Source of the DNA: Gammaproteobacteria bacterium
Lineage (GTDB): Bacteria > Pseudomonadota > Gammaproteobacteria > Arenicellales > JAJDZL01
Reading direction: 5' to 3'
Assembly (NCBI GenBank): GCA_022823625.1
Contig: JAJEHQ010000023.1
Span: 1 to 64,000, forward strand
DNA length: 64,000 bases
Shown here: piece after piece, positions 1-64,000 of the stretch
Numbering within the stretch: the first letter of the stretch is position 1
Layout: every line of letters begins with the position of its first letter
Notes under the pieces: model-generated
Seen by the model: the letters and a program-made list of their open reading frames with translations, nothing else
Database searches by the model: none
What the model was told of the DNA's origin: nothing
Made by a program: the position numbers and the translations under genes

Positions 1-233
1 AAAATCTTAACATTGCTGCTTAATCTTATGAGACCCCGACCTATATCAATGTCGAATCAGCCAGCAGTTTTGGAATTCGCTATTTTGACGGATACTTTAC
101 CGCCATATCGGACTTGTAAAATGGTAGGAAGTCCCCCCAACGCTACTTTTCGAATTATCCATGAATGTGCTAACAGTGGTATAGCGACAAATGTTTTGGG
201 TAGTAAACTGCCCTGGCAACAAGAAATACCAGA
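1..233. other. Left-edge stretch without a recognisable gene
   Basis: A 74-codon open frame on the plus strand fills most of it, but its translation shows no recognisable domain, signal peptide or membrane segment, and it converges tail to tail with the helicase gene that follows. It may be the remains of a gene outside the window. I see no RNA gene or clear terminator here. Confidence 0.4.
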
Positions 234-1976
234 TTAGAGATTTACAGCTTCAATGTTCTCCTCTCCAAACCATTTGCGAAGCGTTTGCATGGCTACAGCG
301 GATAGCTGTTGGGTGAAAAGAACGGCCAAGCGCCTTTTCGGCCTTGAACAGGTGACGTAAAAAAGATTCCGATTTCGCTCGAATTTAGCATATTTGGTTT
401 CGGGTATGTGAGGATGCTCCGTTGCCAACTCAAGCATTTCGTTGAAGTTATAGCGATTCCAACCTCTGCCGATGACGACCACCACGTTCTCAAACTCAGC
501 GCCTTTTACCCCGTGTTTAGTCTCGAATGGAGAGTGACCCGATAAATACCGACACAGAGCAACAATTTCCTGATAAGGAATGGCACGAAGTTTATCCAGC
601 TCCTCCAGCGTTCGCGGCATATCCTCACCAGCCTCTGGATCGAACTCACGTAATTCGCGTTCGCGTCTTTCAACGGCATCGGGAACCCTCGGCCGACGTA
701 CCGCAAGCAAATGGTTGACCACTTCACCGACTGTCCCGCTTTTTCTTAGCTCGATGAGCTGGTCCATGGCATCTGACCATTTCCTTTTTTCTTGGTGAGA
801 TCGGATTGCTGGTACGTTAGATCCGAGTGCACGGAACATCTCTCCATAATTTCGTAAGAGATATGCCTCACAAGCCAATTCCAGTGTGTCCGCGAAATAG
901 GCGACATGCGGATGCTCCTTTTTGGTGAAGGACTCATTGAATGCAAATACCGAGGGAATGCTGGGATACCCTTGCATACCTGCAAGAACACGGTGGGTGA
1001 GCATTAGTATTTTGGTAAATTCGGGAGACAAGTCCCAATTCTCTAGGGTAAGACGATTGAGGACGGATTGTAGTGCGCGATCAGCGGCTTCGGAAGGAAG
1101 ATCGCCACTCCAGTGACTACCAGTCTGACGGTCACCTGTCCAGGTATTGGTGTGAAAGATGCGAACACTGCCTTCGTCGTTCGGATCGACAACAGACTGG
1201 GGTAGCTGGGGTCTCATTTTATTCAGGCGATCAACGACTGTTGAAACCGACCGAAAGTTCGCTTGCTTGCCGATAATTCTTAGACTTGAATGTTCTATCT
1301 GTCCGCATCCATCGCCGTAAATCTTCTGCCAATGGTCACCGAAGAAACCGAATTGCGGTGAGTTTTCCTGTCCTAAGAAGTGTTTTTTGATAGAGTTAAT
1401 CCAGTTGGCATTGGTGTCTTGGTATTCGTCGATCAATATGATTGGATACTTTTCAGTCAGAATTCGTCTGAATTTGGAGTTGTTCATGAGTTCGATGGTC
1501 AGGATGAGAACATCATCGTGATGGAGGGAAATACGATGGTCGTTCATGCTTCTGTATCCAAGCTCGTACTCAACGCGACGCTCCCCGAGGTCTCCGATTT
1601 CGGCGATTTTCTCGGGCCAATGCTTGAGTCCCGGCAATCGTTCCTTTAGTTGACGCTGGAAGCCGCCGATGAGCGACCAGCAGAATGCATGGATAGTATT
1701 ACAATAGATTAGAGGGCTGCGGTCTGTCCTTGCGTCAATCTCATCTTTTGCCACGTTCGTAAATGTTATGCAAGCAATTTTTTGATGCTGTGGCAGAATG
1801 TGTTGGTTATGGTCAATGAGGAAATTGAGAGCCTTAACGAGCGTGTATGTCTTTCCCGCGCCAGCACCAGCTTCGACGAGGAAGCTCTCCTTGTGCTCTA
1901 GGCATTGATATACCTCAGCAAGCGCTTTTCGGCTGGCTTCCTCGGCTGGGTTCAGGTGTTCTACGACCTCAATCAT
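234..1976 (-). CDS. gajB-like: UvrD/Rep-like helicase, GajB-like partner of an OLD nuclease (Gabija-like)
   Basis: Superfamily 1A helicase of about 580 residues. Visible motifs are the Walker A loop AGAGAGKT (residues ~36-43), motif Ia (CITFTNVAKDEI), the Walker B/motif II DEYQD (~183-187), motif III (FFGDHWQKIYG) and C-terminal motifs (HGVKGAEFENVVVV, FYVTCSRPKRR). I chose the ATG at 1976: it overlaps the stop of the upstream OLD gene by 8 nt and has a GGA element upstream, whereas an ATG 27 nt earlier has no ribosome site. A helicase directly downstream of and translationally coupled to a TOPRIM OLD nuclease is the Gabija architecture. It is longer than the well-studied GajB (about 490 residues). 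Expected role: DNA-end or nucleotide-sensing helicase that works with the nuclease. Family assignment is firm; the Gabija label is inference from the pairing. Confidence 0.82.
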   Translation of the reverse strand: MIEVVEHLNPAEEASRKALAEVYQCLEHKESFLVEAGAGAGKTYTLVKALNFLIDHNQHILPQHQKIACITFTNVAKDEIDARTDRSPLIYCNTIHAFCWSLIGGFQRQLKERLPGLKHWPEKIAEIGDLGERRVEYELGYRSMNDHRISLHHDDVLILTIELMNNSKFRRILTEKYPIILIDEYQDTNANWINSIKKHFLGQENSPQFGFFGDHWQKIYGDGCGQIEHSSLRIIGKQANFRSVSTVVDRLNKMRPQLPQSVVDPNDEGSVRIFHTNTWTGDRQTGSHWSGDLPSEAADRALQSVLNRLTLENWDLSPEFTKILMLTHRVLAGMQGYPSIPSVFAFNESFTKKEHPHVAYFADTLELACEAYLLRNYGEMFRALGSNVPAIRSHQEKRKWSDAMDQLIELRKSGTVGEVVNHLLAVRRPRVPDAVERRERELREFDPEAGEDMPRTLEELDKLRAIPYQEIVALCRYLSGHSPFETKHGVKGAEFENVVVVIGRGWNRYNFNEMLELATEHPHIPETKYAKFERNRNLFYVTCSRPKRRLAVLFTQQLSAVAMQTLRKWFGEENIEAVNL

Positions 1977-4020
1977 CGATAGAATTTTCCGGATCGGAGA
2001 CATCTACAACAGGGTTGGTTTGCGCAACTGCCGCATCTGAATAAGGTATACCGCCGCACGCCAGCCACCTTAGTCCATCGAGGATGTAACCAGGTGTGTT
2101 CCAGTTGGTTTCGTCAATTGCGTATTTAAGAGCAAACTGAGTCTTCTTAATCTTGTCGAGTTTTTCCCATGCGCACAGAGCTTTGTCCTCATGAGTACTA
2201 CCTTCGATTGTGAACATTGCTGGATTTGCAAGCATGAATGCGTCTTCGAAAGTACGGCCGCAGGGACCACCGTTAGCTTCGGGCTGCTGAAAGGCGATTC
2301 GTCGGAGATTCTGGATCTTGGAGCGGTCCTTTTTTATGATTAGTTCTGCTGGCGAGCAACCATCGCCATGATACCAAGTGTTGAGACAAGCGTTGCTACT
2401 GGCGGTTCCCTTATGAACCGGGCAGGCTACACCATTCTCGTTGACCGAATCAAGGTCTGTGATAATAAGAGTACGCAGTTCCAGGAAGTCGAGAAGGTCG
2501 AAAAAAATATGCGCATACGCGCCGCCGACTTCTATCGTCGTCATGTACTGGTTGGACAGCTTAGGCGCGTCGGGTTCGGCTAGTTCAAGCTTTTTAATAA
2601 TCACGGGTAGCAATAGACGCTCGCTCGTACCTTCGATCAATACAGCCTTGTCTGCGAAGAACAAATCGCACCGTGTCAGTGTTAGGTACTGATGGAGAAA
2701 CTTCCTGTGATCAGGTGGGGATTCGCGCATTCCTTCACGAAGGTCCTTGATTTTGGTGTGGCGAATGCCATCCACGGAGGTCGGAAGAAAATACCGAATC
2801 GTCTCGAAACCCGCGGCATTGGCGATGTGAGATGAATGTGTTGACACGATGAACTGAACCGGCCAAGTCAAACGAGCTTCTTCCTGACTACTAAGTTGCT
2901 TAGCAATTTTCGACACCTGACGGATGAAAACTTCCTGCATCTGTGGATGCAAATGAGCCTCTGGTTCCTCGATGAATACGAGATGGATGTTGGACAAAGT
3001 CTGTCGCGCGCGAAATGCGCGATAGAAGCTGACGATCTGAAGCAGGATAAATATGAGATTGCGTATCCCGAGGCCTGTATAGGACTCGGGTAGCAGGATT
3101 CCATGATGGCCTGCGTATCTCACCTTTGTGTGACGTGAAAGAAGGCGTTCAACGTCGAGTGTTGTCTCCGTCTCCAACTCGGAACCATCAAGTCCAGGAT
3201 AGCCGAATGTTTGCAATGTAGGCATCAGTTTCCGAAGCTCTTTTCGGAACCCGCCTTCGATCAATTTTTGAATTTCGTCGACAGCATCTTGAAGGGCCTT
3301 TGCAACAAATTGCTCTTCCTCATCAGCGGATGGCGATTTTGCTGCGATGAAGAGATCTTCCAAGATTTTAGCTAGAACATCGGTATCTCTAGATGTGTCG
3401 TCATCGAGTCCACGTTGTGCATTCACAAAACCCGTACTGAGGAGAGACCGGAGCGCACTCACGGGCATCTGCTTTTGGTTCGTGGGGTCGTTAGGATCTT
3501 CGGCCCATAGTTTGGTTGTGAAAAGAGAGGGTATGCGCTGACGCAAGTTCTGGAAGAAAACCAATCGGTCTTGGTCAGTCAAGTCTCCAGTCGGCTGGTC
3601 TGCAAAAAATACATCAATGGCGCCGTCGCGTAAACCATAGCGTGCGACGACTAGAGCTTCTTTGCAGTCGGGGTCGAGGTCAATGACGAAGTCGCTAAGT
3701 GCGCCAAGCTCCGGTTGTTCGGGGTCATATTCGACTAGTAATCGCAGCTCGATACTCGGAATTAAAGCACGAACTTCATCATCTTGCTGGCCCGCATTTC
3801 TGGCCTTGAGCGCTTCGCAGAAATCGTCATATGAACTAATTGAGAAGTCTTCAATCTGAAATCTCGGATTAGGGTCCATGAGAAATCGACGGATGACCTC
3901 GGAAAGCGATGTCTTTCCACTGTTGTTGCGGCCAACGATGAGAGTCGTTTGGTTTTCGAGCACCAAATTGGTGTCGGCCAAGAGGCGGAAGTTTTTGACT
4001 GTGACTCTATGGATGTGCAT
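1969..4020 (-). CDS. gajA-like: OLD-family ATPase with TOPRIM nuclease domain, GajA-like (Gabija-like)
   Basis: Class 2 OLD (overcoming lysogenization defect) protein of about 683 residues. Numbered from a possible GTG six codons earlier, it shows Walker A GRNNSGKTS (36-44), a degenerate ABC signature near GLGIRN (322-327), Walker B VFIEEPEAH (354-362), a switch-like STHSSH (399-404), then a TOPRIM domain starting at LIEGTSE (467-473, catalytic Glu) with the acidic DLD (528-530). I prefer the ATG at 4020 because the family typically begins with a strand resembling HIHRVTVKNFR. The family couples ATP binding to site-specific nicking or cutting of DNA, and in Gabija it degrades phage DNA when nucleotides are depleted. 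First gene of a two-gene operon with the helicase. Confidence 0.85.
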   Translation of the reverse strand: MHIHRVTVKNFRLLADTNLVLENQTTLIVGRNNSGKTSLSEVIRRFLMDPNPRFQIEDFSISSYDDFCEALKARNAGQQDDEVRALIPSIELRLLVEYDPEQPELGALSDFVIDLDPDCKEALVVARYGLRDGAIDVFFADQPTGDLTDQDRLVFFQNLRQRIPSLFTTKLWAEDPNDPTNQKQMPVSALRSLLSTGFVNAQRGLDDDTSRDTDVLAKILEDLFIAAKSPSADEEEQFVAKALQDAVDEIQKLIEGGFRKELRKLMPTLQTFGYPGLDGSELETETTLDVERLLSRHTKVRYAGHHGILLPESYTGLGIRNLIFILLQIVSFYRAFRARQTLSNIHLVFIEEPEAHLHPQMQEVFIRQVSKIAKQLSSQEEARLTWPVQFIVSTHSSHIANAAGFETIRYFLPTSVDGIRHTKIKDLREGMRESPPDHRKFLHQYLTLTRCDLFFADKAVLIEGTSERLLLPVIIKKLELAEPDAPKLSNQYMTTIEVGGAYAHIFFDLLDFLELRTLIITDLDSVNENGVACPVHKGTASSNACLNTWYHGDGCSPAELIIKKDRSKIQNLRRIAFQQPEANGGPCGRTFEDAFMLANPAMFTIEGSTHEDKALCAWEKLDKIKKTQFALKYAIDETNWNTPGYILDGLRWLACGGIPYSDAAVAQTNPVVDVSDPENSIDD

Positions 4021-4991
4021 CTTAAGGCTTAGTGCCACAGAATGGCGTAAAATCTCCCGAGTTTACTTTACATGACATGCTAACAGCGATCTTATTTTAT
4101 CTTGCGGTTTTCATGTATCTGACTTATTTGCCCGCCTACCGATAGTTCAGGTGACAAAATGACGTCAACCCTGTATAGCTTCAATTTCTTCTAATCGTGC
4201 GATCCGGTACATTGGGATGCCGCTATGAATATACTAGTATCCATCCAGTGTTAAACATTGAGCGATCATGTTCTTTGGTATCGCTGAGTAATGGGTGGGT
4301 CGAATTCATTTAATTCACAACATCCCTCAATTGCCTACCGTGCTCGAACAAGGACGTGATCGAAGCGGGGATCTTATTACTCACTCCGTGTCACCAAAAA
4401 TGTTGACATTTTTTGACAGCCAATTATGGGGACTTTTAAATCGTCATTTGCGAAATTTGAACGAACGCTTTGCCAAGTAGTTGGATGAAGTCGCCAACAG
4501 ATGCTGCTGCCACCGCTGTAGCTGTGTTATTCAGATACCAGTGGCGAATGAAAGAAGCCGGCAACGAAAACGATTCAGGGATTATGCATCGGCCGCTTTG
4601 GTTTTACGAGGTTATCTGTAAGAGACTGGCAACATCATAAGTATCGTACTTGTGGACACCATTCAAGCGCGCCTGGTGAGGCTGAAGATCATTTGCATTG
4701 AAAGTGCTTGATACAGCAGTGTGGATGCAAGCAACGGTTTAGTTTCCCTAACTATTCCGAATAAAATCCCCTAGGAAAGGTAAATGAAGATTTGCCTTTA
4801 TGCCCTTTAACGGGCACAAACGACAAGTTGCTCTATCTTTGGATTTCTTGGAGATTCAGATGGAACGTAACGACGAAAACGTGGAAGGAAAATTTGATGA
4901 TGCATGAACTGCGATCCGATGCTCTTTCGATCAAGGAGATAATGCTCAATTAGATGCGGATATTTGACATGGAATCTTTAAGTTAATAACT
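4021..4991. other. ~970 bp without a recognisable gene
   Basis: Separates the Gabija-like operon from the next gene. The plus strand has only short open frames broken by stops; one of 61 codons at 4295-4480 shows nothing familiar. A 10-bp palindrome lies at 4231-4240 without obvious context. The stretch 4760-4960 reads as broken coding-like sequence and may be a decayed gene, but I could not name it. Promoters of the flanking genes must lie here; no strong consensus was identified. Confidence 0.4.
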
Positions 4992-6773
4992 ATGACTAGC
5001 AGTTACCGAAATCCTATTACGATTGAAAATGCTATTATTCAAATAGTAGAACGCAAGTACCTATTACCTGCAATTCAAAGAAAGTTTGTTTGGGATAGTT
5101 CCCAGATTTGTGTTCTTTTCGACTCGATTATGCGTAAATATCCAATTAATACTTTTATGTTCTGGGAGGTCAAAGATGAGGATGTAATAAAGGACAACCA
5201 CTTTTACAATTTCCTTGAGAACTATTGTGAGCGTTTTGGGGAGAACAATAAAGAATTTGGAACTGAAGGACACAAAGATTTTTTCGCTGTGATTGATGGC
5301 CAACAGCGTTTAAACTCACTATATTTAGGGCTGAAAGGTAGTTACGCCTATAAACTCCCTAGAAAATGGTGGCCAAGTACTCAAGACGATGACATTCTTC
5401 CACCTCGAACTTTATACCTAAATTTGTGCTCTCCTATTGACGATGAATCAGAAGAAAATAAGATGTACTATGAGTTCAAGTTCCTTACTGAACATGAATT
5501 TCAATCTGACAAAAACAATGCAAAAAAATATTGGTTCAAGGTAGGAGAAATACTCAACTTTGAAGAACAAGATACTACCACAGATGTAGTTTTCTTTGTT
5601 AATCGAAAGTTGGCAGATTATGGCTTGTCTGAAAACGAGTACGCTTCAAAAACCTTATGTCGTCTCTATGAAGCAATTCGTTTAGATCAATCTATTCACT
5701 ATTACTGTGAATCGAAACAAAGCCTGGACCATGTCTTGGACATATTTCTTCGAACAAATCATGGTGGAACACATCTTTCATTTTCCGATTTGCTGATGTC
5801 TATGGCTGTGGCAAATTGGAAAAGTGATGCTAGGCAGAAAATTGACTTACTTGTCCAACAGGTTCAAAGTGGAAATAATATGGGGTTTACAATTGATCGT
5901 GATTTTGTTCTGAAGACATCATTAGTACTTACCGATGCAAATGTACAATTCAAAGTTAAGAATTTCACACCATCTACGGTTAGCGCTATTGAAGAAAATT
6001 GGAATCAAATTAGATATTGCGTCCTCGCCACATTTGAACTGGTAAAGTCACTTGGCTTTAACGACACTTCTTTGAGTTCAAAGAACGCTGTGATTCCAAT
6101 AGCATTTTATTTATTTAAACACGAACTATATTCGGAAATTAACAATAAAAGCAAACATGGCGATAATAGAAAAATCATTGCACAATGGTTGCACATGTCA
6201 CTTCTAAAGAGAGTATTCAGCGGGCAAAGTGACACAGTACTGAGAAATTTGAGAAATGTTATTGAGAAAAATTTGTTAATTGGGATGCAATTTCCTTTGA
6301 ATGAAATTATCGCTGAATTTCGAGGAACAAATAAAGACTTGAAATTCGACGACGAATTCATTGAAAGACTACTAGCTACACAAAAAAATGATCAATCTTG
6401 CTTTTCAATACTCGCACTTTTGTTCCCAGACTTAGACTATACACAATCTCTAGATATCGATCATCTTCATCCAGAAGATGCATTCAAAAAAATTGATGTT
6501 GGTGAAATTCCCCAGAACCAACTGACATTCTATGAGGATAGGGAAAATTGGAATAGTATTGTTAATCTCTGTCTTTTAAGCTCTTCAATTAACAGACAAA
6601 AAGGAAAGAAATCGCTTCACGATTGGATACAAAACCCCAACGTTGAAATTGGTCGCAATGATCTACTAATTCCTCCGCGAGTGGATTTAAGATTTAAATC
6701 ATTTAAAAAATTTGTCAAAGCTAGGAAATCTCACTTAACAAAAAGGGTTAAATTGCTGATCGGGGAAATTTAA
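4992..6773 (+). CDS. DUF262-DUF1524 fused protein, GmrSD-like type IV restriction enzyme
   Basis: 593 residues. The N-terminal DUF262 (ParB/sulfiredoxin-like NTPase) part shows LPAIQRKFVW (~27-36) and the hallmark VIDGQQRLNSL (~101-111), plus the family's NHGGTHLSFSDLL segment near 255. The C-terminal DUF1524 His-Me finger nuclease part shows DIDHLHP (~490), equivalent to the HxxP catalytic motif, and SSSINRQKGKKS (~540). GmrS and GmrD are the two halves of an enzyme that cuts modified (glucosylated hydroxymethylcytosine) DNA; fusions of both halves are common in defence islands. Target here is unknown. The gene is strikingly A+T-rich relative to the metabolic genes of the window, consistent with transfer. 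It stands alone, convergent with the ImmA-like gene. Confidence 0.82.
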   Translation: MTSSYRNPITIENAIIQIVERKYLLPAIQRKFVWDSSQICVLFDSIMRKYPINTFMFWEVKDEDVIKDNHFYNFLENYCERFGENNKEFGTEGHKDFFAVIDGQQRLNSLYLGLKGSYAYKLPRKWWPSTQDDDILPPRTLYLNLCSPIDDESEENKMYYEFKFLTEHEFQSDKNNAKKYWFKVGEILNFEEQDTTTDVVFFVNRKLADYGLSENEYASKTLCRLYEAIRLDQSIHYYCESKQSLDHVLDIFLRTNHGGTHLSFSDLLMSMAVANWKSDARQKIDLLVQQVQSGNNMGFTIDRDFVLKTSLVLTDANVQFKVKNFTPSTVSAIEENWNQIRYCVLATFELVKSLGFNDTSLSSKNAVIPIAFYLFKHELYSEINNKSKHGDNRKIIAQWLHMSLLKRVFSGQSDTVLRNLRNVIEKNLLIGMQFPLNEIIAEFRGTNKDLKFDDEFIERLLATQKNDQSCFSILALLFPDLDYTQSLDIDHLHPEDAFKKIDVGEIPQNQLTFYEDRENWNSIVNLCLLSSSINRQKGKKSLHDWIQNPNVEIGRNDLLIPPRVDLRFKSFKKFVKARKSHLTKRVKLLIGEI

Positions 6774-6873
6774 TTTCTATATCAACATTTGCCGTTAAAT
6801 ATCTATCGCAGAATTAGGAGATACAGACGTTGAACGTTCAAAAGATAGATTTGCTTTCATTTTTGTCAGTTCG

Positions 6874-7758
6874 TTATTTCCTTCTTTTTTTCGATGGCCA
6901 TGGAAGAATTCCATCCAACTCCTCGAGTAAAGGATTTTCGTAATCTGAAAATTCAAAATCATATTCTTTCATGACAGGCAACTCCTCGTGAAACCAGATA
7001 AGCGAAAGACATTGACGCAACTCACGAATTACAATTGATTCTTCAATCATGAGTCGATGGTTTTTCACTCCATTGACAAACCATACATCTGAGGAGATTT
7101 CATCATTATCTTCTGCAGTTGTATCACTGTTCAATATCCGCTGGGCAACACTACCTTTGGGCACGAGGGTTCCAAATTGTATCCATCCGTTTAGTTCACG
7201 TAAAGAAGTTGACCTAGAAACATATCGAATTTTCCCATCTTCAATTAATACGAACGCACACGGAACATCGCAATTTACAGCAAAGCGTGACCCCGTACAT
7301 GTAATTGATGCTTTATATTTTTTTGCGAGTTCCTTTACGGAATTAAACGAAACATCAACATCACTTACATCTTTCTTGAAGAGGGCGAAAGGTAGCAGGC
7401 ATTCTGCGGCAAACACGTCACAGAAGATTTCCTCTTGTGGACGCTTTCGATAACTGATCAATTCGGATGTGGACAAGTTGGAACTATGGTGTATTGAAGG
7501 AAGATTAAGGATTATGTGAGCGATCTCATGCAGTATAGTGAATCGTTGGCGTTCTTCACTGTGGTTCCCGTTTATTGCAATGATGTGTTTGGAACTTGAA
7601 GGAAATGTTTGCCCAGATTCGTCATCATCAAAATCATGACTGATTCTGATTTTGGCATTTGCAGCTTTTGCGTATTGTTCGATATCTACTGGAATAGAAT
7701 CGACACCGACATCCTCAATGAATTGACGAGCTTTTAAGATTACTGACAGTTCTTGCAT
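6874..7758 (-). CDS. ImmA/IrrE-type metallopeptidase, possibly CapP-like
   Basis: 294 residues with the zinc peptidase signature HEIAHIILN (HExxH, about residue 77) and the downstream EEIFCDVFAAECLLP helix that supplies the third ligand in ImmA/IrrE peptidases. The family cleaves or antagonises HTH repressors, usually encoded next door; ImmA does this for the ICEBs1 repressor and CapP for the CBASS repressor CapH. It lies 5 nt downstream of the XRE gene in one operon, and that operon is divergent from the CBASS operon, which makes a CapP-like role in derepressing CBASS the leading idea. The C-terminal ~150 residues have no domain I recognise and could sense a signal. The peptidase family is firm, the CBASS link is inference. 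Confidence 0.8.
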   Translation of the reverse strand: MQELSVILKARQFIEDVGVDSIPVDIEQYAKAANAKIRISHDFDDDESGQTFPSSSKHIIAINGNHSEERQRFTILHEIAHIILNLPSIHHSSNLSTSELISYRKRPQEEIFCDVFAAECLLPFALFKKDVSDVDVSFNSVKELAKKYKASITCTGSRFAVNCDVPCAFVLIEDGKIRYVSRSTSLRELNGWIQFGTLVPKGSVAQRILNSDTTAEDNDEISSDVWFVNGVKNHRLMIEESIVIRELRQCLSLIWFHEELPVMKEYDFEFSDYENPLLEELDGILPWPSKKRRK

Positions 7759-7763
7759 TCAAT

Positions 7764-8141
7764 TTACTCGTCGTTCATTAACTTAGATAACTGCTCAGCT
7801 TTTGTTATCCATTCGTCGTGAGTTACAGGACGCCTGCCCCGAAAACTCATCTGTGCAAGCGGTGCCAATAGATCTAATGATTGATTCTCATCATAGAGAA
7901 ATACATCTATGAGTTGAGGGTTGGCTTGTATCCCAACAAGTGTGCGTAAAAGCTTTGCTCTATACGCAGATAGCTTCAAAGTTCGAACTAAAGAATCGAC
8001 CACATCGTCTGAAGGGGATGTTTTTTCATCTTTTTCCAGACGATAAATATAGGCGTGATCAACTTCACACAGTTTACTCAGTTCTCTAAGACTCAGATTG
8101 CGTTCTTCTCGAAACTTTCTCAAAGCATATCCAAATGACAT
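7764..8141 (-). CDS. XRE-family HTH repressor, possibly CapH-like
   Basis: 125 residues. A classic XRE helix-turn-helix occupies residues 1-65 (ALRKFREERNLSLRELSKLC, then HAYIYRLEKDEKTSPS). The C-terminal half, including GRRPVTHDEWITKAEQL, has no recognised domain and is where a partner peptidase could act. A strong ribosome site (AGGAGG, 5 nt from the ATG) sets the start. It is followed 5 nt later by the ImmA-like peptidase. Its promoter region is shared with the CBASS operon and contains a perfect inverted repeat, so autorepression plus repression of CBASS is likely. Confidence 0.82.
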   Translation of the reverse strand: MSFGYALRKFREERNLSLRELSKLCEVDHAYIYRLEKDEKTSPSDDVVDSLVRTLKLSAYRAKLLRTLVGIQANPQLIDVFLYDENQSLDLLAPLAQMSFRGRRPVTHDEWITKAEQLSKLMNDE

Positions 8142-8152
8142 TCAACCTCCTA

Positions 8153-8181
8153 TTGACAAATAAAAATTTATCCATTAACAT
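8153..8181 (+). promoter_or_regulatory. Candidate sigma70 promoter for the CBASS operon
   Basis: TTGACA at 8153-8158 is followed after 17 nt by TAACAT at 8176-8181, pointing toward the YjzC-like/CBASS genes. The predicted start of transcription falls inside the inverted repeat at 8180-8201, a good position for repression. The -10 match is modest, and a second TTGACA at 8261-8266 is an alternative -35 with a poorer -10. Confidence 0.45.
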
Positions 8182-8201
8182 GTTGTCCATATAGACAACA
8201 T
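8180..8201. promoter_or_regulatory. Perfect palindromic operator between the XRE repressor and CBASS genes
   Basis: ATGTTGTC (8180-8187) and GACAACAT (8194-8201) form an exact 8-bp inverted repeat with a 6-bp spacer, the usual geometry of a dimeric XRE repressor site. It overlaps the candidate plus-strand promoter and lies 40-60 bp upstream of the XRE start codon, so one site could control both directions. A second, weaker inverted repeat (TTGTAT/ATACAA, 8251-8272) lies closer to the CBASS genes. Confidence 0.6.
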
Positions 8202-8330
8202 ATTTGAATTTTATTGTTAAAATAAATGTATTTAGACAGTCTATATATCATTGTATGCTGTTGACAATACAAGCAACAATTTGACCAATATCAATATATT
8301 TTAACATCCGACACATAACGGAGGAAAGTT

Positions 8331-8513
8331 ATGAATGGCAAAAGTTGGAAACCAGGTCAGAAAGCACCGCAATCTGGCCAGTACATGATTGTTGGTCCTC
8401 GTGGTAAGAAAGGACCGGAGAGAACGGTGGTAAAGGGGGAACCCCTTCCACCCTCACTCAGAAAAAACCAACGATACGTCCTTGTCGACCCAACTCGGAC
8501 TAAAGACACGTAA
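8331..8513 (+). CDS. YjzC-like small basic protein, first gene of the CBASS operon
   Basis: 60 residues, rich in Gly, Pro, Lys and Arg (WKPGQKAPQSGQY, then IVGPRGKKG, then GEPLPPS). The PGQKAPxSGxY start resembles the small YjzC-like family, whose function is unknown. A strong GGAGG 5 nt before the ATG shows it is translated. Only 6 nt separate its stop from the patatin gene, so it is most likely the first gene of the CBASS transcript. It has no membrane segment or catalytic motif. It could be a regulator, chaperone or cofactor of the effector; no function is assigned. Confidence 0.7.
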   Translation: MNGKSWKPGQKAPQSGQYMIVGPRGKKGPERTVVKGEPLPPSLRKNQRYVLVDPTRTKDT

Positions 8514-8519
8514 TGTGTT

Positions 8520-9539
8520 TTGAATAGCGTCGGAAAACAGCAAGGTCAGTCAATACGCCGCATTCTCTCTATAGATGGAGGCGGAATACTGGGTACATTC
8601 CCAGTGGCTGTCCTTGCCGAACTCGAACAAAATCTTGAGCAACCAATTGTCTCATATTTTGATCTGATTGCAGGTACTTCAACAGGTGGTATTCTCGCTA
8701 TCGGTTTGAATATGGGACTTTCAGCATCAGAGTTGCTTGATTTCTACGAAAAACGAAGCTATGAAATATTCGGCCAGAATAATGGAAAGTTCGCAAACGC
8801 TTTATGTAGATATTTACAAGGTTTACATTGGATTTACCGCAGTAAATACCGTTCTGACGTACTACGAAACGTACTCAAAGACGCTCTTGGAGACAAAATA
8901 ATTGGCGACGCAAAGACCCGCATGATTATTCCAGCATGGAATTCTGTGGCGCAAGGCGTCTATATTTACAAAACAGCACATCACAAAAAATATAAAACCG
9001 ACCATAAATCATTAGCTCTAGATGCAGCACTCGCGACATCAGCGGCTCCGACATATTTCGCCAGTCATATCACTCAACAGGATGCGAGCCTTCTTGATGG
9101 AGGAATTTGGGCAAACAATCCTATTGCTATTGCCACCGTTGAAGCGATTGCAGTTCTTGGTTGGCCCCGTGAGTCGCTTCGGATATTAAGCCTTGGCTGT
9201 CTGAAGGAAGCCTATTCGATTCCGAAACGAGCCGGATTGGGTAATTTGGGTCCCAAGATTATTACGTTAACTATGGACGGTCAATCGCAAGGCGCGATGG
9301 GAATTGCAAAACTACTTACTGGTCACAAGTTCGATCGCACTGCAATATTTCGAATAGATCATACGGTTCCATTTAGCGCATACAAAATGGATGATACAAG
9401 TGTTGTTCAAGATCTCAAAGGACTTGGTCACGCAATAGCCCGCGAACGACTACCAGAACTCGAACCAATTTTCTTTCAAGAATTGGCTGAGAAATTTTTG
9501 CCTGTTCACGAACTTAATGAGAATACAAACAATGATTAA
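8520..9539 (+). CDS. capV: Patatin-like phospholipase, CBASS effector (CapV-type)
   Basis: 339 residues with all patatin signatures: the glycine-rich oxyanion loop DGGGILGTF (19-27), the nucleophile elbow GTSTGG (52-57, Ser54) and the catalytic Asp in LLDGGIWANN (Asp193). CapV enzymes are activated by the cyclic dinucleotide made by the neighbouring CD-NTase and hydrolyse membrane phospholipids, killing the infected cell. The start is a TTG at 8520: an in-frame TAA at 8511 rules out anything longer and no ATG lies before the oxyanion loop. It overlaps the CD-NTase gene by 8 nt. No transmembrane segment is present, as expected for a soluble effector that attacks the inner membrane. Confidence 0.88.
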   Translation: MNSVGKQQGQSIRRILSIDGGGILGTFPVAVLAELEQNLEQPIVSYFDLIAGTSTGGILAIGLNMGLSASELLDFYEKRSYEIFGQNNGKFANALCRYLQGLHWIYRSKYRSDVLRNVLKDALGDKIIGDAKTRMIIPAWNSVAQGVYIYKTAHHKKYKTDHKSLALDAALATSAAPTYFASHITQQDASLLDGGIWANNPIAIATVEAIAVLGWPRESLRILSLGCLKEAYSIPKRAGLGNLGPKIITLTMDGQSQGAMGIAKLLTGHKFDRTAIFRIDHTVPFSAYKMDDTSVVQDLKGLGHAIARERLPELEPIFFQELAEKFLPVHELNENTNND

Positions 9540-10716
9540 CGCAATTAAATACTCAAGATTTTTAAATAGTATTGCGGAAGAAATTGACATTTCCCCAAGT
9601 AAATATCAGGATGCAGTCAATCGCTACGAAGCGGTTGGACTCTGGCTTGAAAGAGGTGATTATGAAGAATTTTCAGACGAATTAACGATATACCCACAAG
9701 GCTCATTTCGGTTGGGAACAGTAGTTAGGCCGATAAAAAATGGTTTTGAATCCAGTTACGACATTGACTTGGTTTGTGAACTTCCAATGGACAAGGAAAT
9801 AGTTGCTCCGCGTTTAGTCAAATCGATAGTTGGTGATCGTATTAAGGAGCATGGAATATACCGACAATTACTTCAGGAAGAGGGGAAACGATGCTGGACA
9901 CTTGAATATGCAGAGGAAGATGGAATTGGCTTCCACCTTGACATTTTACCTGCAGTTCCAAACCCACTGACAAACGCCGATGCATCTATTGCAATTACCA
10001 ACAAGAGAGACTTTTCTTACAGTTGGTCAGCTAGCAATCCTAAAGGTTATGGGGTTTGGTTCGATAACAAAAATAGGTCTGCATTTGAATTCGTATTACA
10101 TGAACAGAAACAATCGATTCAGGCACGATCCCCAGATATTTTCTTGCGTGTCGAAGATGTTCCAAACCAACTCGTACGTACACCTCTTCAACGCGCAATT
10201 CAGTTAATGAAGAGACATCGCGACGTATATTTTGACGATCGACATTCAAATGAATATTCTCCAATTTCAATCGTAATTACAACCCTTGCTGGACACTTTT
10301 ATCGGAGCGAATTGGACACGTTTACAGCGTTAAGTAACATAGTAGACAGATTACATGCACACGCGGAACTTATTGCAAATCAATCAATCAATAGCACAAG
10401 TCCAATTAAACGAACTCAGGATGGAAAATGGTATATAGGAAATCCAGTAAACTCCAATGAAAATTTTGCTGAACGTTGGCATGAAGACAATCACGCACGG
10501 GCAATAGCGTTTTTTACTTGGATAGATGCTTTAAATAGAGACCTTGTCGAAATCATAAAGGAGACGCGTTCCGAAGACATACGTAAAATTCTTTCTACAT
10601 CATTGGGGATAGCCATTGCAACGGCTCATTTCGAATTAATTGTACCTGTAAGGTCTGAAAATATTGAAGTTCCAAAGATTCATATACCGCATGCGGCAAA
10701 GCCTTGGAGGGTTTGA
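9532..10716 (+). CDS. cdnX: CD-NTase (cGAS/DncV-like cyclic nucleotide synthase), CBASS
   Basis: About 394 residues. The nucleotidyltransferase core shows YPQGSFRLGT (helical GS motif, ~Ser58), the metal-binding pair in SYDIDLVCEL (~Asp77, Asp79) and the third Asp in FHLDILPAVP (~Asp137). These features define SMODS-type CD-NTases that make cyclic di- or trinucleotide messengers on phage infection. ATGs at 9517 and 9532 are both possible; I prefer 9532 because GAGAA lies 8 nt upstream and it overlaps the effector stop by 8 nt. The C-terminus (AAKPWRV) would be the site acted on by the E2-like partner in type II systems. The product nucleotide cannot be told from sequence alone. Confidence 0.88.
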   Translation: MINAIKYSRFLNSIAEEIDISPSKYQDAVNRYEAVGLWLERGDYEEFSDELTIYPQGSFRLGTVVRPIKNGFESSYDIDLVCELPMDKEIVAPRLVKSIVGDRIKEHGIYRQLLQEEGKRCWTLEYAEEDGIGFHLDILPAVPNPLTNADASIAITNKRDFSYSWSASNPKGYGVWFDNKNRSAFEFVLHEQKQSIQARSPDIFLRVEDVPNQLVRTPLQRAIQLMKRHRDVYFDDRHSNEYSPISIVITTLAGHFYRSELDTFTALSNIVDRLHAHAELIANQSINSTSPIKRTQDGKWYIGNPVNSNENFAERWHEDNHARAIAFFTWIDALNRDLVEIIKETRSEDIRKILSTSLGIAIATAHFELIVPVRSENIEVPKIHIPHAAKPWRV

Positions 10717-11457
10717 GTGGAAGACGAATTATTAAATCAAATCAAAGAACTTCAATGCGTACATGATGGTTTAATTCTTGTAAGGAAATCAGCAAGCGAA
10801 ACAGTTTTATCTGGCATATTGAATTTTGAAGCATCGGTTGATGGCTACGAAACAATCTCCAGTAGATTCGAAATTGATCTCATTGTTCCAATTGACTACC
10901 CAGAAACATTGCCGTGCGTTCGTGAAACTAGTAAAAAAATTGATAGTAATTACGATCACATAAATTCGGACGGTACATTATGTCTTGCAATCCCTATTGA
11001 GGAGCGGAGAGTTTTCTCAGAGCAACCATCACTTCTAGGATTTATAAATAGATTGCTAATCCCGTACTGTTATGGCTATTGCTACTGGAAAAAATACCAA
11101 ATTCATCCCTTTGGCGAAGCTGAGCACGGTTTCAAAGGAATTGTTCACTTTTATATGAACTCACTTCAATTGAAGGACGAAGTGTCTGTTTTATCTGTAA
11201 TTTCATACCTTTATGAACATGGTTATCGTGGACACCATCGGTGTCCATGTGGAAGTGATCAAATAGTTCGGAAGTGCCATGGAAAACTGCTACGTTCGCT
11301 CATAGAACAACACTCAACCCACACTCTAGAAAATGATTTTTTATCCATTCTTATCTATTGCTCGGAGAAAAATGAAAGAGAAGTGATCAAGATTCCAGAG
11401 CGTCTTCACAGACAAATACTTCGCATACTACAAACGGCACAGAAACAATGTCGTTAA
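10717..11457 (+). CDS. cap2-like: E2-like protein with SEC-C zinc motif (short type II CBASS ancillary protein)
   Basis: 246 residues. The N-terminal ~150 residues resemble a prokaryotic E2 fold: IDYPETLP (59-66), then HINSDGTLCLAIP with the putative catalytic Cys89 and His81 in an HxN-like position. The C-terminus carries a SEC-C zinc motif CPCGSDQIVRKCH (176-188). There is no E1 adenylation domain and no JAB peptidase gene nearby, which matches short type II CBASS, where a lone E2-like protein modifies the C-terminus of the CD-NTase and tunes its activity. The GTG start directly follows the CD-NTase stop, with GGAGG 6 nt upstream. The SEC-C addition is the unusual part; its role is unknown. 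Confidence 0.78.
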   Translation: MEDELLNQIKELQCVHDGLILVRKSASETVLSGILNFEASVDGYETISSRFEIDLIVPIDYPETLPCVRETSKKIDSNYDHINSDGTLCLAIPIEERRVFSEQPSLLGFINRLLIPYCYGYCYWKKYQIHPFGEAEHGFKGIVHFYMNSLQLKDEVSVLSVISYLYEHGYRGHHRCPCGSDQIVRKCHGKLLRSLIEQHSTHTLENDFLSILIYCSEKNEREVIKIPERLHRQILRILQTAQKQCR

Positions 11458-11567
11458 TGAATTCAAGAAACCCATTAAATTCATTCATACTGCATTTCCA
11501 CTGAAACCATAGTGCTGATCAGTCGGGGTAAGTTAGATTTGACAATTCAATCGAAAATTGAAATCCT

Positions 11568-12404
11568 ATGCTCATAGCAAACATCAGCGGGCAAAGAGTT
11601 GAAGCAAGTTTTGCTAATAAAGGGCCTACATATCACTGCCCCAAATGTAGGGATGTTGTCATTCTCAAGAAGGGTCGGATTGTAACGCATCACTTCGCTC
11701 ACAAGCCCCCTGTCCGTTGTAGTTGGGCGAAAGGAGAAACCCGTGAACATTTGAAGGCTAAGCAACTATTCAAACAAGAATTTGTTCGCAGAGGATTGCG
11801 GGTGGAAGTAGAGCACGAGATACCGTCATTGCCAAACGACCGACGGGCAGATGTGGTGGTTTGGTCGCCCAGAGGACAAAAGTATGCTTTAGAACTTCAG
11901 CATACTGCCATTGACTACAACAGTCTGGAGAATCGTACTGAAAGTTACATTCACGCAGGTGTGAGGGTAATTTGGGTTCCCTTCATGCGTCCAAAGTATT
12001 GGAAGGAAGCAAACGAATTGGGACCAAATGTCGATGGAGACTTTCTTATTGAGAGATTCCCCGCACGTCCCTTGGAAAAATGGGTGCACGGATTTAATCT
12101 CGGAAAATTTTGGATGTTTGATTCCGATCGAAACGCCTTATGGTGTGCAAAACTTTACAAGCATGAGATATATGTCGAGGAGTCTTCATGGTTTGACCCC
12201 GATGGTGAAAAAGTTTCCGCGGGAGGGTATTCGAGGATATCTAGGAGATGGCGTGAATTGAAGTTGTGGGGACCGTATGAATTGGAGCAAGTGTCTATTG
12301 GGGCAAAGAAGCGATCATCGAAAAAAATGGGGAACCACAACTATCCGGGAGGTATAGTGGGAGAGTTTGTTGTTAAAACAAAGAACGACAAACTTGTTCC
12401 TTAA
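11568..12404 (+). CDS. CoiA-like nuclease-domain protein
   Basis: 278 residues. A small treble-clef-like zinc site comes first (YHCPKCRDVVIL near 25-36), followed by THHFAHK, which is typical of the CoiA-like family, and then a PD-(D/E)xK-like core: RRADVVVW (~88-95) and YALELQHTAID (~102-112), giving D-x(n)-ExQ. CoiA was named from competence in streptococci, but CoiA-like proteins also occur widely in defence islands; a nuclease role is inferred from the fold. The HNH gene starts 28 nt downstream, so the two probably form one operon. No close match to a named defence system is claimed. Confidence 0.72.
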   Translation: MLIANISGQRVEASFANKGPTYHCPKCRDVVILKKGRIVTHHFAHKPPVRCSWAKGETREHLKAKQLFKQEFVRRGLRVEVEHEIPSLPNDRRADVVVWSPRGQKYALELQHTAIDYNSLENRTESYIHAGVRVIWVPFMRPKYWKEANELGPNVDGDFLIERFPARPLEKWVHGFNLGKFWMFDSDRNALWCAKLYKHEIYVEESSWFDPDGEKVSAGGYSRISRRWRELKLWGPYELEQVSIGAKKRSSKKMGNHNYPGGIVGEFVVKTKNDKLVP

Positions 12405-12432
12405 ACTGGAATATTTTGATCTAGGTAAAATT

Positions 12433-13077
12433 ATGATCCCTGATAATATTGAAGTTGAGCATATATTGAAAGCAGTAGATGAAATCGATCGAGAGGGGAT
12501 TCCCTCATCCCGGCGTTCGGTACACTACGGTCTCATCAAGGATGGAAAGCCGTATCCACCAAAATACATAATTTCGATTGCAAATAAGTATGCCAATGGA
12601 CGTCAGCATCCCCCAGGTCGGTTTAATGCTGTGGAGGCAAAAAACTACTTGGCTCGTGAAAAATTTCATCAAGAATTTCAAGTAGTTGATCGACGCGAAG
12701 TAGGCAAAATAACGATTGCAACTGAAGATGATGAATCAGCCTACCCGGAAGGGAAAGGGCGGTACCGTCAGCATAGATCATATGAGCGCGATCCAAATTT
12801 CGCCAAGAAGGCCAAAAGGAACAGGATTAACTCTAGAGGAAAGCTTCAGTGTGATGTCTGTTCCTTTGACTTCAGTGTAAAGTATGGAGAACTTGGTAAG
12901 GGGTTTATAGAAGCACATCACACAGTTCCTGTGGCGAATTTGAGTGGTAAGCGAAAAACAAAATTGTCGGAAATAGCACTGGTTTGTTCTAACTGTCATC
13001 GAATGCTGCATAGAGGGAAAACACTTCTATCGATTGAAGAACTTACCAGAATAATTTCGAGGAATTCAACAGACTAA
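12433..13077 (+). CDS. HNH endonuclease (McrA-like C-terminus)
   Basis: About 214 residues from the ATG at 12433, preceded by AGG 8 nt upstream; an ATG at 12367 in the same frame would overlap the previous gene by 38 nt and is less likely. The C-terminal HNH domain has CDVC (zinc), IEAHHTVPVANL (catalytic HH), LVCSNCHRMLH (second zinc pair and Asn/His). The N-terminal 100 residues contain RRSVHYGLIKDGKPYPPKYI, resembling the modified-base or DNA-recognition domain often fused to HNH nucleases. McrA-type enzymes cut methylated or otherwise marked DNA. A two-gene unit with the CoiA-like protein is likely, ended by the hairpin at 13081. Confidence 0.8.
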   Translation: MIPDNIEVEHILKAVDEIDREGIPSSRRSVHYGLIKDGKPYPPKYIISIANKYANGRQHPPGRFNAVEAKNYLAREKFHQEFQVVDRREVGKITIATEDDESAYPEGKGRYRQHRSYERDPNFAKKAKRNRINSRGKLQCDVCSFDFSVKYGELGKGFIEAHHTVPVANLSGKRKTKLSEIALVCSNCHRMLHRGKTLLSIEELTRIISRNSTD

Positions 13078-13080
13078 CTT

Positions 13081-13117
13081 ACCTTATTTTTCGAATATAC
13101 GAAACGAGAAATAAGGT
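13081..13117 (+). terminator. Hairpin just after the HNH gene
   Basis: A 13-bp stem (13081-13093 with 13105-13117, one G-U wobble, 11-nt loop) begins 4 nt after the HNH stop codon. The U-rich side is inside the stem rather than after it, so it is a weak intrinsic terminator on the plus strand, possibly better as a terminator on the minus strand or an mRNA end stabiliser. The following 290 bp to 13409 show no gene. Confidence 0.5.
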
Positions 13118-13409
13118 TTGATACCTAACACAGCACAGGGAAATTGTCTCAAACACGGAAAGAATTTGAAGATAGTTGTGAAAGTCTGAACATTAAGGCG
13201 TTTTCTAACCCAAATTTCCGAATCGAATAACAAATACGCTCCACTTATCGTGATGGTAGTCTGAAAATTATGGATTACCATCCAATCGTAGAAGTTATCT
13301 TACTAAATCACATTGAGGAAACTGCAAGATAAGCAGTATCACCATCTGGGGCAGGTGCATGTTGTACGCGAGCCATCTCCCAAGCAAATGACAGCAAAGA
13401 AATTTCGAC

Positions 13410-14006
13410 GTGATATTGAACAAACTCGGTACACCAGTATTGCAGAAAGATGATCAGGCAATGATTGTTCGAGTAGCTGTGAGTTATTGCTGGCTACCCA
13501 ATCCTGAAGTTGTTCGCGAGCTGAAGGAGGCTGTTTTTCCGGTTGTCAGAGACACTAAAAGACGCGGCGAAGATGAATTTGTAGAAAAATATGGAAAACG
13601 TGTTCTTTATGACGACAACACAACTCCCAGGTGGGCGTTTCTTTGGGCTCATGGTTTCCTGAGAACATCGCTGCCACCAGGTGGCTGGACATTAGCTCAC
13701 GTCTGTGCCAAATCGAAAGATCCTGATGCGTATACGCACCTTGCAAACTTAGTTATGATGCCGGAATGTTTGGCCAGTTTATCGGACAAAGAAGGACCAC
13801 TCGTTAAAGTCCTCAGATTCCACGCACAGTTGAAATATAGTTGGCGCCCAAACCATGAATCTGTTGTCGAAAAACCAGTCTGCTTCGACAATTTGGAATG
13901 GAGATATTTGGACCCAGTATGCAACCCATGTGAACAAGTGAATCTCGGATTGTGCAAATCTAAAGATAAACGTGCGAAAACTATACGTCGACTTCGCGGA
14001 CTATAA
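13410..14006 (+). CDS. Unrecognised defence-island protein with HNH-like spacing
   Basis: 198 residues from a GTG. I do not recognise a named family. The middle contains DDNTTPRWAFLWAHG (~68-82) and a region WTLAHVCAKSKDPDAY then LANLVMMPECLASL (~92-125) whose Trp/His followed by Asn spacing recalls degenerate HNH nucleases. Four cysteines near the C-terminus (CNPCEQVNLGLC) could bind zinc. The gene lies between an HNH nuclease and a DUF433 antitoxin. It could be a nuclease of a restriction system, but that is inference. Confidence 0.5.
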   Translation: MILNKLGTPVLQKDDQAMIVRVAVSYCWLPNPEVVRELKEAVFPVVRDTKRRGEDEFVEKYGKRVLYDDNTTPRWAFLWAHGFLRTSLPPGGWTLAHVCAKSKDPDAYTHLANLVMMPECLASLSDKEGPLVKVLRFHAQLKYSWRPNHESVVEKPVCFDNLEWRYLDPVCNPCEQVNLGLCKSKDKRAKTIRRLRGL

Positions 14007-14287
14007 ATTCACGTGTAAACTGTTCACGGCGCAAAATTTGACTGAAAATGGAATAGATGTCGTTGCAGTTGCATTAGGAATATTAAGTCCATCAGAGTTC
14101 GCAAACATTCCTACCAGACCTACCGAAGTTAATAAAATCAGGTTTTATCTTCATTGAAAGCCACACCTCAAAGTCGAATACCGTAGATCAGGATTATCCT
14201 GACACACACAAGGTGATGCTTCCAAACCAAACCCTAATATCTATCGGAAATAAAATACTGCCTTGGCTTGATGATGGGAGCGTCAGA

Positions 14288-14551
14288 ATGAAAACTATTG
14301 CCAAATCGGAGCCTGACGGGTTAATGACACTTGATCAGGCGGTTTGGGTGGACTCAGCACGGATGAGTGGCACTCCGTGCTTCCGTGGCAGTCGTATCCC
14401 TGTCCAGCAGTTGTTTGATTGGCTTGCAGACGGAGAATCGCTAGACGAATTTGTCCGCGAATTTCAGATTAATCGGAATGCCGCTATCGCCGTGCTGCGC
14501 TATGCGAGCCGTTCAATTTGTGCCAGACCCACTTCCTTGCCAAGCGATTAG
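14288..14551 (+). CDS. DUF433 (VapB45-like) antitoxin
   Basis: 87 residues. The DUF433 core is clear: SGTPCFRGSRIPVQQLFDWL, then GESLDEFVREF, then a C-terminal helix INRNAAIAVLRYA. The ATG at 14288 has GGGAG 7 nt upstream, so it is preferred over an ATG at 14213 that adds unrelated residues. DUF433 proteins are DNA-binding antitoxins that usually pair with a DUF5615 PIN-like toxin. No such toxin follows; instead there is a fragment of a different antitoxin, so this is an orphan or its partner is lost. Confidence 0.75.
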   Translation: MKTIAKSEPDGLMTLDQAVWVDSARMSGTPCFRGSRIPVQQLFDWLADGESLDEFVREFQINRNAAIAVLRYASRSICARPTSLPSD

Positions 14552-14552
14552 C

Positions 14553-14690
14553 GACCTGGCACTATCCACATTGCTCAGCCATGTTGAGGCTATGGGTGGT
14601 AACTTGAGTTTGACATTTGAGTTTCCAGGCCAAGGGACTGTAGTGCTTGAGGGTCTTGGTGATACTGAACGACTACAATCGCGTCGATAA
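14553..14690 (+). pseudogene. C-terminal remnant of an XRE-type antitoxin
   Basis: One frame reads LALSTLLSHVEAMGG followed by LSLTFEFPG and VVLEGLGD, which matches the conserved C-terminal tail of XRE antitoxins (VEAMGGxLxLxxxFPxGxVxLxGLG). The helix-turn-helix that should precede it is absent; upstream in this frame is out-of-frame DUF433 sequence. A deletion joining DUF433 to the end of another antitoxin gene would explain this. No ribosome site or convincing start was seen. Confidence 0.55.
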
Positions 14691-14716
14691 GGAGTTTTGG
14701 TTTCTCCCACTAACTC

Positions 14717-17173
14717 TCAATTATTAGTCACAATCATTCGCAGCCTTTCCTGCTGCTGCTTAATCCAGTCAGCAACCTCTGGCCATGAATCTTCGTCATC
14801 GCGCATCCATTTTTTCTGCACCGTGATAGTCCATCCTTTGTCACTGTTTTTCTCGATATCGTCTCCAAGAGTTTGATCACCCATCTGCCTTTGGATTAAC
14901 CAAGAATAGCGTTTCATTCGTTCAGAACTTGCTTTCGATCGCTGACTTTCTCCTGCACGGACATATAACCAAAGTAACTCGGGGTTTCCAATGTAAATTC
15001 CGATAATATCACCAAGCGAGTTAATGGAAGTAGTCCATTGTGACGGACCTCGCCAAGTATCTTTTTGTCCCGGAAGGCCACCGGTTTGTTTTTTAAGAAG
15101 CTTCCAAAATGCCTGGTATTCATTTGTCTCTGGAAATTCCACGTCAATACTGACACCACATCGTCTGCCCAATTCCCGACAGTGCTTTGCGCTAGTGGGA
15201 TAGTCTCGCATATATGGATACATCACATATTGTTCATGTCCTGGTATTGCGTGCATAGTGAGTGATCCGACTTTAGAGCCGGGTGGATAGACACTAGCCA
15301 AGTGAATATTTGGAATAATCGCTTCCCCAGTGAGTTTTTCAGCATTTGAGGAATCGTGGTTTAAGAGTGCTGCAGCAACATTCAAGACCATCTGACTTGC
15401 TACGTCTTCGGTTCGCCAAGACTCAGATTGAAATCGCCACCGCAGTCCACTAGCAAAGAGTTGTTTTACATCTTCAGTAGTTTCCAGTTCGTGCCACGGC
15501 CAGCGTTCCAATGCTCGATCAGCCAAATATTCAAAACGCTGATCAAGTGCACTCTCATTCCAATAATCAAATTTTGCAAGCTGTCGCGTGATGCCTATAG
15601 CACCCCTTTTATATACAGTTTTTTTCTGGCTAAATGGATTTGCACCCATTTCAGAATTAGTCTGATCGCCACTTAGAGTCAGATTAGAAAGGCAGTTGAC
15701 GTAGCGTTTGTGAATTTCATCAGCAGTGTCTCCTAATCCCAGTCTCCATTCATTTGTCATTTTTTGTGGCATCACATGTTCGATCGTCAATTGATCAGGT
15801 GAGGGAGTTTCCTCTCGATGATCTTGTTCTGCCAATGCGTAAAGTATTGCAAATGATGACTTCGTGGCACTACCCCCATAGGCTTTTCGAGTTTGGATTC
15901 CATTTCGAACTTCGTCGTCATTTGGAACACCTACGCGGGTGTTGCGTCGTTTGTGAATTTGACTCAGCCAGTAATCCGCAAGATCGTCACGCTCACTTGG
16001 CCCTCTCTCATGTGCGATTTCTGCAATAGCGGTATTCATTCCTGCTGTCGGTTTATCTGCTAACCACAATCGGGTAATCCATGAACTAATCCCCTTGAGT
16101 ATCTCTACTAATCCATCCTCATCAAAAGTTTCCTTGATCCGTTGATCTGACGCATCGTCAAGTAGACGAAGAGTTAGTGGTCGGTGGACATCAATCCCGA
16201 TAGCCCGCAGGTGCCGCAACTCGCGTTCGACTTTTTTATTGTGATGTTTACCTGCTGTTCCTGTTAGAATTCCATAGATATTTGCCAGACGAGCAAGTTC
16301 GTGACATAGTGCTGGACGCTTATTTAAATTTCCTTCGCGTACTGCCCATCGACGAAGATCTTCGTACGTTAAGTCAATTCCTCGAACCTCACCAGTTTGC
16401 CATCGCAAAAAGTCTCGTAAAAATTTGTCAATAGGCTCAGTTGAATATTTAGCGCCTAAGACCTCTTCAATTTTCAACCAATAATTGTCGTGAAGGCTTT
16501 GTTGCTCTTCATCTGGTAGCCCCATGAGTAACCAATTCTTCACTTTCTCGCTTTCTGTAAGAGGACGGCCGGTGGCGTTCAGGCTCTCAAAGATTTGCTG
16601 AGGATCTTCATGCTCGACCCCTATGCTGACTACTTTGAGTTTTGAAAGGCCCTTCAGTAGAAGGGCTACGTCATTTCGGGCAACTAATTGACGGGAAATT
16701 CTCCACGCTTGCGTAACAGCACCAACACCTCCAGGCTCACCTTCTAAACCTTGACGGTATTCCTCTTTGTCTCCATCTTGAAGTTTCAATTTAAGTCGTT
16801 TTTCGAGCGGTTTCTTCGGATTGGTTAGAAGATCGTCATAGATGTTTTCTGAGGTCCAGTCTCCGCAGTGCCCCGTATCTCCCAACTTATCCGCAATACA
16901 AGCCAGGAGAATGCTAACTGTGGTTAGTCTCTGCTGCCCGTCAACTACGCGTATGCTCTTTACTACTCCAGCCGGGCCACCTGGTTCTGGGAAAGTGAGA
17001 AGTGTGCCTCCGTAGTGCGTAATTTCTGAATCTTGTGATGCTACTGTCAACAAATCGTCAACCAGTCGTTCAATATCAGACTTGCCCCAACGGTACCGTC
17101 GTTGCCACCGCGGCACGACATATTGCACTTGACCATTAAAAAGTTGTAGAAACTCTATGCTTTGTGCCTGCAT
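14717..17173 (-). CDS. DUF262-DUF1524 fused protein with extra C-terminal domain (GmrSD-like)
   Basis: 818 residues, a second and unrelated-looking member of the GmrSD-like group in this window. DUF262 motifs: VVPRWQRRYRWGKSDIE (~19-35), VVDGQQRLTTVSIL (~76-89) and FESLNATGRPLTESEKVKNW (~190-209). DUF1524 motif: TIEHVMPQ (~462-469, HxxP) with LSNLTLSGDQTNSEMG after it. The last ~230 residues, rich in Trp and with LWLYVRAG, look like a DUF4268-like endonuclease-associated domain. Single gene, divergent from the DUF6998-like pseudogene. Expected to cut modified phage DNA; the specificity is unknown. Confidence 0.82.
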   Translation of the reverse strand: MQAQSIEFLQLFNGQVQYVVPRWQRRYRWGKSDIERLVDDLLTVASQDSEITHYGGTLLTFPEPGGPAGVVKSIRVVDGQQRLTTVSILLACIADKLGDTGHCGDWTSENIYDDLLTNPKKPLEKRLKLKLQDGDKEEYRQGLEGEPGGVGAVTQAWRISRQLVARNDVALLLKGLSKLKVVSIGVEHEDPQQIFESLNATGRPLTESEKVKNWLLMGLPDEEQQSLHDNYWLKIEEVLGAKYSTEPIDKFLRDFLRWQTGEVRGIDLTYEDLRRWAVREGNLNKRPALCHELARLANIYGILTGTAGKHHNKKVERELRHLRAIGIDVHRPLTLRLLDDASDQRIKETFDEDGLVEILKGISSWITRLWLADKPTAGMNTAIAEIAHERGPSERDDLADYWLSQIHKRRNTRVGVPNDDEVRNGIQTRKAYGGSATKSSFAILYALAEQDHREETPSPDQLTIEHVMPQKMTNEWRLGLGDTADEIHKRYVNCLSNLTLSGDQTNSEMGANPFSQKKTVYKRGAIGITRQLAKFDYWNESALDQRFEYLADRALERWPWHELETTEDVKQLFASGLRWRFQSESWRTEDVASQMVLNVAAALLNHDSSNAEKLTGEAIIPNIHLASVYPPGSKVGSLTMHAIPGHEQYVMYPYMRDYPTSAKHCRELGRRCGVSIDVEFPETNEYQAFWKLLKKQTGGLPGQKDTWRGPSQWTTSINSLGDIIGIYIGNPELLWLYVRAGESQRSKASSERMKRYSWLIQRQMGDQTLGDDIEKNSDKGWTITVQKKWMRDDEDSWPEVADWIKQQQERLRMIVTNN

Positions 17174-17354
17174 CTATATTCTCCCCAATATATTTGGACA
17201 ATTGCGCAATTATCTTTAAACGAATGATAAAATCCTGTCGATTATCATGTGTGGCTTCCATCGGGAGAGGGAAAGTCTGAAGGAACCGCAAGGATTCAAG
17301 TATCCAAATCCCTTCTAACTAATTGAAATATTGCTGAATGATTCGACGTAAATT

Positions 17355-17918
17355 ATGGCTTTAAATCAAAATGATAACATGAAGCATATTGCTGACCTAC
17401 TTCATACTCGGAACACCATTGAAGTAAAAATCGCAAATATCATCGGAAGGCCAGCTGAACGTGGTCATATCGGTGAGTACTTAGCGAGCCTGATATTCGA
17501 TATCGCATTGGAGGACTCAGCGAATCATCCGGGAATCGATGGCTTTTTCAGGTCCGGTCCGCTTGCCGGGAAATCGGTTAACGTCAAGACTTACGGGAAA
17601 AGAGAAACAATTCTCGATATCCAGCCGAAATATTTGCCAGACTACTAACTGGTACTGGCAGGGCCTAAAACTGCCGCGTCGAGTTCAAAGGGAACCATTC
17701 GTCCGTGGGTCATTGATGAGGTTTTTCTGTTCGAAGCCAAACCACTGGTCAAGGAGCTTCGCAATAGCAATCTAAGAATTGGTACGGCTACTAGCGTCAG
17801 GCAATTTTACTGGGAGCGTGCTCGAATTTATCCTGTTTCATCCAATTCTCCACTGCAACTATCGAAGAGCCAACAAAATTGGATTCGTCTTTTCAAGGGA
17901 ATTGACTATTCGCGATAG
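17355..17918 (+). pseudogene. DUF6998-like gene interrupted by one in-frame TAA
   Basis: The frame runs 187 codons with one stop, TAA at 17646-17648. Before it: NIIGRPAERGHIGEYLASLI, then NHPGIDGFF and LAGKSVNVKTYGKRE; after it, in the same frame: LVLAGPKTAASS, FEAKPLVKEL, VRQFYWERARIYP and WIRLFKGIDYSR. The two halves read as one continuous small protein of the DUF6998 type (restriction-endonuclease-like), with the stop replacing a Tyr codon of a PDYYLVLAGP motif. Only one substitution separates it from an intact gene, so it is a recent loss, a sequencing error or a recoded codon. Confidence 0.75.
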
Positions 17919-18196
17919 TTCTTGGAAACCACAAGTATCCAGTTGGTGAAGTGGGACAATATGTTGCTTTGAATCATGAAGGATTAAATCTTTCCAATTG
18001 CTATCTGAAATTACGTAATCTGATATACGAACTGCATCCAGCTTTTCTGATTCTCTGTGAAACACAAGATGTCGGGAATCAACTTGGGTAGGCAGTTCAT
18101 GTATTTGTCCAGTAATCAGATAATTTGTTCTCTCGAAAAGAGAAATATGACTGAGATAGGAAAAAAATGGGTCGCAGTGCGGTAGAGTGAGGAGAA

Positions 18197-19732
18197 ATGG
18201 TTCGTAAATTCCAAGTAAAGGATGACTGGCTGAACGGGAAACTCGCGATCGAGCCGCATAAGTCAAGCGGACAAGTAGAGGTGTTTTATATCCCATCTCC
18301 AATATTGTTGGCTGAGCATGACATATATCCCGATAATGCTGAGGACTACAAGAAGAAATTGATTGAATTCAGCACCAAATCAGGAAAGTTCTCAATTTAC
18401 CCAATAAATACAACAAGTCAAGGCGACAAATTTCTAAAACCAAAATACAACAAGATTAGAAAAATTACACTGGCTGACGGAACACCAGTTTTGTCTGAAA
18501 GTGGAGACGAAACTGATTTAGAAGGAGGATATGTTCGTTCGGTGACTTTCGGAAAAACGGAGCCGATCCAGCACAAAATAGACGAACAGGCAATTTCGAG
18601 TAGTCCGAATTCTGACGAGCAGATCATCAACATTCTTGAGAGTTTGCCACCTGCTTTTACCAAAGACTATGACTACGGTTTGGGTCTCGCGAATCGTTAC
18701 AGATTTATCGTGGAAGCAATAGAGGAACTCACGAATTGTACAGAAATAGAGATATCGAAGCACTGCGAAACTGAAGTTGATGAAGTGAAAGGGCTATTTC
18801 ATATCAATAGTTCCGACTTCGAAATAGTGCGCAAAATGTTGAATGCGACAACGCACTTGGGACAAGTTGCGGGACGCACTGTAAAGCAAACAGAGACGTA
18901 TAACTTCTTTGCAGAAATACTTGGTCAGAAGACAATTACTCTCAACATGGGGCGTCATCGGTTGCGCAAGCTCTTCACGGCAGCAATTCACAATGACAAA
19001 TTAATATTGTCGGACGCAGAGCAGGAAGAAATCGTAAATACCGTCATTCGGAATGTGAAGTCTATTTCCGAGAGTAAACCGGAAAGGCTGATACGATTGC
19101 AAAATGATCTGGAACTTGCAAATCTTGAAAGCTTCATTGACCGATTTCGTTCAATGATCAATTCAAATCTAGTTGAAAGCAAATGGCAGAAGTTTTTCCA
19201 TACGAATCCACTTGTTTTGAGTCTGGCCTTTGGCTATCCAATAATCAAAATTGGGCAACAGGCATCAGTTGGAGGAAGAAAAATATTTGGCGGCGGTGAG
19301 AAAATTACCGATTTCCTGATGAAAAACAAAGTGACGAATAATGCTGCGATAGTAGAAATTAAGACACCTCGCGCGAAACTCGTACAGAGGGAAGTACGTA
19401 GTGGCGTATTTTCGCCTTCCCGCGAAATTTCGGAAGGCATTGTTCAAGCACTTGATCAGAGGTTTCAGTTTCAAAGCGAAATTTTCATGATAAAGGGTAA
19501 AAGTGGAATATACGATCTTGAAACCTATTCTGTTCAATGTTACTTGGTGATTGGAACCATTCCGACCGAGAAGGAAGAACAGAAGTCGTTTGAATTGTTC
19601 AGGGGAAATTCGAAGGATGTCCAGATTATCACATTCGACGAACTGTTGGAAAACTTGACTCAACTGAAGGAACTACTGGCATTGTCGGAAAAAGACAGCA
19701 ACGAGTTGGGTGAGAGAAAGGTGCTTTTCTGA
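18197..19732 (+). CDS. sduA: Shedu nuclease SduA (DUF4263)
   Basis: 511 residues. The C-terminal ~180 residues form the DUF4263 nuclease: ITDFLMKNK (~371-379) and AAIVEIKTPRA (~385-395) supply D-x(n)-ExK, followed by EISEGIVQALDQRFQF and ITFDELLENL. The N-terminal ~300 residues have no named domain and are variable in Shedu, where they are thought to sense the phage or its DNA ends. GGAG lies 4 nt before the ATG. Shedu is a single-gene anti-phage system that acts as an oligomeric DNA nuclease. Family assignment is strong on the C-terminal motifs. Confidence 0.85.
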   Translation: MVRKFQVKDDWLNGKLAIEPHKSSGQVEVFYIPSPILLAEHDIYPDNAEDYKKKLIEFSTKSGKFSIYPINTTSQGDKFLKPKYNKIRKITLADGTPVLSESGDETDLEGGYVRSVTFGKTEPIQHKIDEQAISSSPNSDEQIINILESLPPAFTKDYDYGLGLANRYRFIVEAIEELTNCTEIEISKHCETEVDEVKGLFHINSSDFEIVRKMLNATTHLGQVAGRTVKQTETYNFFAEILGQKTITLNMGRHRLRKLFTAAIHNDKLILSDAEQEEIVNTVIRNVKSISESKPERLIRLQNDLELANLESFIDRFRSMINSNLVESKWQKFFHTNPLVLSLAFGYPIIKIGQQASVGGRKIFGGGEKITDFLMKNKVTNNAAIVEIKTPRAKLVQREVRSGVFSPSREISEGIVQALDQRFQFQSEIFMIKGKSGIYDLETYSVQCYLVIGTIPTEKEEQKSFELFRGNSKDVQIITFDELLENLTQLKELLALSEKDSNELGERKVLF

Positions 19733-20245
19733 CTCAATAGTTATATGATGGCAAATTACTGCTCGTGACTATGTTCCCTATGTCTGGTGCGAGTTCGTTC
19801 ACTTTGTTTTGTCAATAATGTAGTAATAAATTTACCGCACGGAATTTCACAAGTACTTTCTGAGTTACATTAGAAAAAATTTTGAGTTCGACTTGGAAGC
19901 AAGTTTCCACAAAAGTTCGAGCAAATGTGTGTCAGGCAAATTGGCATAAAGCGTAGCTGGTGAAAGTTCGCTGAGAACTTAATATTATCCGCAACTTCCA
20001 CCTCGAGTCGTGCGTCGTAAATTTGCTATTCTCTTCGTGCTGCGCACTTCGTTCAGAGTGAATATGCACTACTGATCGACAAAGATTTACCAAGTAATGG
20101 TAGGTCGAGTCGTCAAAAATAAATAGTACAGGAATCTTGAATCGGAACCTACAGTAATTTGAGTGTAATGGGAGAATCTTCCACTCTGGTGTAGATTGCG
20201 CATCAAATACAATTTGGAAAAACGCGAAGTGAATAGTTGTAACCA
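19733..20245. other. ~510 bp without a gene between Shedu and the HEPN gene
   Basis: No convincing frame on either strand. Its second half contains the first copy of a direct repeat that recurs beyond the HEPN gene. Both strands are stop-rich apart from a 110-codon antisense frame at 19932-20264 that shows no domain. Confidence 0.5.
19915..20023. repeat. Imperfect direct repeat, left copy (flanks HEPN gene)
   Basis: About 110 bp align with 21367-21476 at roughly 70% identity by eye, with only short gaps. Shared blocks include GTTCGAG, CAGGC, TGGCAT, TGGTGAA, TTCG, TTAAT, AACTT, TCGT and CGxAA in the same order. Neither copy codes for a protein I recognise. The pair brackets the HEPN gene in direct orientation. 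Confidence 0.5.
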
Positions 20246-21319
20246 ATGAACAAGGATGAACCATTTAAACGGCTAGTAGAGAATGCTATGGATTTTCTTT
20301 CTCATTCCATCGACGAGTTCAAAGAACATCCGAAATTCTCAGTTATACACTTCCACACAGCCGTTGAACTTTTTCTAAAATCCCGTCTCATGGCAGAGCA
20401 TTGGTCTTTGGTTGTGTCAAATCGAGGAGACTCAGATTGGGAAAAGTTCATAGTCGGAGATTTCAGATCTGTGACCCTGATTGAAGCTGTCGACCGACTA
20501 AACAAAATCATACGCAGCGGATTCAGCAAAAAAGATCTCAAAACTTTCAAGTCACTGACTAATCATCGAAATAAGATAGTGCATTTTTTCCATGAATCTG
20601 ACTCTGAAGAAGGAAACGAAAAGCTACGTGAAGCTATTGCAAAGGAGCAACTCACAACTTGGTATTTACTTCACAAAGCACTAACCGACCGATGGTCTAA
20701 CGTGTTCTCGCCTTGGTTTGTCAATCTCAATGAAATTGATTCTCGTTTGCGCACCCATCGAGAATTTCTTCAAGTAATTTTCGATCAAAAGATGCCTGAA
20801 CTTGAGAATTTCAAACAGCACGGATATATATTTCGAAATTGCCTCACTTGCGAATTCCCTTCTCAAAAAAACATTGATGAGATTGGTAAACTGTACGAGG
20901 CTGAATGCATTGTTTGTGGTTTCACTGAGAATTGCATAACGATTGCATGTCCCGAATGTGAACAACCAATTGTGTTTCGTAATGAGGGGTTTGGTAAATG
21001 CGAAAATTGCAATCATAGCTTTGACCCCAATTCTTTAGCAGAAGAACTCGTAGATGACCGCAACACCTATATCGCTAGATTAGAAGGCGATGACTCCTGG
21101 CAATTTGGTAGTTGCGGTGAGTGTGACGGATTTCACACAGTTGTTCGCCTCGACAAAGAAGGAAACAATTATCTTTGTACCACTTGTTTTGGTGAATTTG
21201 ATTCCATGGAAACTTGTGGATGGTGCCATGAGCTTAATACTGGTGATATGGCTGATAGCTACTGGTTTGGATGTGGCATTTGCGGTGGAAAAGGCATCGA
21301 TTACGAGCTAAGTTATTGA
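20246..21319 (+). CDS. HEPN-domain protein with four tandem zinc ribbons
   Basis: 357 residues. The N-terminal ~130 residues are helical and resemble HEPN domains: FHTAVELFLKSRLM near 36-49, then LTNHRNKIVHFF (105-115), which supplies the RxxxxH ribonuclease motif (Arg108, His113). From about residue 198 on there are eight CxxC pairs (CLTC, CIVC, CPEC, CENC, CGEC, CTTC, CGWC, CGIC), enough for four zinc ribbons, a nucleic-acid or ribosome-binding array. HEPN RNases are common effectors of abortive infection and toxin-antitoxin systems. No antitoxin gene adjoins it. The gene lies between two imperfect direct repeats and just after Shedu. The defence role is inference. Confidence 0.7.
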   Translation: MNKDEPFKRLVENAMDFLSHSIDEFKEHPKFSVIHFHTAVELFLKSRLMAEHWSLVVSNRGDSDWEKFIVGDFRSVTLIEAVDRLNKIIRSGFSKKDLKTFKSLTNHRNKIVHFFHESDSEEGNEKLREAIAKEQLTTWYLLHKALTDRWSNVFSPWFVNLNEIDSRLRTHREFLQVIFDQKMPELENFKQHGYIFRNCLTCEFPSQKNIDEIGKLYEAECIVCGFTENCITIACPECEQPIVFRNEGFGKCENCNHSFDPNSLAEELVDDRNTYIARLEGDDSWQFGSCGECDGFHTVVRLDKEGNNYLCTTCFGEFDSMETCGWCHELNTGDMADSYWFGCGICGGKGIDYELSY

Positions 21320-21898
21320 TATTTCATACTAAGTGAAGTTAAATTTGCAAAGAGATTTCAGTAATAGTTCGAGTTCTTTGAGCGCCAGGCTAACTGGCAT
21401 TAGGGTAGTTGGTGAACATTCGGTGGATATTAATGCCAAATAAACTTTCACAGCGAATCGTACACCGGAACTTGTGAGGGTGCAGGTGAAGCGTCGGCAA
21501 CGGTACACATAGTTGTGATAGTTGAGCGTCGATATCGAATACATTCAGAGTGCCGCGTCTGCTAGAGTGCGGCGGTGCGCAAATATTTTCAACTCGGATT
21601 AACTCTACTACGGGCAGCACACAACCGGTATGAGCATTGTGGATCGCATCAAGATTGCATGAGAGTTTGACAGGTGCACTAATCGGAGGTGAACACTCAT
21701 TGCCAAAGGGCCTACCCTTTAGCAGATTGTCACCAAACCGTTCTCAATTCATGAATTGCAAGAATTTCAATCTAATCAAGAGAAAGTTGAATTGGGAGTG
21801 TCCATCTTGGTCGTGCCAATGTGCGCCGAGACGGACGATCCTTCAGCGAAAACAATTCCACCACACATACGGTAAATTCGAAATATTACGATTGACGA
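21320..21898. other. ~580 bp without a recognised gene
   Basis: Contains the right copy of the flanking repeat (21367-21476). Further along, around 21660-21900, one frame gives VSILVVPMCAE-like sequence interrupted by stops, which may be a decayed gene. No RNA gene or clear terminator was seen. Confidence 0.4.
21367..21476. repeat. Imperfect direct repeat, right copy (flanks HEPN gene)
   Basis: Partner of 19915-20023 in the same orientation, about 70% identical by eye. It begins about 50 bp after the HEPN stop codon, whereas the left copy ends about 220 bp before the HEPN start. A shorter, weaker resemblance continues near 21667-21700. Confidence 0.5.
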
Positions 21899-22272
21899 CT
21901 AGATCAAATCGTCCACGACGGTACCGAGAGTAACGGCAATTCGTTTCAAAGCTTTTACCGAACCATGTTTTTTTCGGTTTCGATATCTGAAAGATAGGAC
22001 TGGGCGTCACCGCTTTCAGTTGTAAAGCTGTTTGCGGTCATGCCTCGATACTCACGCCATTCGCGAATGGGATGCATTTCTGCGGCAATGCATTCAGCGA
22101 GATCAAAAGGTACCAACTCCTCATCTGCATCTACTAATACGCGACGGGCAACAGAGATGTCCATCTCGTCCTCGTCAACGGCGGTGCGCAGAGCTTCAAA
22201 TTCTTCGCGAGGTACGATGGTGTAGTCCTTCTCACTGAATGTGAGTGTTTGATAATTTTTGTTGGAGTTCAT
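21899..22272 (-). pseudogene. XRE-type antitoxin frameshifted in an A-run
   Basis: The first 105 codons encode a typical antitoxin: VPREEFEALR near the N-terminus and an HTH starting MHPIREWREYRGM with SYLSDIETEK. The frame then ends early, but adding one base to the run of seven A (about 21967) restores KKHGSVKALKRIAVTLGTVV and a natural stop at 21899, exactly the expected end of the HTH domain. The gene overlaps the toxin's original stop by the sequence ATGA. A one-base deletion in an eight-A run, or a base-calling error there, explains the break. Confidence 0.75.
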
Positions 22273-22518
22273 CTATATGGACGTCCACGTGGGAGTGTGT
22301 TGATGACAGTCATTGTTCAAGATTCGCTGTCGATAGAATAGAGTACTCGCCAATCACCGATTCGCAAGCGTAAAATACCACTTCTTCGCAGAGCTTTGAT
22401 ATGGTTGTTCGGAGCGTGTGGATTAGCAGCTACCTGGTGAATATTCCTTATCACAGTTTTTAATATTACTGGGTATTCGATTGAATTGTCGCATTGATTT
22501 GCATTTGACAATGGAAAT
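22269..22518 (-). pseudogene. RelE/ParE-family toxin, broken by frameshift and stop
   Basis: The core NHIKALRRSGILRLRIGDWR and VLYSID identifies a RelE-type mRNA-cleaving toxin. Three defects are visible. The N-terminal strand (IVKCKSMRQFNRIPSN) is in a different frame from VIRNIHQVAANPHAP, with the shift at a short A-run near 22460. A TGA at 22317-22319 cuts the frame 16 codons before the natural end; the same frame continues TMTVINTLPRGRPYR to a TGA that overlaps the antitoxin ATG. The usual initiator position reads ATT. The toxin precedes the antitoxin, as in many XRE-paired RelE loci. Confidence 0.75.
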
Positions 22519-22550
22519 GCTTTTTTGGTGAATTACGAGGACTATCACTA

Positions 22551-22856
22551 GTGAATTTTCAACAACATAACCCACCGCACCCTGGTGAGTTGATTCAGCG
22601 TACCTATATTGATCCATTTAATGAGATGACCGTAAACGGAATCTCAGACAAATTGGGAGTAGCTCGTAGTACGTTTAGTCGGCTGTTGAACGGTCAGTCT
22701 AGCGTTTCCCCAGAAATAGCCGTTCGACTTTCTACAGTGCTTGGTGGTTCGCCTGAAAGTTGGCTGTCGCTACAAGGAAGTTTTAATCTGCACAAAGCGC
22801 GTCAGATAGTTGACGCAAGCGGATTAGAGCGGATTGACTTCAGTCAGGTTGAGTGA
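22551..22856 (+). CDS. higA: HigA-family antitoxin, orphan
   Basis: 101 residues with the full HigA layout: NPPHPGELIQRTYIDP at the start, then an HTH (GISDKLGVARSTFSRLLNG) and SPEIAVRLSTVLGGSPESWL. The start is a GTG at 22551 with GAGG 10 nt upstream. HigA normally follows a higB toxin gene; here the upstream sequence is the divergent relE relic, and nothing resembling higB is present on either side. It may be an anti-addiction orphan or have been left by deletion of the toxin. Confidence 0.85.
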   Translation: MNFQQHNPPHPGELIQRTYIDPFNEMTVNGISDKLGVARSTFSRLLNGQSSVSPEIAVRLSTVLGGSPESWLSLQGSFNLHKARQIVDASGLERIDFSQVE

Positions 22857-22904
22857 AAAAATCGCAGGGAACGGCACTACAAATCCTGAAAGTTTCTGTA
22901 TTTG

Positions 22905-23330
22905 TTATTCGATTCCAGTAAATGGATTAAGTAGTCGAACACCTGTATCTTTGAAATGAGAGGTATTTCTTGTAACCACGCATAGATCATGTGTCAGTGC
23001 TGTAGCAGCGATTTGCTTGTCATGTGAATTCTGATGGTGAGGTACACGCAGACAGCCCCACACCTGTGCTTCGAGTTCAGTGAAAGATAGGAGGTGATCG
23101 CGATACTCTCTCGTAACTTCCCCGAGCCATGTTTCCAGCAGGTTTGCTTGATCATGATCGCCACGATACCGGATCATTTCAACGCCGCGTCTCAACTCAC
23201 CGATTGTTATGACGCTCAGATAGATCTGCTGGTTGTTTTTCGCCGTCTCTGATAAAAAAAACTGAACACCTCTGTTGATTTTTGACTTCTTTCGAAATTC
23301 GCTGACAATATCGGTGTCAAGTAAATACAC
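22905..23330 (-). CDS. vapC: PIN-domain toxin VapC/FitB
   Basis: 141 residues. PIN-domain motifs are complete: LLDTDIVSEFRKK (Asp residues at the start), TIGELRRGVE (Glu), HDKQIAATAL (Asp) and VVTRNTSHF. The best start is the GTG at 23330, which overlaps the antitoxin gene by 14 nt and puts the first catalytic Asp at residue 5; a longer frame to 23408 would add 26 residues of antisense-like sequence. VapC toxins cleave tRNA or rRNA when the antitoxin is degraded. The locus appears intact. Confidence 0.87.
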   Translation of the reverse strand: MYLLDTDIVSEFRKKSKINRGVQFFLSETAKNNQQIYLSVITIGELRRGVEMIRYRGDHDQANLLETWLGEVTREYRDHLLSFTELEAQVWGCLRVPHHQNSHDKQIAATALTHDLCVVTRNTSHFKDTGVRLLNPFTGIE

Positions 23331-23550
23331 TGTTCGGAGACTCGTCTTCCACGCGTGAAAAATCGTCATCACGTCCCACTGGCGGGATCGATTGAATGAC
23401 TTCCTCAAAGCTTCTTCTTCGGGGAGTCAACAACACATCTGCCAACAAATTTCGATGTTCGGCTTCCGCGCTAATGCCTTTTCTTCCAGCTCGAAATTTC
23501 AAAGCTCTTACAATTTCGTCATCAACGTTTCGTACGATTAAATTTGCCAT
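23317..23550 (-). CDS. vapB: FitA/VapB ribbon-helix-helix antitoxin
   Basis: 77 residues. The RHH DNA-binding fold is visible in MANLIVRNVDDEIVRALKFR followed by GISAEAEHRNLL, a pattern typical of FitA-like antitoxins. The C-terminal tail (RVEDESPNSVFT) would wrap the toxin. It overlaps vapC by 14 nt, so the two are translationally coupled and autoregulated from one promoter upstream of 23550. Confidence 0.88.
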   Translation of the reverse strand: MANLIVRNVDDEIVRALKFRAGRKGISAEAEHRNLLADVLLTPRRRSFEEVIQSIPPVGRDDDFSRVEDESPNSVFT

Positions 23551-24322
23551 CTATGCCTCCGCATGTATTGAGAATTGAGTTTTGCCAAAAACAGAACAGT
23601 ATGATGTAATCAATGATATCATATGTGCGCGATCCATCACGTAAAATTTGCACTTATGTCTTCTCGTTCCAGAGTTTCTGGGCGGAGACTCTCATTACAT
23701 CAATTTTCAAAATTATCCCAACTTTACTTTCAATTCGGAAAATTGAAGGGGCTTGAATTCCCTCCTTCCGTGCCCACCAAGTCAATTTATTTGACTCAAT
23801 TGAACTCGCCGTACTAAATTCAAACTATGGCTATCTTGCTGCAATTACATCGCAATTTCATTTACTCTAAAGGACGTGTCATCGTTAGCATTATCTCCGT
23901 TCAGAATTCTCAGGAGAAATTCGATAGAACATGCCTCAATCACTGAATTTTTCCTTTCACTCAGTGGGTGTCTCCATATTTACGCATGAATCTGACATCA
24001 CGATGAACCTTGTGGATGCTTGGCGGGTATTTACCCGGCCAAGTATGCCTGATTTTCCAATTCAAACGGATTAACTTGATAACCAGCTGAATCAGGCTGG
24101 AGTGAAACACAGAGGCAGAGGGACCTCGGCAGAAAGAAATTCCGGTTTGACGGTATTAAATTGAATAACGTATCTTGGATAGTCTTACGAACTGATACCA
24201 CACTCAGTTCTGATCACTGGTACGTCAATCGATTAATTCAATAAAGGCAGAAACTTTGTCAAATTCGCAGTATCGAAAAGCCGTAGCAAAAAAAGGTTAC
24301 TCAATGGCACGGCAGTCCAAAA
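23551..24322. other. ~770 bp without a recognisable gene, right border of the defence island
   Basis: All frames are short and stop-rich. A small hairpin (CAATT/AATTG) lies near 23731-23750. No integrase, tRNA or attachment repeat was found here, although this is where the island gives way to metabolic genes. Confidence 0.45.
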
Positions 24323-25975
24323 ATGATGTTTGACTACATCATCGTAGGTGCTGGATCAGCGGGTTCGGTACTGGCCGAAAGACTGAGTTCAAAGACTAAA
24401 AATCGCGTTTTGCTGCTTGAAGCAGGCCCAGACAACAAGGCGTTATCGTTGAAAATACCCGCAGCGATGCTGGCTAATCTCAACAGCACAAAGCATAACT
24501 GGAGGTTCTTTGGCGAATCGGAGCCTGAGTTAAATGGTCGCCAACTACAGCATGACCGGGGTAAAACGCTGGGCGGTTCTTCATCGATCAACGGGATGAT
24601 TTTCATTCGCGGCCATGCGAAAGACTTTGAAGGGTGGCAGCATGCTGGGTGCGAAGGTTGGGGTTACGCAAACGTATTGCCATACTTCAAACGATTGGAG
24701 ACCTACTCCGCCGGTGAGGATGAGTATCGAGGGGGAAGTGGACCTTTACAGGTTCATCGTCCGGTCCCGAATAATCCGCTCTTTTATGCCTTTCTGAAAG
24801 CCGGGGAGCAGGCAGGATATCCTCTTACCGATGACATCAACGGCTACACACAAGAGGGTTTTGGCCTACTGGACTCCTCTATCTTTCGCGGCGAACGTTG
24901 GAGTACGGCACGTGCCTATCTCGAACGTGTCCGAACCCGGTCCAATGTAACCGTATTAACCGAAGCACACGTACAGAAAATTAATTTTGAAGGTGGCCGT
25001 GCAACTGGGGTGACATATCATCAGTCCGGTCAAAGTAAGACTGTTCAGGCGCATAAGGAAGTCATACTTTCTGCAGGTGCTGTTGGTACGCCGCATATTC
25101 TGATGCTTTCGGGAATTGGGCCGGCTACGCATCTTCAGGAAACTGGCATTGATGTAATAAGTAACCTACCTGGTGTCGGACAGAACCTGAACGACCATCC
25201 TGATTTTGTTGTGCAGTACGAGTGCCTGAAGCCTGTCTCTATTTGGCCGAAAACTAGACTGGTTGGGCGCACCTTAGCCGGTATACGCTGGCTGTTGACG
25301 AGACGAGGTACATGCGCATCCAACCAATTCGATGTAGTCGCTTGTATCCGCTCCGCTCCTGGAGTTGAGTATCCTGATCTTCAACTTACGATTACACCCA
25401 TCGCTGTAGATAATCAAACCTGGAATCCGATCCCGAGGCATGCTTTCCAGATTCACGTTGGTCTGATGCGAGCCTACAGCCGCGGCCGAATTGAGCTCAG
25501 AGATTCTAACCCTTTCAGCACTCCGCTCATATTGGTAAACTACATGAAGGATCCACGTGACAGGGAAATGATGCGGAAAGGTATTCGCCTGGTGCGTGAA
25601 CTCGTAGAACAGCCAGCATTCAGTGAGTTATGTGGAAAGGAAATATTTCCAGGTGCAAAAGCGCAAAGTAACGTAGATCTTGACAGCTTTATTAATTCAC
25701 ATTGCAACACTCAATGGCATTTGTCTTGTACTGCGAGAATGGGTACCAAAGAAGACAAAGGGGCGGTTGTCGATAGCCAGGGTAGGGTACATGGTCTACA
25801 GAGTCTGCGCGTAGTTGATGCATCGATAATGCCATGCGTGACAAACGGTAACACGAATTGCCCCACCATTATGATTGCGGAAAAGATTAGTGACGCGATT
25901 TTGGGCATTGAACCATTGCCGGTTAACAATGCTGAAGTATGGCAGAATCCAGACTATTTCACCAGTCAGCGATAA
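24323..25975 (+). CDS. GMC-family flavoprotein oxidoreductase (choline dehydrogenase-like)
   Basis: 550 residues. The N-terminal FAD-binding Rossmann motif is DYIIVGAGSAGSVLAERL, followed by the GMC signature 1 region HDRGKTLGGSSSINGMIF and signature 2 SAGAVGTPHILMLSGIGP. The C-terminal active-site strand shows NTQWHLSCTARMG with the catalytic His and TNGNTNCPTIMIAEK with the conserved Asn. Such enzymes oxidise primary alcohols to aldehydes. Choline is the best-known substrate but many relatives act on other alcohols, and no betaine aldehyde dehydrogenase or BetI adjoins, so substrate is open. ATGs at 24323 and 24326 are equivalent. Confidence 0.88.
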   Translation: MMFDYIIVGAGSAGSVLAERLSSKTKNRVLLLEAGPDNKALSLKIPAAMLANLNSTKHNWRFFGESEPELNGRQLQHDRGKTLGGSSSINGMIFIRGHAKDFEGWQHAGCEGWGYANVLPYFKRLETYSAGEDEYRGGSGPLQVHRPVPNNPLFYAFLKAGEQAGYPLTDDINGYTQEGFGLLDSSIFRGERWSTARAYLERVRTRSNVTVLTEAHVQKINFEGGRATGVTYHQSGQSKTVQAHKEVILSAGAVGTPHILMLSGIGPATHLQETGIDVISNLPGVGQNLNDHPDFVVQYECLKPVSIWPKTRLVGRTLAGIRWLLTRRGTCASNQFDVVACIRSAPGVEYPDLQLTITPIAVDNQTWNPIPRHAFQIHVGLMRAYSRGRIELRDSNPFSTPLILVNYMKDPRDREMMRKGIRLVRELVEQPAFSELCGKEIFPGAKAQSNVDLDSFINSHCNTQWHLSCTARMGTKEDKGAVVDSQGRVHGLQSLRVVDASIMPCVTNGNTNCPTIMIAEKISDAILGIEPLPVNNAEVWQNPDYFTSQR

Positions 25976-26165
25976 CATACATTCATGGAGTAGAGGAGAG
26001 GAAAATGATTGATTATGTAACGGTAGGAAGCAGTAGTCTGGATTGAAATGAGGTGTTCTGCGAGCCAATTTCACTACTCCAGATCGGAGAACTTGTCTAT
26101 TTCGCAACTTCATGGTGTTAAACTACAACATTACAACTTTCCAACAAAAATCGCGCAGAACTATC

Positions 26166-26459
26166 ATGAATCTAGTCACAGTGAAGCCAAAGTTCCAAGT
26201 TACTATTCCAGCCAAGTTGCGTAAGGGTATCAATCTTCAGGAGGGAGACATCATGGAGGCAACCCTCGTCGATGATGGGATTCTGTTCAAGGTCAAGCAG
26301 GTGGTGGATCGGAACATAGTTGCTGACAGAATAGCTTCGACGTTTGCAGAGGTGCATGTGCCGCCCGAGGAAATGGCGCGTTCCGAGGATGAAGTTATGG
26401 AAGACACAATCGCGGAAATAACCGCATTACGCCGTGAGCGCCTCAACAATGAAACATGA
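26166..26459 (+). CDS. AbrB/MazE-type (SpoVT-AbrB fold) antitoxin
   Basis: 97 residues from the ATG at 26166. The swapped-hairpin DNA-binding fold is clear: VTVKPKFQVTIPAKLRKG, then LQEGDIMEATLVDDG. The charged C-terminal tail would contact a toxin. The stop overlaps the ATG of a following PIN toxin relic (ATGA), the normal layout of a vapBC-like pair. The toxin is broken, so the antitoxin now stands alone. Confidence 0.82.
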   Translation: MNLVTVKPKFQVTIPAKLRKGINLQEGDIMEATLVDDGILFKVKQVVDRNIVADRIASTFAEVHVPPEEMARSEDEVMEDTIAEITALRRERLNNET

Positions 26460-26611
26460 AGGTGGTGTTGGAGTGTGATGTCTTAATTTCAGCAGAACAA
26501 TCCGACAGCACCTGCTGTAAAGTCATCAATTGAGTTGTACAACACCATCAAATCATGCTGTCTGCTCCCATTCTATCTGAATATATGGCCGTAGCCAGTC
26601 GCCCTGACTGA
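26456..26611 (+). pseudogene. PIN-domain toxin remnant
   Basis: Starts with MKVVLECDVLISA, which matches the MKVVLDTNVLISA start of PIN toxins but with the catalytic Asp-Thr-Asn turned to Glu-Cys-Asp. A TGA ends the frame after 25 codons; the same frame then continues IMLSAPILSEYMAVASRPD, the second conserved PIN segment (ILxEYxxVxxRP), before another stop at 26611. The rest of the toxin is not recognisable. Confidence 0.65.
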
Positions 26612-26890
26612 TGCTTTACTTCAACAATAACCCGTAAAATGGATTGAGTTCGCCTATGTAAATGCGTGCGAGAACTATTGTTTTAATTCAGAAGGAAGCA
26701 GGAGCCTCACAAGGGGATACCGCCCCCTGTGCTCGAAACCACAGAGGTTATTGCTTAGCAATATATGATCTAATCTATCAAAGTCAGAAGTGTCCGACAC
26801 TACATACATCATTCAGTCCAGAAGAAAAGGACTGGATTCTGTCTTTTCCATAAAAGTAATTTTGATAACAGTTAAACCTGGAGGAATTTA

Positions 26891-27376
26891 ATGAAAAAAA
26901 TTCTACTCACTATGAGCATTTTTATGTGCTTTCTGAGCAGCGGAACTTCTCTAGCGGACGAAGCAATGCAGAAGGAAAACATCGTTTCAAAACACATGGT
27001 GGCGCAGGCAATTCTGACAGCTCACTACATTGATGCCGCGCTGAAAGCGGGATTGGACACCGCCGCGATAAATGCGACACTAGCCAGTGTAGCTGAACAA
27101 TCGGTTATTTCAGAATTCTGGATCAGTGATGAACAGGGTAATATAGAGTTCACCAATATCGATGGAATATCATTCAGTTTTCCGACCGATCCTGAAGCTG
27201 ATTCCCAAGCAGCGCCGTTTGCCGTTCTCCTTAGAGGTGTCGAAACCGTAGTTGTTCAGAAGACTCAACCGCGCGAATTTGACGATGCGTTGTTCAAATA
27301 TGTTGGTGTCGCAGGCGTTGATAAGCTACGCATAGTCCAAGTTGGGATATCTGATTCGGAGATGATCGAGCAATAG
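26891..27376 (+). CDS. Secreted Cache-like sensory domain protein
   Basis: 161 residues with a clear Sec signal peptide (MKKILLTMSIFMCFLSSG, cleavage near SLA-DE, residue ~22). The mature part, with SEFWISDEQGNIEFTN and VETVVVQKTQPREFDDALFKYVGV, resembles the periplasmic single-Cache sensor domain of chemoreceptors and kinases, but here it stands alone without a membrane anchor or signalling domain. A ribosome site GGAGG lies 6 nt before the ATG. It lies directly upstream of a TRAP transporter operon and could be an auxiliary ligand-binding protein. Function is not established. Confidence 0.55.
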   Translation: MKKILLTMSIFMCFLSSGTSLADEAMQKENIVSKHMVAQAILTAHYIDAALKAGLDTAAINATLASVAEQSVISEFWISDEQGNIEFTNIDGISFSFPTDPEADSQAAPFAVLLRGVETVVVQKTQPREFDDALFKYVGVAGVDKLRIVQVGISDSEMIEQ

Positions 27377-27674
27377 TATGTCGGTCATCTTGATGACCAA
27401 ATGATCTTAAATTTCCACAAGGAAAGTAATCTACTTACTGACTATGAACTCAGAAAATCAGTCGTGTTGAGTTCTCAATCGACAATAGTTAGTCGTATAA
27501 GAATTTCCTCTTGATCAAAGGCGATTTTCGAGAACCACTAGGCACTTTACAGGCTTTATATTGTGAATGTATCTTGTGCTATACTCTTGCTTTCGGATTG
27601 AATTTCCTGATCAGTGTAATTAAGGGTTTCCACAACTCTATTTTCTCAATCAATTTTTTATGTGAGGATATGAA

Positions 27675-28778
27675 ATGAAAGAAAAAATGAATCGTCGCCG
27701 ATTTCTGAAAGGTTCGGCGTTAGCTGCTACAGCAACAGCAGGCACGCTCGCTGCTCCTGCTGTTGTGAAAGCTCAACCAACAGTGTTGAAAATGCAAGCT
27801 GCATGGGGCGGTGGTATTTTCTTGGAGAATGCTCAGTCTTATGTAGACCGTGTGAATGCCATGGCAGGTGACGCACTGCAAATTGAGTTGCTGCCTGTCA
27901 ATGCAGTTGTAAAAACCAGTCAAATGCAAGACGCGGTACATCGAGGCGTGCTAGATGCCGCTCATTACGTGCCCGCATATTGGTATTCAAAATCTGCAGT
28001 CGCTTCGCTGTTCGGAACCGGTCCTTGTTTTGGATGGTCCAGTCAGGAAGTGCTTGGTTGGGTCCATTATGGTGGTGGACAGGAATTGTTTAACGAATTG
28101 ATGGAAAAGCTAGGTCTTAACTTGGTCAGTTTTTTCAACAGTCCGATGCCTGCCCAACCATTGGGTTGGTTTAAAGAGCAAATTACTGATTCCAGCCAAA
28201 TGAACGGTCTCAAGTATCGAACCGTTGGTCTTGCGGCGGACGTACTGCTCGAAATGGGAATGTCCGTAGTTCAGTTGCCAGGTGGTGAAATCCAGCCTGC
28301 GTTGAAATCAGGTTTGATCGACGCTGCGGAGTTCAACAACCCAACATCTGACAGAGATTTTGGTATGCAGGATGTGTCGAAACACTATCATCTGGCAAGC
28401 TTCCATCAATCTCAGGAATTCTTTGAGTGTACCTTCAACAAGCAAAAGTACGACAGTCTCGCTAGCGAGCAGAGAGCAATCCTACAGTACGCATCTGAAT
28501 CAGAGAATTCAAACTTTTATTGGCACAATACCCGACGATATGCAACTGACCTTGTCAGATTGCAGGATGAAAGCGGGGTAAACGTATATCGAACCCCTGA
28601 TTCTGTCATGTCGGACCAGCTTGTCGCTTGGGATATTGTTATTGAACGCCTTTCTGCTGAAGATGCTTTCTTCGCTAGGGTAATCGATTCCCAAAAAGCG
28701 TATGCGAAAGAAGTGATGAACTATCTGAATTTGAATCAACCCGACTATAAGCTCGCTTATAAGCACTACTACGGGTAA
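27675..28778 (+). CDS. TRAP transporter substrate-binding protein, TakP-like (DctP family)
   Basis: 367 residues with a Tat signal (NRRRFLKGS, then an Ala-rich stretch to VVKAQ near residue 34). The mature protein follows the 2-oxo acid binder TakP: WVHYGGGQELF, GWFKEQI, GLKYRTVG with the ligand-binding Arg, and GGEIQPALKSGLIDAAEF. TakP-type proteins bind 2-oxo acids such as pyruvate with a cation; a Tat signal fits a cofactor or folding requirement. GAGG lies 7 nt before the ATG at 27675. The 298 bp upstream hold no gene. First gene of a TRAP operon. Confidence 0.87.
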   Translation: MKEKMNRRRFLKGSALAATATAGTLAAPAVVKAQPTVLKMQAAWGGGIFLENAQSYVDRVNAMAGDALQIELLPVNAVVKTSQMQDAVHRGVLDAAHYVPAYWYSKSAVASLFGTGPCFGWSSQEVLGWVHYGGGQELFNELMEKLGLNLVSFFNSPMPAQPLGWFKEQITDSSQMNGLKYRTVGLAADVLLEMGMSVVQLPGGEIQPALKSGLIDAAEFNNPTSDRDFGMQDVSKHYHLASFHQSQEFFECTFNKQKYDSLASEQRAILQYASESENSNFYWHNTRRYATDLVRLQDESGVNVYRTPDSVMSDQLVAWDIVIERLSAEDAFFARVIDSQKAYAKEVMNYLNLNQPDYKLAYKHYYG

Positions 28779-28804
28779 TTCATTTATTTCATCGAAAATT
28801 GTAG

Positions 28805-28832
28805 CGGGGGTCTTACGTTAGTTAGACCCCCG
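28805..28832 (+). terminator. Hairpin between TRAP binding protein and permease genes
   Basis: CGGGGGTCT (28805-28813) and AGACCCCCG (28824-28832) form a perfect 9-bp G+C-rich stem with a 10-nt loop, 27 nt after the dctP stop. Only a few T follow, so it is likely a leaky terminator or mRNA-stabilising structure that keeps the binding protein more abundant than the permease. Confidence 0.6.
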
Positions 28833-28867
28833 TTACTACTTCAATCCGAATATTTCGGAGGGAAAAT

Positions 28868-29416
28868 TTGAATTCGTTTATACACAGCATAGAGAGTATT
28901 AGTGTATGGGTGGGCAGAGCCTTTGGGTGGTGTATTCTCATTCTCACTTTTTCTGTATCCTATGAGGTGTTTGTCCGCTATGTCCTAAACGCCCCGACCG
29001 TTTGGGTATTCGACATGATGGTGCAAATGTACGGTGCCTTGTTCCTCATGGCTGGAGCGTATGCACTTGCACAGGATAGCCACGTGCGCGGTGATGTTTT
29101 GTATCGCTTGTTCCCTGTTCGGGTTCAGGCAACCATTGACTTCATTCTTTACATTTTGTTTTTCTTTCCAGGAATGCTTGCATTGTTTTGGTTTGGCGCA
29201 GAAATCGCTTCTGATTCGTGGAGGTATAAAGAAGTCAGCTGGAACAGTCCTGCTCGAATACAAATCTATTACTTCAAGACATTGATTCCTGTAGCCGGTG
29301 GACTTCTCATCATTCAAGGTATCGCAGAAATTCTGCGATGTTGGAAAGCCATGAGAAGCGGGGAGTGGCTTGAAAGACTTGATGATGCCCAAGAAACCGA
29401 GAAAATGCTAACCTAG
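28868..29416 (+). CDS. dctQ: TRAP transporter small permease subunit (DctQ)
   Basis: 182 residues with four hydrophobic segments (about 16-36, 52-74, 90-112, 135-155), the DctQ layout. YEVFVRYVLNAPTVWVFDM is characteristic of DctQ. The start is a TTG at 28868, supported by GGAGGG 5 nt upstream; no ATG fits. It forms the membrane complex with the DctM protein encoded next. Confidence 0.83.
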   Translation: MNSFIHSIESISVWVGRAFGWCILILTFSVSYEVFVRYVLNAPTVWVFDMMVQMYGALFLMAGAYALAQDSHVRGDVLYRLFPVRVQATIDFILYILFFFPGMLALFWFGAEIASDSWRYKEVSWNSPARIQIYYFKTLIPVAGGLLIIQGIAEILRCWKAMRSGEWLERLDDAQETEKMLT

Positions 29417-29486
29417 ATTTTCGGAAGATATTGGATGATTCTTTCATCCATCATCGTTTGATTTTTAGCCTGCAGCATTACCCAAT

Positions 29487-30854
29487 ATGACCAATCCAGA
29501 AGTCGCAATTTTGATGCTCGGACTATTTATAGTCCTGGTAATGCTTGGATTTCCGATCGCTTTCACACTCATTGCCATGGGTGTCGGATTTGGTTATTTT
29601 GCGTACCATCAAGCCGGGTCTATTCAGGTTATCGCCGACGCATTCAACAATCAGATCTTCTATCTCCTGAACCAGAATACGTACTCCGTGATGGAGAACG
29701 ATACCCTTGTGGCTATACCACTATTCTTATTTATGGGATATGTTGTGGAGAGGGCGAATATCGTCAACAGACTTTTTTCGTCTCTTCAACTTGCAGCACG
29801 CAATCTTCCCGGTTCGATGGCAATAGCCGCATTGATTACCTGCACCGTTTTTTCAACCGCGAGCGGAATTGTAGGTGCTGTAGTTACTCTGATGGGCTTA
29901 CTCGCTTTCCCTGCAATGGTGAAAGCTGCTTACCGGAAGGATTTCAGCGCTGGTGTAATTTGTGCGGGAGGGACGCTTGGAATTTTGATTCCACCTTCGA
30001 TTATGCTGATTGTCTACGCGGCTATTGCTGAACTATCGCCACTTCGACTCTACGCAGCCGCCGTATTTCCAGGATTGCTCTTGGCTGGTCTATACATCAT
30101 ATACGTATTGATTAGGGCATTCGCCAATCCACAGATCGCACCAAAGCCGGACTACGACGACAGTGTATCTCGAATTGAAATATACACACAACTACTGGTG
30201 TCGTTCGTACCACTAACCGTCTTGATCATGCTGGTTCTAGGTTCAATACTTGGCGGTTTGGCTACACCTGCTGAAGCAGCCGCGATGGGTGCATTGGGTG
30301 GTCTGGTACTAGCCCTGGCATACCGGTCGCTCACTTGGCAAAAACTCAAGGAATCGGTGTTTTTGACTGCAAAAGCAACGGCCATGGTTTGTTGGATGTT
30401 CGTAGGATCATGGACATTTGCGTCCGTTTTTTCCTATTTGGGTGGTCATGACGTAATTGAGCACTGGGTTCTCGCCTTGAATCTCCAGCCATGGCAGTTT
30501 CTGATCCTTGTTCAGTTGATTATTTTCCTACTGGGGTGGCCGCTCGAGTGGTCTGAAATTTTGATCATTTTCGTACCGATATTTTTGCCGATGTTGGATA
30601 CATTCAATGTCAATCCGTACTTTTTCGCTATGCTTGTGGCGTTGAATCTGCAAACCTCGTTCCTGACACCTCCGATGGCAATGTCGGCATTCTACCTGAA
30701 AGGGGTATTGAAAAAGGACATCGAACTAGTCGAAATTTTCAAGGGAATTTTGCCTTATCTCGGAATCGTACTTTTTGCCATGTTCCTCATGTACATGTTT
30801 CCTCAGCTCGCTCTTTGGTTCCCTGACTATCTTTTTGGTCCGTATATTCCCTGA
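29487..30854 (+). CDS. dctM: TRAP transporter large permease subunit (DctM)
   Basis: 455 residues with about 12 hydrophobic segments. DctM motifs include DTLVAIPLFLFMGYVVERA, GGTLGILIPPSIMLIVYA and TPAEAAAMGALGGLV. DctM carries the solute together with sodium ions; specificity comes from the binding protein. Length at the upper end of the family fits TakP-like systems. The amidase gene follows within 30 nt, suggesting one transcript. Confidence 0.87.
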   Translation: MTNPEVAILMLGLFIVLVMLGFPIAFTLIAMGVGFGYFAYHQAGSIQVIADAFNNQIFYLLNQNTYSVMENDTLVAIPLFLFMGYVVERANIVNRLFSSLQLAARNLPGSMAIAALITCTVFSTASGIVGAVVTLMGLLAFPAMVKAAYRKDFSAGVICAGGTLGILIPPSIMLIVYAAIAELSPLRLYAAAVFPGLLLAGLYIIYVLIRAFANPQIAPKPDYDDSVSRIEIYTQLLVSFVPLTVLIMLVLGSILGGLATPAEAAAMGALGGLVLALAYRSLTWQKLKESVFLTAKATAMVCWMFVGSWTFASVFSYLGGHDVIEHWVLALNLQPWQFLILVQLIIFLLGWPLEWSEILIIFVPIFLPMLDTFNVNPYFFAMLVALNLQTSFLTPPMAMSAFYLKGVLKKDIELVEIFKGILPYLGIVLFAMFLMYMFPQLALWFPDYLFGPYIP

Positions 30855-30881
30855 TCACATTTGGTGCTCCAATTGACGAGC

Positions 30882-32213
30882 ATGCACGAGAATACCAGGA
30901 CAGCGAGAAAATATGTTGATCTAATGCTTGAAGGCGTTATTTCGTCCGAGTATCTCGTTCAACACTATCTCGATTCAATTGATCAAACGGATGGTATCAT
31001 CAATGCCTGGGCTAGCATTGATCAAAACACCGCAATTGCTCAAGCTCGAAGTATGGATCAGCTTCGCAAGAAAGGAATGCCCACTGGAATTCTACATGGC
31101 ATTCCTGTCGGCATAAAGGATATTTTTGATACGGTTGATTACCCGACAGAGATGAATTGTCTAGCGTTTGAGAACAGACGTCCGGATAAAGATTCAGCAG
31201 TAGTAGAAAGTTTGAGAGAAGCGGGCGCAGTTATTCTGGGGAAGACTGTAACTGCTGAATTGGCATACACGCATCCCCCAGCCACACGTAATCCCAGAAA
31301 CCCAGACTATGGGTCTGGCGGATCGTCTAGTGGGTCAGCTGCTGCTGTTGCTGCTGGCCAGGTTCCACTCGCAATTGGAAGCCAAACCCATGGATCGGTC
31401 ATCAGGCCTGCATCCTATTGTGGAGTCTATGGTTACAAACCGACCAGAGGCATAATCTCTAGAAGAGGGGCTCTAAAGACTTCATTTCACTTGGATCAGG
31501 TGGGGATGTTTGCTCTTGACCTTGGAGACTTGGCCCTATTGGGAAACGCCCTCGGTCGGTATGACGCTGCTGATGATTTGTGCTATCTGCGTCCGCGACC
31601 TGACACGCTTAGGGGATACGAGTCAGATCCTCCAATTGAACCTGTTTTTGCCTGGTTCGATTTACCGTATGAATCTCGATATTCAGAGGTGCTGTCGGCT
31701 GGAATCGAAGAACTCATCGACTGTCTTGGAGAGCAGGTCGATCGAGTTCCCGCCCCTCGCTCATTTGTTGGTCTTATCGAAAGTCTACGCAGAATCTACG
31801 GCTATGAGCTTTACCGCTCTCTTGACGAGTTGGATGTATTGAATTCAGAGTTCTTGAGTGAAACCATACGCACTTCCATTCAGGATATAAAACAAATTAC
31901 CGACGAGCAGTACAGTGATGCGATTGAAGCCATGCACGCATCTGTAACCTGGTTTGTAGATTTCTTTAATGACTACGACGCAATTCTGACACCTGCAGCT
32001 CCAGGAATAGCGCCAAAATTTGGTGAAGGAACTGGTGATCCATGTTGTTCAACCATATGGACTCTCGCTGGTCTGCCATGCATTTCCATGCCGATGCTAG
32101 TGGGAGAAGACAATATGCCAATCGGACTACAGTTGGTAGGCGCAGCTGAACAAGATGATCGACTGTTCAGAACAGCACGCTGGCTACTCCATTTTTTGTC
32201 CCAGCAGCCCTAG
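30882..32213 (+). CDS. Amidase signature family hydrolase
   Basis: About 443 residues from the ATG at 30882; a TTG at 30861 would add seven residues. The Ser-cisSer-Lys triad is visible: Lys in PVGIKDIFDT, the signature GSGGSSSGSAAAVAAGQ and the nucleophile in GSQTHGSVIRPAS. The family hydrolyses amides, from indoleacetamide to glutamyl-tRNA; substrate cannot be read from sequence. It sits directly behind the TRAP genes, which suggests that the transported compound or a derivative is its substrate. Confidence 0.85.
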   Translation: MHENTRTARKYVDLMLEGVISSEYLVQHYLDSIDQTDGIINAWASIDQNTAIAQARSMDQLRKKGMPTGILHGIPVGIKDIFDTVDYPTEMNCLAFENRRPDKDSAVVESLREAGAVILGKTVTAELAYTHPPATRNPRNPDYGSGGSSSGSAAAVAAGQVPLAIGSQTHGSVIRPASYCGVYGYKPTRGIISRRGALKTSFHLDQVGMFALDLGDLALLGNALGRYDAADDLCYLRPRPDTLRGYESDPPIEPVFAWFDLPYESRYSEVLSAGIEELIDCLGEQVDRVPAPRSFVGLIESLRRIYGYELYRSLDELDVLNSEFLSETIRTSIQDIKQITDEQYSDAIEAMHASVTWFVDFFNDYDAILTPAAPGIAPKFGEGTGDPCCSTIWTLAGLPCISMPMLVGEDNMPIGLQLVGAAEQDDRLFRTARWLLHFLSQQP

Positions 32214-32476
32214 ACTTGGAACTACACGCCTTATGACTGAAGTCACCCGATTAACGACCAGCGACCTAGTGCTCAATCATTTTGGCGTAAAGATAGATGA
32301 TGGAACCTTTTACATTTCAATCACCTTTCTGAAGTTTCTACTTTTCCGCTCTTTCCATTTTCGGTGTACTCCGCTATCTTTCAAATTCCAACCCTGATGC
32401 CAAACCTTAGTTCGCTAGTGTAGCAGCACGTATAATTCCTTAAGTTTCAACTTACCAGTTAGTGTAGAAAACTCCA

Positions 32477-32698
32477 ATGCTCCCAAGATCCATACAGATC
32501 ACTACCGGACTATTCGGTCTGATTGTGGTAGTCGTATTTGTAGTTGGGCTGTCTCATAGCATTTCTACGGGTTTCGCAGGATTCTGGGGTGGGCTACCAT
32601 TCGTCATCATCATTGCAATCGTACTTCCAATGGCGGCTTACGACTATTGGGATGAATGCATACGTAGAAAGATCGAAAATGGAGATTCAGGAGAATAA
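32477..32698 (+). CDS. Small two-helix membrane protein
   Basis: 73 residues with two hydrophobic stretches (about 10-30 and 38-55) and a charged C-terminal tail (YDYWDECIRRKIENG). No family recognised. It precedes the dehydrogenase gene by 31 nt. A short gene with coding-like composition, but no strong ribosome site was found. Confidence 0.45.
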   Translation: MLPRSIQITTGLFGLIVVVVFVVGLSHSISTGFAGFWGGLPFVIIIAIVLPMAAYDYWDECIRRKIENGDSGE

Positions 32699-32729
32699 CT
32701 CCTGAGCGACCAAATTTTCTCGCCTTGTT

Positions 32730-33698
32730 GTGACTGATCAACGTCCGGTTCTCTGGATTACAAGACAGCTTTCGGCTAATACCGTGGCAAGGGCTGTACG
32801 TGACTACGACACGGTTCTGGAACCACAAGACATACCTGCATCCGCGGAGCGAATCATAGAAATGAGCAACGTAGTGGATGCGATATTGCCCTGCCATTCC
32901 GAAATTTTCAGTAGCGATGTCGTCAACCGATTGGGGAGTCGCCTGAAAATCATCGCAAATCATTCTGTAGGTGTGGACCACTGTGATCTTGATGCGTTGG
33001 CAAAACGAGGAATTGTTGTGACCAACACTCCAGACGTACTTTCGGATGCAACCGCTGAAATTGCAATTCTGTTGATGCTAGGAGCTGCTAGACGTGCAAT
33101 AGAGGGTGACGCAATAGTGAGACAACAACAATGGGACAGTTGGAGCCCATCGTTTATGGTCGGTCACCAAGTAACTGGCAAAAGACTGGGAATCGTTGGT
33201 ATGGGAAGAGTCGGACAGGTCGTTGCCAAGAGGGCTGCTGGCTTTGATATGCAGGTGCACTATCACAATCGTAAGCGTCTGAATCCTGAACTTGAAGGAC
33301 GTGCAGTTTTCCATGAAAATCTAGACTCTCTCTTGGAGAATTCAGACGTGCTGTCATTGCATTGCCCTGCAACACCCCAAACCAGTAAATTGATGAATCA
33401 CAGGACTTTATCAATGCTACCAAAAAACGCCATATTAGTAAACTGCGCGCGTGGCGCTCTAGTTGACGAAGATGCATTAATTACTGCACTTGATTCCGGT
33501 CAGCTTGCAGCGGCAGGATTGGATTGTTTTGAAGTTGAACCTGGCGGCAATCCAAATTTTTCAGCCCATCAGAACATATTTATGCTGCCTCATATCGGTA
33601 GCGCTACATTCGAAACTCGGGACGCGATGGGGTTTCGCGCACTGGACAACTTAGACGCTTTCTTCAAGGGAGAAAAACCAAAGGATAAACTGGTCTGA
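32730..33698 (+). CDS. D-isomer-specific 2-hydroxyacid dehydrogenase
   Basis: 322 residues from a GTG. The NAD(P)-binding motif GIVGMGRVGQVVAKR lies at about 152-166; the catalytic Arg in NCARGALVDEDAL, the Glu in FEVEP and the His in LPHIGSAT complete the active site. This is the glyoxylate/hydroxypyruvate reductase-like family, which interconverts 2-oxo and D-2-hydroxy acids. A 2-oxo acid TRAP transporter upstream fits such chemistry. The exact substrate is open. Confidence 0.85.
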   Translation: MTDQRPVLWITRQLSANTVARAVRDYDTVLEPQDIPASAERIIEMSNVVDAILPCHSEIFSSDVVNRLGSRLKIIANHSVGVDHCDLDALAKRGIVVTNTPDVLSDATAEIAILLMLGAARRAIEGDAIVRQQQWDSWSPSFMVGHQVTGKRLGIVGMGRVGQVVAKRAAGFDMQVHYHNRKRLNPELEGRAVFHENLDSLLENSDVLSLHCPATPQTSKLMNHRTLSMLPKNAILVNCARGALVDEDALITALDSGQLAAAGLDCFEVEPGGNPNFSAHQNIFMLPHIGSATFETRDAMGFRALDNLDAFFKGEKPKDKLV

Positions 33699-33940
33699 AA
33701 TTCAGTATCAGAATATTAAGTGTTTTTCGAACCGAAGCCGGCCATGAGATGGTCGACATACTTTCGATAGTCACTAGCGTCGATCATGAGCTCAGTAAGG
33801 ACGTGAACCTCCTAGTCCGAGTTTTGGGAAATGACTAGGCTAGGTGGATACTATTACTGTCATTAATGTTGATTTCCCGACTGCCTCGACTCAGTTCAAA
33901 TTCCAAATTTCAACTGGATTACCGCGATTTTCACTTAGCA

Positions 33941-34441
33941 ATGATTAGACACTGCACAGACAACGAATTCGACCGCATACTTGAAATCATCAACGAGGCC
34001 GCACAGGTTTATAAGGGAATTATTCCGGACGATCGGTGGAAAGACCCCTACATGCCCGCTGAGGAACTCGCGGATGAGATTACCGCTGGAGTGATGTTCC
34101 ATGGCTACGAAATCCCCAAGGTCGGACTAGTGGGTGTAATGGGTGTCCAATTTGTCGAGGACGTCGCATTAATTCGCCATGCCTATGTAGTACCTGAACA
34201 TCAACGTTCAGGAATTGGATCGTCGCTGCTCATTCAGCAGTGTGCACACTTGGACCGTCCTGTTCTGGTCGGTACTTGGGCTGACGCAAAATGGGCGATC
34301 GCTTTCTACCAGCGGCATGGGTTTAATTTAGTACCGATGTCGGAAAAGTCGACACTGCTAAAAAAGTACTGGACCATTTCGGACCGGCAGATTGAGACTT
34401 CTGTGGTGCTTGCAGATGAAAAATGGTACCTTTCACCATGA
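33941..34441 (+). CDS. GNAT-family N-acetyltransferase
   Basis: About 166 residues from the ATG at 33941; a start at 33866 would add 25 residues unlike the family. The acetyl-CoA motif VVPEHQRSGIGSSLL and the late AKWAIAFYQRHGFNLV motif identify GNAT. The acceptor substrate is unknown. Its stop overlaps the following methyltransferase start by ATGA, so the two are translationally coupled. Confidence 0.8.
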   Translation: MIRHCTDNEFDRILEIINEAAQVYKGIIPDDRWKDPYMPAEELADEITAGVMFHGYEIPKVGLVGVMGVQFVEDVALIRHAYVVPEHQRSGIGSSLLIQQCAHLDRPVLVGTWADAKWAIAFYQRHGFNLVPMSEKSTLLKKYWTISDRQIETSVVLADEKWYLSP

Positions 34442-35097
34442 GCGATTTCACTCGGAATCAGAGTGCAGAACATGCGCAAGAGGTTTCGGCTGTAACGATT
34501 GCAAACTACAACCGCATTGCGGTTCCTTACAGTAAAGGCACGGCAGATCATGACGTCAGCCAGAACATCACTGCTTTACTCGATGCAATTAATGTCGATG
34601 GCCCCTACGTCATTCTTGATCTAGGCTGCGGACCTGGACGGGATTTGTGTCAGTTTAGTGCACTCGGCCACGAGGTAGTCGGTCTCGATGGCTCAATTGA
34701 GTTAGTCAGGATTGCCCGTACCAAAACGAATTGTGAGGTGCTACACCAAAACTTTCTCAACCTTAATTTACCAGTCGCTCGATTTGACGGGATTTTTGCT
34801 AATGCCTCGCTTTTTCACGTACCGACCAGTCAACTCGCGCAAGTCCTTGGCAAACTTGCTACGACTCTAAAGTCCAGTGGTGTCCTATTGTGCTCGAACC
34901 CGCGAGGCAACAACCAGGAGGGCTGGGTCGATGGACGATATGGATGTTTCCACGATCTGGAAACCTGGCGCACCTATGTAACTGACGCAGGGTTTCGGGA
35001 ACTGCACCACTACTATCGTCCGACAGGGCGACCGCGAACGGAGCAGCCTTGGCTCGTCACGGTTTGGCGCAGGAGTTCAGATATCCGTAACGAATAG
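34438..35097 (+). CDS. Class I SAM-dependent methyltransferase
   Basis: About 219 residues from the ATG at 34438. SAM motif I is ILDLGCGPGRDLCQF (~63-77), followed by VVGLDGSIELV and the FDGIFANASLFHVP acidic-loop region. The C-terminus ends with LVTVWRR, typical of small-molecule methyltransferases. Coupled to the GNAT gene by a 4-nt overlap. Substrate unknown. Confidence 0.82.
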   Translation: MSDFTRNQSAEHAQEVSAVTIANYNRIAVPYSKGTADHDVSQNITALLDAINVDGPYVILDLGCGPGRDLCQFSALGHEVVGLDGSIELVRIARTKTNCEVLHQNFLNLNLPVARFDGIFANASLFHVPTSQLAQVLGKLATTLKSSGVLLCSNPRGNNQEGWVDGRYGCFHDLETWRTYVTDAGFRELHHYYRPTGRPRTEQPWLVTVWRRSSDIRNE

Positions 35098-35157
35098 TCT
35101 CCTGTTTCACCGAAATCTGTCGTAGCCTTTACCTATTGATTCAAATGAAACGCACAG

Positions 35158-36255
35158 TTAGGTCTCTTTGGTCACGACCATATAGGTGTGGACGTAGTCC
35201 ATTGCGTGGAGCTCAGGTTCGTTTCTGACTAGATTGTTGTAGTTTTGATAAAAGATGTCGACAATTTTTCGTCGTTCTTCCATGGGTCTGGAATGATCTA
35301 GTCCTCCAAAAAATACAGTTTCGCTCCACGATCTTAACGTAGGAACATAGGCATCTGCAAATGCGATTGGATCGCCAACGCGATCAAACTCTGCCCGGTA
35401 AGGACATTTCGTAACGCCGGTGTAGGCTTTTTCAAGACACAAACCCATAGCCCTGACCCTGCTTTCGGGATCGTCAAACGGTTCGCAATACTGCTCCTTG
35501 GTTCTGTAGAACTGCGGGAACGCGGTGGACTGATATTCGATTTCAGAAATTAAACCGGAATCGGCTAGTTCCCGCCACAAGAGGTTAAAAGTATCGAACA
35601 TATTTGCATCGCCGGTATTACCTAGATATCTGCCCTTTTCGTCGATGCAAAAATTAGCCATCACCAAGACTCCACCAGGAGCAAGTTCTCTGGCACGATG
35701 AACCAGAATCGTCTCCCAATCATTTTTTGCGTAGTCTCGAAACACTTGCCATTCACGACCGTGTGCACCAACCGCGTGGACGTGATCAGTAATCGTACCT
35801 GGGAGTCCACTCAACCAGTGCATTGCTGTAGCTGAAAATCCAATATCCACACTCCCGCTAGCAACAATTTGATTGTAGAACGACGTTCCAGCACTCAAGA
35901 CGAATACGTTGGAAAATTCTCGCGCGTAGGTAGTTTCTTCAGGTGATTGTGCATGAATCATTCGGAACAGCGACGAAAAGTCGTTGTGCGGTAAATCCGT
36001 ATACGTCACTGAAATCTCCTGATCCGTTGATTGTTGGCGAATTGCCTGAACAATACTGGTGACCAAACCTAGCGATGTCCCGCCATCTGCGGCTCCGTAG
36101 TCAATTATTGCAAATGGACGTTGATCTCCCGGCAGTTGAATCCCCGACAACTTTGGTATCAGGTTTTCGCCCGCGCGATCAATTACATGCTTTGCACCTT
36201 GCGTATTCTTGGAGTAGTATCCGCCTCCTTTCATCGATATGGAAGATTGAGACAT
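35158..36255 (-). CDS. SABATH-family carboxyl methyltransferase
   Basis: 365 residues carrying the hallmarks of the SABATH (salicylate/benzoate/theobromine) family best known from plants: an N-terminal MKGGGYYSKNTQGAK, SAM motif I IIDYGAADGGTS, the TDLPHNDFSSLF motif (plant form LPxNDFNxLF) and GFSATAMHWLS (plant form SSYSLHWLS). These enzymes methylate carboxyl groups of small acids or ring nitrogens. Bacterial members exist but are uncommon. The gene is alone on the minus strand, convergent with the other methyltransferase. The substrate is unknown; a small carboxylic acid is the natural guess. Confidence 0.8.
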   Translation of the reverse strand: MSQSSISMKGGGYYSKNTQGAKHVIDRAGENLIPKLSGIQLPGDQRPFAIIDYGAADGGTSLGLVTSIVQAIRQQSTDQEISVTYTDLPHNDFSSLFRMIHAQSPEETTYAREFSNVFVLSAGTSFYNQIVASGSVDIGFSATAMHWLSGLPGTITDHVHAVGAHGREWQVFRDYAKNDWETILVHRARELAPGGVLVMANFCIDEKGRYLGNTGDANMFDTFNLLWRELADSGLISEIEYQSTAFPQFYRTKEQYCEPFDDPESRVRAMGLCLEKAYTGVTKCPYRAEFDRVGDPIAFADAYVPTLRSWSETVFFGGLDHSRPMEERRKIVDIFYQNYNNLVRNEPELHAMDYVHTYMVVTKET

Positions 36256-36618
36256 TATTGATTCCTCATTCTAGAATTTAATCTAACTATCATCAACACA
36301 TAACTGGATGGCGTGTCGTAAATCGATCCTAACCGTAATACCATATCGCTAGTTGCCGACAACAAGGCAGGAGTAAACTGATAGCGATATTGGAAATTAC
36401 GAATATGTTGTCAATTTGGATGCGTAATTCGATTAAGACCCGAATTCTTACTTAACAGTCCGACAATACTTTGACTTAATGTTGTAACAGAAAGCGAAGG
36501 TTATGTTTGGCTATCGATTCATGCATTATGTTTTTTTATATACCACGAAATTGACTTCATTGAACATGGTCATGAAATACGGGCAAGCTTAACAACCCTA
36601 GATTAAGAGACATCCAAA
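36256..36618. other. ~360 bp without a gene
   Basis: Intergenic between the SABATH-type gene and the NIPSNAP pseudogene, T-rich and A-rich, with no convincing coding frame. It must contain the promoter of the minus-strand methyltransferase gene; no clear consensus was identified. Confidence 0.45.
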
Positions 36619-37002
36619 ATGATTTATGAATTACGTACCCATACTATTCGCCCAGGCTGTGAACAGTCCGTAGCGGATGCGACAAAATTGCATATAGAAA
36701 TTTTCGGTGACAGTTGCGGAAGACTGGAAGGTTGTTGAACACCTGACACCGGTCATCTGAATCAAATCAAGTTAATATGGAGCTATCCTGACCGAAATGA
36801 GCGTCAACGACTTAGGGAGGAATTGTCGAAAAATGAACGTTGGATAAATGAGTATCTTCCCATGATTATTCAATACGTAAGTTGTTTCGAAATTCAAATT
36901 CTCGAGCCTGTTGTGCCGTTTAATCCCCCTACAACCGAGGGAAATGTCGCTTCGATTGTTGCGTCATTAATCTTCTTCTGTTCACCACCAGCAATATCAT
37001 GA
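36619..37002 (+). pseudogene. NIPSNAP-family gene with an in-frame TGA
   Basis: The frame starts MIYELRTHTIRPGCEQ, the conserved NIPSNAP start. Codon 40 is TGA (36736-36738) where the family has Trp in the GYWTxxxGxLN motif (here C-stop-TPDTGHLNQIKLIWSY). The same frame continues NERWINEYLPMI and EIQILEPVVPF, then drifts to a stop at 37002. A TGG to TGA change plus loss of the second half explains it. NIPSNAP proteins are small dimeric alpha-beta barrel proteins of unclear catalytic role. Confidence 0.75.
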
Positions 37003-37097
37003 TTCCGACATTTTGACTATACGCGTTGATATTTTGCAGACCAAAGCCGAAAAGCGCACTTAACTCAACTTCGGCTTCTGGAGTCAGTTGAATCTGA

Positions 37098-37781
37098 TCA
37101 AGAAAGGTTAGCGTCCTTCAAGAGCGTATCAATGTCGAGTGCGTATTCCATCTGATCAGCTAACTCATCATGCGCCAATCCGACAGCATCGCGATAGATC
37201 AAATCGGAGGTTTTGTCCTTCCGCATCTGATTCAACCATGCATTTCGAAAAGAATCACTTCAGAAAAGACCGTGGACAGAGTATCCCACGACATTGTCGT
37301 CCACATTGACAGCTCCATCCTCTCCGTGATCAGTACGAATGTACCTGCGGTGAGATTCGTTGCCTGTTGATTTTCCATGTGAGTTTCATATCCCTCCACC
37401 ACCCGTCCGTGCATGGGCGATGATGTCGTGGCTCCAACCTTGCTTAGGAAAACGTAGATCTCCCAGTGTCAACTTGCTGCCCGGTAGAATGATGACATCT
37501 ATGTCTCGCGGGATTAAACCTTCGGGTGAAATGTAGTTCAAGTGCACACTCTTCTCTACACGCAGCAACGGGTGCTATAACGCCACCACGTTCAATATCA
37601 GCCACAAGGCAGACGGGCACCTGCGCTTCTCTGGCAAAGCCCATGTTTGCAATTTCTCTCGCGACGGTTAGTTTCTGCTGAACTCCCAGCGCTTTCTGAC
37701 CGCTCGACATAATTCGGCAACAATGACAGATTTACCGACATCGGAACCAGTGCCCTGAATTATTAGTACCGTAGTGTTCAA
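37098..37781 (-). pseudogene. cobQ: Decayed cobyric acid synthase gene (cobQ)
   Basis: Fragments in CobQ order but in different frames: the P-loop [20 protein letters not shown] near 37770, then [20 protein letters not shown] and [11 protein letters not shown] (37670-37590), then [18 protein letters not shown] and QGWSHDIIAHARTGG (37510-37390), then VEGYETHM (near 37390), and the true C-terminal end GLAHDELADQMEYALDIDTL up to a stop at 37098. About 684 bp remain of roughly 1450, with large internal deletions including most of the segment between the P-loop and the NMGF motif. It cannot make an active enzyme. It is divergent from the riboswitch and btuB. Confidence 0.82.
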
Positions 37782-37949
37782 AACCAAATTTACCAGGTTC
37801 AGTTTTAATGCGGAAAGTACAAAAAGATGGAGCATCGGAAAGCGCTCCTTCAGTCGAACGTAATATTCGACTGCTGGCTTCAATGATTCTAAGTGAAAAT
37901 AAATTTATTACGCCGAAATAAGTAGCCTTATAATTGCGCACTGCTGTTT

Positions 37950-38130
37950 GAGGTGTTTGTTGCCGAATTGATCCGAATTCGAGGCAACACTTTAAATGGG
38001 AAGTTTGGTGCGTGAAGTCGTTCAATCGGTTCTGTACTTCACAATTCCAGCGCTGCCCCCGCAACGGTAATCAGCCATTGTGCTGTTAGTCCGGAACCGC
38101 CCTCATTCAGGCCAAAACATTCGTTTTAGC
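37950..38130 (+). promoter_or_regulatory. Cobalamin (B12) riboswitch
   Basis: The conserved core of the B12 riboswitch is readable: a GGGAAGTTTGGTG-like element at 37998-38010, CGCTGCCCCCGCAACGGTAA at 38051-38070 and AGTCCGGAACC at 38088-38098, with a closing helix formed by TTGTTGCC and GGCAAC (37958-37986). It should lower expression of the downstream btuB operon when adenosylcobalamin is plentiful. The segment 38099-38145, with an inverted repeat around GCGGAGGGCTTC, may be the expression platform. Confidence 0.85.
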
Positions 38131-38210
38131 GGAGGGCTTCAACGTGGCGCAAAATATCCCACCACCTGAACTCCTCCTTTTGTAGTGTTGATTCCAAATG
38201 GAAGAGTTTC

Positions 38211-38315
38211 ATGCAAAGTATTATTCAGCGGTACGCTTCGATTAGATGGCCGCGAATTTTGTGCATTGTCCTCGCGGCACTGGTTGCAACACTCGCAACA
38301 CTGTCCCCGAAGTAG
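38211..38315 (+). CDS. Possible 34-residue membrane peptide between riboswitch copies
   Basis: An ATG at 38211 with GGAAGAG upstream opens 34 codons with one hydrophobic segment (ILCIVLAALVATLATL) after a basic start (QRYASIRWPR), so it would insert in the membrane. It may be a truncated gene that once followed the riboswitch. No family recognised; B12-regulated CbtB proteins are small one-helix proteins too but the expected histidines are missing. Confidence 0.3.
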   Translation: MQSIIQRYASIRWPRILCIVLAALVATLATLSPK

Positions 38316-38400
38316 CAGTCAATCAGAACGCCGTAAGCACGGAGTCGCCCTCATGCAAGCCAAAGACGATTGATTTCTCGGAAGACTTGAATGTCGAAAT
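38301..38400 (+). promoter_or_regulatory. Degenerate second copy of the riboswitch 3' region
   Basis: This stretch mirrors the 3' part of the riboswitch above: CTGTCCCCG for CTGCCCCCG, GGAGTCGCCCTCATGCAAGCC for GGAACCGCCCTCATTCAGGCC, then ACGATTGATTTCTCGGAAGACTTGAATGTCG in place of ACATTCGTTTTAGCGGAGGGCTTCAACGTGGCG. It lacks a convincing 5' half, so ligand binding is doubtful. It lies about 70 bp upstream of btuB and could serve as a leftover expression platform. Confidence 0.5.
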
Positions 38401-38471
38401 TGATTTTTCAATTGAATGAAAAATTCTCTTAGAAATCTGTTTTTCTTTGACTGATTATTAAGGAACATCTG

Positions 38472-40334
38472 ATGAATTTATCTCGAATAATTGGCATCGT
38501 GTTGATGCTTTCAACTCCGTTGTCCTTTGCGCAACAACTAGAAGATGAAGAAAATAAACTAGATGAAATTGTCGTGACTGCGACCCGAATACCAACACCA
38601 CTTGCAGATACGCTACCTTCAACTTTAATTATTACCGCTGAAGAAATCGAGCGGACAAAACCGCGGGATTTAGGCAGTCTTCTATCACGGAAAAGCGGAT
38701 TGAATTTCAGAGATAGCGGAGGTCGAGGATCAAACGGAGGAATATTTGTTCGAGGCTCCAATAGTGACCATGTTCTAATTTTGATCAATGGCGTACGCAC
38801 CGGAAGTGCGACCCTAGGTTCAACAGCAATTGAGAACATTCCCCTTGAATCTATAGAACGTATCGAAATAATTAAGGGGCCTGTGTCTGGTGTATACGGA
38901 TCCGATGCGATTGGCGGGGTGATTCAAATTTTCACTGAGAAGAACCAAGAAGAGGGGGCATTTGGTAGTGTGGAGTCAACATTCGGTACGAATAAATTTC
39001 GAAAATACGACGCCCAGGCGGGATATGGGGATGACGGATACAGTGTTTACGCGTCATTGTCGAAAGAATCGACTGATGGAATTGATCGCACTGCATTTAA
39101 AGGCGGTGGAAACGAAGATAACGATAGTTTTAAGCAAACGTCAGGTAATTTTTCGATTACTGCCAATTTGCTAGATAACCTGGTTGTGGCAATAAATCAC
39201 GTTCAAAGTTCGGCAACGACAGAATATGACAATATTTCATCATTTACTAGAGAAAGTCAAGGCGAGGGATGGTATCAACGAGCAAAACAAAACATAACAT
39301 CTGCACGATTCGACTACGAACATTCTGACCATCTAAGTTTTACAGGGCTTCTTGGGTCTTCTACAGATTCAAATAGAGACATCCAACTTGACACGAATAG
39401 AAACGATTTTTTTCAGACCAAAAAATTGGATTACTCAATTCAAACTAATCTAATTGTTTCTAGTAAAAATCAAATTTCTTTCGGTGTTGACTATCAGAAA
39501 GACAAGATTACATCCGCCACGGACTACGCCGCCACTGAACGAACGAATGAAGGGTGGTTTGCACTTTGGCAAAATCAACTTGATCGTTCGAGTACCGTGT
39601 TTAGTGCTCGTCATGACAAGAATAATTCTTACGGTTCCATATCAAACTACAGCGTCCAGCAATCAATTGCTATATCCAATCATTACGAAATTGTTGGTAG
39701 TTATGGGACAGCGTTTAAAGCACCAACTTTTAATGATCTCTATTGGCCTAATGGTGGCAATCCGAACCTCTATCCAGAAGAAAGCAAGTCGTTAGAATTA
39801 TCCCTACGGTTTAGTCTAGACGAAGTAAATTGGCAGTTAAATGCCTATCAAACAAAGGTGCAGAACTTGATCGCGTGGGCGCCAATACCAAATGATCCTG
39901 ACAATAGATGGAGTCCATTTAATGTCAATAGTGCCAAAATGAAAGGGATTGAATTTGATTTAGCCAAGAGATGGGACAGTTACAGTGCAAACGTTAGCGT
40001 CGGTTACCTTGATGCGGAAGACGAATTAAATGGGAGATTTTTAGACGGTCGAGCGCGTGTTTCCGGTTCTTTAGAATTTGGAAAACAGATCGAAAATCTG
40101 TACGTAGGCGTGGATACATATTTTGAACACTCTCGATTTGACGGAAGTAAAAAACTGCCCGGTTACTCACTTTGGGGAATTTCCGCTGAGTATGATTTCT
40201 CAGACACTCTATCGATATCCGGCCGTATCGACAATCTGTTTGACAAAGAGTATGTCACAAACCTGGCAAGCAGCGATAATCCCTACCAAAACGAGGGGCG
40301 AACGATTGAAATATCACTTGAGTACAGGTTTTAG
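38472..40334 (+). CDS. btuB: TonB-dependent vitamin B12 receptor BtuB
   Basis: 620 residues. Signal peptide 1-20 (LSTPLSFA), TonB box DEIVVTATR (31-39), plug domain with VLILINGVRTG and GPVSGVYGSDAIGGVI, then a 22-strand-type beta barrel ending in the outer-membrane terminal aromatic (EISLEYRF). The N-terminal PTPLADTLPSTLIITAEEI region and position behind a cobalamin riboswitch support BtuB rather than a siderophore receptor. It imports corrinoids across the outer membrane with TonB energy. First gene of the B12 salvage region. Confidence 0.88.
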   Translation: MNLSRIIGIVLMLSTPLSFAQQLEDEENKLDEIVVTATRIPTPLADTLPSTLIITAEEIERTKPRDLGSLLSRKSGLNFRDSGGRGSNGGIFVRGSNSDHVLILINGVRTGSATLGSTAIENIPLESIERIEIIKGPVSGVYGSDAIGGVIQIFTEKNQEEGAFGSVESTFGTNKFRKYDAQAGYGDDGYSVYASLSKESTDGIDRTAFKGGGNEDNDSFKQTSGNFSITANLLDNLVVAINHVQSSATTEYDNISSFTRESQGEGWYQRAKQNITSARFDYEHSDHLSFTGLLGSSTDSNRDIQLDTNRNDFFQTKKLDYSIQTNLIVSSKNQISFGVDYQKDKITSATDYAATERTNEGWFALWQNQLDRSSTVFSARHDKNNSYGSISNYSVQQSIAISNHYEIVGSYGTAFKAPTFNDLYWPNGGNPNLYPEESKSLELSLRFSLDEVNWQLNAYQTKVQNLIAWAPIPNDPDNRWSPFNVNSAKMKGIEFDLAKRWDSYSANVSVGYLDAEDELNGRFLDGRARVSGSLEFGKQIENLYVGVDTYFEHSRFDGSKKLPGYSLWGISAEYDFSDTLSISGRIDNLFDKEYVTNLASSDNPYQNEGRTIEISLEYRF

Positions 40335-40528
40335 TACCAAACCTGCGACAAATGTTATGCAAGATGGCAACAATTGAACAAATCAGCGACTATTCTGTTT
40401 CTATGAGTGAGTTGAATCAGTCAGGCAAACCTGAGATCTGGTTTTCAAATCTTGAGGCTCTTGTGCTGAAAGAATTCTAATTCGAGCAGATAATCAGAGA
40501 AGTTCACAGTTCTGGAGGTATGCGTCAA

Positions 40529-41137
40529 ATGAGTGATGTCGATATCAATGAAAGACATAAACAAAAGATGCAGAAACAAAAAAAGAGAGTTGATGCCCGT
40601 ATCAAGGAGGCGACAACCGAACGAGGAGTTTTTGTATTTTTAACCGGTAACGGCAAAGGGAAAAGTAGCTCAGCATTTGGTATGGTCTTAAGAGCTCTTG
40701 GCTATGGACAGAAAGTCGGGGTGATTCAGTTTATCAAGGGCAACCGTACCACCGGCGAGAGCCTGTTTCTCAGCAATCTGCATCCGGATGTGGATCACTA
40801 CCAGATGGGGACTGGGTTTACCTGGGACAGTCAGGACCGTGAACGCGATATTGCAGCTGCTGAAACGACTTGGGAGGTGGCAAGCCAAATGCTGTCAGAC
40901 GATTCGTACGACCTCGTTATATTGGATGAGCTAACTTACATGCTCGGCTACAAGTATCTGGATGTCGAAAAAGTTCTGGATGTCATCAAGAATCGCCCGG
41001 TTGAGCAAAGCGTGGTTGTGACAGGGCGCGGGGGCGGAGCCAGACTTAGAGAACTGGCAGACACCGTATCAGAAGTTAAAGAAATCAAGCATGCATTCAA
41101 GTCCGGAATCAAAGCGCGCCCAGGTGTCGATCTCTAA
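40529..41137 (+). CDS. cobO: Cob(I)yrinic acid a,c-diamide adenosyltransferase CobO/BtuR
   Basis: About 202 residues. P-loop TGNGKGKSSSAFGMVLRALG, then VGVIQFIKG and DLVILDELTYML, ending with the family's ELADTVSEVKEIKHAF and GIKARPGVDL. It transfers the adenosyl group of ATP to cobalt of a corrinoid, making the coenzyme form. I prefer the ATG at 40529, 10 nt after GGAGG; the ATG at 40520 is only one nt from it. Confidence 0.9.
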   Translation: MSDVDINERHKQKMQKQKKRVDARIKEATTERGVFVFLTGNGKGKSSSAFGMVLRALGYGQKVGVIQFIKGNRTTGESLFLSNLHPDVDHYQMGTGFTWDSQDRERDIAAAETTWEVASQMLSDDSYDLVILDELTYMLGYKYLDVEKVLDVIKNRPVEQSVVVTGRGGGARLRELADTVSEVKEIKHAFKSGIKARPGVDL

Positions 41138-41312
41138 TGACTCTAGGCCCGACAGATTGAGATTGCGAAATTTGTCATTTCTCTTCCGTGGAAGTAATTG
41201 TTGATTCTAGCTGGATTGGAGGCAATTACTCTTTCAACCTCAGTGTGATTGACAGCACCATCTCCACGAGTCTTTTGTCCATTTTTGACCCCACAACTTC
41301 TGAATTAATCTG

Positions 41313-42335
41313 ATGCGATTAATGCTGCCCAAGTCCTGTTTTATTCTGCTGACTGTCTTGTCGGTTATTGCTGCCATTGTCGGGCTTCTGGTCGGACCCG
41401 TTCAGATTTCACCAGTCGTACTGATCGACATGCTGTTTTCTGAGCATGATCAGACTCGCGACGAGATGATTATTCAGGTCATTCGATTGCCACGAATGTT
41501 GCTTAGTTTCTTGATAGGCTCCGTTTTGGCAATTTGTGGCGCAGTGATGCAGGGGCTATTTAGAAACTCCCTGGCGGACCCATCGCTAATCGGCGTATCG
41601 GCTGGTGCGTCAGCTGGTGCAAGTTTTGTCATTGTCTTCGGTGCAATTCTGTTTCCGACTTCTGTACTGGGTCTGTCGGCGGTTTCCATTGGCGCTTTTG
41701 CTGGCGGGCTATTGGCAGCATGGGTTGTGTATCGACTGGCAAGTAGCAGTGAAGGTACATCGGTTGCCACCATGCTTCTGGCTGGAATCGCAATCAGCGC
41801 ATTGGCAGGTGCATTGAATCAGCTGTTCAGCTTTTTAGCAGACAACGATATGCTGAGGCGAATCAGTCTGTGGCAAATGGGTTCGCTTGAGTCAGCGGAC
41901 TGGCAGCAGATAACTTATTGTGCACTGACAACAGGGGTACTGATGATCCTTTTGCCGCGCGAAAGTCGTGCATTAAATGCCATGCTACTCGGCGAGTCGG
42001 AAGCACGACACTTGGGAATCGGTGTCGAATGGCTGAAACGTCGACTGATAATCTACACCTCGCTAGGTGTTGGTATCGCTGTTTCTGTTGCAGGAACAAT
42101 CGCATTTGTGGGCCTTGTAGTTCCCCATCTGATTCGACTTCTGATTGGACCAGACCATCGGTACCTGCTACCTGCATCGGCATTACTCGGTGGATTACTG
42201 TTGGTTTCAGCAGATGCGGTTGCTCGAGTTGCAATCGCTCCGGCTGAACTACCAATTGGTGTGGTCACCGCGCTGCTTGGGGTACCATTTTTCATTTCCA
42301 TTCTGATTCGACAACGGAACAGGGTCTATGCTTAG
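41313..42335 (+). CDS. btuC: ABC transporter permease for corrinoids, BtuC (FecCD family)
   Basis: 340 residues with about ten hydrophobic segments. FecCD/BtuC signatures include RLPRMLLSFLIGSVLAICGA, QGLFRNSLADPSLIGVSAGA (the coupling region) and GTIAFVGLVVPHLIRLLIGP. It overlaps btuD by 8 nt. Forms the inner-membrane channel that takes B12 from BtuF. Confidence 0.87.
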   Translation: MRLMLPKSCFILLTVLSVIAAIVGLLVGPVQISPVVLIDMLFSEHDQTRDEMIIQVIRLPRMLLSFLIGSVLAICGAVMQGLFRNSLADPSLIGVSAGASAGASFVIVFGAILFPTSVLGLSAVSIGAFAGGLLAAWVVYRLASSSEGTSVATMLLAGIAISALAGALNQLFSFLADNDMLRRISLWQMGSLESADWQQITYCALTTGVLMILLPRESRALNAMLLGESEARHLGIGVEWLKRRLIIYTSLGVGIAVSVAGTIAFVGLVVPHLIRLLIGPDHRYLLPASALLGGLLLVSADAVARVAIAPAELPIGVVTALLGVPFFISILIRQRNRVYA

Positions 42336-43113
42336 AGTAAGTTCTGCATCGCTTTCTAGCGGAAATATTCTGCGGGTCAAGGACTTTAATCTGACCTGTG
42401 AACCAGGGTTGGTAACAGCCCTGCTTGGTCCGAATGGTGCGGGTAAAACCAGCCTTCTAAAGCTGCTATCTGGTGAACTGAAAGCGGACTCGGGGGAATT
42501 GTGGCTCAACGAGCGTCAGATTCATGAGTGGAAGCCGATCGAACGGGCAAAAATGCTCGCATGTCTACCCCAGCATTCAACCCTGAATTTTCCATTTACA
42601 GTAGAAGAAGTAGTTTTGATGGGCAGAAATCCATACGATACCGGTACCGTAAACGATCTCGAAATCGTTCGACAGACACTGGAAGCCGTTGACAGTTGGC
42701 AGTTAGTGCACAGAAATTACACTGAACTGTCTGGTGGAGAAAAACAGAGGGTGCAACTCGCTCGTGTTCTAGCTCAAGTCTGGCAACCGACGAAGGTTAG
42801 TGGGGAAAACAAAAATCGAGTTCTGCTTCTGGATGAGCCATCATCATCACTTGATATTGCCCATCAACAATTGCTGCAGAAAATAGTGCTGAGTATGGCG
42901 GAGCAGGGTGTAGTGGTTGTAATGGTGGTTCACGACCTTAATTTTGCTTTTTACTGTGCCAGTCAACTAGTTTTGATGTCGCAAGGGCAATTAGTAGCGC
43001 AAGGCACGCCAACCGAAATGATGCAAAACGATTTGCTTCAAACGGTGATTGGGGTCAATCTTGAGTTCATTGCTCATCCGGTTACAGGTAAACCTGTCGT
43101 GATATTCAAATGA
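42328..43113 (+). CDS. btuD: ABC transporter ATPase for corrinoids, BtuD
   Basis: 261 residues. Walker A GPNGAGKTS (~34-42), Q-loop CLPQHSTLNFPFTV, signature LSGGEKQRVQLARVL, Walker B VLLLDEPSSSLD and His switch VVHDLN. The family includes haem and iron-siderophore ATPases; the btuB, btuC and cob neighbours decide for B12. Starts within the end of btuC. Confidence 0.87.
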   Translation: MLRVSSASLSSGNILRVKDFNLTCEPGLVTALLGPNGAGKTSLLKLLSGELKADSGELWLNERQIHEWKPIERAKMLACLPQHSTLNFPFTVEEVVLMGRNPYDTGTVNDLEIVRQTLEAVDSWQLVHRNYTELSGGEKQRVQLARVLAQVWQPTKVSGENKNRVLLLDEPSSSLDIAHQQLLQKIVLSMAEQGVVVVMVVHDLNFAFYCASQLVLMSQGQLVAQGTPTEMMQNDLLQTVIGVNLEFIAHPVTGKPVVIFK

Positions 43114-43123
43114 GGATGATCAG

Positions 43124-43669
43124 TTGGCTGCGCAATTGGAACTGATTCTTGGTGGTGCCCGCTCGGGGAAGAGTCGCTTAGCCGAGCAACGCGTGTTAAA
43201 CAGTGGCATGAATAAGATCTATGTTGCCACTGCGACTGCGAACGACGAAGAAATGGCGGCGCGGATTGAACAGCACCGTCAACGCCGTCAAAAGTCTGCG
43301 GGTGATGAAGATTGGCATCTAATTGAGGAACCCGTTCACCTGTCAGAAGCATTACAGTCGGTTCACGATGCTGATACATGTATTCTGGTGGATTGCCTCA
43401 CACTATGGCTTAGCAACTGTCTGCATAAGGACTGCTGGTTATCAGAGCACGACAAAATATTTACATATCTACCAAACTCAGAAGGAAGAATAATTTTTGT
43501 GAGTAACGAAGTGGGATCAGGCATTGTGCCGATGGGGGAATTAACTCGCCAATTTGTTGACTTCAGTGGTCAACTACACCAGGAACTTGCCGCGATCTGC
43601 CAGCGTGTTACTCTGACAGTTGCCGGCCTATCCGTTGAACTTAAGACGGGAAATTCTACTATCAGCTAA
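43124..43669 (+). CDS. cobU: Adenosylcobinamide kinase/guanylyltransferase CobU (CobP)
   Basis: 181 residues. P-loop ILGGARSGKSRLAEQ at the start, ATATANDEEMAARI and CILVDCLTLWLSN, then FVSNEVGSGIVP, all typical of CobU. It phosphorylates adenosylcobinamide and adds GMP, activating it for nucleotide-loop assembly. The start is a TTG at 43124 with GAGG 8 nt upstream; no in-frame ATG fits. Confidence 0.88.
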   Translation: MAAQLELILGGARSGKSRLAEQRVLNSGMNKIYVATATANDEEMAARIEQHRQRRQKSAGDEDWHLIEEPVHLSEALQSVHDADTCILVDCLTLWLSNCLHKDCWLSEHDKIFTYLPNSEGRIIFVSNEVGSGIVPMGELTRQFVDFSGQLHQELAAICQRVTLTVAGLSVELKTGNSTIS

Positions 43670-43689
43670 GCAGGGAGTGTTAGCGGTCA

Positions 43690-44730
43690 ATGAACTGGTG
43701 GACTAAACCAACTCAAGCCATAAACCTAGAGAGCCGAGAAAAAGCGACGTTGCGTCAACAGCAACTGACGAAACCACCGGGTTCGCTCGGTGAATTGGAA
43801 AACGTGGCGATAGCGTTTGCTGGCTGGCAGAGTCGGGAAATTCCTCAACTGAATCGTGTATGTGTTCGAATCTTCGCCGCAGACCACGGTGTGGTGGAAG
43901 AAGGAGTGTCTGCATTTCCTCAAGTTGTTACCGGTGAGATGGTTCGAAATTTCGCTGCCGGTGGTGCCGCAATCTGTGTTCTCTCAAAAATACACAATGC
44001 GGACTTCTCGGTTGTGAATGTCGGTACTGTCATACCGTTGGAATATCTGCCCCGTGTGGCGAATGTGCAACTGGCAAATGGAACCGCCAATTTCTGCAAA
44101 CAACCTGCAATGACTGAGGCGACGGTAGTTCGGGCTTTAGAGGTAGGCCGCGATTTCAGCCCACAAAATTCAGATCTTTTTATCGGTGGCGAAATGGGCA
44201 TCGGTAATACAACATCCGCAACTGCAATATTCTGTGCACTGCTCGGAGCATCGGTCCATGAAATGACAGGTCGCGGGACTGGAATTGATGACACGGGACT
44301 GAAACGAAAAGCTGAGACAGTCCAGGCAGCCTTGAATCTTCATCGTGAACACATCGCCAGTAGTGCTTTGGAAACGCTGCGCTGTGTTGGTGGTTTGGAA
44401 ATTGCTGCTTTGGCAGGTGCCTACATCGCATGCGCGCAGCGTGGTATTCCAAGTCTGGTTGATGGATTTATATCAACCGCAGCGGCTCTAGTTGCGATCA
44501 GACTCAACGAGGGTGTTCGAGACTGGCTACTATTCGCCCATTGTTCAGATGAACAAGGTCATAAACAAGCGTTGTCGATGATGAAAGTGACACCGCTGCT
44601 GAGTATTGGAATGCGGCTTGGTGAAGGCAGTGGTGCCGCAGTTGTCTATCCAATATTACAATGCGCATTAAAGCTTCACGCTGAAATGGCGACTTTCGAA
44701 CAGGCTAGTGTCAGCAACAAACCAATCTGA
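43690..44730 (+). CDS. cobT: Nicotinate-nucleotide-dimethylbenzimidazole phosphoribosyltransferase CobT
   Basis: 346 residues, the usual family length. Recognisable are KPPGSLGELENVA, FAADHGVVEEGVSAFPQVVT, the phosphate-binding GEMGIGNTTSATAI, GRGTGIDD and the C-terminal RLGEGSGAAV with the catalytic Glu. It makes alpha-ribazole phosphate, the lower ligand of B12. Overlaps cobC by 23 nt. Confidence 0.9.
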   Translation: MNWWTKPTQAINLESREKATLRQQQLTKPPGSLGELENVAIAFAGWQSREIPQLNRVCVRIFAADHGVVEEGVSAFPQVVTGEMVRNFAAGGAAICVLSKIHNADFSVVNVGTVIPLEYLPRVANVQLANGTANFCKQPAMTEATVVRALEVGRDFSPQNSDLFIGGEMGIGNTTSATAIFCALLGASVHEMTGRGTGIDDTGLKRKAETVQAALNLHREHIASSALETLRCVGGLEIAALAGAYIACAQRGIPSLVDGFISTAAALVAIRLNEGVRDWLLFAHCSDEQGHKQALSMMKVTPLLSIGMRLGEGSGAAVVYPILQCALKLHAEMATFEQASVSNKPI

Positions 44731-45346
44731 ATCTATCGCATACACAACAATCGACTTGCTTCGCCATGGCATCTGCGAAGGGGGTGATATTCTGCGGGGT
44801 TCTACGGATGTTGCTTTGCTGCCTAGAGGTCTGGATCAGATGGATGAGGTTGCACGCCACCAACCACACTGGAACCGGGTGATTTCATCGCCACTAAAAC
44901 GCTGTAGTGAATTCGCTGAACGCATTGCTGTGCAGCGGAATGTCCCCTTACATCTGGATGACAGATGGTGTGAAGTCGATTTTGGAGAATGGGACGGGGT
45001 AAAGATCGAGTCAATACGTGCCAATTACCCGAAAGAATCGGAGTTGTACTACAACCAGCCTACAGAATTCACACCGCCTGCGGGGGAGCCAATTTTGGAA
45101 TTTCAAAAGCGGGTAGTAAGCGCATTCAAACAATTGTTCGATCAATATCGAGGTGAACATCTGCTCGTTGTTCAGCATGGCGGCACCGCGCGAGTGCTTT
45201 TGGCTCATATATTGAATACACCGCTATCAGCTGCCATCCGAATTGCAATTCCCTATGCATGCCTGACACGGATTCGCGTTTATCACACGTCGGAAAACAA
45301 TTATCCAGTGTTGCTTGCCCATATTCCTGAACTTTCTGCCGACTGA
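44708..45346 (+). CDS. cobC: Alpha-ribazole phosphatase CobC (histidine phosphatase family)
   Basis: 212 residues from a GTG inside the end of cobT. RHGICEGGDILRGSTD carries the catalytic phosphohistidine motif, and VVQHGGTARVLL the second His. The operon position between cobT and cobS indicates that it removes phosphate from alpha-ribazole or adenosylcobalamin 5'-phosphate. Its stop touches the cobS start (one-base overlap). Confidence 0.85.
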   Translation: MSATNQSESIAYTTIDLLRHGICEGGDILRGSTDVALLPRGLDQMDEVARHQPHWNRVISSPLKRCSEFAERIAVQRNVPLHLDDRWCEVDFGEWDGVKIESIRANYPKESELYYNQPTEFTPPAGEPILEFQKRVVSAFKQLFDQYRGEHLLVVQHGGTARVLLAHILNTPLSAAIRIAIPYACLTRIRVYHTSENNYPVLLAHIPELSAD

Positions 45347-46116
45347 TGCTTTCCGAACTGTCACATCATTTCCGATCGTTTCAGGCTGCGATGCAATTCA
45401 TGACTTGCATACCTGCAGGATCGATTGACGACATCTCACCAGCGGCGCGCAATGACATGTTAATTTGGTATCCCGCGGTAGGTGCCGTCATTGGTGTGAT
45501 TCTGATTCTTGGAGAGTGGCTCTCCTCTCCATTGAATGACTTCATGCAGGCATCTTTGTTGCTAACCATCTGGGTTGTAGTGACTGGGGGACTGCATCTG
45601 GATGGATTAGCAGACTGTGCGGATGCCTGGGTCGGTGGATTAAGCGATCGGGAAAAGACTCTAAAGATTATGGATGACCCGCGATGTGGGACGATTGCGG
45701 TGATTGCAGTCACTTTGACGCTGATTGTAAAATTTGCGGCACTCACATCATTTCAAAACTGGATCATGTTGCTGCTGATTCCGATTTTGGCCAGACTCAT
45801 GATAATCCCGGCATTCTTGTGGTTGCCGTATGCCAGGGAATATGGAATAGGTAGTGAAATTCAGCAAGCGCTTTCGCAGCAGAAAAGAAACCGGTGCAAG
45901 GTGATTGTTGCTGTCATCGGAGTCTTGCCTTTGGTTCTGATTTCATTTAAGTTGTGGATTCTGCTGCTGATAGTCTTAGTGACTACATTCTTGCTGTGGC
46001 GTTTCGCGATGATCAAGCGACTGCAGGGGTTTACTGGAGATTGCATAGGGTTGCTGATTGAACTGTCAGAGGTGGTGTTGGCAGTTGTTTTTGTAGCTTA
46101 TGTGTGGACAACTTGA
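45346..46116 (+). CDS. cobS: Adenosylcobinamide-GDP ribazoletransferase CobS
   Basis: 256 residues, an integral membrane enzyme with about six hydrophobic segments. GGLHLDGLADCADAWVGG (metal-binding Asp cluster), MDDPRCGTIAVIAV and GFTGDCIGLLIELSEVVL are CobS signatures. It joins the activated cobinamide with the alpha-ribazole (phosphate), the last step of B12 assembly. Overlaps cbiB by 13 nt. Confidence 0.9.
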   Translation: MLSELSHHFRSFQAAMQFMTCIPAGSIDDISPAARNDMLIWYPAVGAVIGVILILGEWLSSPLNDFMQASLLLTIWVVVTGGLHLDGLADCADAWVGGLSDREKTLKIMDDPRCGTIAVIAVTLTLIVKFAALTSFQNWIMLLLIPILARLMIIPAFLWLPYAREYGIGSEIQQALSQQKRNRCKVIVAVIGVLPLVLISFKLWILLLIVLVTTFLLWRFAMIKRLQGFTGDCIGLLIELSEVVLAVVFVAYVWTT

Positions 46117-47054
46117 TCACACCTGGCATCATTGTTGCAGCGATTGTACTTGACTGGGTTTTCGGCGAGCCCAAACGATATCATCCATTGGTTTGGTTTG
46201 GTGGTGTCACTGACCGAATCGAACAAGTTTGTGAACGTCCCGAATTTAAAAGTACATCACCTTTCGCCCGTGGTTTTTATTGTTGGCTGATTCTGGTACT
46301 GCCACCTACGGTAGCGACATGGTTGTTACTAAGTTGGTTGCCGACTCCGGCCCAGTGGATTCTGGAGTGTCTGATTGTTTACTTCTCAATCGGTTGGAAA
46401 AGTATGCAGGAACACGCCTACGTGGTGCATAGACACTTGGAAGCCAAAGAACTGGATATGGCACGCGAATCGGTCAGCAGGATTGTAAGCCGCAAGACCG
46501 ACGAACTCGACGAGCGAGAAATCGCAAAAGGTGCAGTTGAGGCAGTGATCGAAAACGGTAGCGATTGTGTGATATCACCAATTTTCTGGTATCTGTTGCT
46601 TGGTGCACCCGGCGCGCTGATGTTTCGACTTGCCAATACCCTTGACGCCATGTGGGGCAATAAAACTGATCGTTACATCGAATTCGGCCGTGCATCAGCA
46701 AGAATTGATGACATTCTCAATTGGATTCCCGCTCGTCTGACTGCAATTGGATATGCAATTTGCGGAAGATTTGCCAGTGCCTGGTGGTGTATGAATAACC
46801 AAAAAGCTGAATCCGAGGGACCCAATGCTGGATTGGTCATGGCAGCTGGAGGCGGTGCGTTGGAAATAAAGCTTGGTGGACCTGCGATCTATCACGGGAA
46901 GCTCGATGTTCGTCCAGTTCTAGGGATCGGGCGCGAAGTTGAGGGTCGGGATATACTTCGTTCAATTCAACTGTTGTGGCGAACCATAGGATTTTTACTG
47001 CTAATTCTTGCGATTGCCTACGCGCTCTGGTATTGGGCCGATATTTTGATTTAG
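46104..47054 (+). CDS. cbiB: Adenosylcobinamide-phosphate synthase CbiB/CobD
   Basis: 316 residues, membrane protein with N- and C-terminal hydrophobic segments. DWVFGEPKRYHPLVWFGG, RIVSRKTDELDEREIAKGAV, VIENGSDCVISPIFWYLLLG and NTLDAMWGNKTDRYIEFGRA are CbiB signatures. It attaches aminopropanol (phosphate) to adenosylcobyric acid. This is odd next to a dead cobQ: it would need cobyric acid from outside or from another route, and no threonine-phosphate decarboxylase is in the window. Confidence 0.88.
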   Translation: MDNLITPGIIVAAIVLDWVFGEPKRYHPLVWFGGVTDRIEQVCERPEFKSTSPFARGFYCWLILVLPPTVATWLLLSWLPTPAQWILECLIVYFSIGWKSMQEHAYVVHRHLEAKELDMARESVSRIVSRKTDELDEREIAKGAVEAVIENGSDCVISPIFWYLLLGAPGALMFRLANTLDAMWGNKTDRYIEFGRASARIDDILNWIPARLTAIGYAICGRFASAWWCMNNQKAESEGPNAGLVMAAGGGALEIKLGGPAIYHGKLDVRPVLGIGREVEGRDILRSIQLLWRTIGFLLLILAIAYALWYWADILI

Positions 47055-47116
47055 ATTCTTAAACGATTGATTGAAGTTTCTAATCACTATGTAAACTCAT
47101 CTGACTCAAATTGAAT

Positions 47117-48028
47117 ATGCAGTTACTAGCCCGAACAAAACTACTCTCAGGAATGATCGCGATTCTTTGCGGCTTTGCGGTTCAACTTTGTGCTTCACCG
47201 GCAGTCGGGAGCACAATTTCCGTTGTGGACGACAGTGGTGAAACGATTATTCTTGACAAGCCAGCACAAAGACTGATCACACTGGCACCGCATTTGACCG
47301 AGCAGGTCTTTACCGCAGATGGTGGAGACAGAATTGTTGCCACGGTGAATTACAGTAATTTTCCTGAAGCCGCTTCGCAAATCCTGACTATCGGCAGCTA
47401 CAAGAAAATCAGTTATGAAATGGTTGTCGGATTAAATCCAGACTTGATTTTGGCAACTGGTGGCAACGGCTTGGAGATGATTAATCGTCTACGGGCTTTG
47501 GGCTATACGGTCTATGTTGATGAACCTCGCGAACTGGAAGACGTCGCATCAGCTCTGGAGCGGATTGGTAAACTGCTTGGCACACAGGACAGCACTGAAT
47601 TAGAAGTTCAACGCTTCAACAGACGGTTGCATGAATTGAAGAGCAGTTATAGCAACGCTAAGGCCATGCGTGTGTTCTACGAGGTATGGAATGAGCCACT
47701 TATCACAATCAATGGTAAACATTTGATATCAAGCGTTATGCGCCTTTGTGGTGGAAAAAATATTTTCTCTGATGCACTTCCAATGGCACCAAGGATCAAT
47801 GTTGAAACTGTCATTCGACGAGATCCGAATGTGATTATTGCAAGTGGGCACGGAGAACAGAGGCCGGATTGGCTTGATGAATGGCTACAGTGGCCTTCCA
47901 TCACAGCTGTTCAGCAGGGACACCTATACTTTATTCCCCCAGATATTTTGCAGCGTCACACAGTCAGAATTTTGGATGGGGCAGAAATTATGTGTAATTT
48001 TATAGACTTAGCGAGAAAATCAAGTTGA
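47117..48028 (+). CDS. btuF: Periplasmic corrinoid-binding protein BtuF-like
   Basis: About 303 residues from the ATG at 47117. Sec signal peptide (LLSGMIAILCGFAVQL, cleavage near residue 30). The mature protein is a class III binding protein: RLITLAPHLTEQVFTADGGD, VVGLNPDLILATGGNG and the C-terminal lobe with NIFSDALPMAPRINVETVI. Distance to cbiB is short (~60 nt), so it closes the btu/cob operon. It delivers corrinoid to BtuCD. Confidence 0.85.
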   Translation: MQLLARTKLLSGMIAILCGFAVQLCASPAVGSTISVVDDSGETIILDKPAQRLITLAPHLTEQVFTADGGDRIVATVNYSNFPEAASQILTIGSYKKISYEMVVGLNPDLILATGGNGLEMINRLRALGYTVYVDEPRELEDVASALERIGKLLGTQDSTELEVQRFNRRLHELKSSYSNAKAMRVFYEVWNEPLITINGKHLISSVMRLCGGKNIFSDALPMAPRINVETVIRRDPNVIIASGHGEQRPDWLDEWLQWPSITAVQQGHLYFIPPDILQRHTVRILDGAEIMCNFIDLARKSS

Positions 48029-48093
48029 TTCTCAACATTTATGAAAAGATTAAAGGGATTTAAAGAATATTTGTTGTGCTGTCGTCACTTTCA

Positions 48094-48336
48094 TCAGGGT
48101 AAATGATAGGAAAGATATTTGTTGCTGCTTGAAGCCATCTCATTCTGTGTAGCAATATGAACGTCATCAACTTCATCCGAGTCAATCAACCATTTCACAA
48201 ATTGCCCGCAAAGGTTACGGTTAGCCTGTAACACTGCTGCGAATGCTTCCGTGAAGAAATTCTCTAGAGATGTCCGACCGTCTCGCGGGCGATACGCGAA
48301 CAGAGGCGAAGGAAAATGCTCTGCATTGGGCATCAC
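48094..48336 (-). pseudogene. N-terminal fragment resembling a PD-(D/E)xK nuclease-family protein
   Basis: 80 residues. SPLFAYRPRDGRTSLENFFT followed by EAFAAVLQANRNL resembles the N-terminus of a group of PD-(D/E)xK nuclease-superfamily proteins (pattern RxxxxSLENFFTEAxAxLL). The nuclease core that should follow is missing; the frame ends soon after with unrelated low-complexity residues. Judged a truncated gene, lying between btuF and the ferredoxin gene. Confidence 0.45.
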
Positions 48337-48453
48337 AAATAGATAGCGATTTGCCGATGATTTGTAATTTGTCAGATCAATACTATTCTAAGGTTTCCTA
48401 TTTGAAACTTTAGAGATTACGAGGCATTTTCGTTAGAGAATTTTACGAACTAG

Positions 48454-48783
48454 TCAATATCCTTCCATACTCAAGTACCTGAACTTGTCAGACACATCCG
48501 CCCACTCCTCCGCATTCGGTGGAGGCTTGCGGAATTCAGCTACCGGCCAATTTTTCGCTAGATTAAGATTCAAATCTCTAAATTTTTCTTGTCCTTTCGG
48601 TAGAGCATAGTCAGCAAAAATTGCATCAACAGGACATACCATTTCACAGAGTGCGCAGTTCGCACATGCGTCAGGGTCGATAACAACAAAGTTAACGCCT
48701 TCGCGAAACGCACATTGCGGGCAAACCTCAATGCACTCGGCGAATTTGCACCGTATGCAAGCTTCGGTAACAACGTATGCCAT
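48454..48783 (-). CDS. fdxA: Seven-iron (FdxA-type) ferredoxin
   Basis: 109 residues. The N-terminus aligns with Azotobacter ferredoxin I-type proteins: CIRCKFAECIEVCP and, later, CANCALCEMVCPVDAIF, enough for a 3Fe-4S or 4Fe-4S plus a 4Fe-4S cluster. The non-ligand Cys that normally follows at CPVDC is one position earlier (CPQC). C-terminal AEEWADVSDKFRYL is typical. It follows the cupin gene by 15 nt and is probably cotranscribed with it. Confidence 0.85.
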   Translation of the reverse strand: MAYVVTEACIRCKFAECIEVCPQCAFREGVNFVVIDPDACANCALCEMVCPVDAIFADYALPKGQEKFRDLNLNLAKNWPVAEFRKPPPNAEEWADVSDKFRYLSMEGY

Positions 48784-48798
48784 ACGTGCTGGTCCAAG

Positions 48799-49215
48799 TC
48801 AAGATTTCGCTTGAAATCCTGCTGTGTTGAAGAATATGTTGGGCTTTCGATAAACCGCAAGAAGCACACATCCTTCATCAGACTTGGTTTCATGCATTGA
48901 CCCTGGATGCCTGTATACAAACTCCCCCGCCCGGCAAATGCCGTCATGGTCGTAGAACGAACCTTCAAGCACGTAGCTTTGTTCAATTTCAGGGTGCTTG
49001 TGAAACGGAAGTGTTGCACCCGGCTCCCATTTCAAAAGAACGGTCATCGAGCCCTCTTCGTTATTGCGATAGAGCACTTTCATTGAAATGTTTTCAAACT
49101 GTGATGGAACCCAATCCATTTGTTTCGGATCGACATAAACAGATCCATTGGGAGTCGGTTCCAATCTTCCCTTCAGTCGCTCTTTGAAGTGTGATTTTTT
49201 GATTGCTTCAGCCAT
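48799..49215 (-). CDS. Cupin-domain protein (ChrR-like)
   Basis: 138 residues forming one beta-barrel cupin. Metal-binding motif 1 is GATLPFHKHPEIEQSYVLEG (two His, Glu) and motif 2 GEFVYRHPGSMHE. ChrR-type cupins act as sensors, dioxygenases or isomerases; function here is not determined. GGAG lies upstream of the ATG. Confidence 0.78.
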   Translation of the reverse strand: MAEAIKKSHFKERLKGRLEPTPNGSVYVDPKQMDWVPSQFENISMKVLYRNNEEGSMTVLLKWEPGATLPFHKHPEIEQSYVLEGSFYDHDGICRAGEFVYRHPGSMHETKSDEGCVLLAVYRKPNIFFNTAGFQAKS

Positions 49216-49430
49216 TTTGACCTCCTGTATTAGATTAAATGTTTAAATTTGATTAGTACTGTTGATGTTGCTGAATCCGTCCAAACGAATGGTTTTCGAT
49301 TTTCGGAGGAGCAGTTCAAAATTAATTTTCACATCCGAATTGAATTGACTCGTCAAAATTCCAGATCTTCAAATAGTCCTGATAGATTGTTTGTGTAAAT
49401 TCTCCAGTTGACCTATTGCTCGTCAATGAG

Positions 49431-50033
49431 TCATTCCGACACTGCAGAATTCTGTGTCGGATCAGCTTCACAGGAAATAACCAATGCTTTAGCTTCTTTG
49501 CCAAGCGCATACCCGCGATGCCGAAGAGATGCATCAAAGTAAATGCTGTCTCCTGCGCCGAGCAGCCATTCCTGATCTCCGACTTTGAAATTTACTCTTC
49601 CGCTGAGTATGAACAAGAATTCCTGTCCCTCGTGTTCAAAGTACACATCCTCGCTAATGTTTTCGGGAAAGGTAAACACGAAAGGGCTCATCCAACCGTT
49701 TGTGAACCCTCCACTTAAGCTTTCGTAATCGTAACCAAATGTCGTTCCACCGCGAACAACTGATGATCGTTCTTTAGCCAAGACAACAGCAACTTTTTTC
49801 TGTTCTGTTTGTCCGTTGGCACCCGCTTCTGAAAAGAATTCTGAAAGCGGTACATTGAGTGCGGCAGAAATGCGAACCAATGTTCCGATCGGGGGAACTT
49901 TAGCGGCGCTTTCGATTTTTGACAGATAGCCCTTTGTGAATCCTGTTGCGTCAGCAAGCTCTGCCAAAGTCAACTTACGTTCAATGCGAAATTGCTTCAG
50001 CTTGACGCTTATTTGTGAGATTACTTCGATCAT
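49431..50033 (-). CDS. XRE-cupin transcriptional regulator
   Basis: 200 residues: an N-terminal XRE HTH (RKLTLAELADATGFTKGYLS, then KIESAAKVPPIGTL) and a C-terminal cupin that would bind a small effector (GQEFLFILSGRVNFKVG, then AGDSIYFDASLRHRGY). This architecture (PuuR/SutR group) often regulates adjacent amino acid, polyamine or alcohol catabolism genes. It follows the DJ-1 gene by one nt in one operon, divergent from the hydroxyproline-type operon, which is its probable target. Confidence 0.85.
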   Translation of the reverse strand: MIEVISQISVKLKQFRIERKLTLAELADATGFTKGYLSKIESAAKVPPIGTLVRISAALNVPLSEFFSEAGANGQTEQKKVAVVLAKERSSVVRGGTTFGYDYESLSGGFTNGWMSPFVFTFPENISEDVYFEHEGQEFLFILSGRVNFKVGDQEWLLGAGDSIYFDASLRHRGYALGKEAKALVISCEADPTQNSAVSE

Positions 50034-50034
50034 A

Positions 50035-50673
50035 TTAACAAATCACTGCTTGTAGTCGTTTTTCATTTGCTTGCGATGCGGCCGAATATTCAATAATTCG
50101 TGCCGTCTCATCTGAAATTGCTTTACCGCACATTTTGTCTATCAGATGCAATGTAACGTCGATCGCTAGACTGACGCCACCGCCGGTTACAACAGTGCCA
50201 GTATCAACAAGCCTGGCTGGAATGGTGTTAACTTTGGGATAGGATTCCTCCATCAGACAAAAAGGTGAATGCTCGCCTTTGACAACTTCCCTCTTTGTTG
50301 TCGCAGTCAAGCCGTCAAGAATTCCCGCTGCTGCCAGAATCAGGCCGCCAGTACATACTGAAGCGACCGTCATGCACTTCGCACAAGTACGGATGAACTC
50401 AAGCACCTTTGGATTTTCAGTTTGGTTTGTCCAACCTGCACCACCTGTTACGATCAGTACATCCGCGTCGGGACAATTGTCAACTCCGAAATGCGTCTCC
50501 ACGATCAGCCCGTTAGTCAAACAAATGGACCCGGCATTCTCCGCAACCAGAAACATCTCTATAGAAGGCGAAATTCTTTTAGCCATAGACAATACACCGA
50601 ATGTTCCGCCAAGATCAATTGGCTCTACTTCGTCATAAATGAAAATTGCGAATCTAATTGGTTCTGACATCAT
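50035..50673 (-). CDS. DJ-1/PfpI-family protein (GATase1-like)
   Basis: 212 residues. The nucleophile elbow is VASVCTGGLILAAAGILDGL with the reactive Cys; an acidic residue in DEVEPIDLGGTFGVL and VVTGGGVSLAIDVTLHL complete a fold seen in isonitrile hydratase and GlxA-like regulators. No C-terminal AraC domain, so it is the enzyme-like form. First gene of an operon with the XRE-cupin regulator. Substrate unknown. Confidence 0.82.
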   Translation of the reverse strand: MMSEPIRFAIFIYDEVEPIDLGGTFGVLSMAKRISPSIEMFLVAENAGSICLTNGLIVETHFGVDNCPDADVLIVTGGAGWTNQTENPKVLEFIRTCAKCMTVASVCTGGLILAAAGILDGLTATTKREVVKGEHSPFCLMEESYPKVNTIPARLVDTGTVVTGGGVSLAIDVTLHLIDKMCGKAISDETARIIEYSAASQANEKRLQAVIC

Positions 50674-51099
50674 TCAATTCCAGAATATAGATGTACGTTG
50701 ATCATTGCGATGATTATAAAATAGTGTTTCCTAATAGTCAACTAATTAATAGAACTATGGAAACTATATTCACAAAATAAAGGTAAATGCCTGTTAATTA
50801 GTATAAATGTTATCCAACAGGCAACATTGCGTTGTGTGCTTAAGTATATGAACCCCTTAGAAAATCACATTTTGTCGTATCTAAATGTGTAGTCAACTAA
50901 CAATAAGTCGTATAAGTAAAGTGTAATGAAATTTCATATTCAGGCAATAGAGTGTGTAATTTCGATCAGCATCGAGCATTACCCTCAGGCTTATGTAACC
51001 TGCAATGAAAAATTCATAACCAAATCTCTTCTTTCTGATAAACTGCAACGGGCAGGTTCAGCATAGAACCGATAAATAGAGCTTAAGGGACAATGTCAA
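50674..51099. promoter_or_regulatory. Divergent control region with paired operator-like repeats
   Basis: 426 bp without a gene. TAGTCAACTAA occurs twice in direct orientation (50735-50745 and 50890-50900). An 8-bp inverted repeat TGCCTGTT/AACAGGCA lies at 50788-50823. These are plausible sites for the XRE-cupin regulator encoded on one side of the region, controlling both directions. Confidence 0.45.
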
Positions 51100-52149
51100 A
51101 TGGAGTACAGAATTCTGGGTCGTACCGGAGTCAAGGTTTCAAGTTTGTGTCTTGGTACCGATAACTTTGCTGATCCAACTCCAGAAAAGGAGTCAAGACG
51201 AATTCTTGATATGGCACTGGATGCAGGTATCAATCTCGTTGATACTGGCGATATCTATGCCGATGGTGAAGGGGAAAAGATTATTGGCCGTGCAATGAAG
51301 GCCAATGGTAAAAGACACCAAACTCTGCTTGCTACAAAAGTTGATCATGGTCGGCGTAGACCCGGATACTCCCTAGATGATCCCTCGCTGTATGGAGTCA
51401 ACGATTTCGGTCATTCTCGTTTACATCTCATCCGCGCCTGTGAAAATTCACTGAAGAGGTTGCAAACAGACTACATTGACTTATATCAGCTTCACCGCCC
51501 GTCTCCTGATATTCCATGGGAGGAACAATTGGGTACGCTCACCGATTTGGTTCAGCAGGGAAAGGTTCGCTATATCGGCTGTTCTACTCATCCTGCCTGG
51601 AGTGTGATGGAAGCAATCATGACGAGCGAGCTTAAGGGTTATGCACGCTTTGTGTGCGAACAACCGCCTTACAACTTGCTTGATCGCAGAATAGAAAATG
51701 AATTAGTCCCTCTTTGTCAAAAACATGGTGTCGGGCTCATAGCATGGGCGCCGATGGCGATGGGGGTTCTTGCCGGACGATATACGTCTGCCACTGACTA
51801 TCCAGAGAATTCACGAGCAGCTTTAAGAGGCGGTTTTTATGCCGATCGTGTAACCCAGCGCGGCATTGAAGTAGGCATTGAGTTTACAAAAATTGCAGAA
51901 GGGCTTGGGTTAACTCCCGCTCAGTTGGCAATTCTTTGGGTCAAGGATCAGCCTGGAATTACTGCACCGCTGATTGGTCCTAGAAAGGTTGAACAACTCA
52001 TTGACCTTATCCCGATCAAAGACATGAAATTAGACGATGAAACTCGGGCTGCGTGTGATGCCCTGGTACCTGAAGGGAGTGTCGTTGCAGATTTTCACAA
52101 TACTGCAAATTGGATGAAAATGCAGGTCGCTGAAGGAGCTATGTCTTGA
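51100..52149 (+). CDS. Aldo/keto reductase
   Basis: 349 residues, TIM barrel. Catalytic tetrad visible: Asp and Tyr in VDTGDIYADGEGEKIIG, Lys in LLATKVDHG, His in YQLHRPSPD; the coenzyme-binding end has TAPLIGPRKVEQL. NADPH-dependent reduction of carbonyl compounds. Overlaps the next gene by 4 nt, so it belongs to the PRAC/TRAP operon. Confidence 0.85.
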   Translation: MEYRILGRTGVKVSSLCLGTDNFADPTPEKESRRILDMALDAGINLVDTGDIYADGEGEKIIGRAMKANGKRHQTLLATKVDHGRRRPGYSLDDPSLYGVNDFGHSRLHLIRACENSLKRLQTDYIDLYQLHRPSPDIPWEEQLGTLTDLVQQGKVRYIGCSTHPAWSVMEAIMTSELKGYARFVCEQPPYNLLDRRIENELVPLCQKHGVGLIAWAPMAMGVLAGRYTSATDYPENSRAALRGGFYADRVTQRGIEVGIEFTKIAEGLGLTPAQLAILWVKDQPGITAPLIGPRKVEQLIDLIPIKDMKLDDETRAACDALVPEGSVVADFHNTANWMKMQVAEGAMS

Positions 52150-53228
52150 GAGTTTCAAAATTTGTTCATGCAATAGACCTCCACGCCTGTGGAGAACCCG
52201 GGCGAGTCATTGTCGGTGGAATTACCGATGTTCCTGGAGAAACTATGTATGAAAAGATGTGTTATCTGGAGCAGCACGGTGATGATCTGAGAAAGAGAAT
52301 GTTGCGGGAGCCGCGCGGCTATCCCGCTGCTAACTGCAATATTGTTTTACCCTCGCGAAATCCCAAAGCTGACGCCGGATTTGTAATTCTTGAACAAGTG
52401 GAATATCCATTAATGTCGGGTTCCAATACGATCTGTGTGGTAACAGCACTTATTGAAACTGGTATGGTTGAAGTATCAGAGCCAGAAACTGTACTGACGC
52501 TTGAAGCACCCGCAGGTCTGGTTACTGTAACGGCAGAAGTGAAGGATGGAAAAGTCAAGAGTGTTACTTTTGAAAATGTGCCAGCCTTTGCAGTTCATTT
52601 GGATCAAGTAATTGACGTTCCGGAATTTGGAAGGGTAACTGTTGATGTCGCTTGGGGCGGAATGTTCTACGTCATAGCAGACGCGGAAAAACTGGGGATT
52701 GAGATTAACCCTGATCGAGGTGGTGAAATCACACGCGCTGGTGAGATGATTAAAGCCGCAGCACGCGAACAGTTGCCATGCGTGCATCCAGAAAATCCAG
52801 ATGTATCAGGTATTACCATTTGTGTGATGACGGGAACTCCAAAAAAGAAAGGCGCTACAGCGAAAAATGCCGTTGTTGTTTCTTCTGGTCAACTTGATTG
52901 GGACCGGCCCATGACATGGACAGGTGTCATTGATCGTTCACCCTGCGGTACCGGTACCTGTGCGCGTATGGCAGCACTCTATGCAAAAGGCGAACTAGGG
53001 CTGAATGAGGACTTCCATCACGAGGGAATTTTGGGAACGGTTTTCACTGGAAGACTAATTCGAGAAGTGCGATTAGGTGATCAGCTTGCAGTTGTTCCAA
53101 CTATCAAGGGACAAGCTTGGGTTACAGGATTTGCTCAGTATGTTGTTGACGTCGATGATCCTTTTCCCGACGGATTTACTATTGGAGATATTTGGGGAGG
53201 TGCGGTCGATAAACCACTTGCCCACTAA
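52146..53228 (+). CDS. Proline racemase-family enzyme (hydroxyproline epimerase/dehydratase-like)
   Basis: 360 residues. The family's HAIDLHACGEPGRVIVGG start is clear. The first catalytic position, Cys in proline racemase (MCGH), is Ser91 in PLMSGSNTI; the second, in DRSPCGTGTCARMA, is Cys267. The Ser/Cys pair is seen in members acting on trans-3- or 4-hydroxyproline rather than proline. Starts at a TTG whose T is shared with the stop overlap (TTGA). The TRAP transporter downstream is a plausible uptake system for the substrate. Confidence 0.82.
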   Translation: MRVSKFVHAIDLHACGEPGRVIVGGITDVPGETMYEKMCYLEQHGDDLRKRMLREPRGYPAANCNIVLPSRNPKADAGFVILEQVEYPLMSGSNTICVVTALIETGMVEVSEPETVLTLEAPAGLVTVTAEVKDGKVKSVTFENVPAFAVHLDQVIDVPEFGRVTVDVAWGGMFYVIADAEKLGIEINPDRGGEITRAGEMIKAAAREQLPCVHPENPDVSGITICVMTGTPKKKGATAKNAVVVSSGQLDWDRPMTWTGVIDRSPCGTGTCARMAALYAKGELGLNEDFHHEGILGTVFTGRLIREVRLGDQLAVVPTIKGQAWVTGFAQYVVDVDDPFPDGFTIGDIWGGAVDKPLAH

Positions 53229-53310
53229 TATACAACCAGTTCACTTGTTTGGAGTTTCCGCTTAAGGTAGCTCCAAACTGTTTTCACCACAATCAAAAGG
53301 AGATGTAAAA

Positions 53311-54294
53311 ATGAGAATGAAACAAGTGATTGCCGGGCTATTTTCTTTTGCCCTATTGTTCATTGCTACAGGTGCCGGTGCGGCTGACTATACGATAAAG
53401 CTCGCACATAACGGACCTGAAGCGCATCCGTTTCAGGATGGAGCTATTGCTTTTAAAGAACACTTGGAAGCAAGTTCTAATGGTGCAATTGAAGTGCAAA
53501 TTTTTCCGGGTGAACAACTTGGCAGCGAAGAAGAAACAAGTCAAATGCTCAAGCAGGGAACGTTGCAATGTGCTGTGGAAAGTGCTGGTGGCGGTCTAGC
53601 GCCCTTCGTACCGGAAGCAGACCTGTTCAATTTGCCCTTCATATTCAGCGATATTGACCATTTTTATCGAGTGGTTGATGGGCCCATCGGTGAATCGGTA
53701 GCTGGAAAAGTCGAAATGGCGCTTGACTCTGAAGTATTGGGTTGGTGGTTTTCCGGAATCAGAAATGCCTGGAACGATACGCGTCCGATCATGTCGCCGG
53801 ATGACATGAAAGGATTGAAAATTCGAGTAATGGGTAGTCCCGTGTTAATTGACACATTTAACGCGTTGGGTGCTCAGGCAACTCCAATGTCCTTTGGTGA
53901 GGTTTACACCAGTTTGCAACAGGGGGTGATTGACGGCGCAGAAACGGACCATGTTGACCTGTTAGTCGAGAACTTTTTTGAGGTTACCAAATATGTCTCT
54001 CTAACGGGACACATGTATTTGGCAGCTGCACTAGTGTGTGGAAATAAAGCTCTATCTCAACTCCCAGAAGATCTGCAGTCACAAGTGCGTGAAGCTGGAG
54101 CGGTTGCGACACAGGCTGAGCGTGAGGCAATGGACAAGATGGCCGGTGAAGCTTTAGCTATGCTGAAAGAAAAAGGCTTAGAATTCAATGAAGTTGATAA
54201 TGCTTTATTTCGAGAAGCCGTAAGCTCAGTCTACGCAAACAATGCTGATCGGGTTGGTGGAATGGATGTGATTGATCAGGTTGCCGCACAGTAA
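53311..54294 (+). CDS. dctP: TRAP transporter substrate-binding protein DctP
   Basis: 327 residues with a Sec signal peptide (VIAGLFSFALLFIATGAGAA, cleavage near 25). DctP motifs: HPFQDGAIAFKEHLEA, GSEEETSQMLKQGTLQ, GLKIRVMGSPVLIDTF with the ligand-binding Arg and GEVYTSLQQGVIDGAET. AGGAG 9 nt before the ATG. The operon neighbours suggest an amino acid or hydroxyproline-like ligand. Confidence 0.87.
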   Translation: MRMKQVIAGLFSFALLFIATGAGAADYTIKLAHNGPEAHPFQDGAIAFKEHLEASSNGAIEVQIFPGEQLGSEEETSQMLKQGTLQCAVESAGGGLAPFVPEADLFNLPFIFSDIDHFYRVVDGPIGESVAGKVEMALDSEVLGWWFSGIRNAWNDTRPIMSPDDMKGLKIRVMGSPVLIDTFNALGAQATPMSFGEVYTSLQQGVIDGAETDHVDLLVENFFEVTKYVSLTGHMYLAAALVCGNKALSQLPEDLQSQVREAGAVATQAEREAMDKMAGEALAMLKEKGLEFNEVDNALFREAVSSVYANNADRVGGMDVIDQVAAQ

Positions 54295-54334
54295 TCCGTT
54301 CACTCTCATTTAATTTGAAATAACAAAATCTTTC

Positions 54335-54367
54335 ATGGGGAGTGGGCATTTTGTGTTCACTCCCCAT
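54335..54367 (+). terminator. Hairpin between second dctP and dctQ
   Basis: ATGGGGAGTG (54335-54344) and CACTCCCCAT (54358-54367) form a perfect 10-bp stem with a 13-nt loop, about 40 nt after the dctP stop. Few T follow. Same location and shape as the hairpin in the first TRAP operon, suggesting deliberate attenuation or 3' protection of the binding-protein mRNA. Confidence 0.6.
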
Positions 54368-54416
54368 TCTCTATAGCCAGTTGGAACTTACCGTAGACAA
54401 TAGATAGCAACTTGCG

Positions 54417-54908
54417 ATGAATTACTTGACGAAATTTTTTCGCCATCTGCTTGAAATCTCGATTTGTTGTATTTTGATTGCGCTGACTGCAGTGGTGTTC
54501 AGCCAGGTCGTTTCCCGATACTTTTTGCATGTTTCGCTATCTTGGTCGGAAGAGCTCGCGCGATTCCTGTTGATGTGGCTTGCAATGCTCAGTGCGGCGT
54601 ATGCGTTCCGGACTAAGTCTCACTTCGCGTTACGGATTATTGTCGAGCGTTTTTCCGAAAACATAAGGCGAGGCATTTCAATTGCAGTGCACCTTGTCGT
54701 TACGTTGTTCTTTCTCCTGATTCTGTACCAAGGCATCATTTATGTCCATGGTGTATCCGGACACAAGGCACCAGCCATGCAGATTCCTATGGAAATCCCT
54801 TACTCATCCATCATTGTTGGGAGTGCCTTAATTATCTGGGAAAGCGCAAAGTCTACACTGCGTGAACTAATGCAAAGCGATACTGCAAAACAGTTTTTTG
54901 ATTTGTGA
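54417..54908 (+). CDS. dctQ: TRAP transporter small permease DctQ
   Basis: 163 residues, four hydrophobic segments (about 12-32, 48-66, 85-107, 127-145). VVSRYFLHVSLSWSEELARF and GHKAPAMQIPMEIPYS are DctQ signatures. Followed after one nt by dctM. Confidence 0.85.
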   Translation: MNYLTKFFRHLLEISICCILIALTAVVFSQVVSRYFLHVSLSWSEELARFLLMWLAMLSAAYAFRTKSHFALRIIVERFSENIRRGISIAVHLVVTLFFLLILYQGIIYVHGVSGHKAPAMQIPMEIPYSSIIVGSALIIWESAKSTLRELMQSDTAKQFFDL

Positions 54909-54909
54909 G

Positions 54910-56193
54910 ATGGCCACGGTTGTAGTTTTAGTACTGTTTGTAGCGTTGTTGACGTCGGTGCCAATTGCTGTGGCATTGGGATTGGCGTCATTAGCCGGTT
55001 TGTGGATGATTTTGCCGGACGGCTTAGTGTTGCTCCCTCAGAAAATTCTGAGCGGAATGGATGCTTTTACGCTGTTAGCGATCCCGCTGTTCATATTGGC
55101 TGGAACGATCATGGGGCGTGGTGGAATTGCAAGACGGATCGTCAATCTTGCGCTGATTTTCGTTGGTCGAATAAAGGGTGGACTGGGATTTGTGGTTATT
55201 CTTTCCACGATGTTCTTCTCCGGTGTGTGTGGCTCTGCCAGCGCAGATACGGCTGCAATTGGGTCGACAACCATGCCGGAAATGTTGCGGCGAAAATACC
55301 CAAAGCAATTTGCGACCGCACTGCTAGCGGCATCTGGGGCGACAGCATCAATAATTCCACCTTCGATTGATCTAATCATCATTGGTGTAGTTGCTGGTAT
55401 TTCCATTGGTGGGTTGTTCGCCGCCGGATTACTTCCTGGAGTATTCAATGCGTGTGCCCTGATGGCTCTTTGTTATTACTATGGCCGTAAGTTGGACCTG
55501 CCGGTGGCTGAGTCAACGACTTGGTCTGAAAAATTCAGAATATTTATGGATGGAATACTCGCCCTTCTGATGCCAGTCATAATCTTGGGCGGTATTCTTG
55601 GCGGTGTTTTTACACCGACTGAAGCCTCTGCAATCGCAGTTGTTTACGGTTTGATCGTATCTCTGTTCGCATACAGGGAACTGAAGTTAAAGGACTTACC
55701 TGGAGTTTTGTTGGAGGCTGGTCGGTTGACCGGTATGGTCATGTTGATTTTAGGGATGGCTTCGGCATTTTCTTTCGTTTTGGCATTTGAACGCATTCCG
55801 CACGAGTTAGCCGCATTGATCGTTCAATATGCTAATCATTGGATTGTGTACGTCATCTTTGTAAATGTCGTCTTTTTCCTGCTTGGAATGATCATGGATG
55901 CGCTACCGGCGTTAATCATCCTGATGCCAATTCTTGTACCTGCCGGTGTTGCCTTGGGTATGGAACCCATTCATATTGGAATTTTTGTTGCTGCCAATGT
56001 GACGATTTCACTGTTTACACCACCTGTCGGTGTGTGTTTGTTCGTAGCTTGCGGACTGAGTAAATTACCAATAGAGGCTGTCATCAAGCCACTTCTTCCG
56101 TTTCTGGCGGTCTTAATTCTCACTCTGCTGATAATCAGTTATGTACCCGAGATAACATTGTTGATCCCTCGCATGCTTGGTTACGTCGGATAA
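54910..56193 (+). CDS. dctM: TRAP transporter large permease DctM
   Basis: 427 residues from the ATG at 54910, one nt after the dctQ stop. About 12 hydrophobic segments; MDAFTLLAIPLFILAGTIMG, GVCGSASADTAAIGSTTMPE and TPTEASAIAVVYGLIVSLF are DctM motifs. Carries substrate with sodium ions. Confidence 0.88.
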   Translation: MATVVVLVLFVALLTSVPIAVALGLASLAGLWMILPDGLVLLPQKILSGMDAFTLLAIPLFILAGTIMGRGGIARRIVNLALIFVGRIKGGLGFVVILSTMFFSGVCGSASADTAAIGSTTMPEMLRRKYPKQFATALLAASGATASIIPPSIDLIIIGVVAGISIGGLFAAGLLPGVFNACALMALCYYYGRKLDLPVAESTTWSEKFRIFMDGILALLMPVIILGGILGGVFTPTEASAIAVVYGLIVSLFAYRELKLKDLPGVLLEAGRLTGMVMLILGMASAFSFVLAFERIPHELAALIVQYANHWIVYVIFVNVVFFLLGMIMDALPALIILMPILVPAGVALGMEPIHIGIFVAANVTISLFTPPVGVCLFVACGLSKLPIEAVIKPLLPFLAVLILTLLIISYVPEITLLIPRMLGYVG

Positions 56194-56268
56194 CACAATC
56201 TGTGGGTAACGTGTTCTTTTTCGCTCACGTCACTCAACTGCCGATAGAGTCTCAGTTGACGATCGGGT

Positions 56269-57201
56269 TCAATTTTCTGCGCCAAAATTCCGGATAGCGT
56301 TACAAATCCGCTGAAAGCTGTTGCCCGCATCCAAACTCATATACCGACCGCGAAGGTAGCCATGCACCAGTCCTTTTTCAACTGTACATTCAGCTTGGAC
56401 GCCAGCATCCTGAAGCCGATTGACATATTCAACGGAGTCGTCTCGGATTGGGTCAAACTCTGCAGCAAACGCAGCACATGGCGGAAATCCTGAAAAATCT
56501 TCCTGCACGAGCGGAAAGTAGGTCGGATTGTCATTACTCGGATTGCCGGCACTTCGCAGGTCTTCGAAATAGTGTACATCCTGGGTTGTGAGAAGCGGGG
56601 CATGAGAAGCTTCTTCATACGATGGCAGTCCCATAATCACGCCGCCTAGAAAAGCATAAATCAGAACTTGACCAATGGGTTGCTGTTCGCTGCAATGGCG
56701 GTCTGCACAGATCGCGGCTGCCAAGGTTCCACCAGCCGAATCTCCACACACTATTGTGCGACCTTCGTCCAACGCAGCAAAAGCATCAATCGCATCATGA
56801 AAGTGCGCTGGAAAACGATGTTCGGGGGTCAGCCTATAGTCAACTGCGACGACCCGAAGATTCGTCTCACTCGCCATATCGGCACAGATCGTGTTGTGAG
56901 TATCGAGATTACCGATCGCAAATCCCCCACCGTGGTAGTAGATAACGGTCGTGTCAGAAGATGGATCACGCGGTATGTACAATCGAATGGGAATAGGTCC
57001 TTCTCGACCTTCAACGACATCGTCTCGGATATCGATACCGTCTGGAATTGGTGTATCAAAATACGTGCACATAACTTCGTACGAGCGACGACCCTCTTCA
57101 ATGCTGCCAGCCTCGCTGTGCGGCGGATAACTGGTTTGCACTTTTTCGAGAAACGCGACTACATCCGGTTTCATGGGATACTTTTCGAGATCGTAATTCA
57201 C
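56269..57201 (-). CDS. Alpha/beta hydrolase, hormone-sensitive-lipase-type esterase
   Basis: 310 residues. Oxyanion motif YYHGGGFAIGN (~88-98), nucleophile elbow CGDSAGGTLAAA (~157), the Asp in FAAEFDPIRDD and the His in GLVHGYLRG complete the triad. The HSL group hydrolyses short acyl esters. Convergent with the second TRAP operon; physiological substrate unknown. Confidence 0.85.
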   Translation of the reverse strand: MNYDLEKYPMKPDVVAFLEKVQTSYPPHSEAGSIEEGRRSYEVMCTYFDTPIPDGIDIRDDVVEGREGPIPIRLYIPRDPSSDTTVIYYHGGGFAIGNLDTHNTICADMASETNLRVVAVDYRLTPEHRFPAHFHDAIDAFAALDEGRTIVCGDSAGGTLAAAICADRHCSEQQPIGQVLIYAFLGGVIMGLPSYEEASHAPLLTTQDVHYFEDLRSAGNPSNDNPTYFPLVQEDFSGFPPCAAFAAEFDPIRDDSVEYVNRLQDAGVQAECTVEKGLVHGYLRGRYMSLDAGNSFQRICNAIRNFGAEN

Positions 57202-57486
57202 TGCGGGATTCCGATAAAAATGGACACGACAAGAATATTACCAGACTTTAATCAATTTCGAAAGAAAATTGATCTTCTATTGGAATGCGGAAGACGCTGT
57301 CGTTTTTAACCAAATCCGATTGCCCAAATGTCCCCTTTAAATTCCACCAGAAGTTCCAGCTAATCACTCTGTCTGTGAGTCTCTCCGAATTAACTCATAC
57401 GCCAAATGTGGCTTTACGTTATTGGATGTTGCGAATCGGGCAATGTTGTCGCAAACGCGATCTCAACCTAGCTGACCTTGGACTTA

Positions 57487-58647
57487 TTACGGGTTTGCAA
57501 GTCCTATGAATTCCTGGTAGTTCTCAGGATGAATGGCTTGAAAGGAACTATCTGGATAAGCTTCGCGCCAGGCGCGAGGTGCGCGAAGAGACGTTTTACG
57601 CAGTGACCATTTGATTTCGTAGGCGCTGAGATGTCCGCTTACCTCTTCAATTAGATCAATCTCCTGGCGATCATAGGTTCGCCAGAAGTAACTGTCAGCC
57701 AGAGACCTAGAATAGGTATTTCGCTTAAGTCTCTCAACAAGGACATAATTCTCCCATAGCGCACCGACATCGTTTCGAAGCGATAGTGGATTGAAATTAC
57801 TGATGATTCCATTACGAACGCCATTGTCATAAAAGTAGTACCTACGGCTCTTTGTGATTTCTTTCCGCAAATTGCGACTAAACCCTCCTCTGCTGTAAAG
57901 AACAAAAGACTTTTCCAGCAAGTCCAGGTAACGCTCTACCGAATTCTTGCTCATTCCGAGTTGTCCACCCAATTCAGCTATCGAAACCTCCTGCCCAACC
58001 TGGAACGCAATTAGCTGCAGCAGACGAAGCAGTTTGTCAGAAAATCGAACGCCGTCAACTTGGAGAATGTCCCTAAAAAGGTACGATGCGATCAGATCTT
58101 TGAGATAAATCTCTCGATCCCGATTCGAACCCATGAGAACAATCTCAGGATAAGAGCCGTATACTAACCGGCACTCAAGGTTTGCACGAGTTTCATGAGT
58201 CGCCTCAGTTTGTTGAATCTCGAATTGTGCAAGCGGAAGTAGGAGAAGCGTGTTCTTGCGACCGGTCAGCGGTTCCCCTGTAGTTTGAGCGAGGTCAAAG
58301 GAAGACGAACCGGTTGCGATAATCCGAAGCCCCTCAACATGATCGACTAAAAGTTTGAGATTCAGCCCGATTTGCCGTAAATGTTGTGCCTCATCTACGA
58401 TAAGGGTTTGATTATCACCCACGAACTGCTTGAGTTTGACAATGGACTGACTCTCTAAAAAGTCTCGTATGGAAATATCTTCCCCTGTCACTACAAGTGC
58501 ATTGGGATCATGTTGCTGGACGTAGCGCTGAACCAATGTCGTTTTACCAACCCGGCGAGGACCATAAATTATCGCTACCTTGCCTGGTGCAACAACCGAG
58601 TTGAGTCGGGATAACTGAGCTTGCGGAATGTAAGAATCTATATACAT
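57487..58647 (-). CDS. DUF4143/AAA_14-family ATPase
   Basis: About 386 residues from the ATG at 58647. Walker A GPRRVGKTT (~27), Walker B TLIVDEAQHL, sensor IIATGSSSFDLA, then a C-terminal DUF4143 part with winged helix (SIAELGGQLGMSKNSVERYL, then DLLEKSFVLY) and RQEIDLIEE, a PD-(D/E)xK-like motif often degenerate. Function of the family is unknown; it is frequent in mobile and defence-related regions. Standing alone in the window, with an inverted repeat just upstream of its start. Confidence 0.82.
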   Translation of the reverse strand: MYIDSYIPQAQLSRLNSVVAPGKVAIIYGPRRVGKTTLVQRYVQQHDPNALVVTGEDISIRDFLESQSIVKLKQFVGDNQTLIVDEAQHLRQIGLNLKLLVDHVEGLRIIATGSSSFDLAQTTGEPLTGRKNTLLLLPLAQFEIQQTEATHETRANLECRLVYGSYPEIVLMGSNRDREIYLKDLIASYLFRDILQVDGVRFSDKLLRLLQLIAFQVGQEVSIAELGGQLGMSKNSVERYLDLLEKSFVLYSRGGFSRNLRKEITKSRRYYFYDNGVRNGIISNFNPLSLRNDVGALWENYVLVERLKRNTYSRSLADSYFWRTYDRQEIDLIEEVSGHLSAYEIKWSLRKTSLRAPRAWREAYPDSSFQAIHPENYQEFIGLANP

Positions 58648-58678
58648 AGTGACTTGAATTATATATATTAAGTCACTA
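58647..58678. promoter_or_regulatory. Perfect 9-bp inverted repeat at the start of the DUF4143 gene
   Basis: TAGTGACTT (58647-58655) and AAGTCACTA (58670-58678) form an exact inverted repeat with an A+T-only 13- to 14-bp spacer, directly before the start codon; GTCACTA occurs again near 58709. Likely an operator overlapping the promoter, or an mRNA hairpin that hides the start site. No ribosome site is visible, which favours a leaderless or repressed transcript. Confidence 0.5.
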
Positions 58679-58964
58679 CATAATCTATTTTTAGGCAAAT
58701 TGGGTCACTAGATGGTTCCCATGTCCAATCAAATCACGTGAAAACACACGTAACTTAATCAATTGTTGCTAGGAGGATCGGTTTTCCCAATTGTTTTAGT
58801 TTATGTGTGGTGATAATCTGGGATAGCTAAAAAGTCGTTTATCGTTATGGAGTAAGTATTGGTCGATACATTCAATTGCCCGAAGAAAGACCACGGAACG
58901 ATGTACAGTAGCTTCTGCTGAAGTCGAATTTCAAATTTCGGTTCAGGAATAATTGATCAATATC

Positions 58965-59555
58965 TCATTTCTTGAATATTTTGTCAGTATTGATAATTGA
59001 ATTAGCCATCTCTGAAATTGTGACCTGTTTGCTCATCGCTTCAGTCCGAATAAGTGCGTAAGCACTATCTTCAGTAATACTCTGATGTTCCGCCAAAATT
59101 CGAGTAGCACGCTCAACCATTCTTCGAGATTTCAGTGTTTCATCTAATTTTGCAATTCTGGAATTGAGTCGGCCCTCATATTTGAAAATACTGAGAGCAG
59201 TAATCAAATTTGCAAAAACACCAATAGAGCGGACCGGTTTTGTTATCACTCCATGTACGCCGATATTCGTGATAGCTTGCAACACCAAGGGGTTTTCATA
59301 GGATACCACTGCAATCAATGCCGAATCATGTTTGTCAGAAAGGCGGTTTAAATCAGGTGATTGATCTGGATTAGCCAAGAAATAGATAGCATCTGCCCCA
59401 TCAAGTGATGCATCTTCCACTGGCCAGATTTCACTCACCCGACACCCAATCCGTCGGAGTTGGTGAGACAAAATCACACGGTCTTCATCCGGTGGATGCA
59501 GAACTACAACATTGCAATTCCGAATTTCACGAATTAACCTATCTCCTTCCGTCAT
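58965..59555 (-). CDS. amiR: ANTAR-domain antiterminator, AmiR/NasR-like
   Basis: 196 residues. The first ~120 residues form a receiver-like fold lacking the phosphorylation Asp (VVLHPPDEDRVILSHQLRRI, then GVHGVITKPV), as in AmiR. The C-terminal ANTAR helices (LKSRRMVERATRILAEHQSI, then EDSAYALIRTEAMSKQVTIS) bind RNA hairpins and prevent termination. It lies last in the operon, 32 nt after amiC. In Pseudomonas AmiC sequesters AmiR until an amide binds. Confidence 0.87.
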   Translation of the reverse strand: MTEGDRLIREIRNCNVVVLHPPDEDRVILSHQLRRIGCRVSEIWPVEDASLDGADAIYFLANPDQSPDLNRLSDKHDSALIAVVSYENPLVLQAITNIGVHGVITKPVRSIGVFANLITALSIFKYEGRLNSRIAKLDETLKSRRMVERATRILAEHQSITEDSAYALIRTEAMSKQVTISEMANSIINTDKIFKK

Positions 59556-59587
59556 ATATTAAGCTTCGCTGTATATTCCGACCTACA

Positions 59588-60748
59588 TTAGATTGTAGCA
59601 ATCGTTCTGTCGTATGCAACGAGATATGGATCAGGTTTTATCGGTTCGGGAGCCTGCCAGACAATCTCAAATGTTCCTTCAGCAGTGGATTGTCCTATTC
59701 TGGGTGTAAGGTAAGTGTGATTGTTATCCGGATCAATCATGATGCTCCCTTGAGGTGCATGAAACTGAATTCCCTCGATTGCACTCAACAGGGCTTCTGG
59801 TGCCAGGCTAGATACGCGTGAAAGTGCTTGGGAAAGAATGTGGACTTGGGAGTACGTTGTTTCAGAGTAAACACAAGGTAAATCATCTGATCCATACTTG
59901 GATTGATAGAGAGATTGAAACTTCTGGTTTTCATCTGTTTTGACCGACTGAAAGTAGGGCAGTGCTGTAATGTGCCCGCATCTGGATTCTTCACACATTC
60001 CAGCAAGTTCACTTTCGCTTGTGGTTAAACTCGCAATCGGACAATTTCTCGCTTCGATGCCTTCTTCTTGGCACGAATCGTACAGTTTTGCTGTGTCTAC
60101 ACCGACAACAGTAGAAAAAATGATGTCAGGTGAAAACATTGCAAGTTTTTCCGCAACCAGCTTAAATTTTTCTTTATCTGCCCCTTGCTGAATATAGAGT
60201 TCAGTCACAACTGATCCGCCACTTTCAATTAGGAATTCCTTTACGATTCGATTAATCTCGTGTGCATATATGTAATCTGAGCCAACCATCGCAAATCTTT
60301 TTCCGTACCTGTTGAACAGTAATTCGACAAGCGGGATCACAGTTTGGTTCGGTGTTGCACCCGTATACACAATGTTTGGTGAGTACTCGAACCCCTCGTA
60401 GAACGAAGGATAAAACAGCAAGGCGCCGTGACGTTCAATTATTGGAAGGACCGCTTTACGGATACTTGAAGAACAGCACCCAAAAATAACTGACACTTGA
60501 TCCTGTGTCAGCAGCTTGTTTGCCAACTTTCTTGATGTTGCTGGGTCTGATTTCGGATCGTCAATAATTGGTTGAAGCAACATTCCGTCGATGCCACCAT
60601 TCTTGTTAATTTCCTCAATGGCCATTAGAGTCCCTTTGAGATGTGCCATCTCGGTCACAGACATTGGACCACTTTGAGAGAAAAGAACACCGATGGGAAT
60701 GTAAGTGTCACGGCCATTCTCGCCCAGTTCACTTTTCAGATCAGGCAT
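59588..60748 (-). CDS. amiC: AmiC-like amide sensor (periplasmic-binding fold, cytoplasmic)
   Basis: 386 residues with the family's IPIGVLFSQSGPMSVTEMAH start, GGIDGMLLQPIIDDPKSD and VIFGCCSSSIRKAVLP; SFYEGFEYSPNIVYTGATPN is characteristic of AmiC/UrtA/FmdD proteins. No signal peptide or lipobox, so it stays in the cytosol as a sensor like AmiC rather than feeding the ABC transporter. It would bind a short-chain amide or urea and release AmiR. Confidence 0.85.
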   Translation of the reverse strand: MPDLKSELGENGRDTYIPIGVLFSQSGPMSVTEMAHLKGTLMAIEEINKNGGIDGMLLQPIIDDPKSDPATSRKLANKLLTQDQVSVIFGCCSSSIRKAVLPIIERHGALLFYPSFYEGFEYSPNIVYTGATPNQTVIPLVELLFNRYGKRFAMVGSDYIYAHEINRIVKEFLIESGGSVVTELYIQQGADKEKFKLVAEKLAMFSPDIIFSTVVGVDTAKLYDSCQEEGIEARNCPIASLTTSESELAGMCEESRCGHITALPYFQSVKTDENQKFQSLYQSKYGSDDLPCVYSETTYSQVHILSQALSRVSSLAPEALLSAIEGIQFHAPQGSIMIDPDNNHTYLTPRIGQSTAEGTFEIVWQAPEPIKPDPYLVAYDRTIATI

Positions 60749-60783
60749 TTACACCTCCGGTTGCACCGATGGCAATCAAGAAT

Positions 60784-62196
60784 TCAATTCCAACTCGGTG
60801 CGAATTTATGCCACTGGGTAAGAGCTTGATATCTCTCGGCAACTGAAAGAATTGTTTCTTCGCCAAACGCCGGTCCAACAAACATTAACCCAATTGGTAG
60901 TCTTCGCTCATCAAAACCACATGGAACGGAAGTCGCTGGCAGGCCGGTGAAATTTGCAATCCATGCAATTGAAGTCATAGCGTCCTGTGAAGTTATGGGT
61001 GAATTGTTGACTTCAAGCTCACTTTGTCCAATTCGAGGTGCTGTAACTGGGAGAGTTGGCATTGCAATCAGGTCGTATCGATCAGTGAGTTGGCTGAATC
61101 TTTGATTGAACACGGCTCGATACTGCTGCGCCTTAAGGTACGTTGATGCCGATAAACAGCGTCCTGCTTCTACTTGAACTCTGACATTATCAGAATACAG
61201 ATCGGCAGATTCCTCAAGGAATTTCGCATGATATGCAGCGGCTTCGCAGTGAAGTAGAATTTTCCAGGCTCCAAAGCCAGTTTCCAGTCCTGAAAAGCTA
61301 ACCTCGTCCACGACGGCTCCATCATCACGTAAAACATCCAAAGCTTGTTCTACTGATTCCATGACAGTGTCATCACAGAGAATTTCACTGCTACGAAACA
61401 GTGCGATGCGAAATCGATGCCCTTTATTGGTGGATTGGTTATCAGAACAAATTCCATATGTGGTTGGGCACTTGGGGTCGAATCCCGAAACTACATTGAA
61501 CAAGATTCTGAGATCTTGCGCAGACCGAGCCATCGGTCCTCCAATATCAAGTGTCCATGACAATGGTAGAATGCCAGTACGACTGACGCGTCCAGCGGTG
61601 GGCTTCAAGCCACTTACACCACAGGCAGATGATGGAATACGGATGGAGCCTCCAGTATCGCTTCCAAGTGCGGCAGGCACCATCCTGGCCGCTAAAGCAG
61701 CGCCAGAACCACCACTTGAACCGCCAGTGATGTGCTCACTGTTCCAAGGGTTTCGAGTGGTTCCATATGAAGACTCTTCGTTGGTTGCGCCATATGCCCA
61801 TTCGTGCATATTGGTTTTTCCAATGACAATTGCACCAGCACTTCTCAATTTTGCAACCATTGTAGAATCGAGCCCGACGGGATTGTCCGGGTAGATCTTC
61901 GAGCAGGCTGTCGTCGGGTAGTCAGCAGTCAGATAGTTGTCCTTGACAGCAATTGGAATACCATGCAGCGGTCCGCTGACTACTCCTTCTGCGAAGTGTA
62001 AATCCTGTTTCTGAGCTGTCTCCAATGCTAGTTCAGGATCGTAGGCTACGAAAGCGTTTGTGGTCTCCTGTGTCTTTTCGATTCTGTCAAGACACGAACC
62101 TACTACATCAGTTGCGCGGATTTCACCGTCAAATAGCTTCCGACTTAGTTCAGCAATTGTCAGTTCGCATAATTTACTCTTGTTCACTTTAATCAC
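60784..62196 (-). CDS. Amidase signature enzyme of the amide/urea operon (AtzE-like)
   Basis: About 470 residues. Catalytic triad: Lys in GIPIAVKDNYL, GGSSGGSGAALAARM and the Ser in GSDTGGSIRIPSSACG. Directly downstream of a small AtzG-like protein, the arrangement of 1-carboxybiuret hydrolase AtzEG and of GatCA, where the small partner stabilises the enzyme. No ATG fits; GTG at 62196 (8-nt overlap with the small gene) or 62187 is likely, and an upstream frame start at 62220 is possible. The substrate is probably a short amide, but biuret-type compounds are possible. Confidence 0.85.
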   Translation of the reverse strand: MIKVNKSKLCELTIAELSRKLFDGEIRATDVVGSCLDRIEKTQETTNAFVAYDPELALETAQKQDLHFAEGVVSGPLHGIPIAVKDNYLTADYPTTACSKIYPDNPVGLDSTMVAKLRSAGAIVIGKTNMHEWAYGATNEESSYGTTRNPWNSEHITGGSSGGSGAALAARMVPAALGSDTGGSIRIPSSACGVSGLKPTAGRVSRTGILPLSWTLDIGGPMARSAQDLRILFNVVSGFDPKCPTTYGICSDNQSTNKGHRFRIALFRSSEILCDDTVMESVEQALDVLRDDGAVVDEVSFSGLETGFGAWKILLHCEAAAYHAKFLEESADLYSDNVRVQVEAGRCLSASTYLKAQQYRAVFNQRFSQLTDRYDLIAMPTLPVTAPRIGQSELEVNNSPITSQDAMTSIAWIANFTGLPATSVPCGFDERRLPIGLMFVGPAFGEETILSVAERYQALTQWHKFAPSWN

Positions 62197-62383
62197 ACTT
62201 AACTTTAACTCGAAATCCAATGTCAGGCTCTACCCAGGAAACTCCATCGAGAGAACTCAAGGTGTCGTGAGCACCATTGAGAATTGCCAGAACCTGATCC
62301 AATTGTTCATCATTCAATTCGTCCCATTCCATTTGTCTTCGATATTGGACTAGGATTTCTTTTGTCCACGTTGTCATTTTCAA
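62189..62383 (-). CDS. Small AtzG/GatC-like partner of the amidase
   Basis: 64 residues. WTKEILVQYRRQMEWDELND and DQVLAILNGAHDTLSSLDGV form two helices, followed by a short tail WVEPDIGFRV. Length, position directly before an amidase and helical pattern match AtzG/DUF4089-like or GatC-like partners, though sequence similarity is too weak to be sure. Overlaps the amidase gene and follows the urtE-like ATPase gene by 6 nt. Confidence 0.55.
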   Translation of the reverse strand: MKMTTWTKEILVQYRRQMEWDELNDEQLDQVLAILNGAHDTLSSLDGVSWVEPDIGFRVKVKCD

Positions 62384-62389
62384 CTCCTT

Positions 62390-63115
62390 TCACACCCCAA
62401 GCAATTCGTGAAGTATTGTTTTGTTTTGAATCAATTCTTGTCTTGTCGTTTCGTGCGAAATCGAACCATTATTCAATATGTAGGCGCGCTTTGAGATCGA
62501 AAGGCAAAAGTCGAGATTCTGTTCCGCGATCAATATTGAAAGCCCTCGTTCCTCGTTTAACCGTTTCAGTTTCTCACCAATTTCTTCAATGATTGAAGGC
62601 TGAACCCCTTCTGTTGGCTCATCGAGCAGAAGTACCTGGGGTTTGGTAGCTAAAGCCCGCGCAATTGAAAGGATCTGTTGTTGTCCTCCACTCAGAGTAC
62701 CCGCAAGCGCATCTTTTTTCTCCGCCAAAATGGGAAAGTCATTGAACGCATCGTCTATCGACTCATGGCGATCATGCCCGCACGCCAGTGCCGCTACCGC
62801 AATATTCTCCGGTACACTCAATCGAGGAAATACATAACGTCCTTGTGGCACATAACCGAGACCCATCTTGACCCGTTTTGAAGTTGATAGTGGTAATGTG
62901 TTTCCATGAATAGAAACTGAACCGCCGAATGTGTCAACTAGCCCCATTGTGTATTTCATCAGCGTAGATTTACCAGCGCCGTTGCGACCCAACAGTGCAA
63001 CAATTTCTCCTTTGCCCACCCGCAATGAACAGTCTCGAATGATTGTGACTCTTTTGTAGCCACCATTCGCATTAGAAATCTGTAACACTTTGCCGCCTTC
63101 CAAGATAGATGTCAA
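62390..63115 (-). CDS. urtE: UrtE-like ABC transporter ATPase (urea/amide)
   Basis: 241 residues. Walker A GRNGAGKSTLMKY, signature TLSGGQQQILSIARAL, Walker B VLLLDEPTEGVQPSII and IAEQNLDFCLSI. The EPTEGVQPSII segment is typical of UrtE rather than LivF. Overlaps the gene before it by 44 nt. Confidence 0.83.
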   Translation of the reverse strand: MTSILEGGKVLQISNANGGYKRVTIIRDCSLRVGKGEIVALLGRNGAGKSTLMKYTMGLVDTFGGSVSIHGNTLPLSTSKRVKMGLGYVPQGRYVFPRLSVPENIAVAALACGHDRHESIDDAFNDFPILAEKKDALAGTLSGGQQQILSIARALATKPQVLLLDEPTEGVQPSIIEEIGEKLKRLNEERGLSILIAEQNLDFCLSISKRAYILNNGSISHETTRQELIQNKTILHELLGV

Positions 63116-64000
63116 GAATTCGCTCGTCCTTCCTTAATTCGTCAATCTCCGCCTGGGCAAATACCGCACCTTGATGAAGGACGGTGATTTCTGCATCCAG
63201 TGTCCGAACAAAATCCATATCGTGATCAACAACGACAACAGTCGCAGTTCTAGCCATCAGCCGAACCAACTCAGACAGTTGTCGTTTTTCTTCCTTTGAC
63301 ATGCCTGCAGCAGGTTCGTCCAAAAGAATGACTGAAGGTGCCAGACACAGTACCATTCCTATGTCTAACCACTGCTGCTCTCCGTGAGATAGCGTAGATG
63401 CCTGCCGAGTAGAAATTTCCCGCATATTGAGAACGTCTAACATTTCGTCGGAAACTTGATCCGCTCTTTCTTTGTTTAGCCCGTTGCCATAGCCTGCAAT
63501 CCACAAATTTTGCCTGACACTTAATTCATCAAACACTTGTGCTGTTTGCATCTTGATACCAAGACCCAACTTCACACGCTCAAACGGATTAATTTTGGTA
63601 ATATCCTGACTCGAATACAACACCGTACCGGAATCGGGTTCGTAGGCGCCAGTACAGGTTTTAAGGTAAGAACTCTTGCCCGCACCGTTCGGGCCAATAA
63701 TGCACCGCACCTTCCCAGGTGCAAAATTCTGGCTCACAGAATCAACGGCCAGCACACCACCAAATCTCTTCGATGTGTTGATAGTTTTGAGGGTTGCATC
63801 TCTTTGTACATTTGTAGAAGTCTGTAGCTTTTCAAGCAAATTTAGGTTGACACGAACCTGTGATGTTTGTTGCGAAAGGCGATCTTTGGCTTCTAAATCA
63901 TCAAAAATCCTTGCAAACAGCGCTTGGATTCCACCAACAATCCCTTTACGTAAGAATAGTACCAGCACAATCAGACAGGCACCCATGACGAGAGTGGTTT
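63072..64000 (-). CDS. urtD: Permease-ATPase fusion, UrtC C-terminus with UrtD-like ATPase (partial, runs off the window)
   Basis: The frame is open to the window edge. Its first visible residues, VMGACLIVLVLFLRKGIVGG, are the end of a LivM/UrtC-type permease. After a ~50-residue linker comes an ATPase: Walker A GPNGAGKSSYLKT, signature LSHGEQQWLDIGMVL (the LSHGxxQWLxIGM form typical of UrtD) and Walker B VILLDEPAAGMS. Permease and ATPase on one chain is a known variant of branched-chain amino acid/urea transporters. The substrate-binding protein and second permease should lie upstream, beyond 64000. Confidence 0.78.
   Translation of the reverse strand, partial: TTLVMGACLIVLVLFLRKGIVGGIQALFARIFDDLEAKDRLSQQTSQVRVNLNLLEKLQTSTNVQRDATLKTINTSKRFGGVLAVDSVSQNFAPGKVRCIIGPNGAGKSSYLKTCTGAYEPDSGTVLYSSQDITKINPFERVKLGLGIKMQTAQVFDELSVRQNLWIAGYGNGLNKERADQVSDEMLDVLNMREISTRQASTLSHGEQQWLDIGMVLCLAPSVILLDEPAAGMSKEEKRQLSELVRLMARTATVVVVDHDMDFVRTLDAEITVLHQGAVFAQAEIDELRKDERILDIYLGRRQSVTDF

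Follow-up and report, generated by a model that had tools for sequence, protein, structure and literature searches.

A DdrO-like CapH/CapP pair with a conserved putative operator lies divergent from a short type II CBASS operon

Suicide systems must stay silent until needed. For CBASS, the founding paper on CapH and CapP (together CapHP) is reportedly Lau 2022; the PDB entry 7t5t is Thauera CapP, and 7t5u is the N-terminal domain of E. coli MS115-1 CapH.

In the excerpts of the published accounts used here, known CapHP pairs work in the same mode as that proposed below (PMC13373217, PMC10904395). The PprI (IrrE) protease of Deinococcus cleaves DdrO in the region of residues 116-121, an E-L-R-G loop, whose R118 contacts single-stranded DNA (ssDNA) in a model; cleavage stimulated by ssDNA requires this residue, and CapP too is ssDNA-activated (excerpts of PMC10904395). 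CapW or CapHP is present at 219 of 544 Bub operons (excerpts of PMC13373217). In a B. cereus type II CBASS, CapP-CapH lies upstream as in the locus described here, but this system has Cap2 and Cap3 and is of long type II, unlike ours (excerpts of PMC11153139).

We analyzed positions 6874-11457 of a 64,000-nucleotide stretch of gammaproteobacterial DNA (the window, meaning the whole stretch). From its sequence and by analogy with relatives, we read the locus as a CapHP-controlled short type II CBASS, in which CapH would repress the operon and ssDNA-activated CapP would cleave CapH to induce it, with a probability of roughly 0.82. The features are as follows.

6874..7758, minus strand: capP, an ImmA/IrrE (M78) metallopeptidase gene, 294 aa, HEIAH at residue 77
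7764..8141, minus strand: capH, an XRE repressor gene of the long DdrO-like form, 125 aa, loop SFRGRRP (F100-R101-G102)
8153..8181, plus strand: sigma-70-like promoter TTGACA-17-TAACAT toward CBASS, from promoter scan and conservation
8180..8201, unstranded: putative operator O1, ATGTTGTC-N6-GACAACAT, core 8182-8199, 40 bp from the capH start
8260..8277, unstranded: putative second operator O2, GTTGACAATACAAGCAAC, degenerate (3 mismatches), 78 bp from O1, conserved position
8331..8513, plus strand: YjzC-like ORF that opens the CBASS operon at this locus, 60 aa (PF14168, E=4e-6)
8520..9539, plus strand: capV, patatin-like phospholipase effector, TTG start (PADLOC effector PDLC00757, 5e-95)
9517..10716, plus strand: CD-NTase (cyclase), SMODS and DncV-like domains (PADLOC cyclase PDLC00780, 3.4e-114)
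10717..11457, plus strand: stand-alone E2-like protein, GTG start (PADLOC E2 PDLC00871, 2.2e-75)

The pair at 6874-8141 consists of CapP and CapH relatives by profile and fold. The first-pass annotation had placed an XRE repressor and an ImmA-type peptidase (HEIAH) divergent from a CBASS operon, correctly as to both ORFs, and the comparison with CapH/CapP that it proposed, by profile and structure prediction, bears out the kinship. The PADLOC capP profile PDLC04141 matched the capP product over residues 8-255 of 294 (E=4e-54), Pfam M78 matched it at 4.5e-14, and phmmer matched it to 7t5t CapP (E=4.5e-9). The AF2 model of CapP (pLDDT 86.2, with residues 266-294 below 50) had 7t5t as its best PDB match in Foldseek (E=5.5e-13), followed by PprI with ssDNA (8sln). 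The HExxH residues H77, E78 and H81 were invariant in 23 aligned sequences, L122 being left out for a stop codon in the range. CapP is only 21-25% identical to its described counterpart (21% to 7t5t), with a divergent C-terminal sensor part. Directly adjoining capP, with a gap of 5 bp, is the XRE gene with HTH and C-terminal domains; its product matched PADLOC capH (E=9.4e-12), and its HTH matched 7t5u by profile (E=3.9e-10). An HTH repressor and an M78 peptidase beside CBASS are also what characterizes the described CapH/CapP of CBASS.

The fold of CapH is DdrO-like. A profile built from 20 CapH sequences of the long form matched DdrO (6jq1/6rmq) over nearly the full length (E about 2.5e-7), and the top five Foldseek matches of the AF2 model (pLDDT 91.5) were all DdrO chains, matched at full length (E 4.7e-5 to 2.9e-4), in a loose superposition (rmsd about 10, TM about 0.46); VIA-align supported the HTH part only (Z about 10 over 57-66 residues). 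When the C-terminal part was compared alone, DdrO accounted for 4 of the 9 profile matches listed, at E values of 0.04-0.13 that are not significant by themselves. In this weak alignment, DdrO ELRGKRPRDKQDW pairs with the CapH consensus FRG-RP, and the cleavage loop ELRGKRP of DdrO with SFRGRRP of the window CapH, where R101 and G102 are invariant across 26 aligned CapH sequences. In contrast, the RG-x-RP loop was found in none of the 19 classical CapH proteins examined (out of 28 classical loci), most of which have a C-terminal part of the AFFRK/AFYR type. The window pair belongs to a distinct DdrO-like subclade, not to the CapH type with the solved N-terminal domain (7t5u). By analogy with DdrO, the predicted CapP cut in CapH is most likely at or beside F100-R101.

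The operon facing the pair is a short type II CBASS, with a CD-NTase, an effector and a stand-alone E2 and without an E1 or JAB gene: ten proteins scanned around the E2 gave no ThiF (E1) or JAB match, and patatin, CD-NTase and stand-alone E2 are the components of the described E2-only systems. The capV product also matched NCBIfam CBASS_lipase above the cut-off, and the CD-NTase has a PAKPWR-like C-terminal end that is conserved in its clade, as judged from the alignment. The E2-like protein scored only 17 bits against Pfam Prok-E2_B, below the cut-off; its catalytic Cys89 (DGTLCL) is invariant in 6 of 6 aligned sequences, and a SEC-C-like CPCGS..CH motif lies at its C-terminus. The patatin, CD-NTase and E2 genes are where the first-pass annotation had them, but it left out the leading YjzC-like gene, which had no match in the other short type II loci surveyed. 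Its shared 189-bp region was likewise right (8142-8330), but the YjzC-like ORF at the end of that region was missing. The patatin start lies 378 bp from the capH start. The region around the locus is a defence island.

Within the divergent region, TTGACA (8153-8158) and TAACAT (8176-8181) are spaced by 17 bp, and since the palindrome begins at 8180, the -10 hexamer overlaps the putative operator. The promoter and the overlapping inverted repeat, exact over 8 bp in both arms of ATGTTGTC-CATATA-GACAACAT, had both been noted previously and are present there. A promoter scan of 401 bp returned 3 promoter-like sites versus 1.5 expected, the capH-ward promoter is weak, and, taken by itself, the core in the window carries little weight (1 match at up to one mismatch versus 0.21 expected). 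The support for O1 and its promoter is instead comparative, coming from the single genome copy, a phylum scan and conservation across distant CapHP loci. The core GTTGTC-N6-GACAAC has one exact copy in the whole 3.18-Mb genome, at this locus, and the promoter-operator pattern was found in this genome alone among 396 of its phylum (a control pattern gave 2 matches).

For the wider comparison, the best 80 of 171 CapP relatives in named genomes were taken as loci, and 77 of them were scored for the operator (L070, L071 and L107 were dropped for a truncated locus or an unrecognised motif). The core was exact in 62/77, had at most one mismatch in 73/77 and at most two in 74/77, as compared with 0, 0.1 and 1.6 in first-order shuffles and 0 in the reversed sequence. 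Dereplication at 70% CapP identity gave 25 loci, with L071 added back; O1 upstream of capH was exact in 18, with one mismatch in 5, two in 1 and three in 1 (L091), and the 384,854 bp lying beyond the upstream windows contained no core with at most one mismatch. A palindrome without conservation had been named beforehand as grounds for rejecting the proposal; 23 of the 25 dereplicated loci retain it with at most one mismatch. Individual deviations include a 7-bp spacer (L078), one mismatch in a core 51 bp from capH (L071) and a symmetric change to GTTGTA..TACAAC (L073), and in Limnohabitans/Thauera-type loci the exact site is the distal one only, 108-127 bp from capH. The core also separates the long from the classical form: among 30 CapHP loci of the phylum, the two with long CapH both have it near capH, whereas in the other 28 the core (at most one mismatch) is absent in 26 and far from capH in 2. 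A motif-first search in the phylum of L084 matched 4 of 347 genomes (control pattern, 2), three of the four at long CapHP; two of the matches repeat the promoter sequences of the already sampled L084 and L143, leaving one that is new. The promoter is conserved with the operator. Among the 24 loci with O1 35-51 bp from capH (L092, whose exact site is distal, was left out), TTGACA matched at 5 or 6 of 6 positions lies 26-31 bp before O1 in 22 (18 perfect; chance 0.043 per locus), and a T-A-rich hexamer ending in T follows in 23.

A second site, the putative O2, was missed in the earlier reading of the sequence. Across 27 loci (again without L092, with its exact site at the distal position), this site follows O1 at a distance of 64-80 bp, and of 75-80 bp in 23 of them; a site with at most three mismatches 62-84 bp beyond O1 was present in 24/27, versus about 0.2 expected from shuffles.

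A recognisable divergent partner was present in 68 of the best 80 of 171 loci, the remaining 12 being mostly truncated, and 45 of the 68 partners are CBASS, so the suspicion that the pair is found mostly away from CBASS does not hold in this sample. The 45 comprise 7 short type II, 36 labelled long type II and 2 other CBASS (L084, L091); the long type II labels rest on E1E2/Cap3/patatin matches, with the cyclase verified in L092 only. The short type II partners, all in MAGs, come from a planctomycete (L069), Dadabacteria (L071), an alphaproteobacterium (L078), Syntrophaceae (L080) and gammaproteobacteria (L072, L073, L074); L073 and L074 have a different E2 family and are counted here for a stand-alone E2 beside CD-NTase and patatin. 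Among the other 23 partners are 19 ubiquitin-like/E1 operons, six of them with BilD (L083, L085, L086, L087, L089, L093; E <1e-100) and 13 with multiubiquitin or E2_E, ThiF and DUF6527, as well as one MBL-E1/E2/JAB operon (L148, with an MBL-like gene and no cyclase match) and three E2-like/lipase operons, where a Tle1-like lipase was shown in L079 only. Several of the ThiF and JAB matches at partner operons fall below the Pfam cut-off. The multiubiquitin-ThiF-DUF6527 operons are presumably Bub, sharing the CapHP subclade and operator with the window but differing in cargo.

On a CapP tree of 40 rows, 34 labelled by partner, placing the 6 partner classes takes at least 7 changes, where 5 is the minimum and shuffles need 15.7; treating Bil as a class of its own raises the count to 9. 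Short type II appeared in two places, and a single-clade constraint was rejected (p=0.005), a test weakened by the short type II group having been defined only once the first tree was known. Some pairings have thus been passed down along the CapP tree and others exchanged, while the operator stayed. The switch and its putative operator persist while the cargo changes among short type II, long type II and other CBASS, Bil and multi-ubiquitin/E1 operons.

The profiles, folds, CBASS partners and conserved palindrome support the CapH/CapP-like control of this CBASS that the first-pass annotation had proposed; gene identities, operon order, the promoter and putative operator with their conservation through partner changes, and the DdrO-like CapH fold come from the sequence, whereas we infer from relatives that CapH binds its site, that CapP senses ssDNA and cleaves CapH, and that the operon is induced. 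CapH dimers would bind O1, a conserved sequence footprint that overlies the CBASS promoter around its start, and probably also the weaker O2 at the capH promoter, so that CapH would repress both CBASS and itself. Phage infection or other damage would generate ssDNA and activate CapP, which would cut CapH behind F100, within SFRGRRP (the presumed equivalent of the DdrO loop ELRGKRP); the cut CapH dimer would fall apart, and CD-NTase, E2 and patatin would be made.

The location in a defence island, the abundance of XRE-ImmA pairs outside CBASS and the fact that most of 80 capP-positive genomes gave M78-type matches only would also fit a selfish or neighbouring module (e.g., a remnant of the ImmR/ImmA kind) whose control is confined to its own genes, next to a CBASS with its own control through island clustering. 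We regard this as quite improbable, since the conserved -35/-10 directly before O1 faces the immune operon, not capH (22/24), and of the 68 recognisable partners (best 80 of 171 loci) 45 are CBASS and the other 23 further immune-type operons. It is highly improbable that the palindrome, which scores as terminator-like on the plus strand, is a terminator or a host-regulator site instead of a CapH site: it accompanies the long form of CapH across phyla and several exchanges of partner and is absent near classical capH, it has no conserved T tract in the aligned loci, and its half-site and spacing vary least.

A different doubt concerns the signal. CapHP might control CBASS with CapP answering something other than ssDNA (e.g., zinc or a phage protein), as its divergent C-terminal sensor part (21% identity to 7t5t) and the restriction of the known ssDNA effect to relatives would allow; with ssDNA reported for both CapP and PprI in excerpts of PMC10904395 and PMC13373217, we think this rather unlikely.

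Compared with PprI/DdrO, which gives the best full-length fold for CapH and the next-best for CapP, the window genome has one exact operator core, not a multi-site DNA-repair regulon, and the partner of the switch is an immune operon. The new elements are a DdrO-like CapHP subclade that keeps one operator code while its immune cargo is exchanged, and the occurrence of this subclade beside short type II CBASS in several phyla, a pairing that we do not claim to be unpublished. The locus thereby extends CapHP control, as inferred, to short type II CBASS in these phyla, connects the switches of CBASS with the damage response of DdrO/PprI and provides a DNA signature for finding operons wired to the DdrO-like switch. 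With the exact operator and cleavage loop predicted, the claim is testable in weeks. We further consider it fairly probable that the repressor, protease and double-operator divergent promoter of this subfamily make up a portable immune-switch cassette, which uses a single operator code and moves between phyla into unrelated immune operons, namely short and long type II and other CBASS, Bil, multi-ubiquitin/E1, MBL-E1 and E2/lipase. If so, one local damage-sensing logic would gate many suicide or ubiquitin-like systems, and the repressor of one cassette could cross-repress another entering the cell.

Seen from the CBASS side, E2s of the window kind are rare (4/398 genomes of the phylum; 4/343 of the L069 phylum). 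A look at 12 E2 or cyclase loci at greater distance revealed no CapHP pair (L154-L162 and L171-L173, of which L155 and L173 have no cyclase match, L157 no E2 match and L156 is truncated), and L171 has a fused XRE-ImmA upstream of its E2-type locus; control by CapHP is therefore a trait of certain short type II branches and is not type-wide. Among 100 near relatives, the CD-NTase matched this genome and one other only, and the lack of a match in all 5 other same-genus genomes suggests that the CBASS was recently gained in this lineage. Viral contigs gave no match with a single CapP query and no relative with a CD-NTase query, an alignment query found two loci, and an IMG/VR contig repeats the same architecture with both operator sites.

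The window's CBASS operon lies inside a defence island spanning 234-21319, in which the following features were also found.

234-2003, GajB (Gabija)
1969-4038, GajA (Gabija)
4992-6773, HEC-05/GmrSD
11568-12404, CoiA-like
12367-13077, HNH
14717-17173, DUF262-type Orf5/HEC-06
18197-19732, SduA
20246-21319, HEC-08/DUF3644

A YjzC-like small ORF opens the operons divergent from CapHP, the XRE repressor and ImmA-like peptidase pair, at two loci: the window (8331-8513), with long CapHP, and the comparison locus L038 (10515-10679), with classical CapHP.

At three other loci (L079, 3359-6781; L076; L077), long CapHP is adjoined by an E2-like SEC-C protein, which matches the PADLOC E2 profile PDLC00871 (2.4e-28). 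The operon also codes for a protein of 471 aa that has no match and, as seen in L079 only, for a Tle1-like lipase. At none of the three loci was a cyclase recognised in it, and we regard it as a candidate new immune operon. The operon under long CapHP at L148 (2731-7494) combines an MBL-like gene with an E2-E1-JAB gene fusion and a gene for a patatin, and it contains no cyclase match. In a genome from the same phylum as the planctomycete locus L069, a 400-aa XRE-ImmA fusion protein (L171, 3899-5101), possibly a one-protein form of the switch, is encoded upstream of a SAVED/CD-NTase/E2 operon.

Follow-up and report, generated by a model that had tools for sequence, protein, structure and literature searches.

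The closest described relatives of the protein analysed here are those catalogued as HEC-08, a family that reportedly goes back to a preprint by Payne et al. The letters HEC stand for Hma-embedded candidate (PMC12988326; PMC12111858). According to these sources, resistance has been confirmed for HEC genes, HEC-04 being active against T4 and T5 (PMC12111858), and several of them, HEC-06 included, have been validated (PMC12988326). A second relevant group is the EC042_2821 family of HEPN proteins, which has a conserved Rx4-6H motif and overlaps DUF3644. Its fusions to zinc ribbons were tabulated in 2013 and it is found in restriction-modification (R-M) operons (PMC3710099). The same work characterizes the HEPN site as a conserved Rx4-6H motif after helix 3, with a polar residue following the arginine and an Ex3[KR] motif further upstream (PMC3710099). 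One-protein HEPN defence systems also exist, e.g. DS-11 (CBS-HEPN), in which mutation of the HEPN site abolishes defence (PMC13092281).

The gene we describe lies in a window of 64,000 nucleotides of gammaproteobacterial DNA, at 20246..21319 on the forward strand. It starts with ATG and encodes 357 amino acids, in which we recovered both the RxxxxH core and the eight CxxC pairs that had been read from the sequence, and both are conserved in relatives. The protein matches the PADLOC profile HEC-08 (PDLC04162) from residue 4 to 349, on profile positions 13-352 of 358 (E 4.1e-93), and the same profile matches 94/94 of the relatives scanned. The PADLOC DUF3644 model matches residues 2-154 (E 3.9e-54); the Pfam DUF3644 model (PF12358) scores 13.6 bits, under its gathering cut-off of 27.6, no other Pfam family rises above its cut-off, and NCBIfam gives no match. 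The phage family phrog_37794 of PHROG (function unknown) matches over the full length and homologues are carried by viral contigs; a tblastn search of a phage record collection gave no match. Searching genome contigs with the single sequence returned no relatives, and an alignment query returned 105.

The sequence-only reading had taken the joining of a HEPN core to four zinc ribbons for an unusual architecture. We find that it is not new, because it is catalogued as HEC-08 and because a HEPN-zinc ribbon fusion was already tabulated in 2013 (PMC3710099). The resemblance to HEC-08 extends over the full length and to the same two-part architecture; the likeness to the EC042_2821 family is by published description, and members of that family are also fused to wHTH and REase domains. 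We also asked whether HEC-08 might be the ibfA gene of ColIb and rejected this: among the genes annotated in the first 25 kb of NC_002122 none is recognizable as ibfA, and this record is absent among the plasmid matches listed. No new kind of system comes to light here. The gene is one more member of HEC-08, and its product is a probable RNA-cutting anti-virus protein of an already catalogued defence family.

An AlphaFold2 model of the full protein, built on a 94-sequence alignment, has a mean pLDDT of 91.5. Residues 1-156 (20246..20713, +) are predicted to form a HEPN domain. Their best VIA-align matches are 1o3u (Z 11.1), 2hsb (10.5) and 1ufb (10.4), with rmsd values of 2.5-3.0 over 118-124 residues, followed by the HEPN domain of sacsin (9.9), HepT (6m6w and 7bxo, both 9.0), Csm6 (8.6) and AbiV (8.1); for helical bundles, a Z below about 13 may reflect a common arrangement. 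A Foldseek search of the whole model against the PDB gave no match with E < 0.001. Despite the modest Z-scores the predicted fold assignment stands, since the top matches are specifically HEPN structures and the motif lies where a HEPN domain requires it. In the model, RNKIVH (R108-H113; 20567..20584, +), a HEPN catalytic-type motif, closes helix 95-114, and the acidic/basic pair E41xxxK45 (20366..20380, +), an instance of Ex3[KR], sits on the second helix, 29-51. These are the active-site positions of HEPN proteins (PMC3710099). The modelled fold and the motif together are those of the RNase-type HEPN superfamily, to which the protein can be assigned as a putative RNase. Structure prediction had been suggested as a check on the HEPN call, and the call came through it.

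The active site is strongly conserved. E41, K45 and R108 are present in 111/111 aligned relatives and N109 and H113 in 110/111, although most of the 111 were retrieved with the pattern HRN.VHF, so the counts for R, N and H are biased in this set. We therefore checked the homologues found by plain tblastn, a retrieval free of the motif, and RNxxxH is kept in 8/8 plasmid homologues and in 5/5 actinobacterial homologues that share ~24-36% identity over the matched part. Arg108 and His113, singled out beforehand as the residues whose conservation would matter, are therefore retained in these sets as well.

Behind the HEPN domain a predicted two-helix joint (residues 151-191; 20696..20818, +; model helices 151-169 and 172-191) leads to the four zinc ribbons, with all eight CxxC pairs lying between residues 199 and 346. 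Ribbon 1 (C199/202 and C221/224; 20840..20917, +) has invariant cysteines where it is present, and it is missing from actinobacterial cousins. The cysteines of ribbon 2 (C235/238 and C252/255; 20948..21010, +) are found in at least 110/111 relatives, those of ribbon 3 (C290/293 and C311/314; 21113..21187, +) are kept except in truncated or gapped members, and those of ribbon 4 (C324/327 and C343/346; 21215..21283, +) are kept except in a few members. Each of the 16 paired cysteines occurs in 105-111 of the 111 aligned relatives, and the spacing from pair to pair is near-constant (medians 18, 10, 13, 32, 15, 9 and 15), so the eight-pair pattern is not a product of chance. A 17th cysteine, C230, is unpaired with the CxxC set and is not conserved. 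The number of ribbons is variable, since the actinobacterial cousins lack ribbon 1 and still keep an unchanged HEPN site: four of them (L122, L123, L125 and L126) have three ribbons and one (L124) has two.

Zinc ribbons commonly bind nucleic acid, and it is conceivable, if unlikely, that here they bind RNA or the ribosome and so bring the HEPN RNase to a particular RNA, with the trigger lying elsewhere. The ribbon profiles do show a weak resemblance to ribosomal uS14 and eS27 and to the RPB12 ribbon, and ribbons 3-4 are weakly like ribosomal zinc-ribbon chains in structure (Z about 3.0-3.6, 54-64 residues aligned). However, these likenesses are no closer than any zinc ribbon would show: the ribbon half, which models well alone (pLDDT 92.0), draws only generic weak zinc-ribbon matches from Foldseek and VIA-align. 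In addition, this half is acidic in 92-99% of family members, and with the cysteines set aside it is the least conserved part, with a mean pairwise identity of 0.18-0.26 against 0.41 for the HEPN half, the opposite of what a conserved RNA target would lead one to expect. The acidity and the fast variation make direct binding of RNA or the ribosome less likely. Of the earlier proposal of an RNA- or ribosome-targeting nuclease, the putative nuclease part fits the intact HEPN catalytic-type motif; it is the targeting part, which depends on RNA binding by the ribbons, that suffers.

The gene stands in a dense defence island, which we annotated with PADLOC and Pfam. From the left edge of the window, this island contains Gabija GajA/GajB (234-4038, -), HEC-05 (4992-6773), CapP with a helix-turn-helix gene (6874-8141), a CBASS system with patatin effector, cyclase and E2 (8520-11457), CoiA-like and HNH genes, and a GmrSD of the HEC-06/Orf5-like type (14717-17173). 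Next comes Shedu SduA (18197-19732, +; PADLOC SduA E 1e-136, Pfam SduA_C 8.3e-25), so the earlier placement beside Shedu inside an island was accurate. SduA is a separate gene that ends 513 bp upstream of the HEC-08-type gene and is no part of it. A promoter scan upstream of the HEC-08-type gene gave scores no better than those of shuffled sequence. Between GmrSD and Shedu, an ORF of 97 aa (17355-17648) aligns with DUF6998 positions 27-79 of 136, under the Pfam cut-off, and looks like a truncated gene. Downstream of the island are a helix-turn-helix gene (22551-22856, +) and a PIN-domain gene (22905-23408, -). HEC-05, HEC-08 and the HEC-06/Orf5-like GmrSD share this one island without Hma, none of which was found in the 64-kb window.

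Elsewhere the family does occur in the setting that its name describes, the one in which it was discovered, although an individual copy need not lie there to belong to it. About 14 fetched loci place the gene in an Hma operon, with HmaA upstream and HmaB downstream, or whichever of the two the contig retains; the operon order is hmaA-[HEC-09]-HEC-08-hmaB, and HmaB lies directly downstream in 13 loci. This linkage is specific enough to stand without a random-gene control of the neighbourhood counts. The nearest relative (L012, 64-65% identity) is truly Hma-embedded: it sits between hmaA, the last 4 bp of which are shared with its start, and hmaB, which begins within a few bases of its end. Unlike this relative, the window copy is outside Hma and follows Shedu alone. 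In nine Hma loci the gene directly upstream is HEC-09 (e.g. L025 7371-7988 and L033 1926-2543), whose product has a NYN domain (Pfam NYN E 6.7e-10); HEC-09 is thereby another gene of RNase type at this position. We considered HEC-09 as a required antitoxin and rejected this role, because HEC-09 is absent from most HEC-08 loci.

Three prophage-type loci (L051 6736-11997, L054 6713-11094 and L097 6680-11868) carry the gene between a ParB-methyltransferase gene and putative terminase-subunit genes, a position that has the look of a site for accessory genes within the packaging region. PrrC is an anticodon nuclease inside a type I R-M locus, and by analogy HEC-08 might guard DNA-modification systems, Hma and the prophage ParB-methylase among them, either watching over such a system or being silenced by it, and be freed when a phage inhibits the guarded system. 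The HmaB gene directly downstream in those 13 loci, the methyltransferase directly upstream in the three prophage-type loci and the R-M genes that adjoin HEC-08 in one plasmid locus are what this reading can draw on. We nevertheless think it improbable. Most copies, that of the window included, have neither Hma nor a ParB-methylase next door, and the window genome has no convincing HmaB, only a weak 36-residue match, so an Hma or methylase partner cannot be required. As a general rule, guarding of R-M systems was rejected, as recurrent methylase neighbours are missing from most copies.

The HEC-08 gene is a patchy, mobile, single-gene unit. The family ranges over Proteobacteria, Spirochaetota, Actinomycetota, plasmids and prophages; it was found in 0/108 other genomes searched from the order of the window genome and in 2/368 other genomes from its class. 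Plasmid copies adjoin CBASS, Qat, AbiJ and MNT-HepT genes. On enterobacterial plasmids a cassette of relB(E), HEC-08 and IS26 recurs (L010 4889-7991 and L130 4176-6991), once by qnrS1 and tet(A), and may spread with resistance genes. An IncHI2A plasmid (L127 3001-4129) has its copy cut off by IS26 after ~116 residues, and many plasmid matches are as short as this one.

Such a gene could in principle be regulatory or inert cargo, comparable to the HEPN-fold proteins whose RNase activity was lost (the MtlR subset and GlnD-type proteins). HEPN folds without a catalytic motif do exist (PMC3710099), and the literature that we searched, which did not extend to the source preprint, yielded neither activity data for the family nor a statement of a phage test of HEC-08 by name. 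However, hardly any change is seen in the Ex3K/RNxxxH site even among distant members, and the gene moves together with mobile elements and defence systems; we regard inert or purely regulatory cargo as very improbable.

HepT belongs to the HEPN-MNT toxin-antitoxin system. The window protein resembles it in its predicted HEPN fold and its Rx4-6H site, but it has extra zinc ribbons and no MNT nucleotidyltransferase antitoxin was found among the neighbours scanned in the window. Nor was any McrBC present among the window genes scanned, as a CoCoNuT of type II/III (cnuHE in an operon with a McrBC-type GTPase) would have. Across the family, any gene that recurs beside HEC-08 away from the Hma operons does so in a few loci at most, which bears out, as far as the neighbourhoods were examined, the early statement that there is no cognate antitoxin. 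In consequence the protein, if active, needs to be self-inhibited or triggered, and this part of the sequence-only reading is supported too. Its functional guess was largely right.

With slightly more confidence than doubt, we favour the view that HEC-08 is a stand-alone anti-phage protein, a one-gene abortive-infection RNase in which the ribbons are sensor and clamp and the HEPN domain is the effector. The HEPN half would act as a metal-independent RNase in a putative dimer, probably pairing two RxxxxH motifs. In uninfected cells the ribbon half would hold the HEPN domain off. On infection it would bind something made by the phage, or a host protein that the phage has altered, and release the HEPN domain, which may then cut tRNA, mRNA or rRNA, so that translation would stop and the infection would be aborted. 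An antitoxin would not be needed, as the protein would carry its own control. The analysis shows the predicted fold, the intact active-site residues, the order of the domains, the mobility as a single gene and the defence context; the RNase activity, the dimerization, the self-inhibition and the abortive outcome are our inference. Csm6 (CARF-HEPN) and the two-component AbiV are infection-switched HEPN RNases, but have a CARF ring-nucleotide sensor or a partner protein where the window protein has zinc ribbons. DS-11 has the organization proposed here, a single protein with a HEPN effector and an attached sensing domain, although this is a CBS domain and the family is a separate one.

The ribbons are favoured as the sensor because an acidic, fast-changing surface fits the sensing of proteins better than the binding of a conserved RNA. 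That said, their variability may only reflect the tolerance of small zinc domains to change. A more specific version, which we hold to be doubtful, is that the acidic, fast-evolving ribbons directly recognize diverse phage proteins, or mimic nucleic acid and so bait phage nucleic-acid-binding proteins, and thereby unclamp the HEPN RNase. If this were true, the number of ribbons, mostly four and three or two in the actinobacterial members, would be a modular part that retunes specificity.

In summary, fold, active site and context back the view of HEC-08 as an RNase-type HEPN effector that carries its own zinc ribbons. Our analysis proposes a testable division of labour, in which the conserved HEPN domain would be the effector and the variable acidic ribbons the sensor. 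As the family is widespread, HEC-08 is a sensible target in the search for phage triggers.
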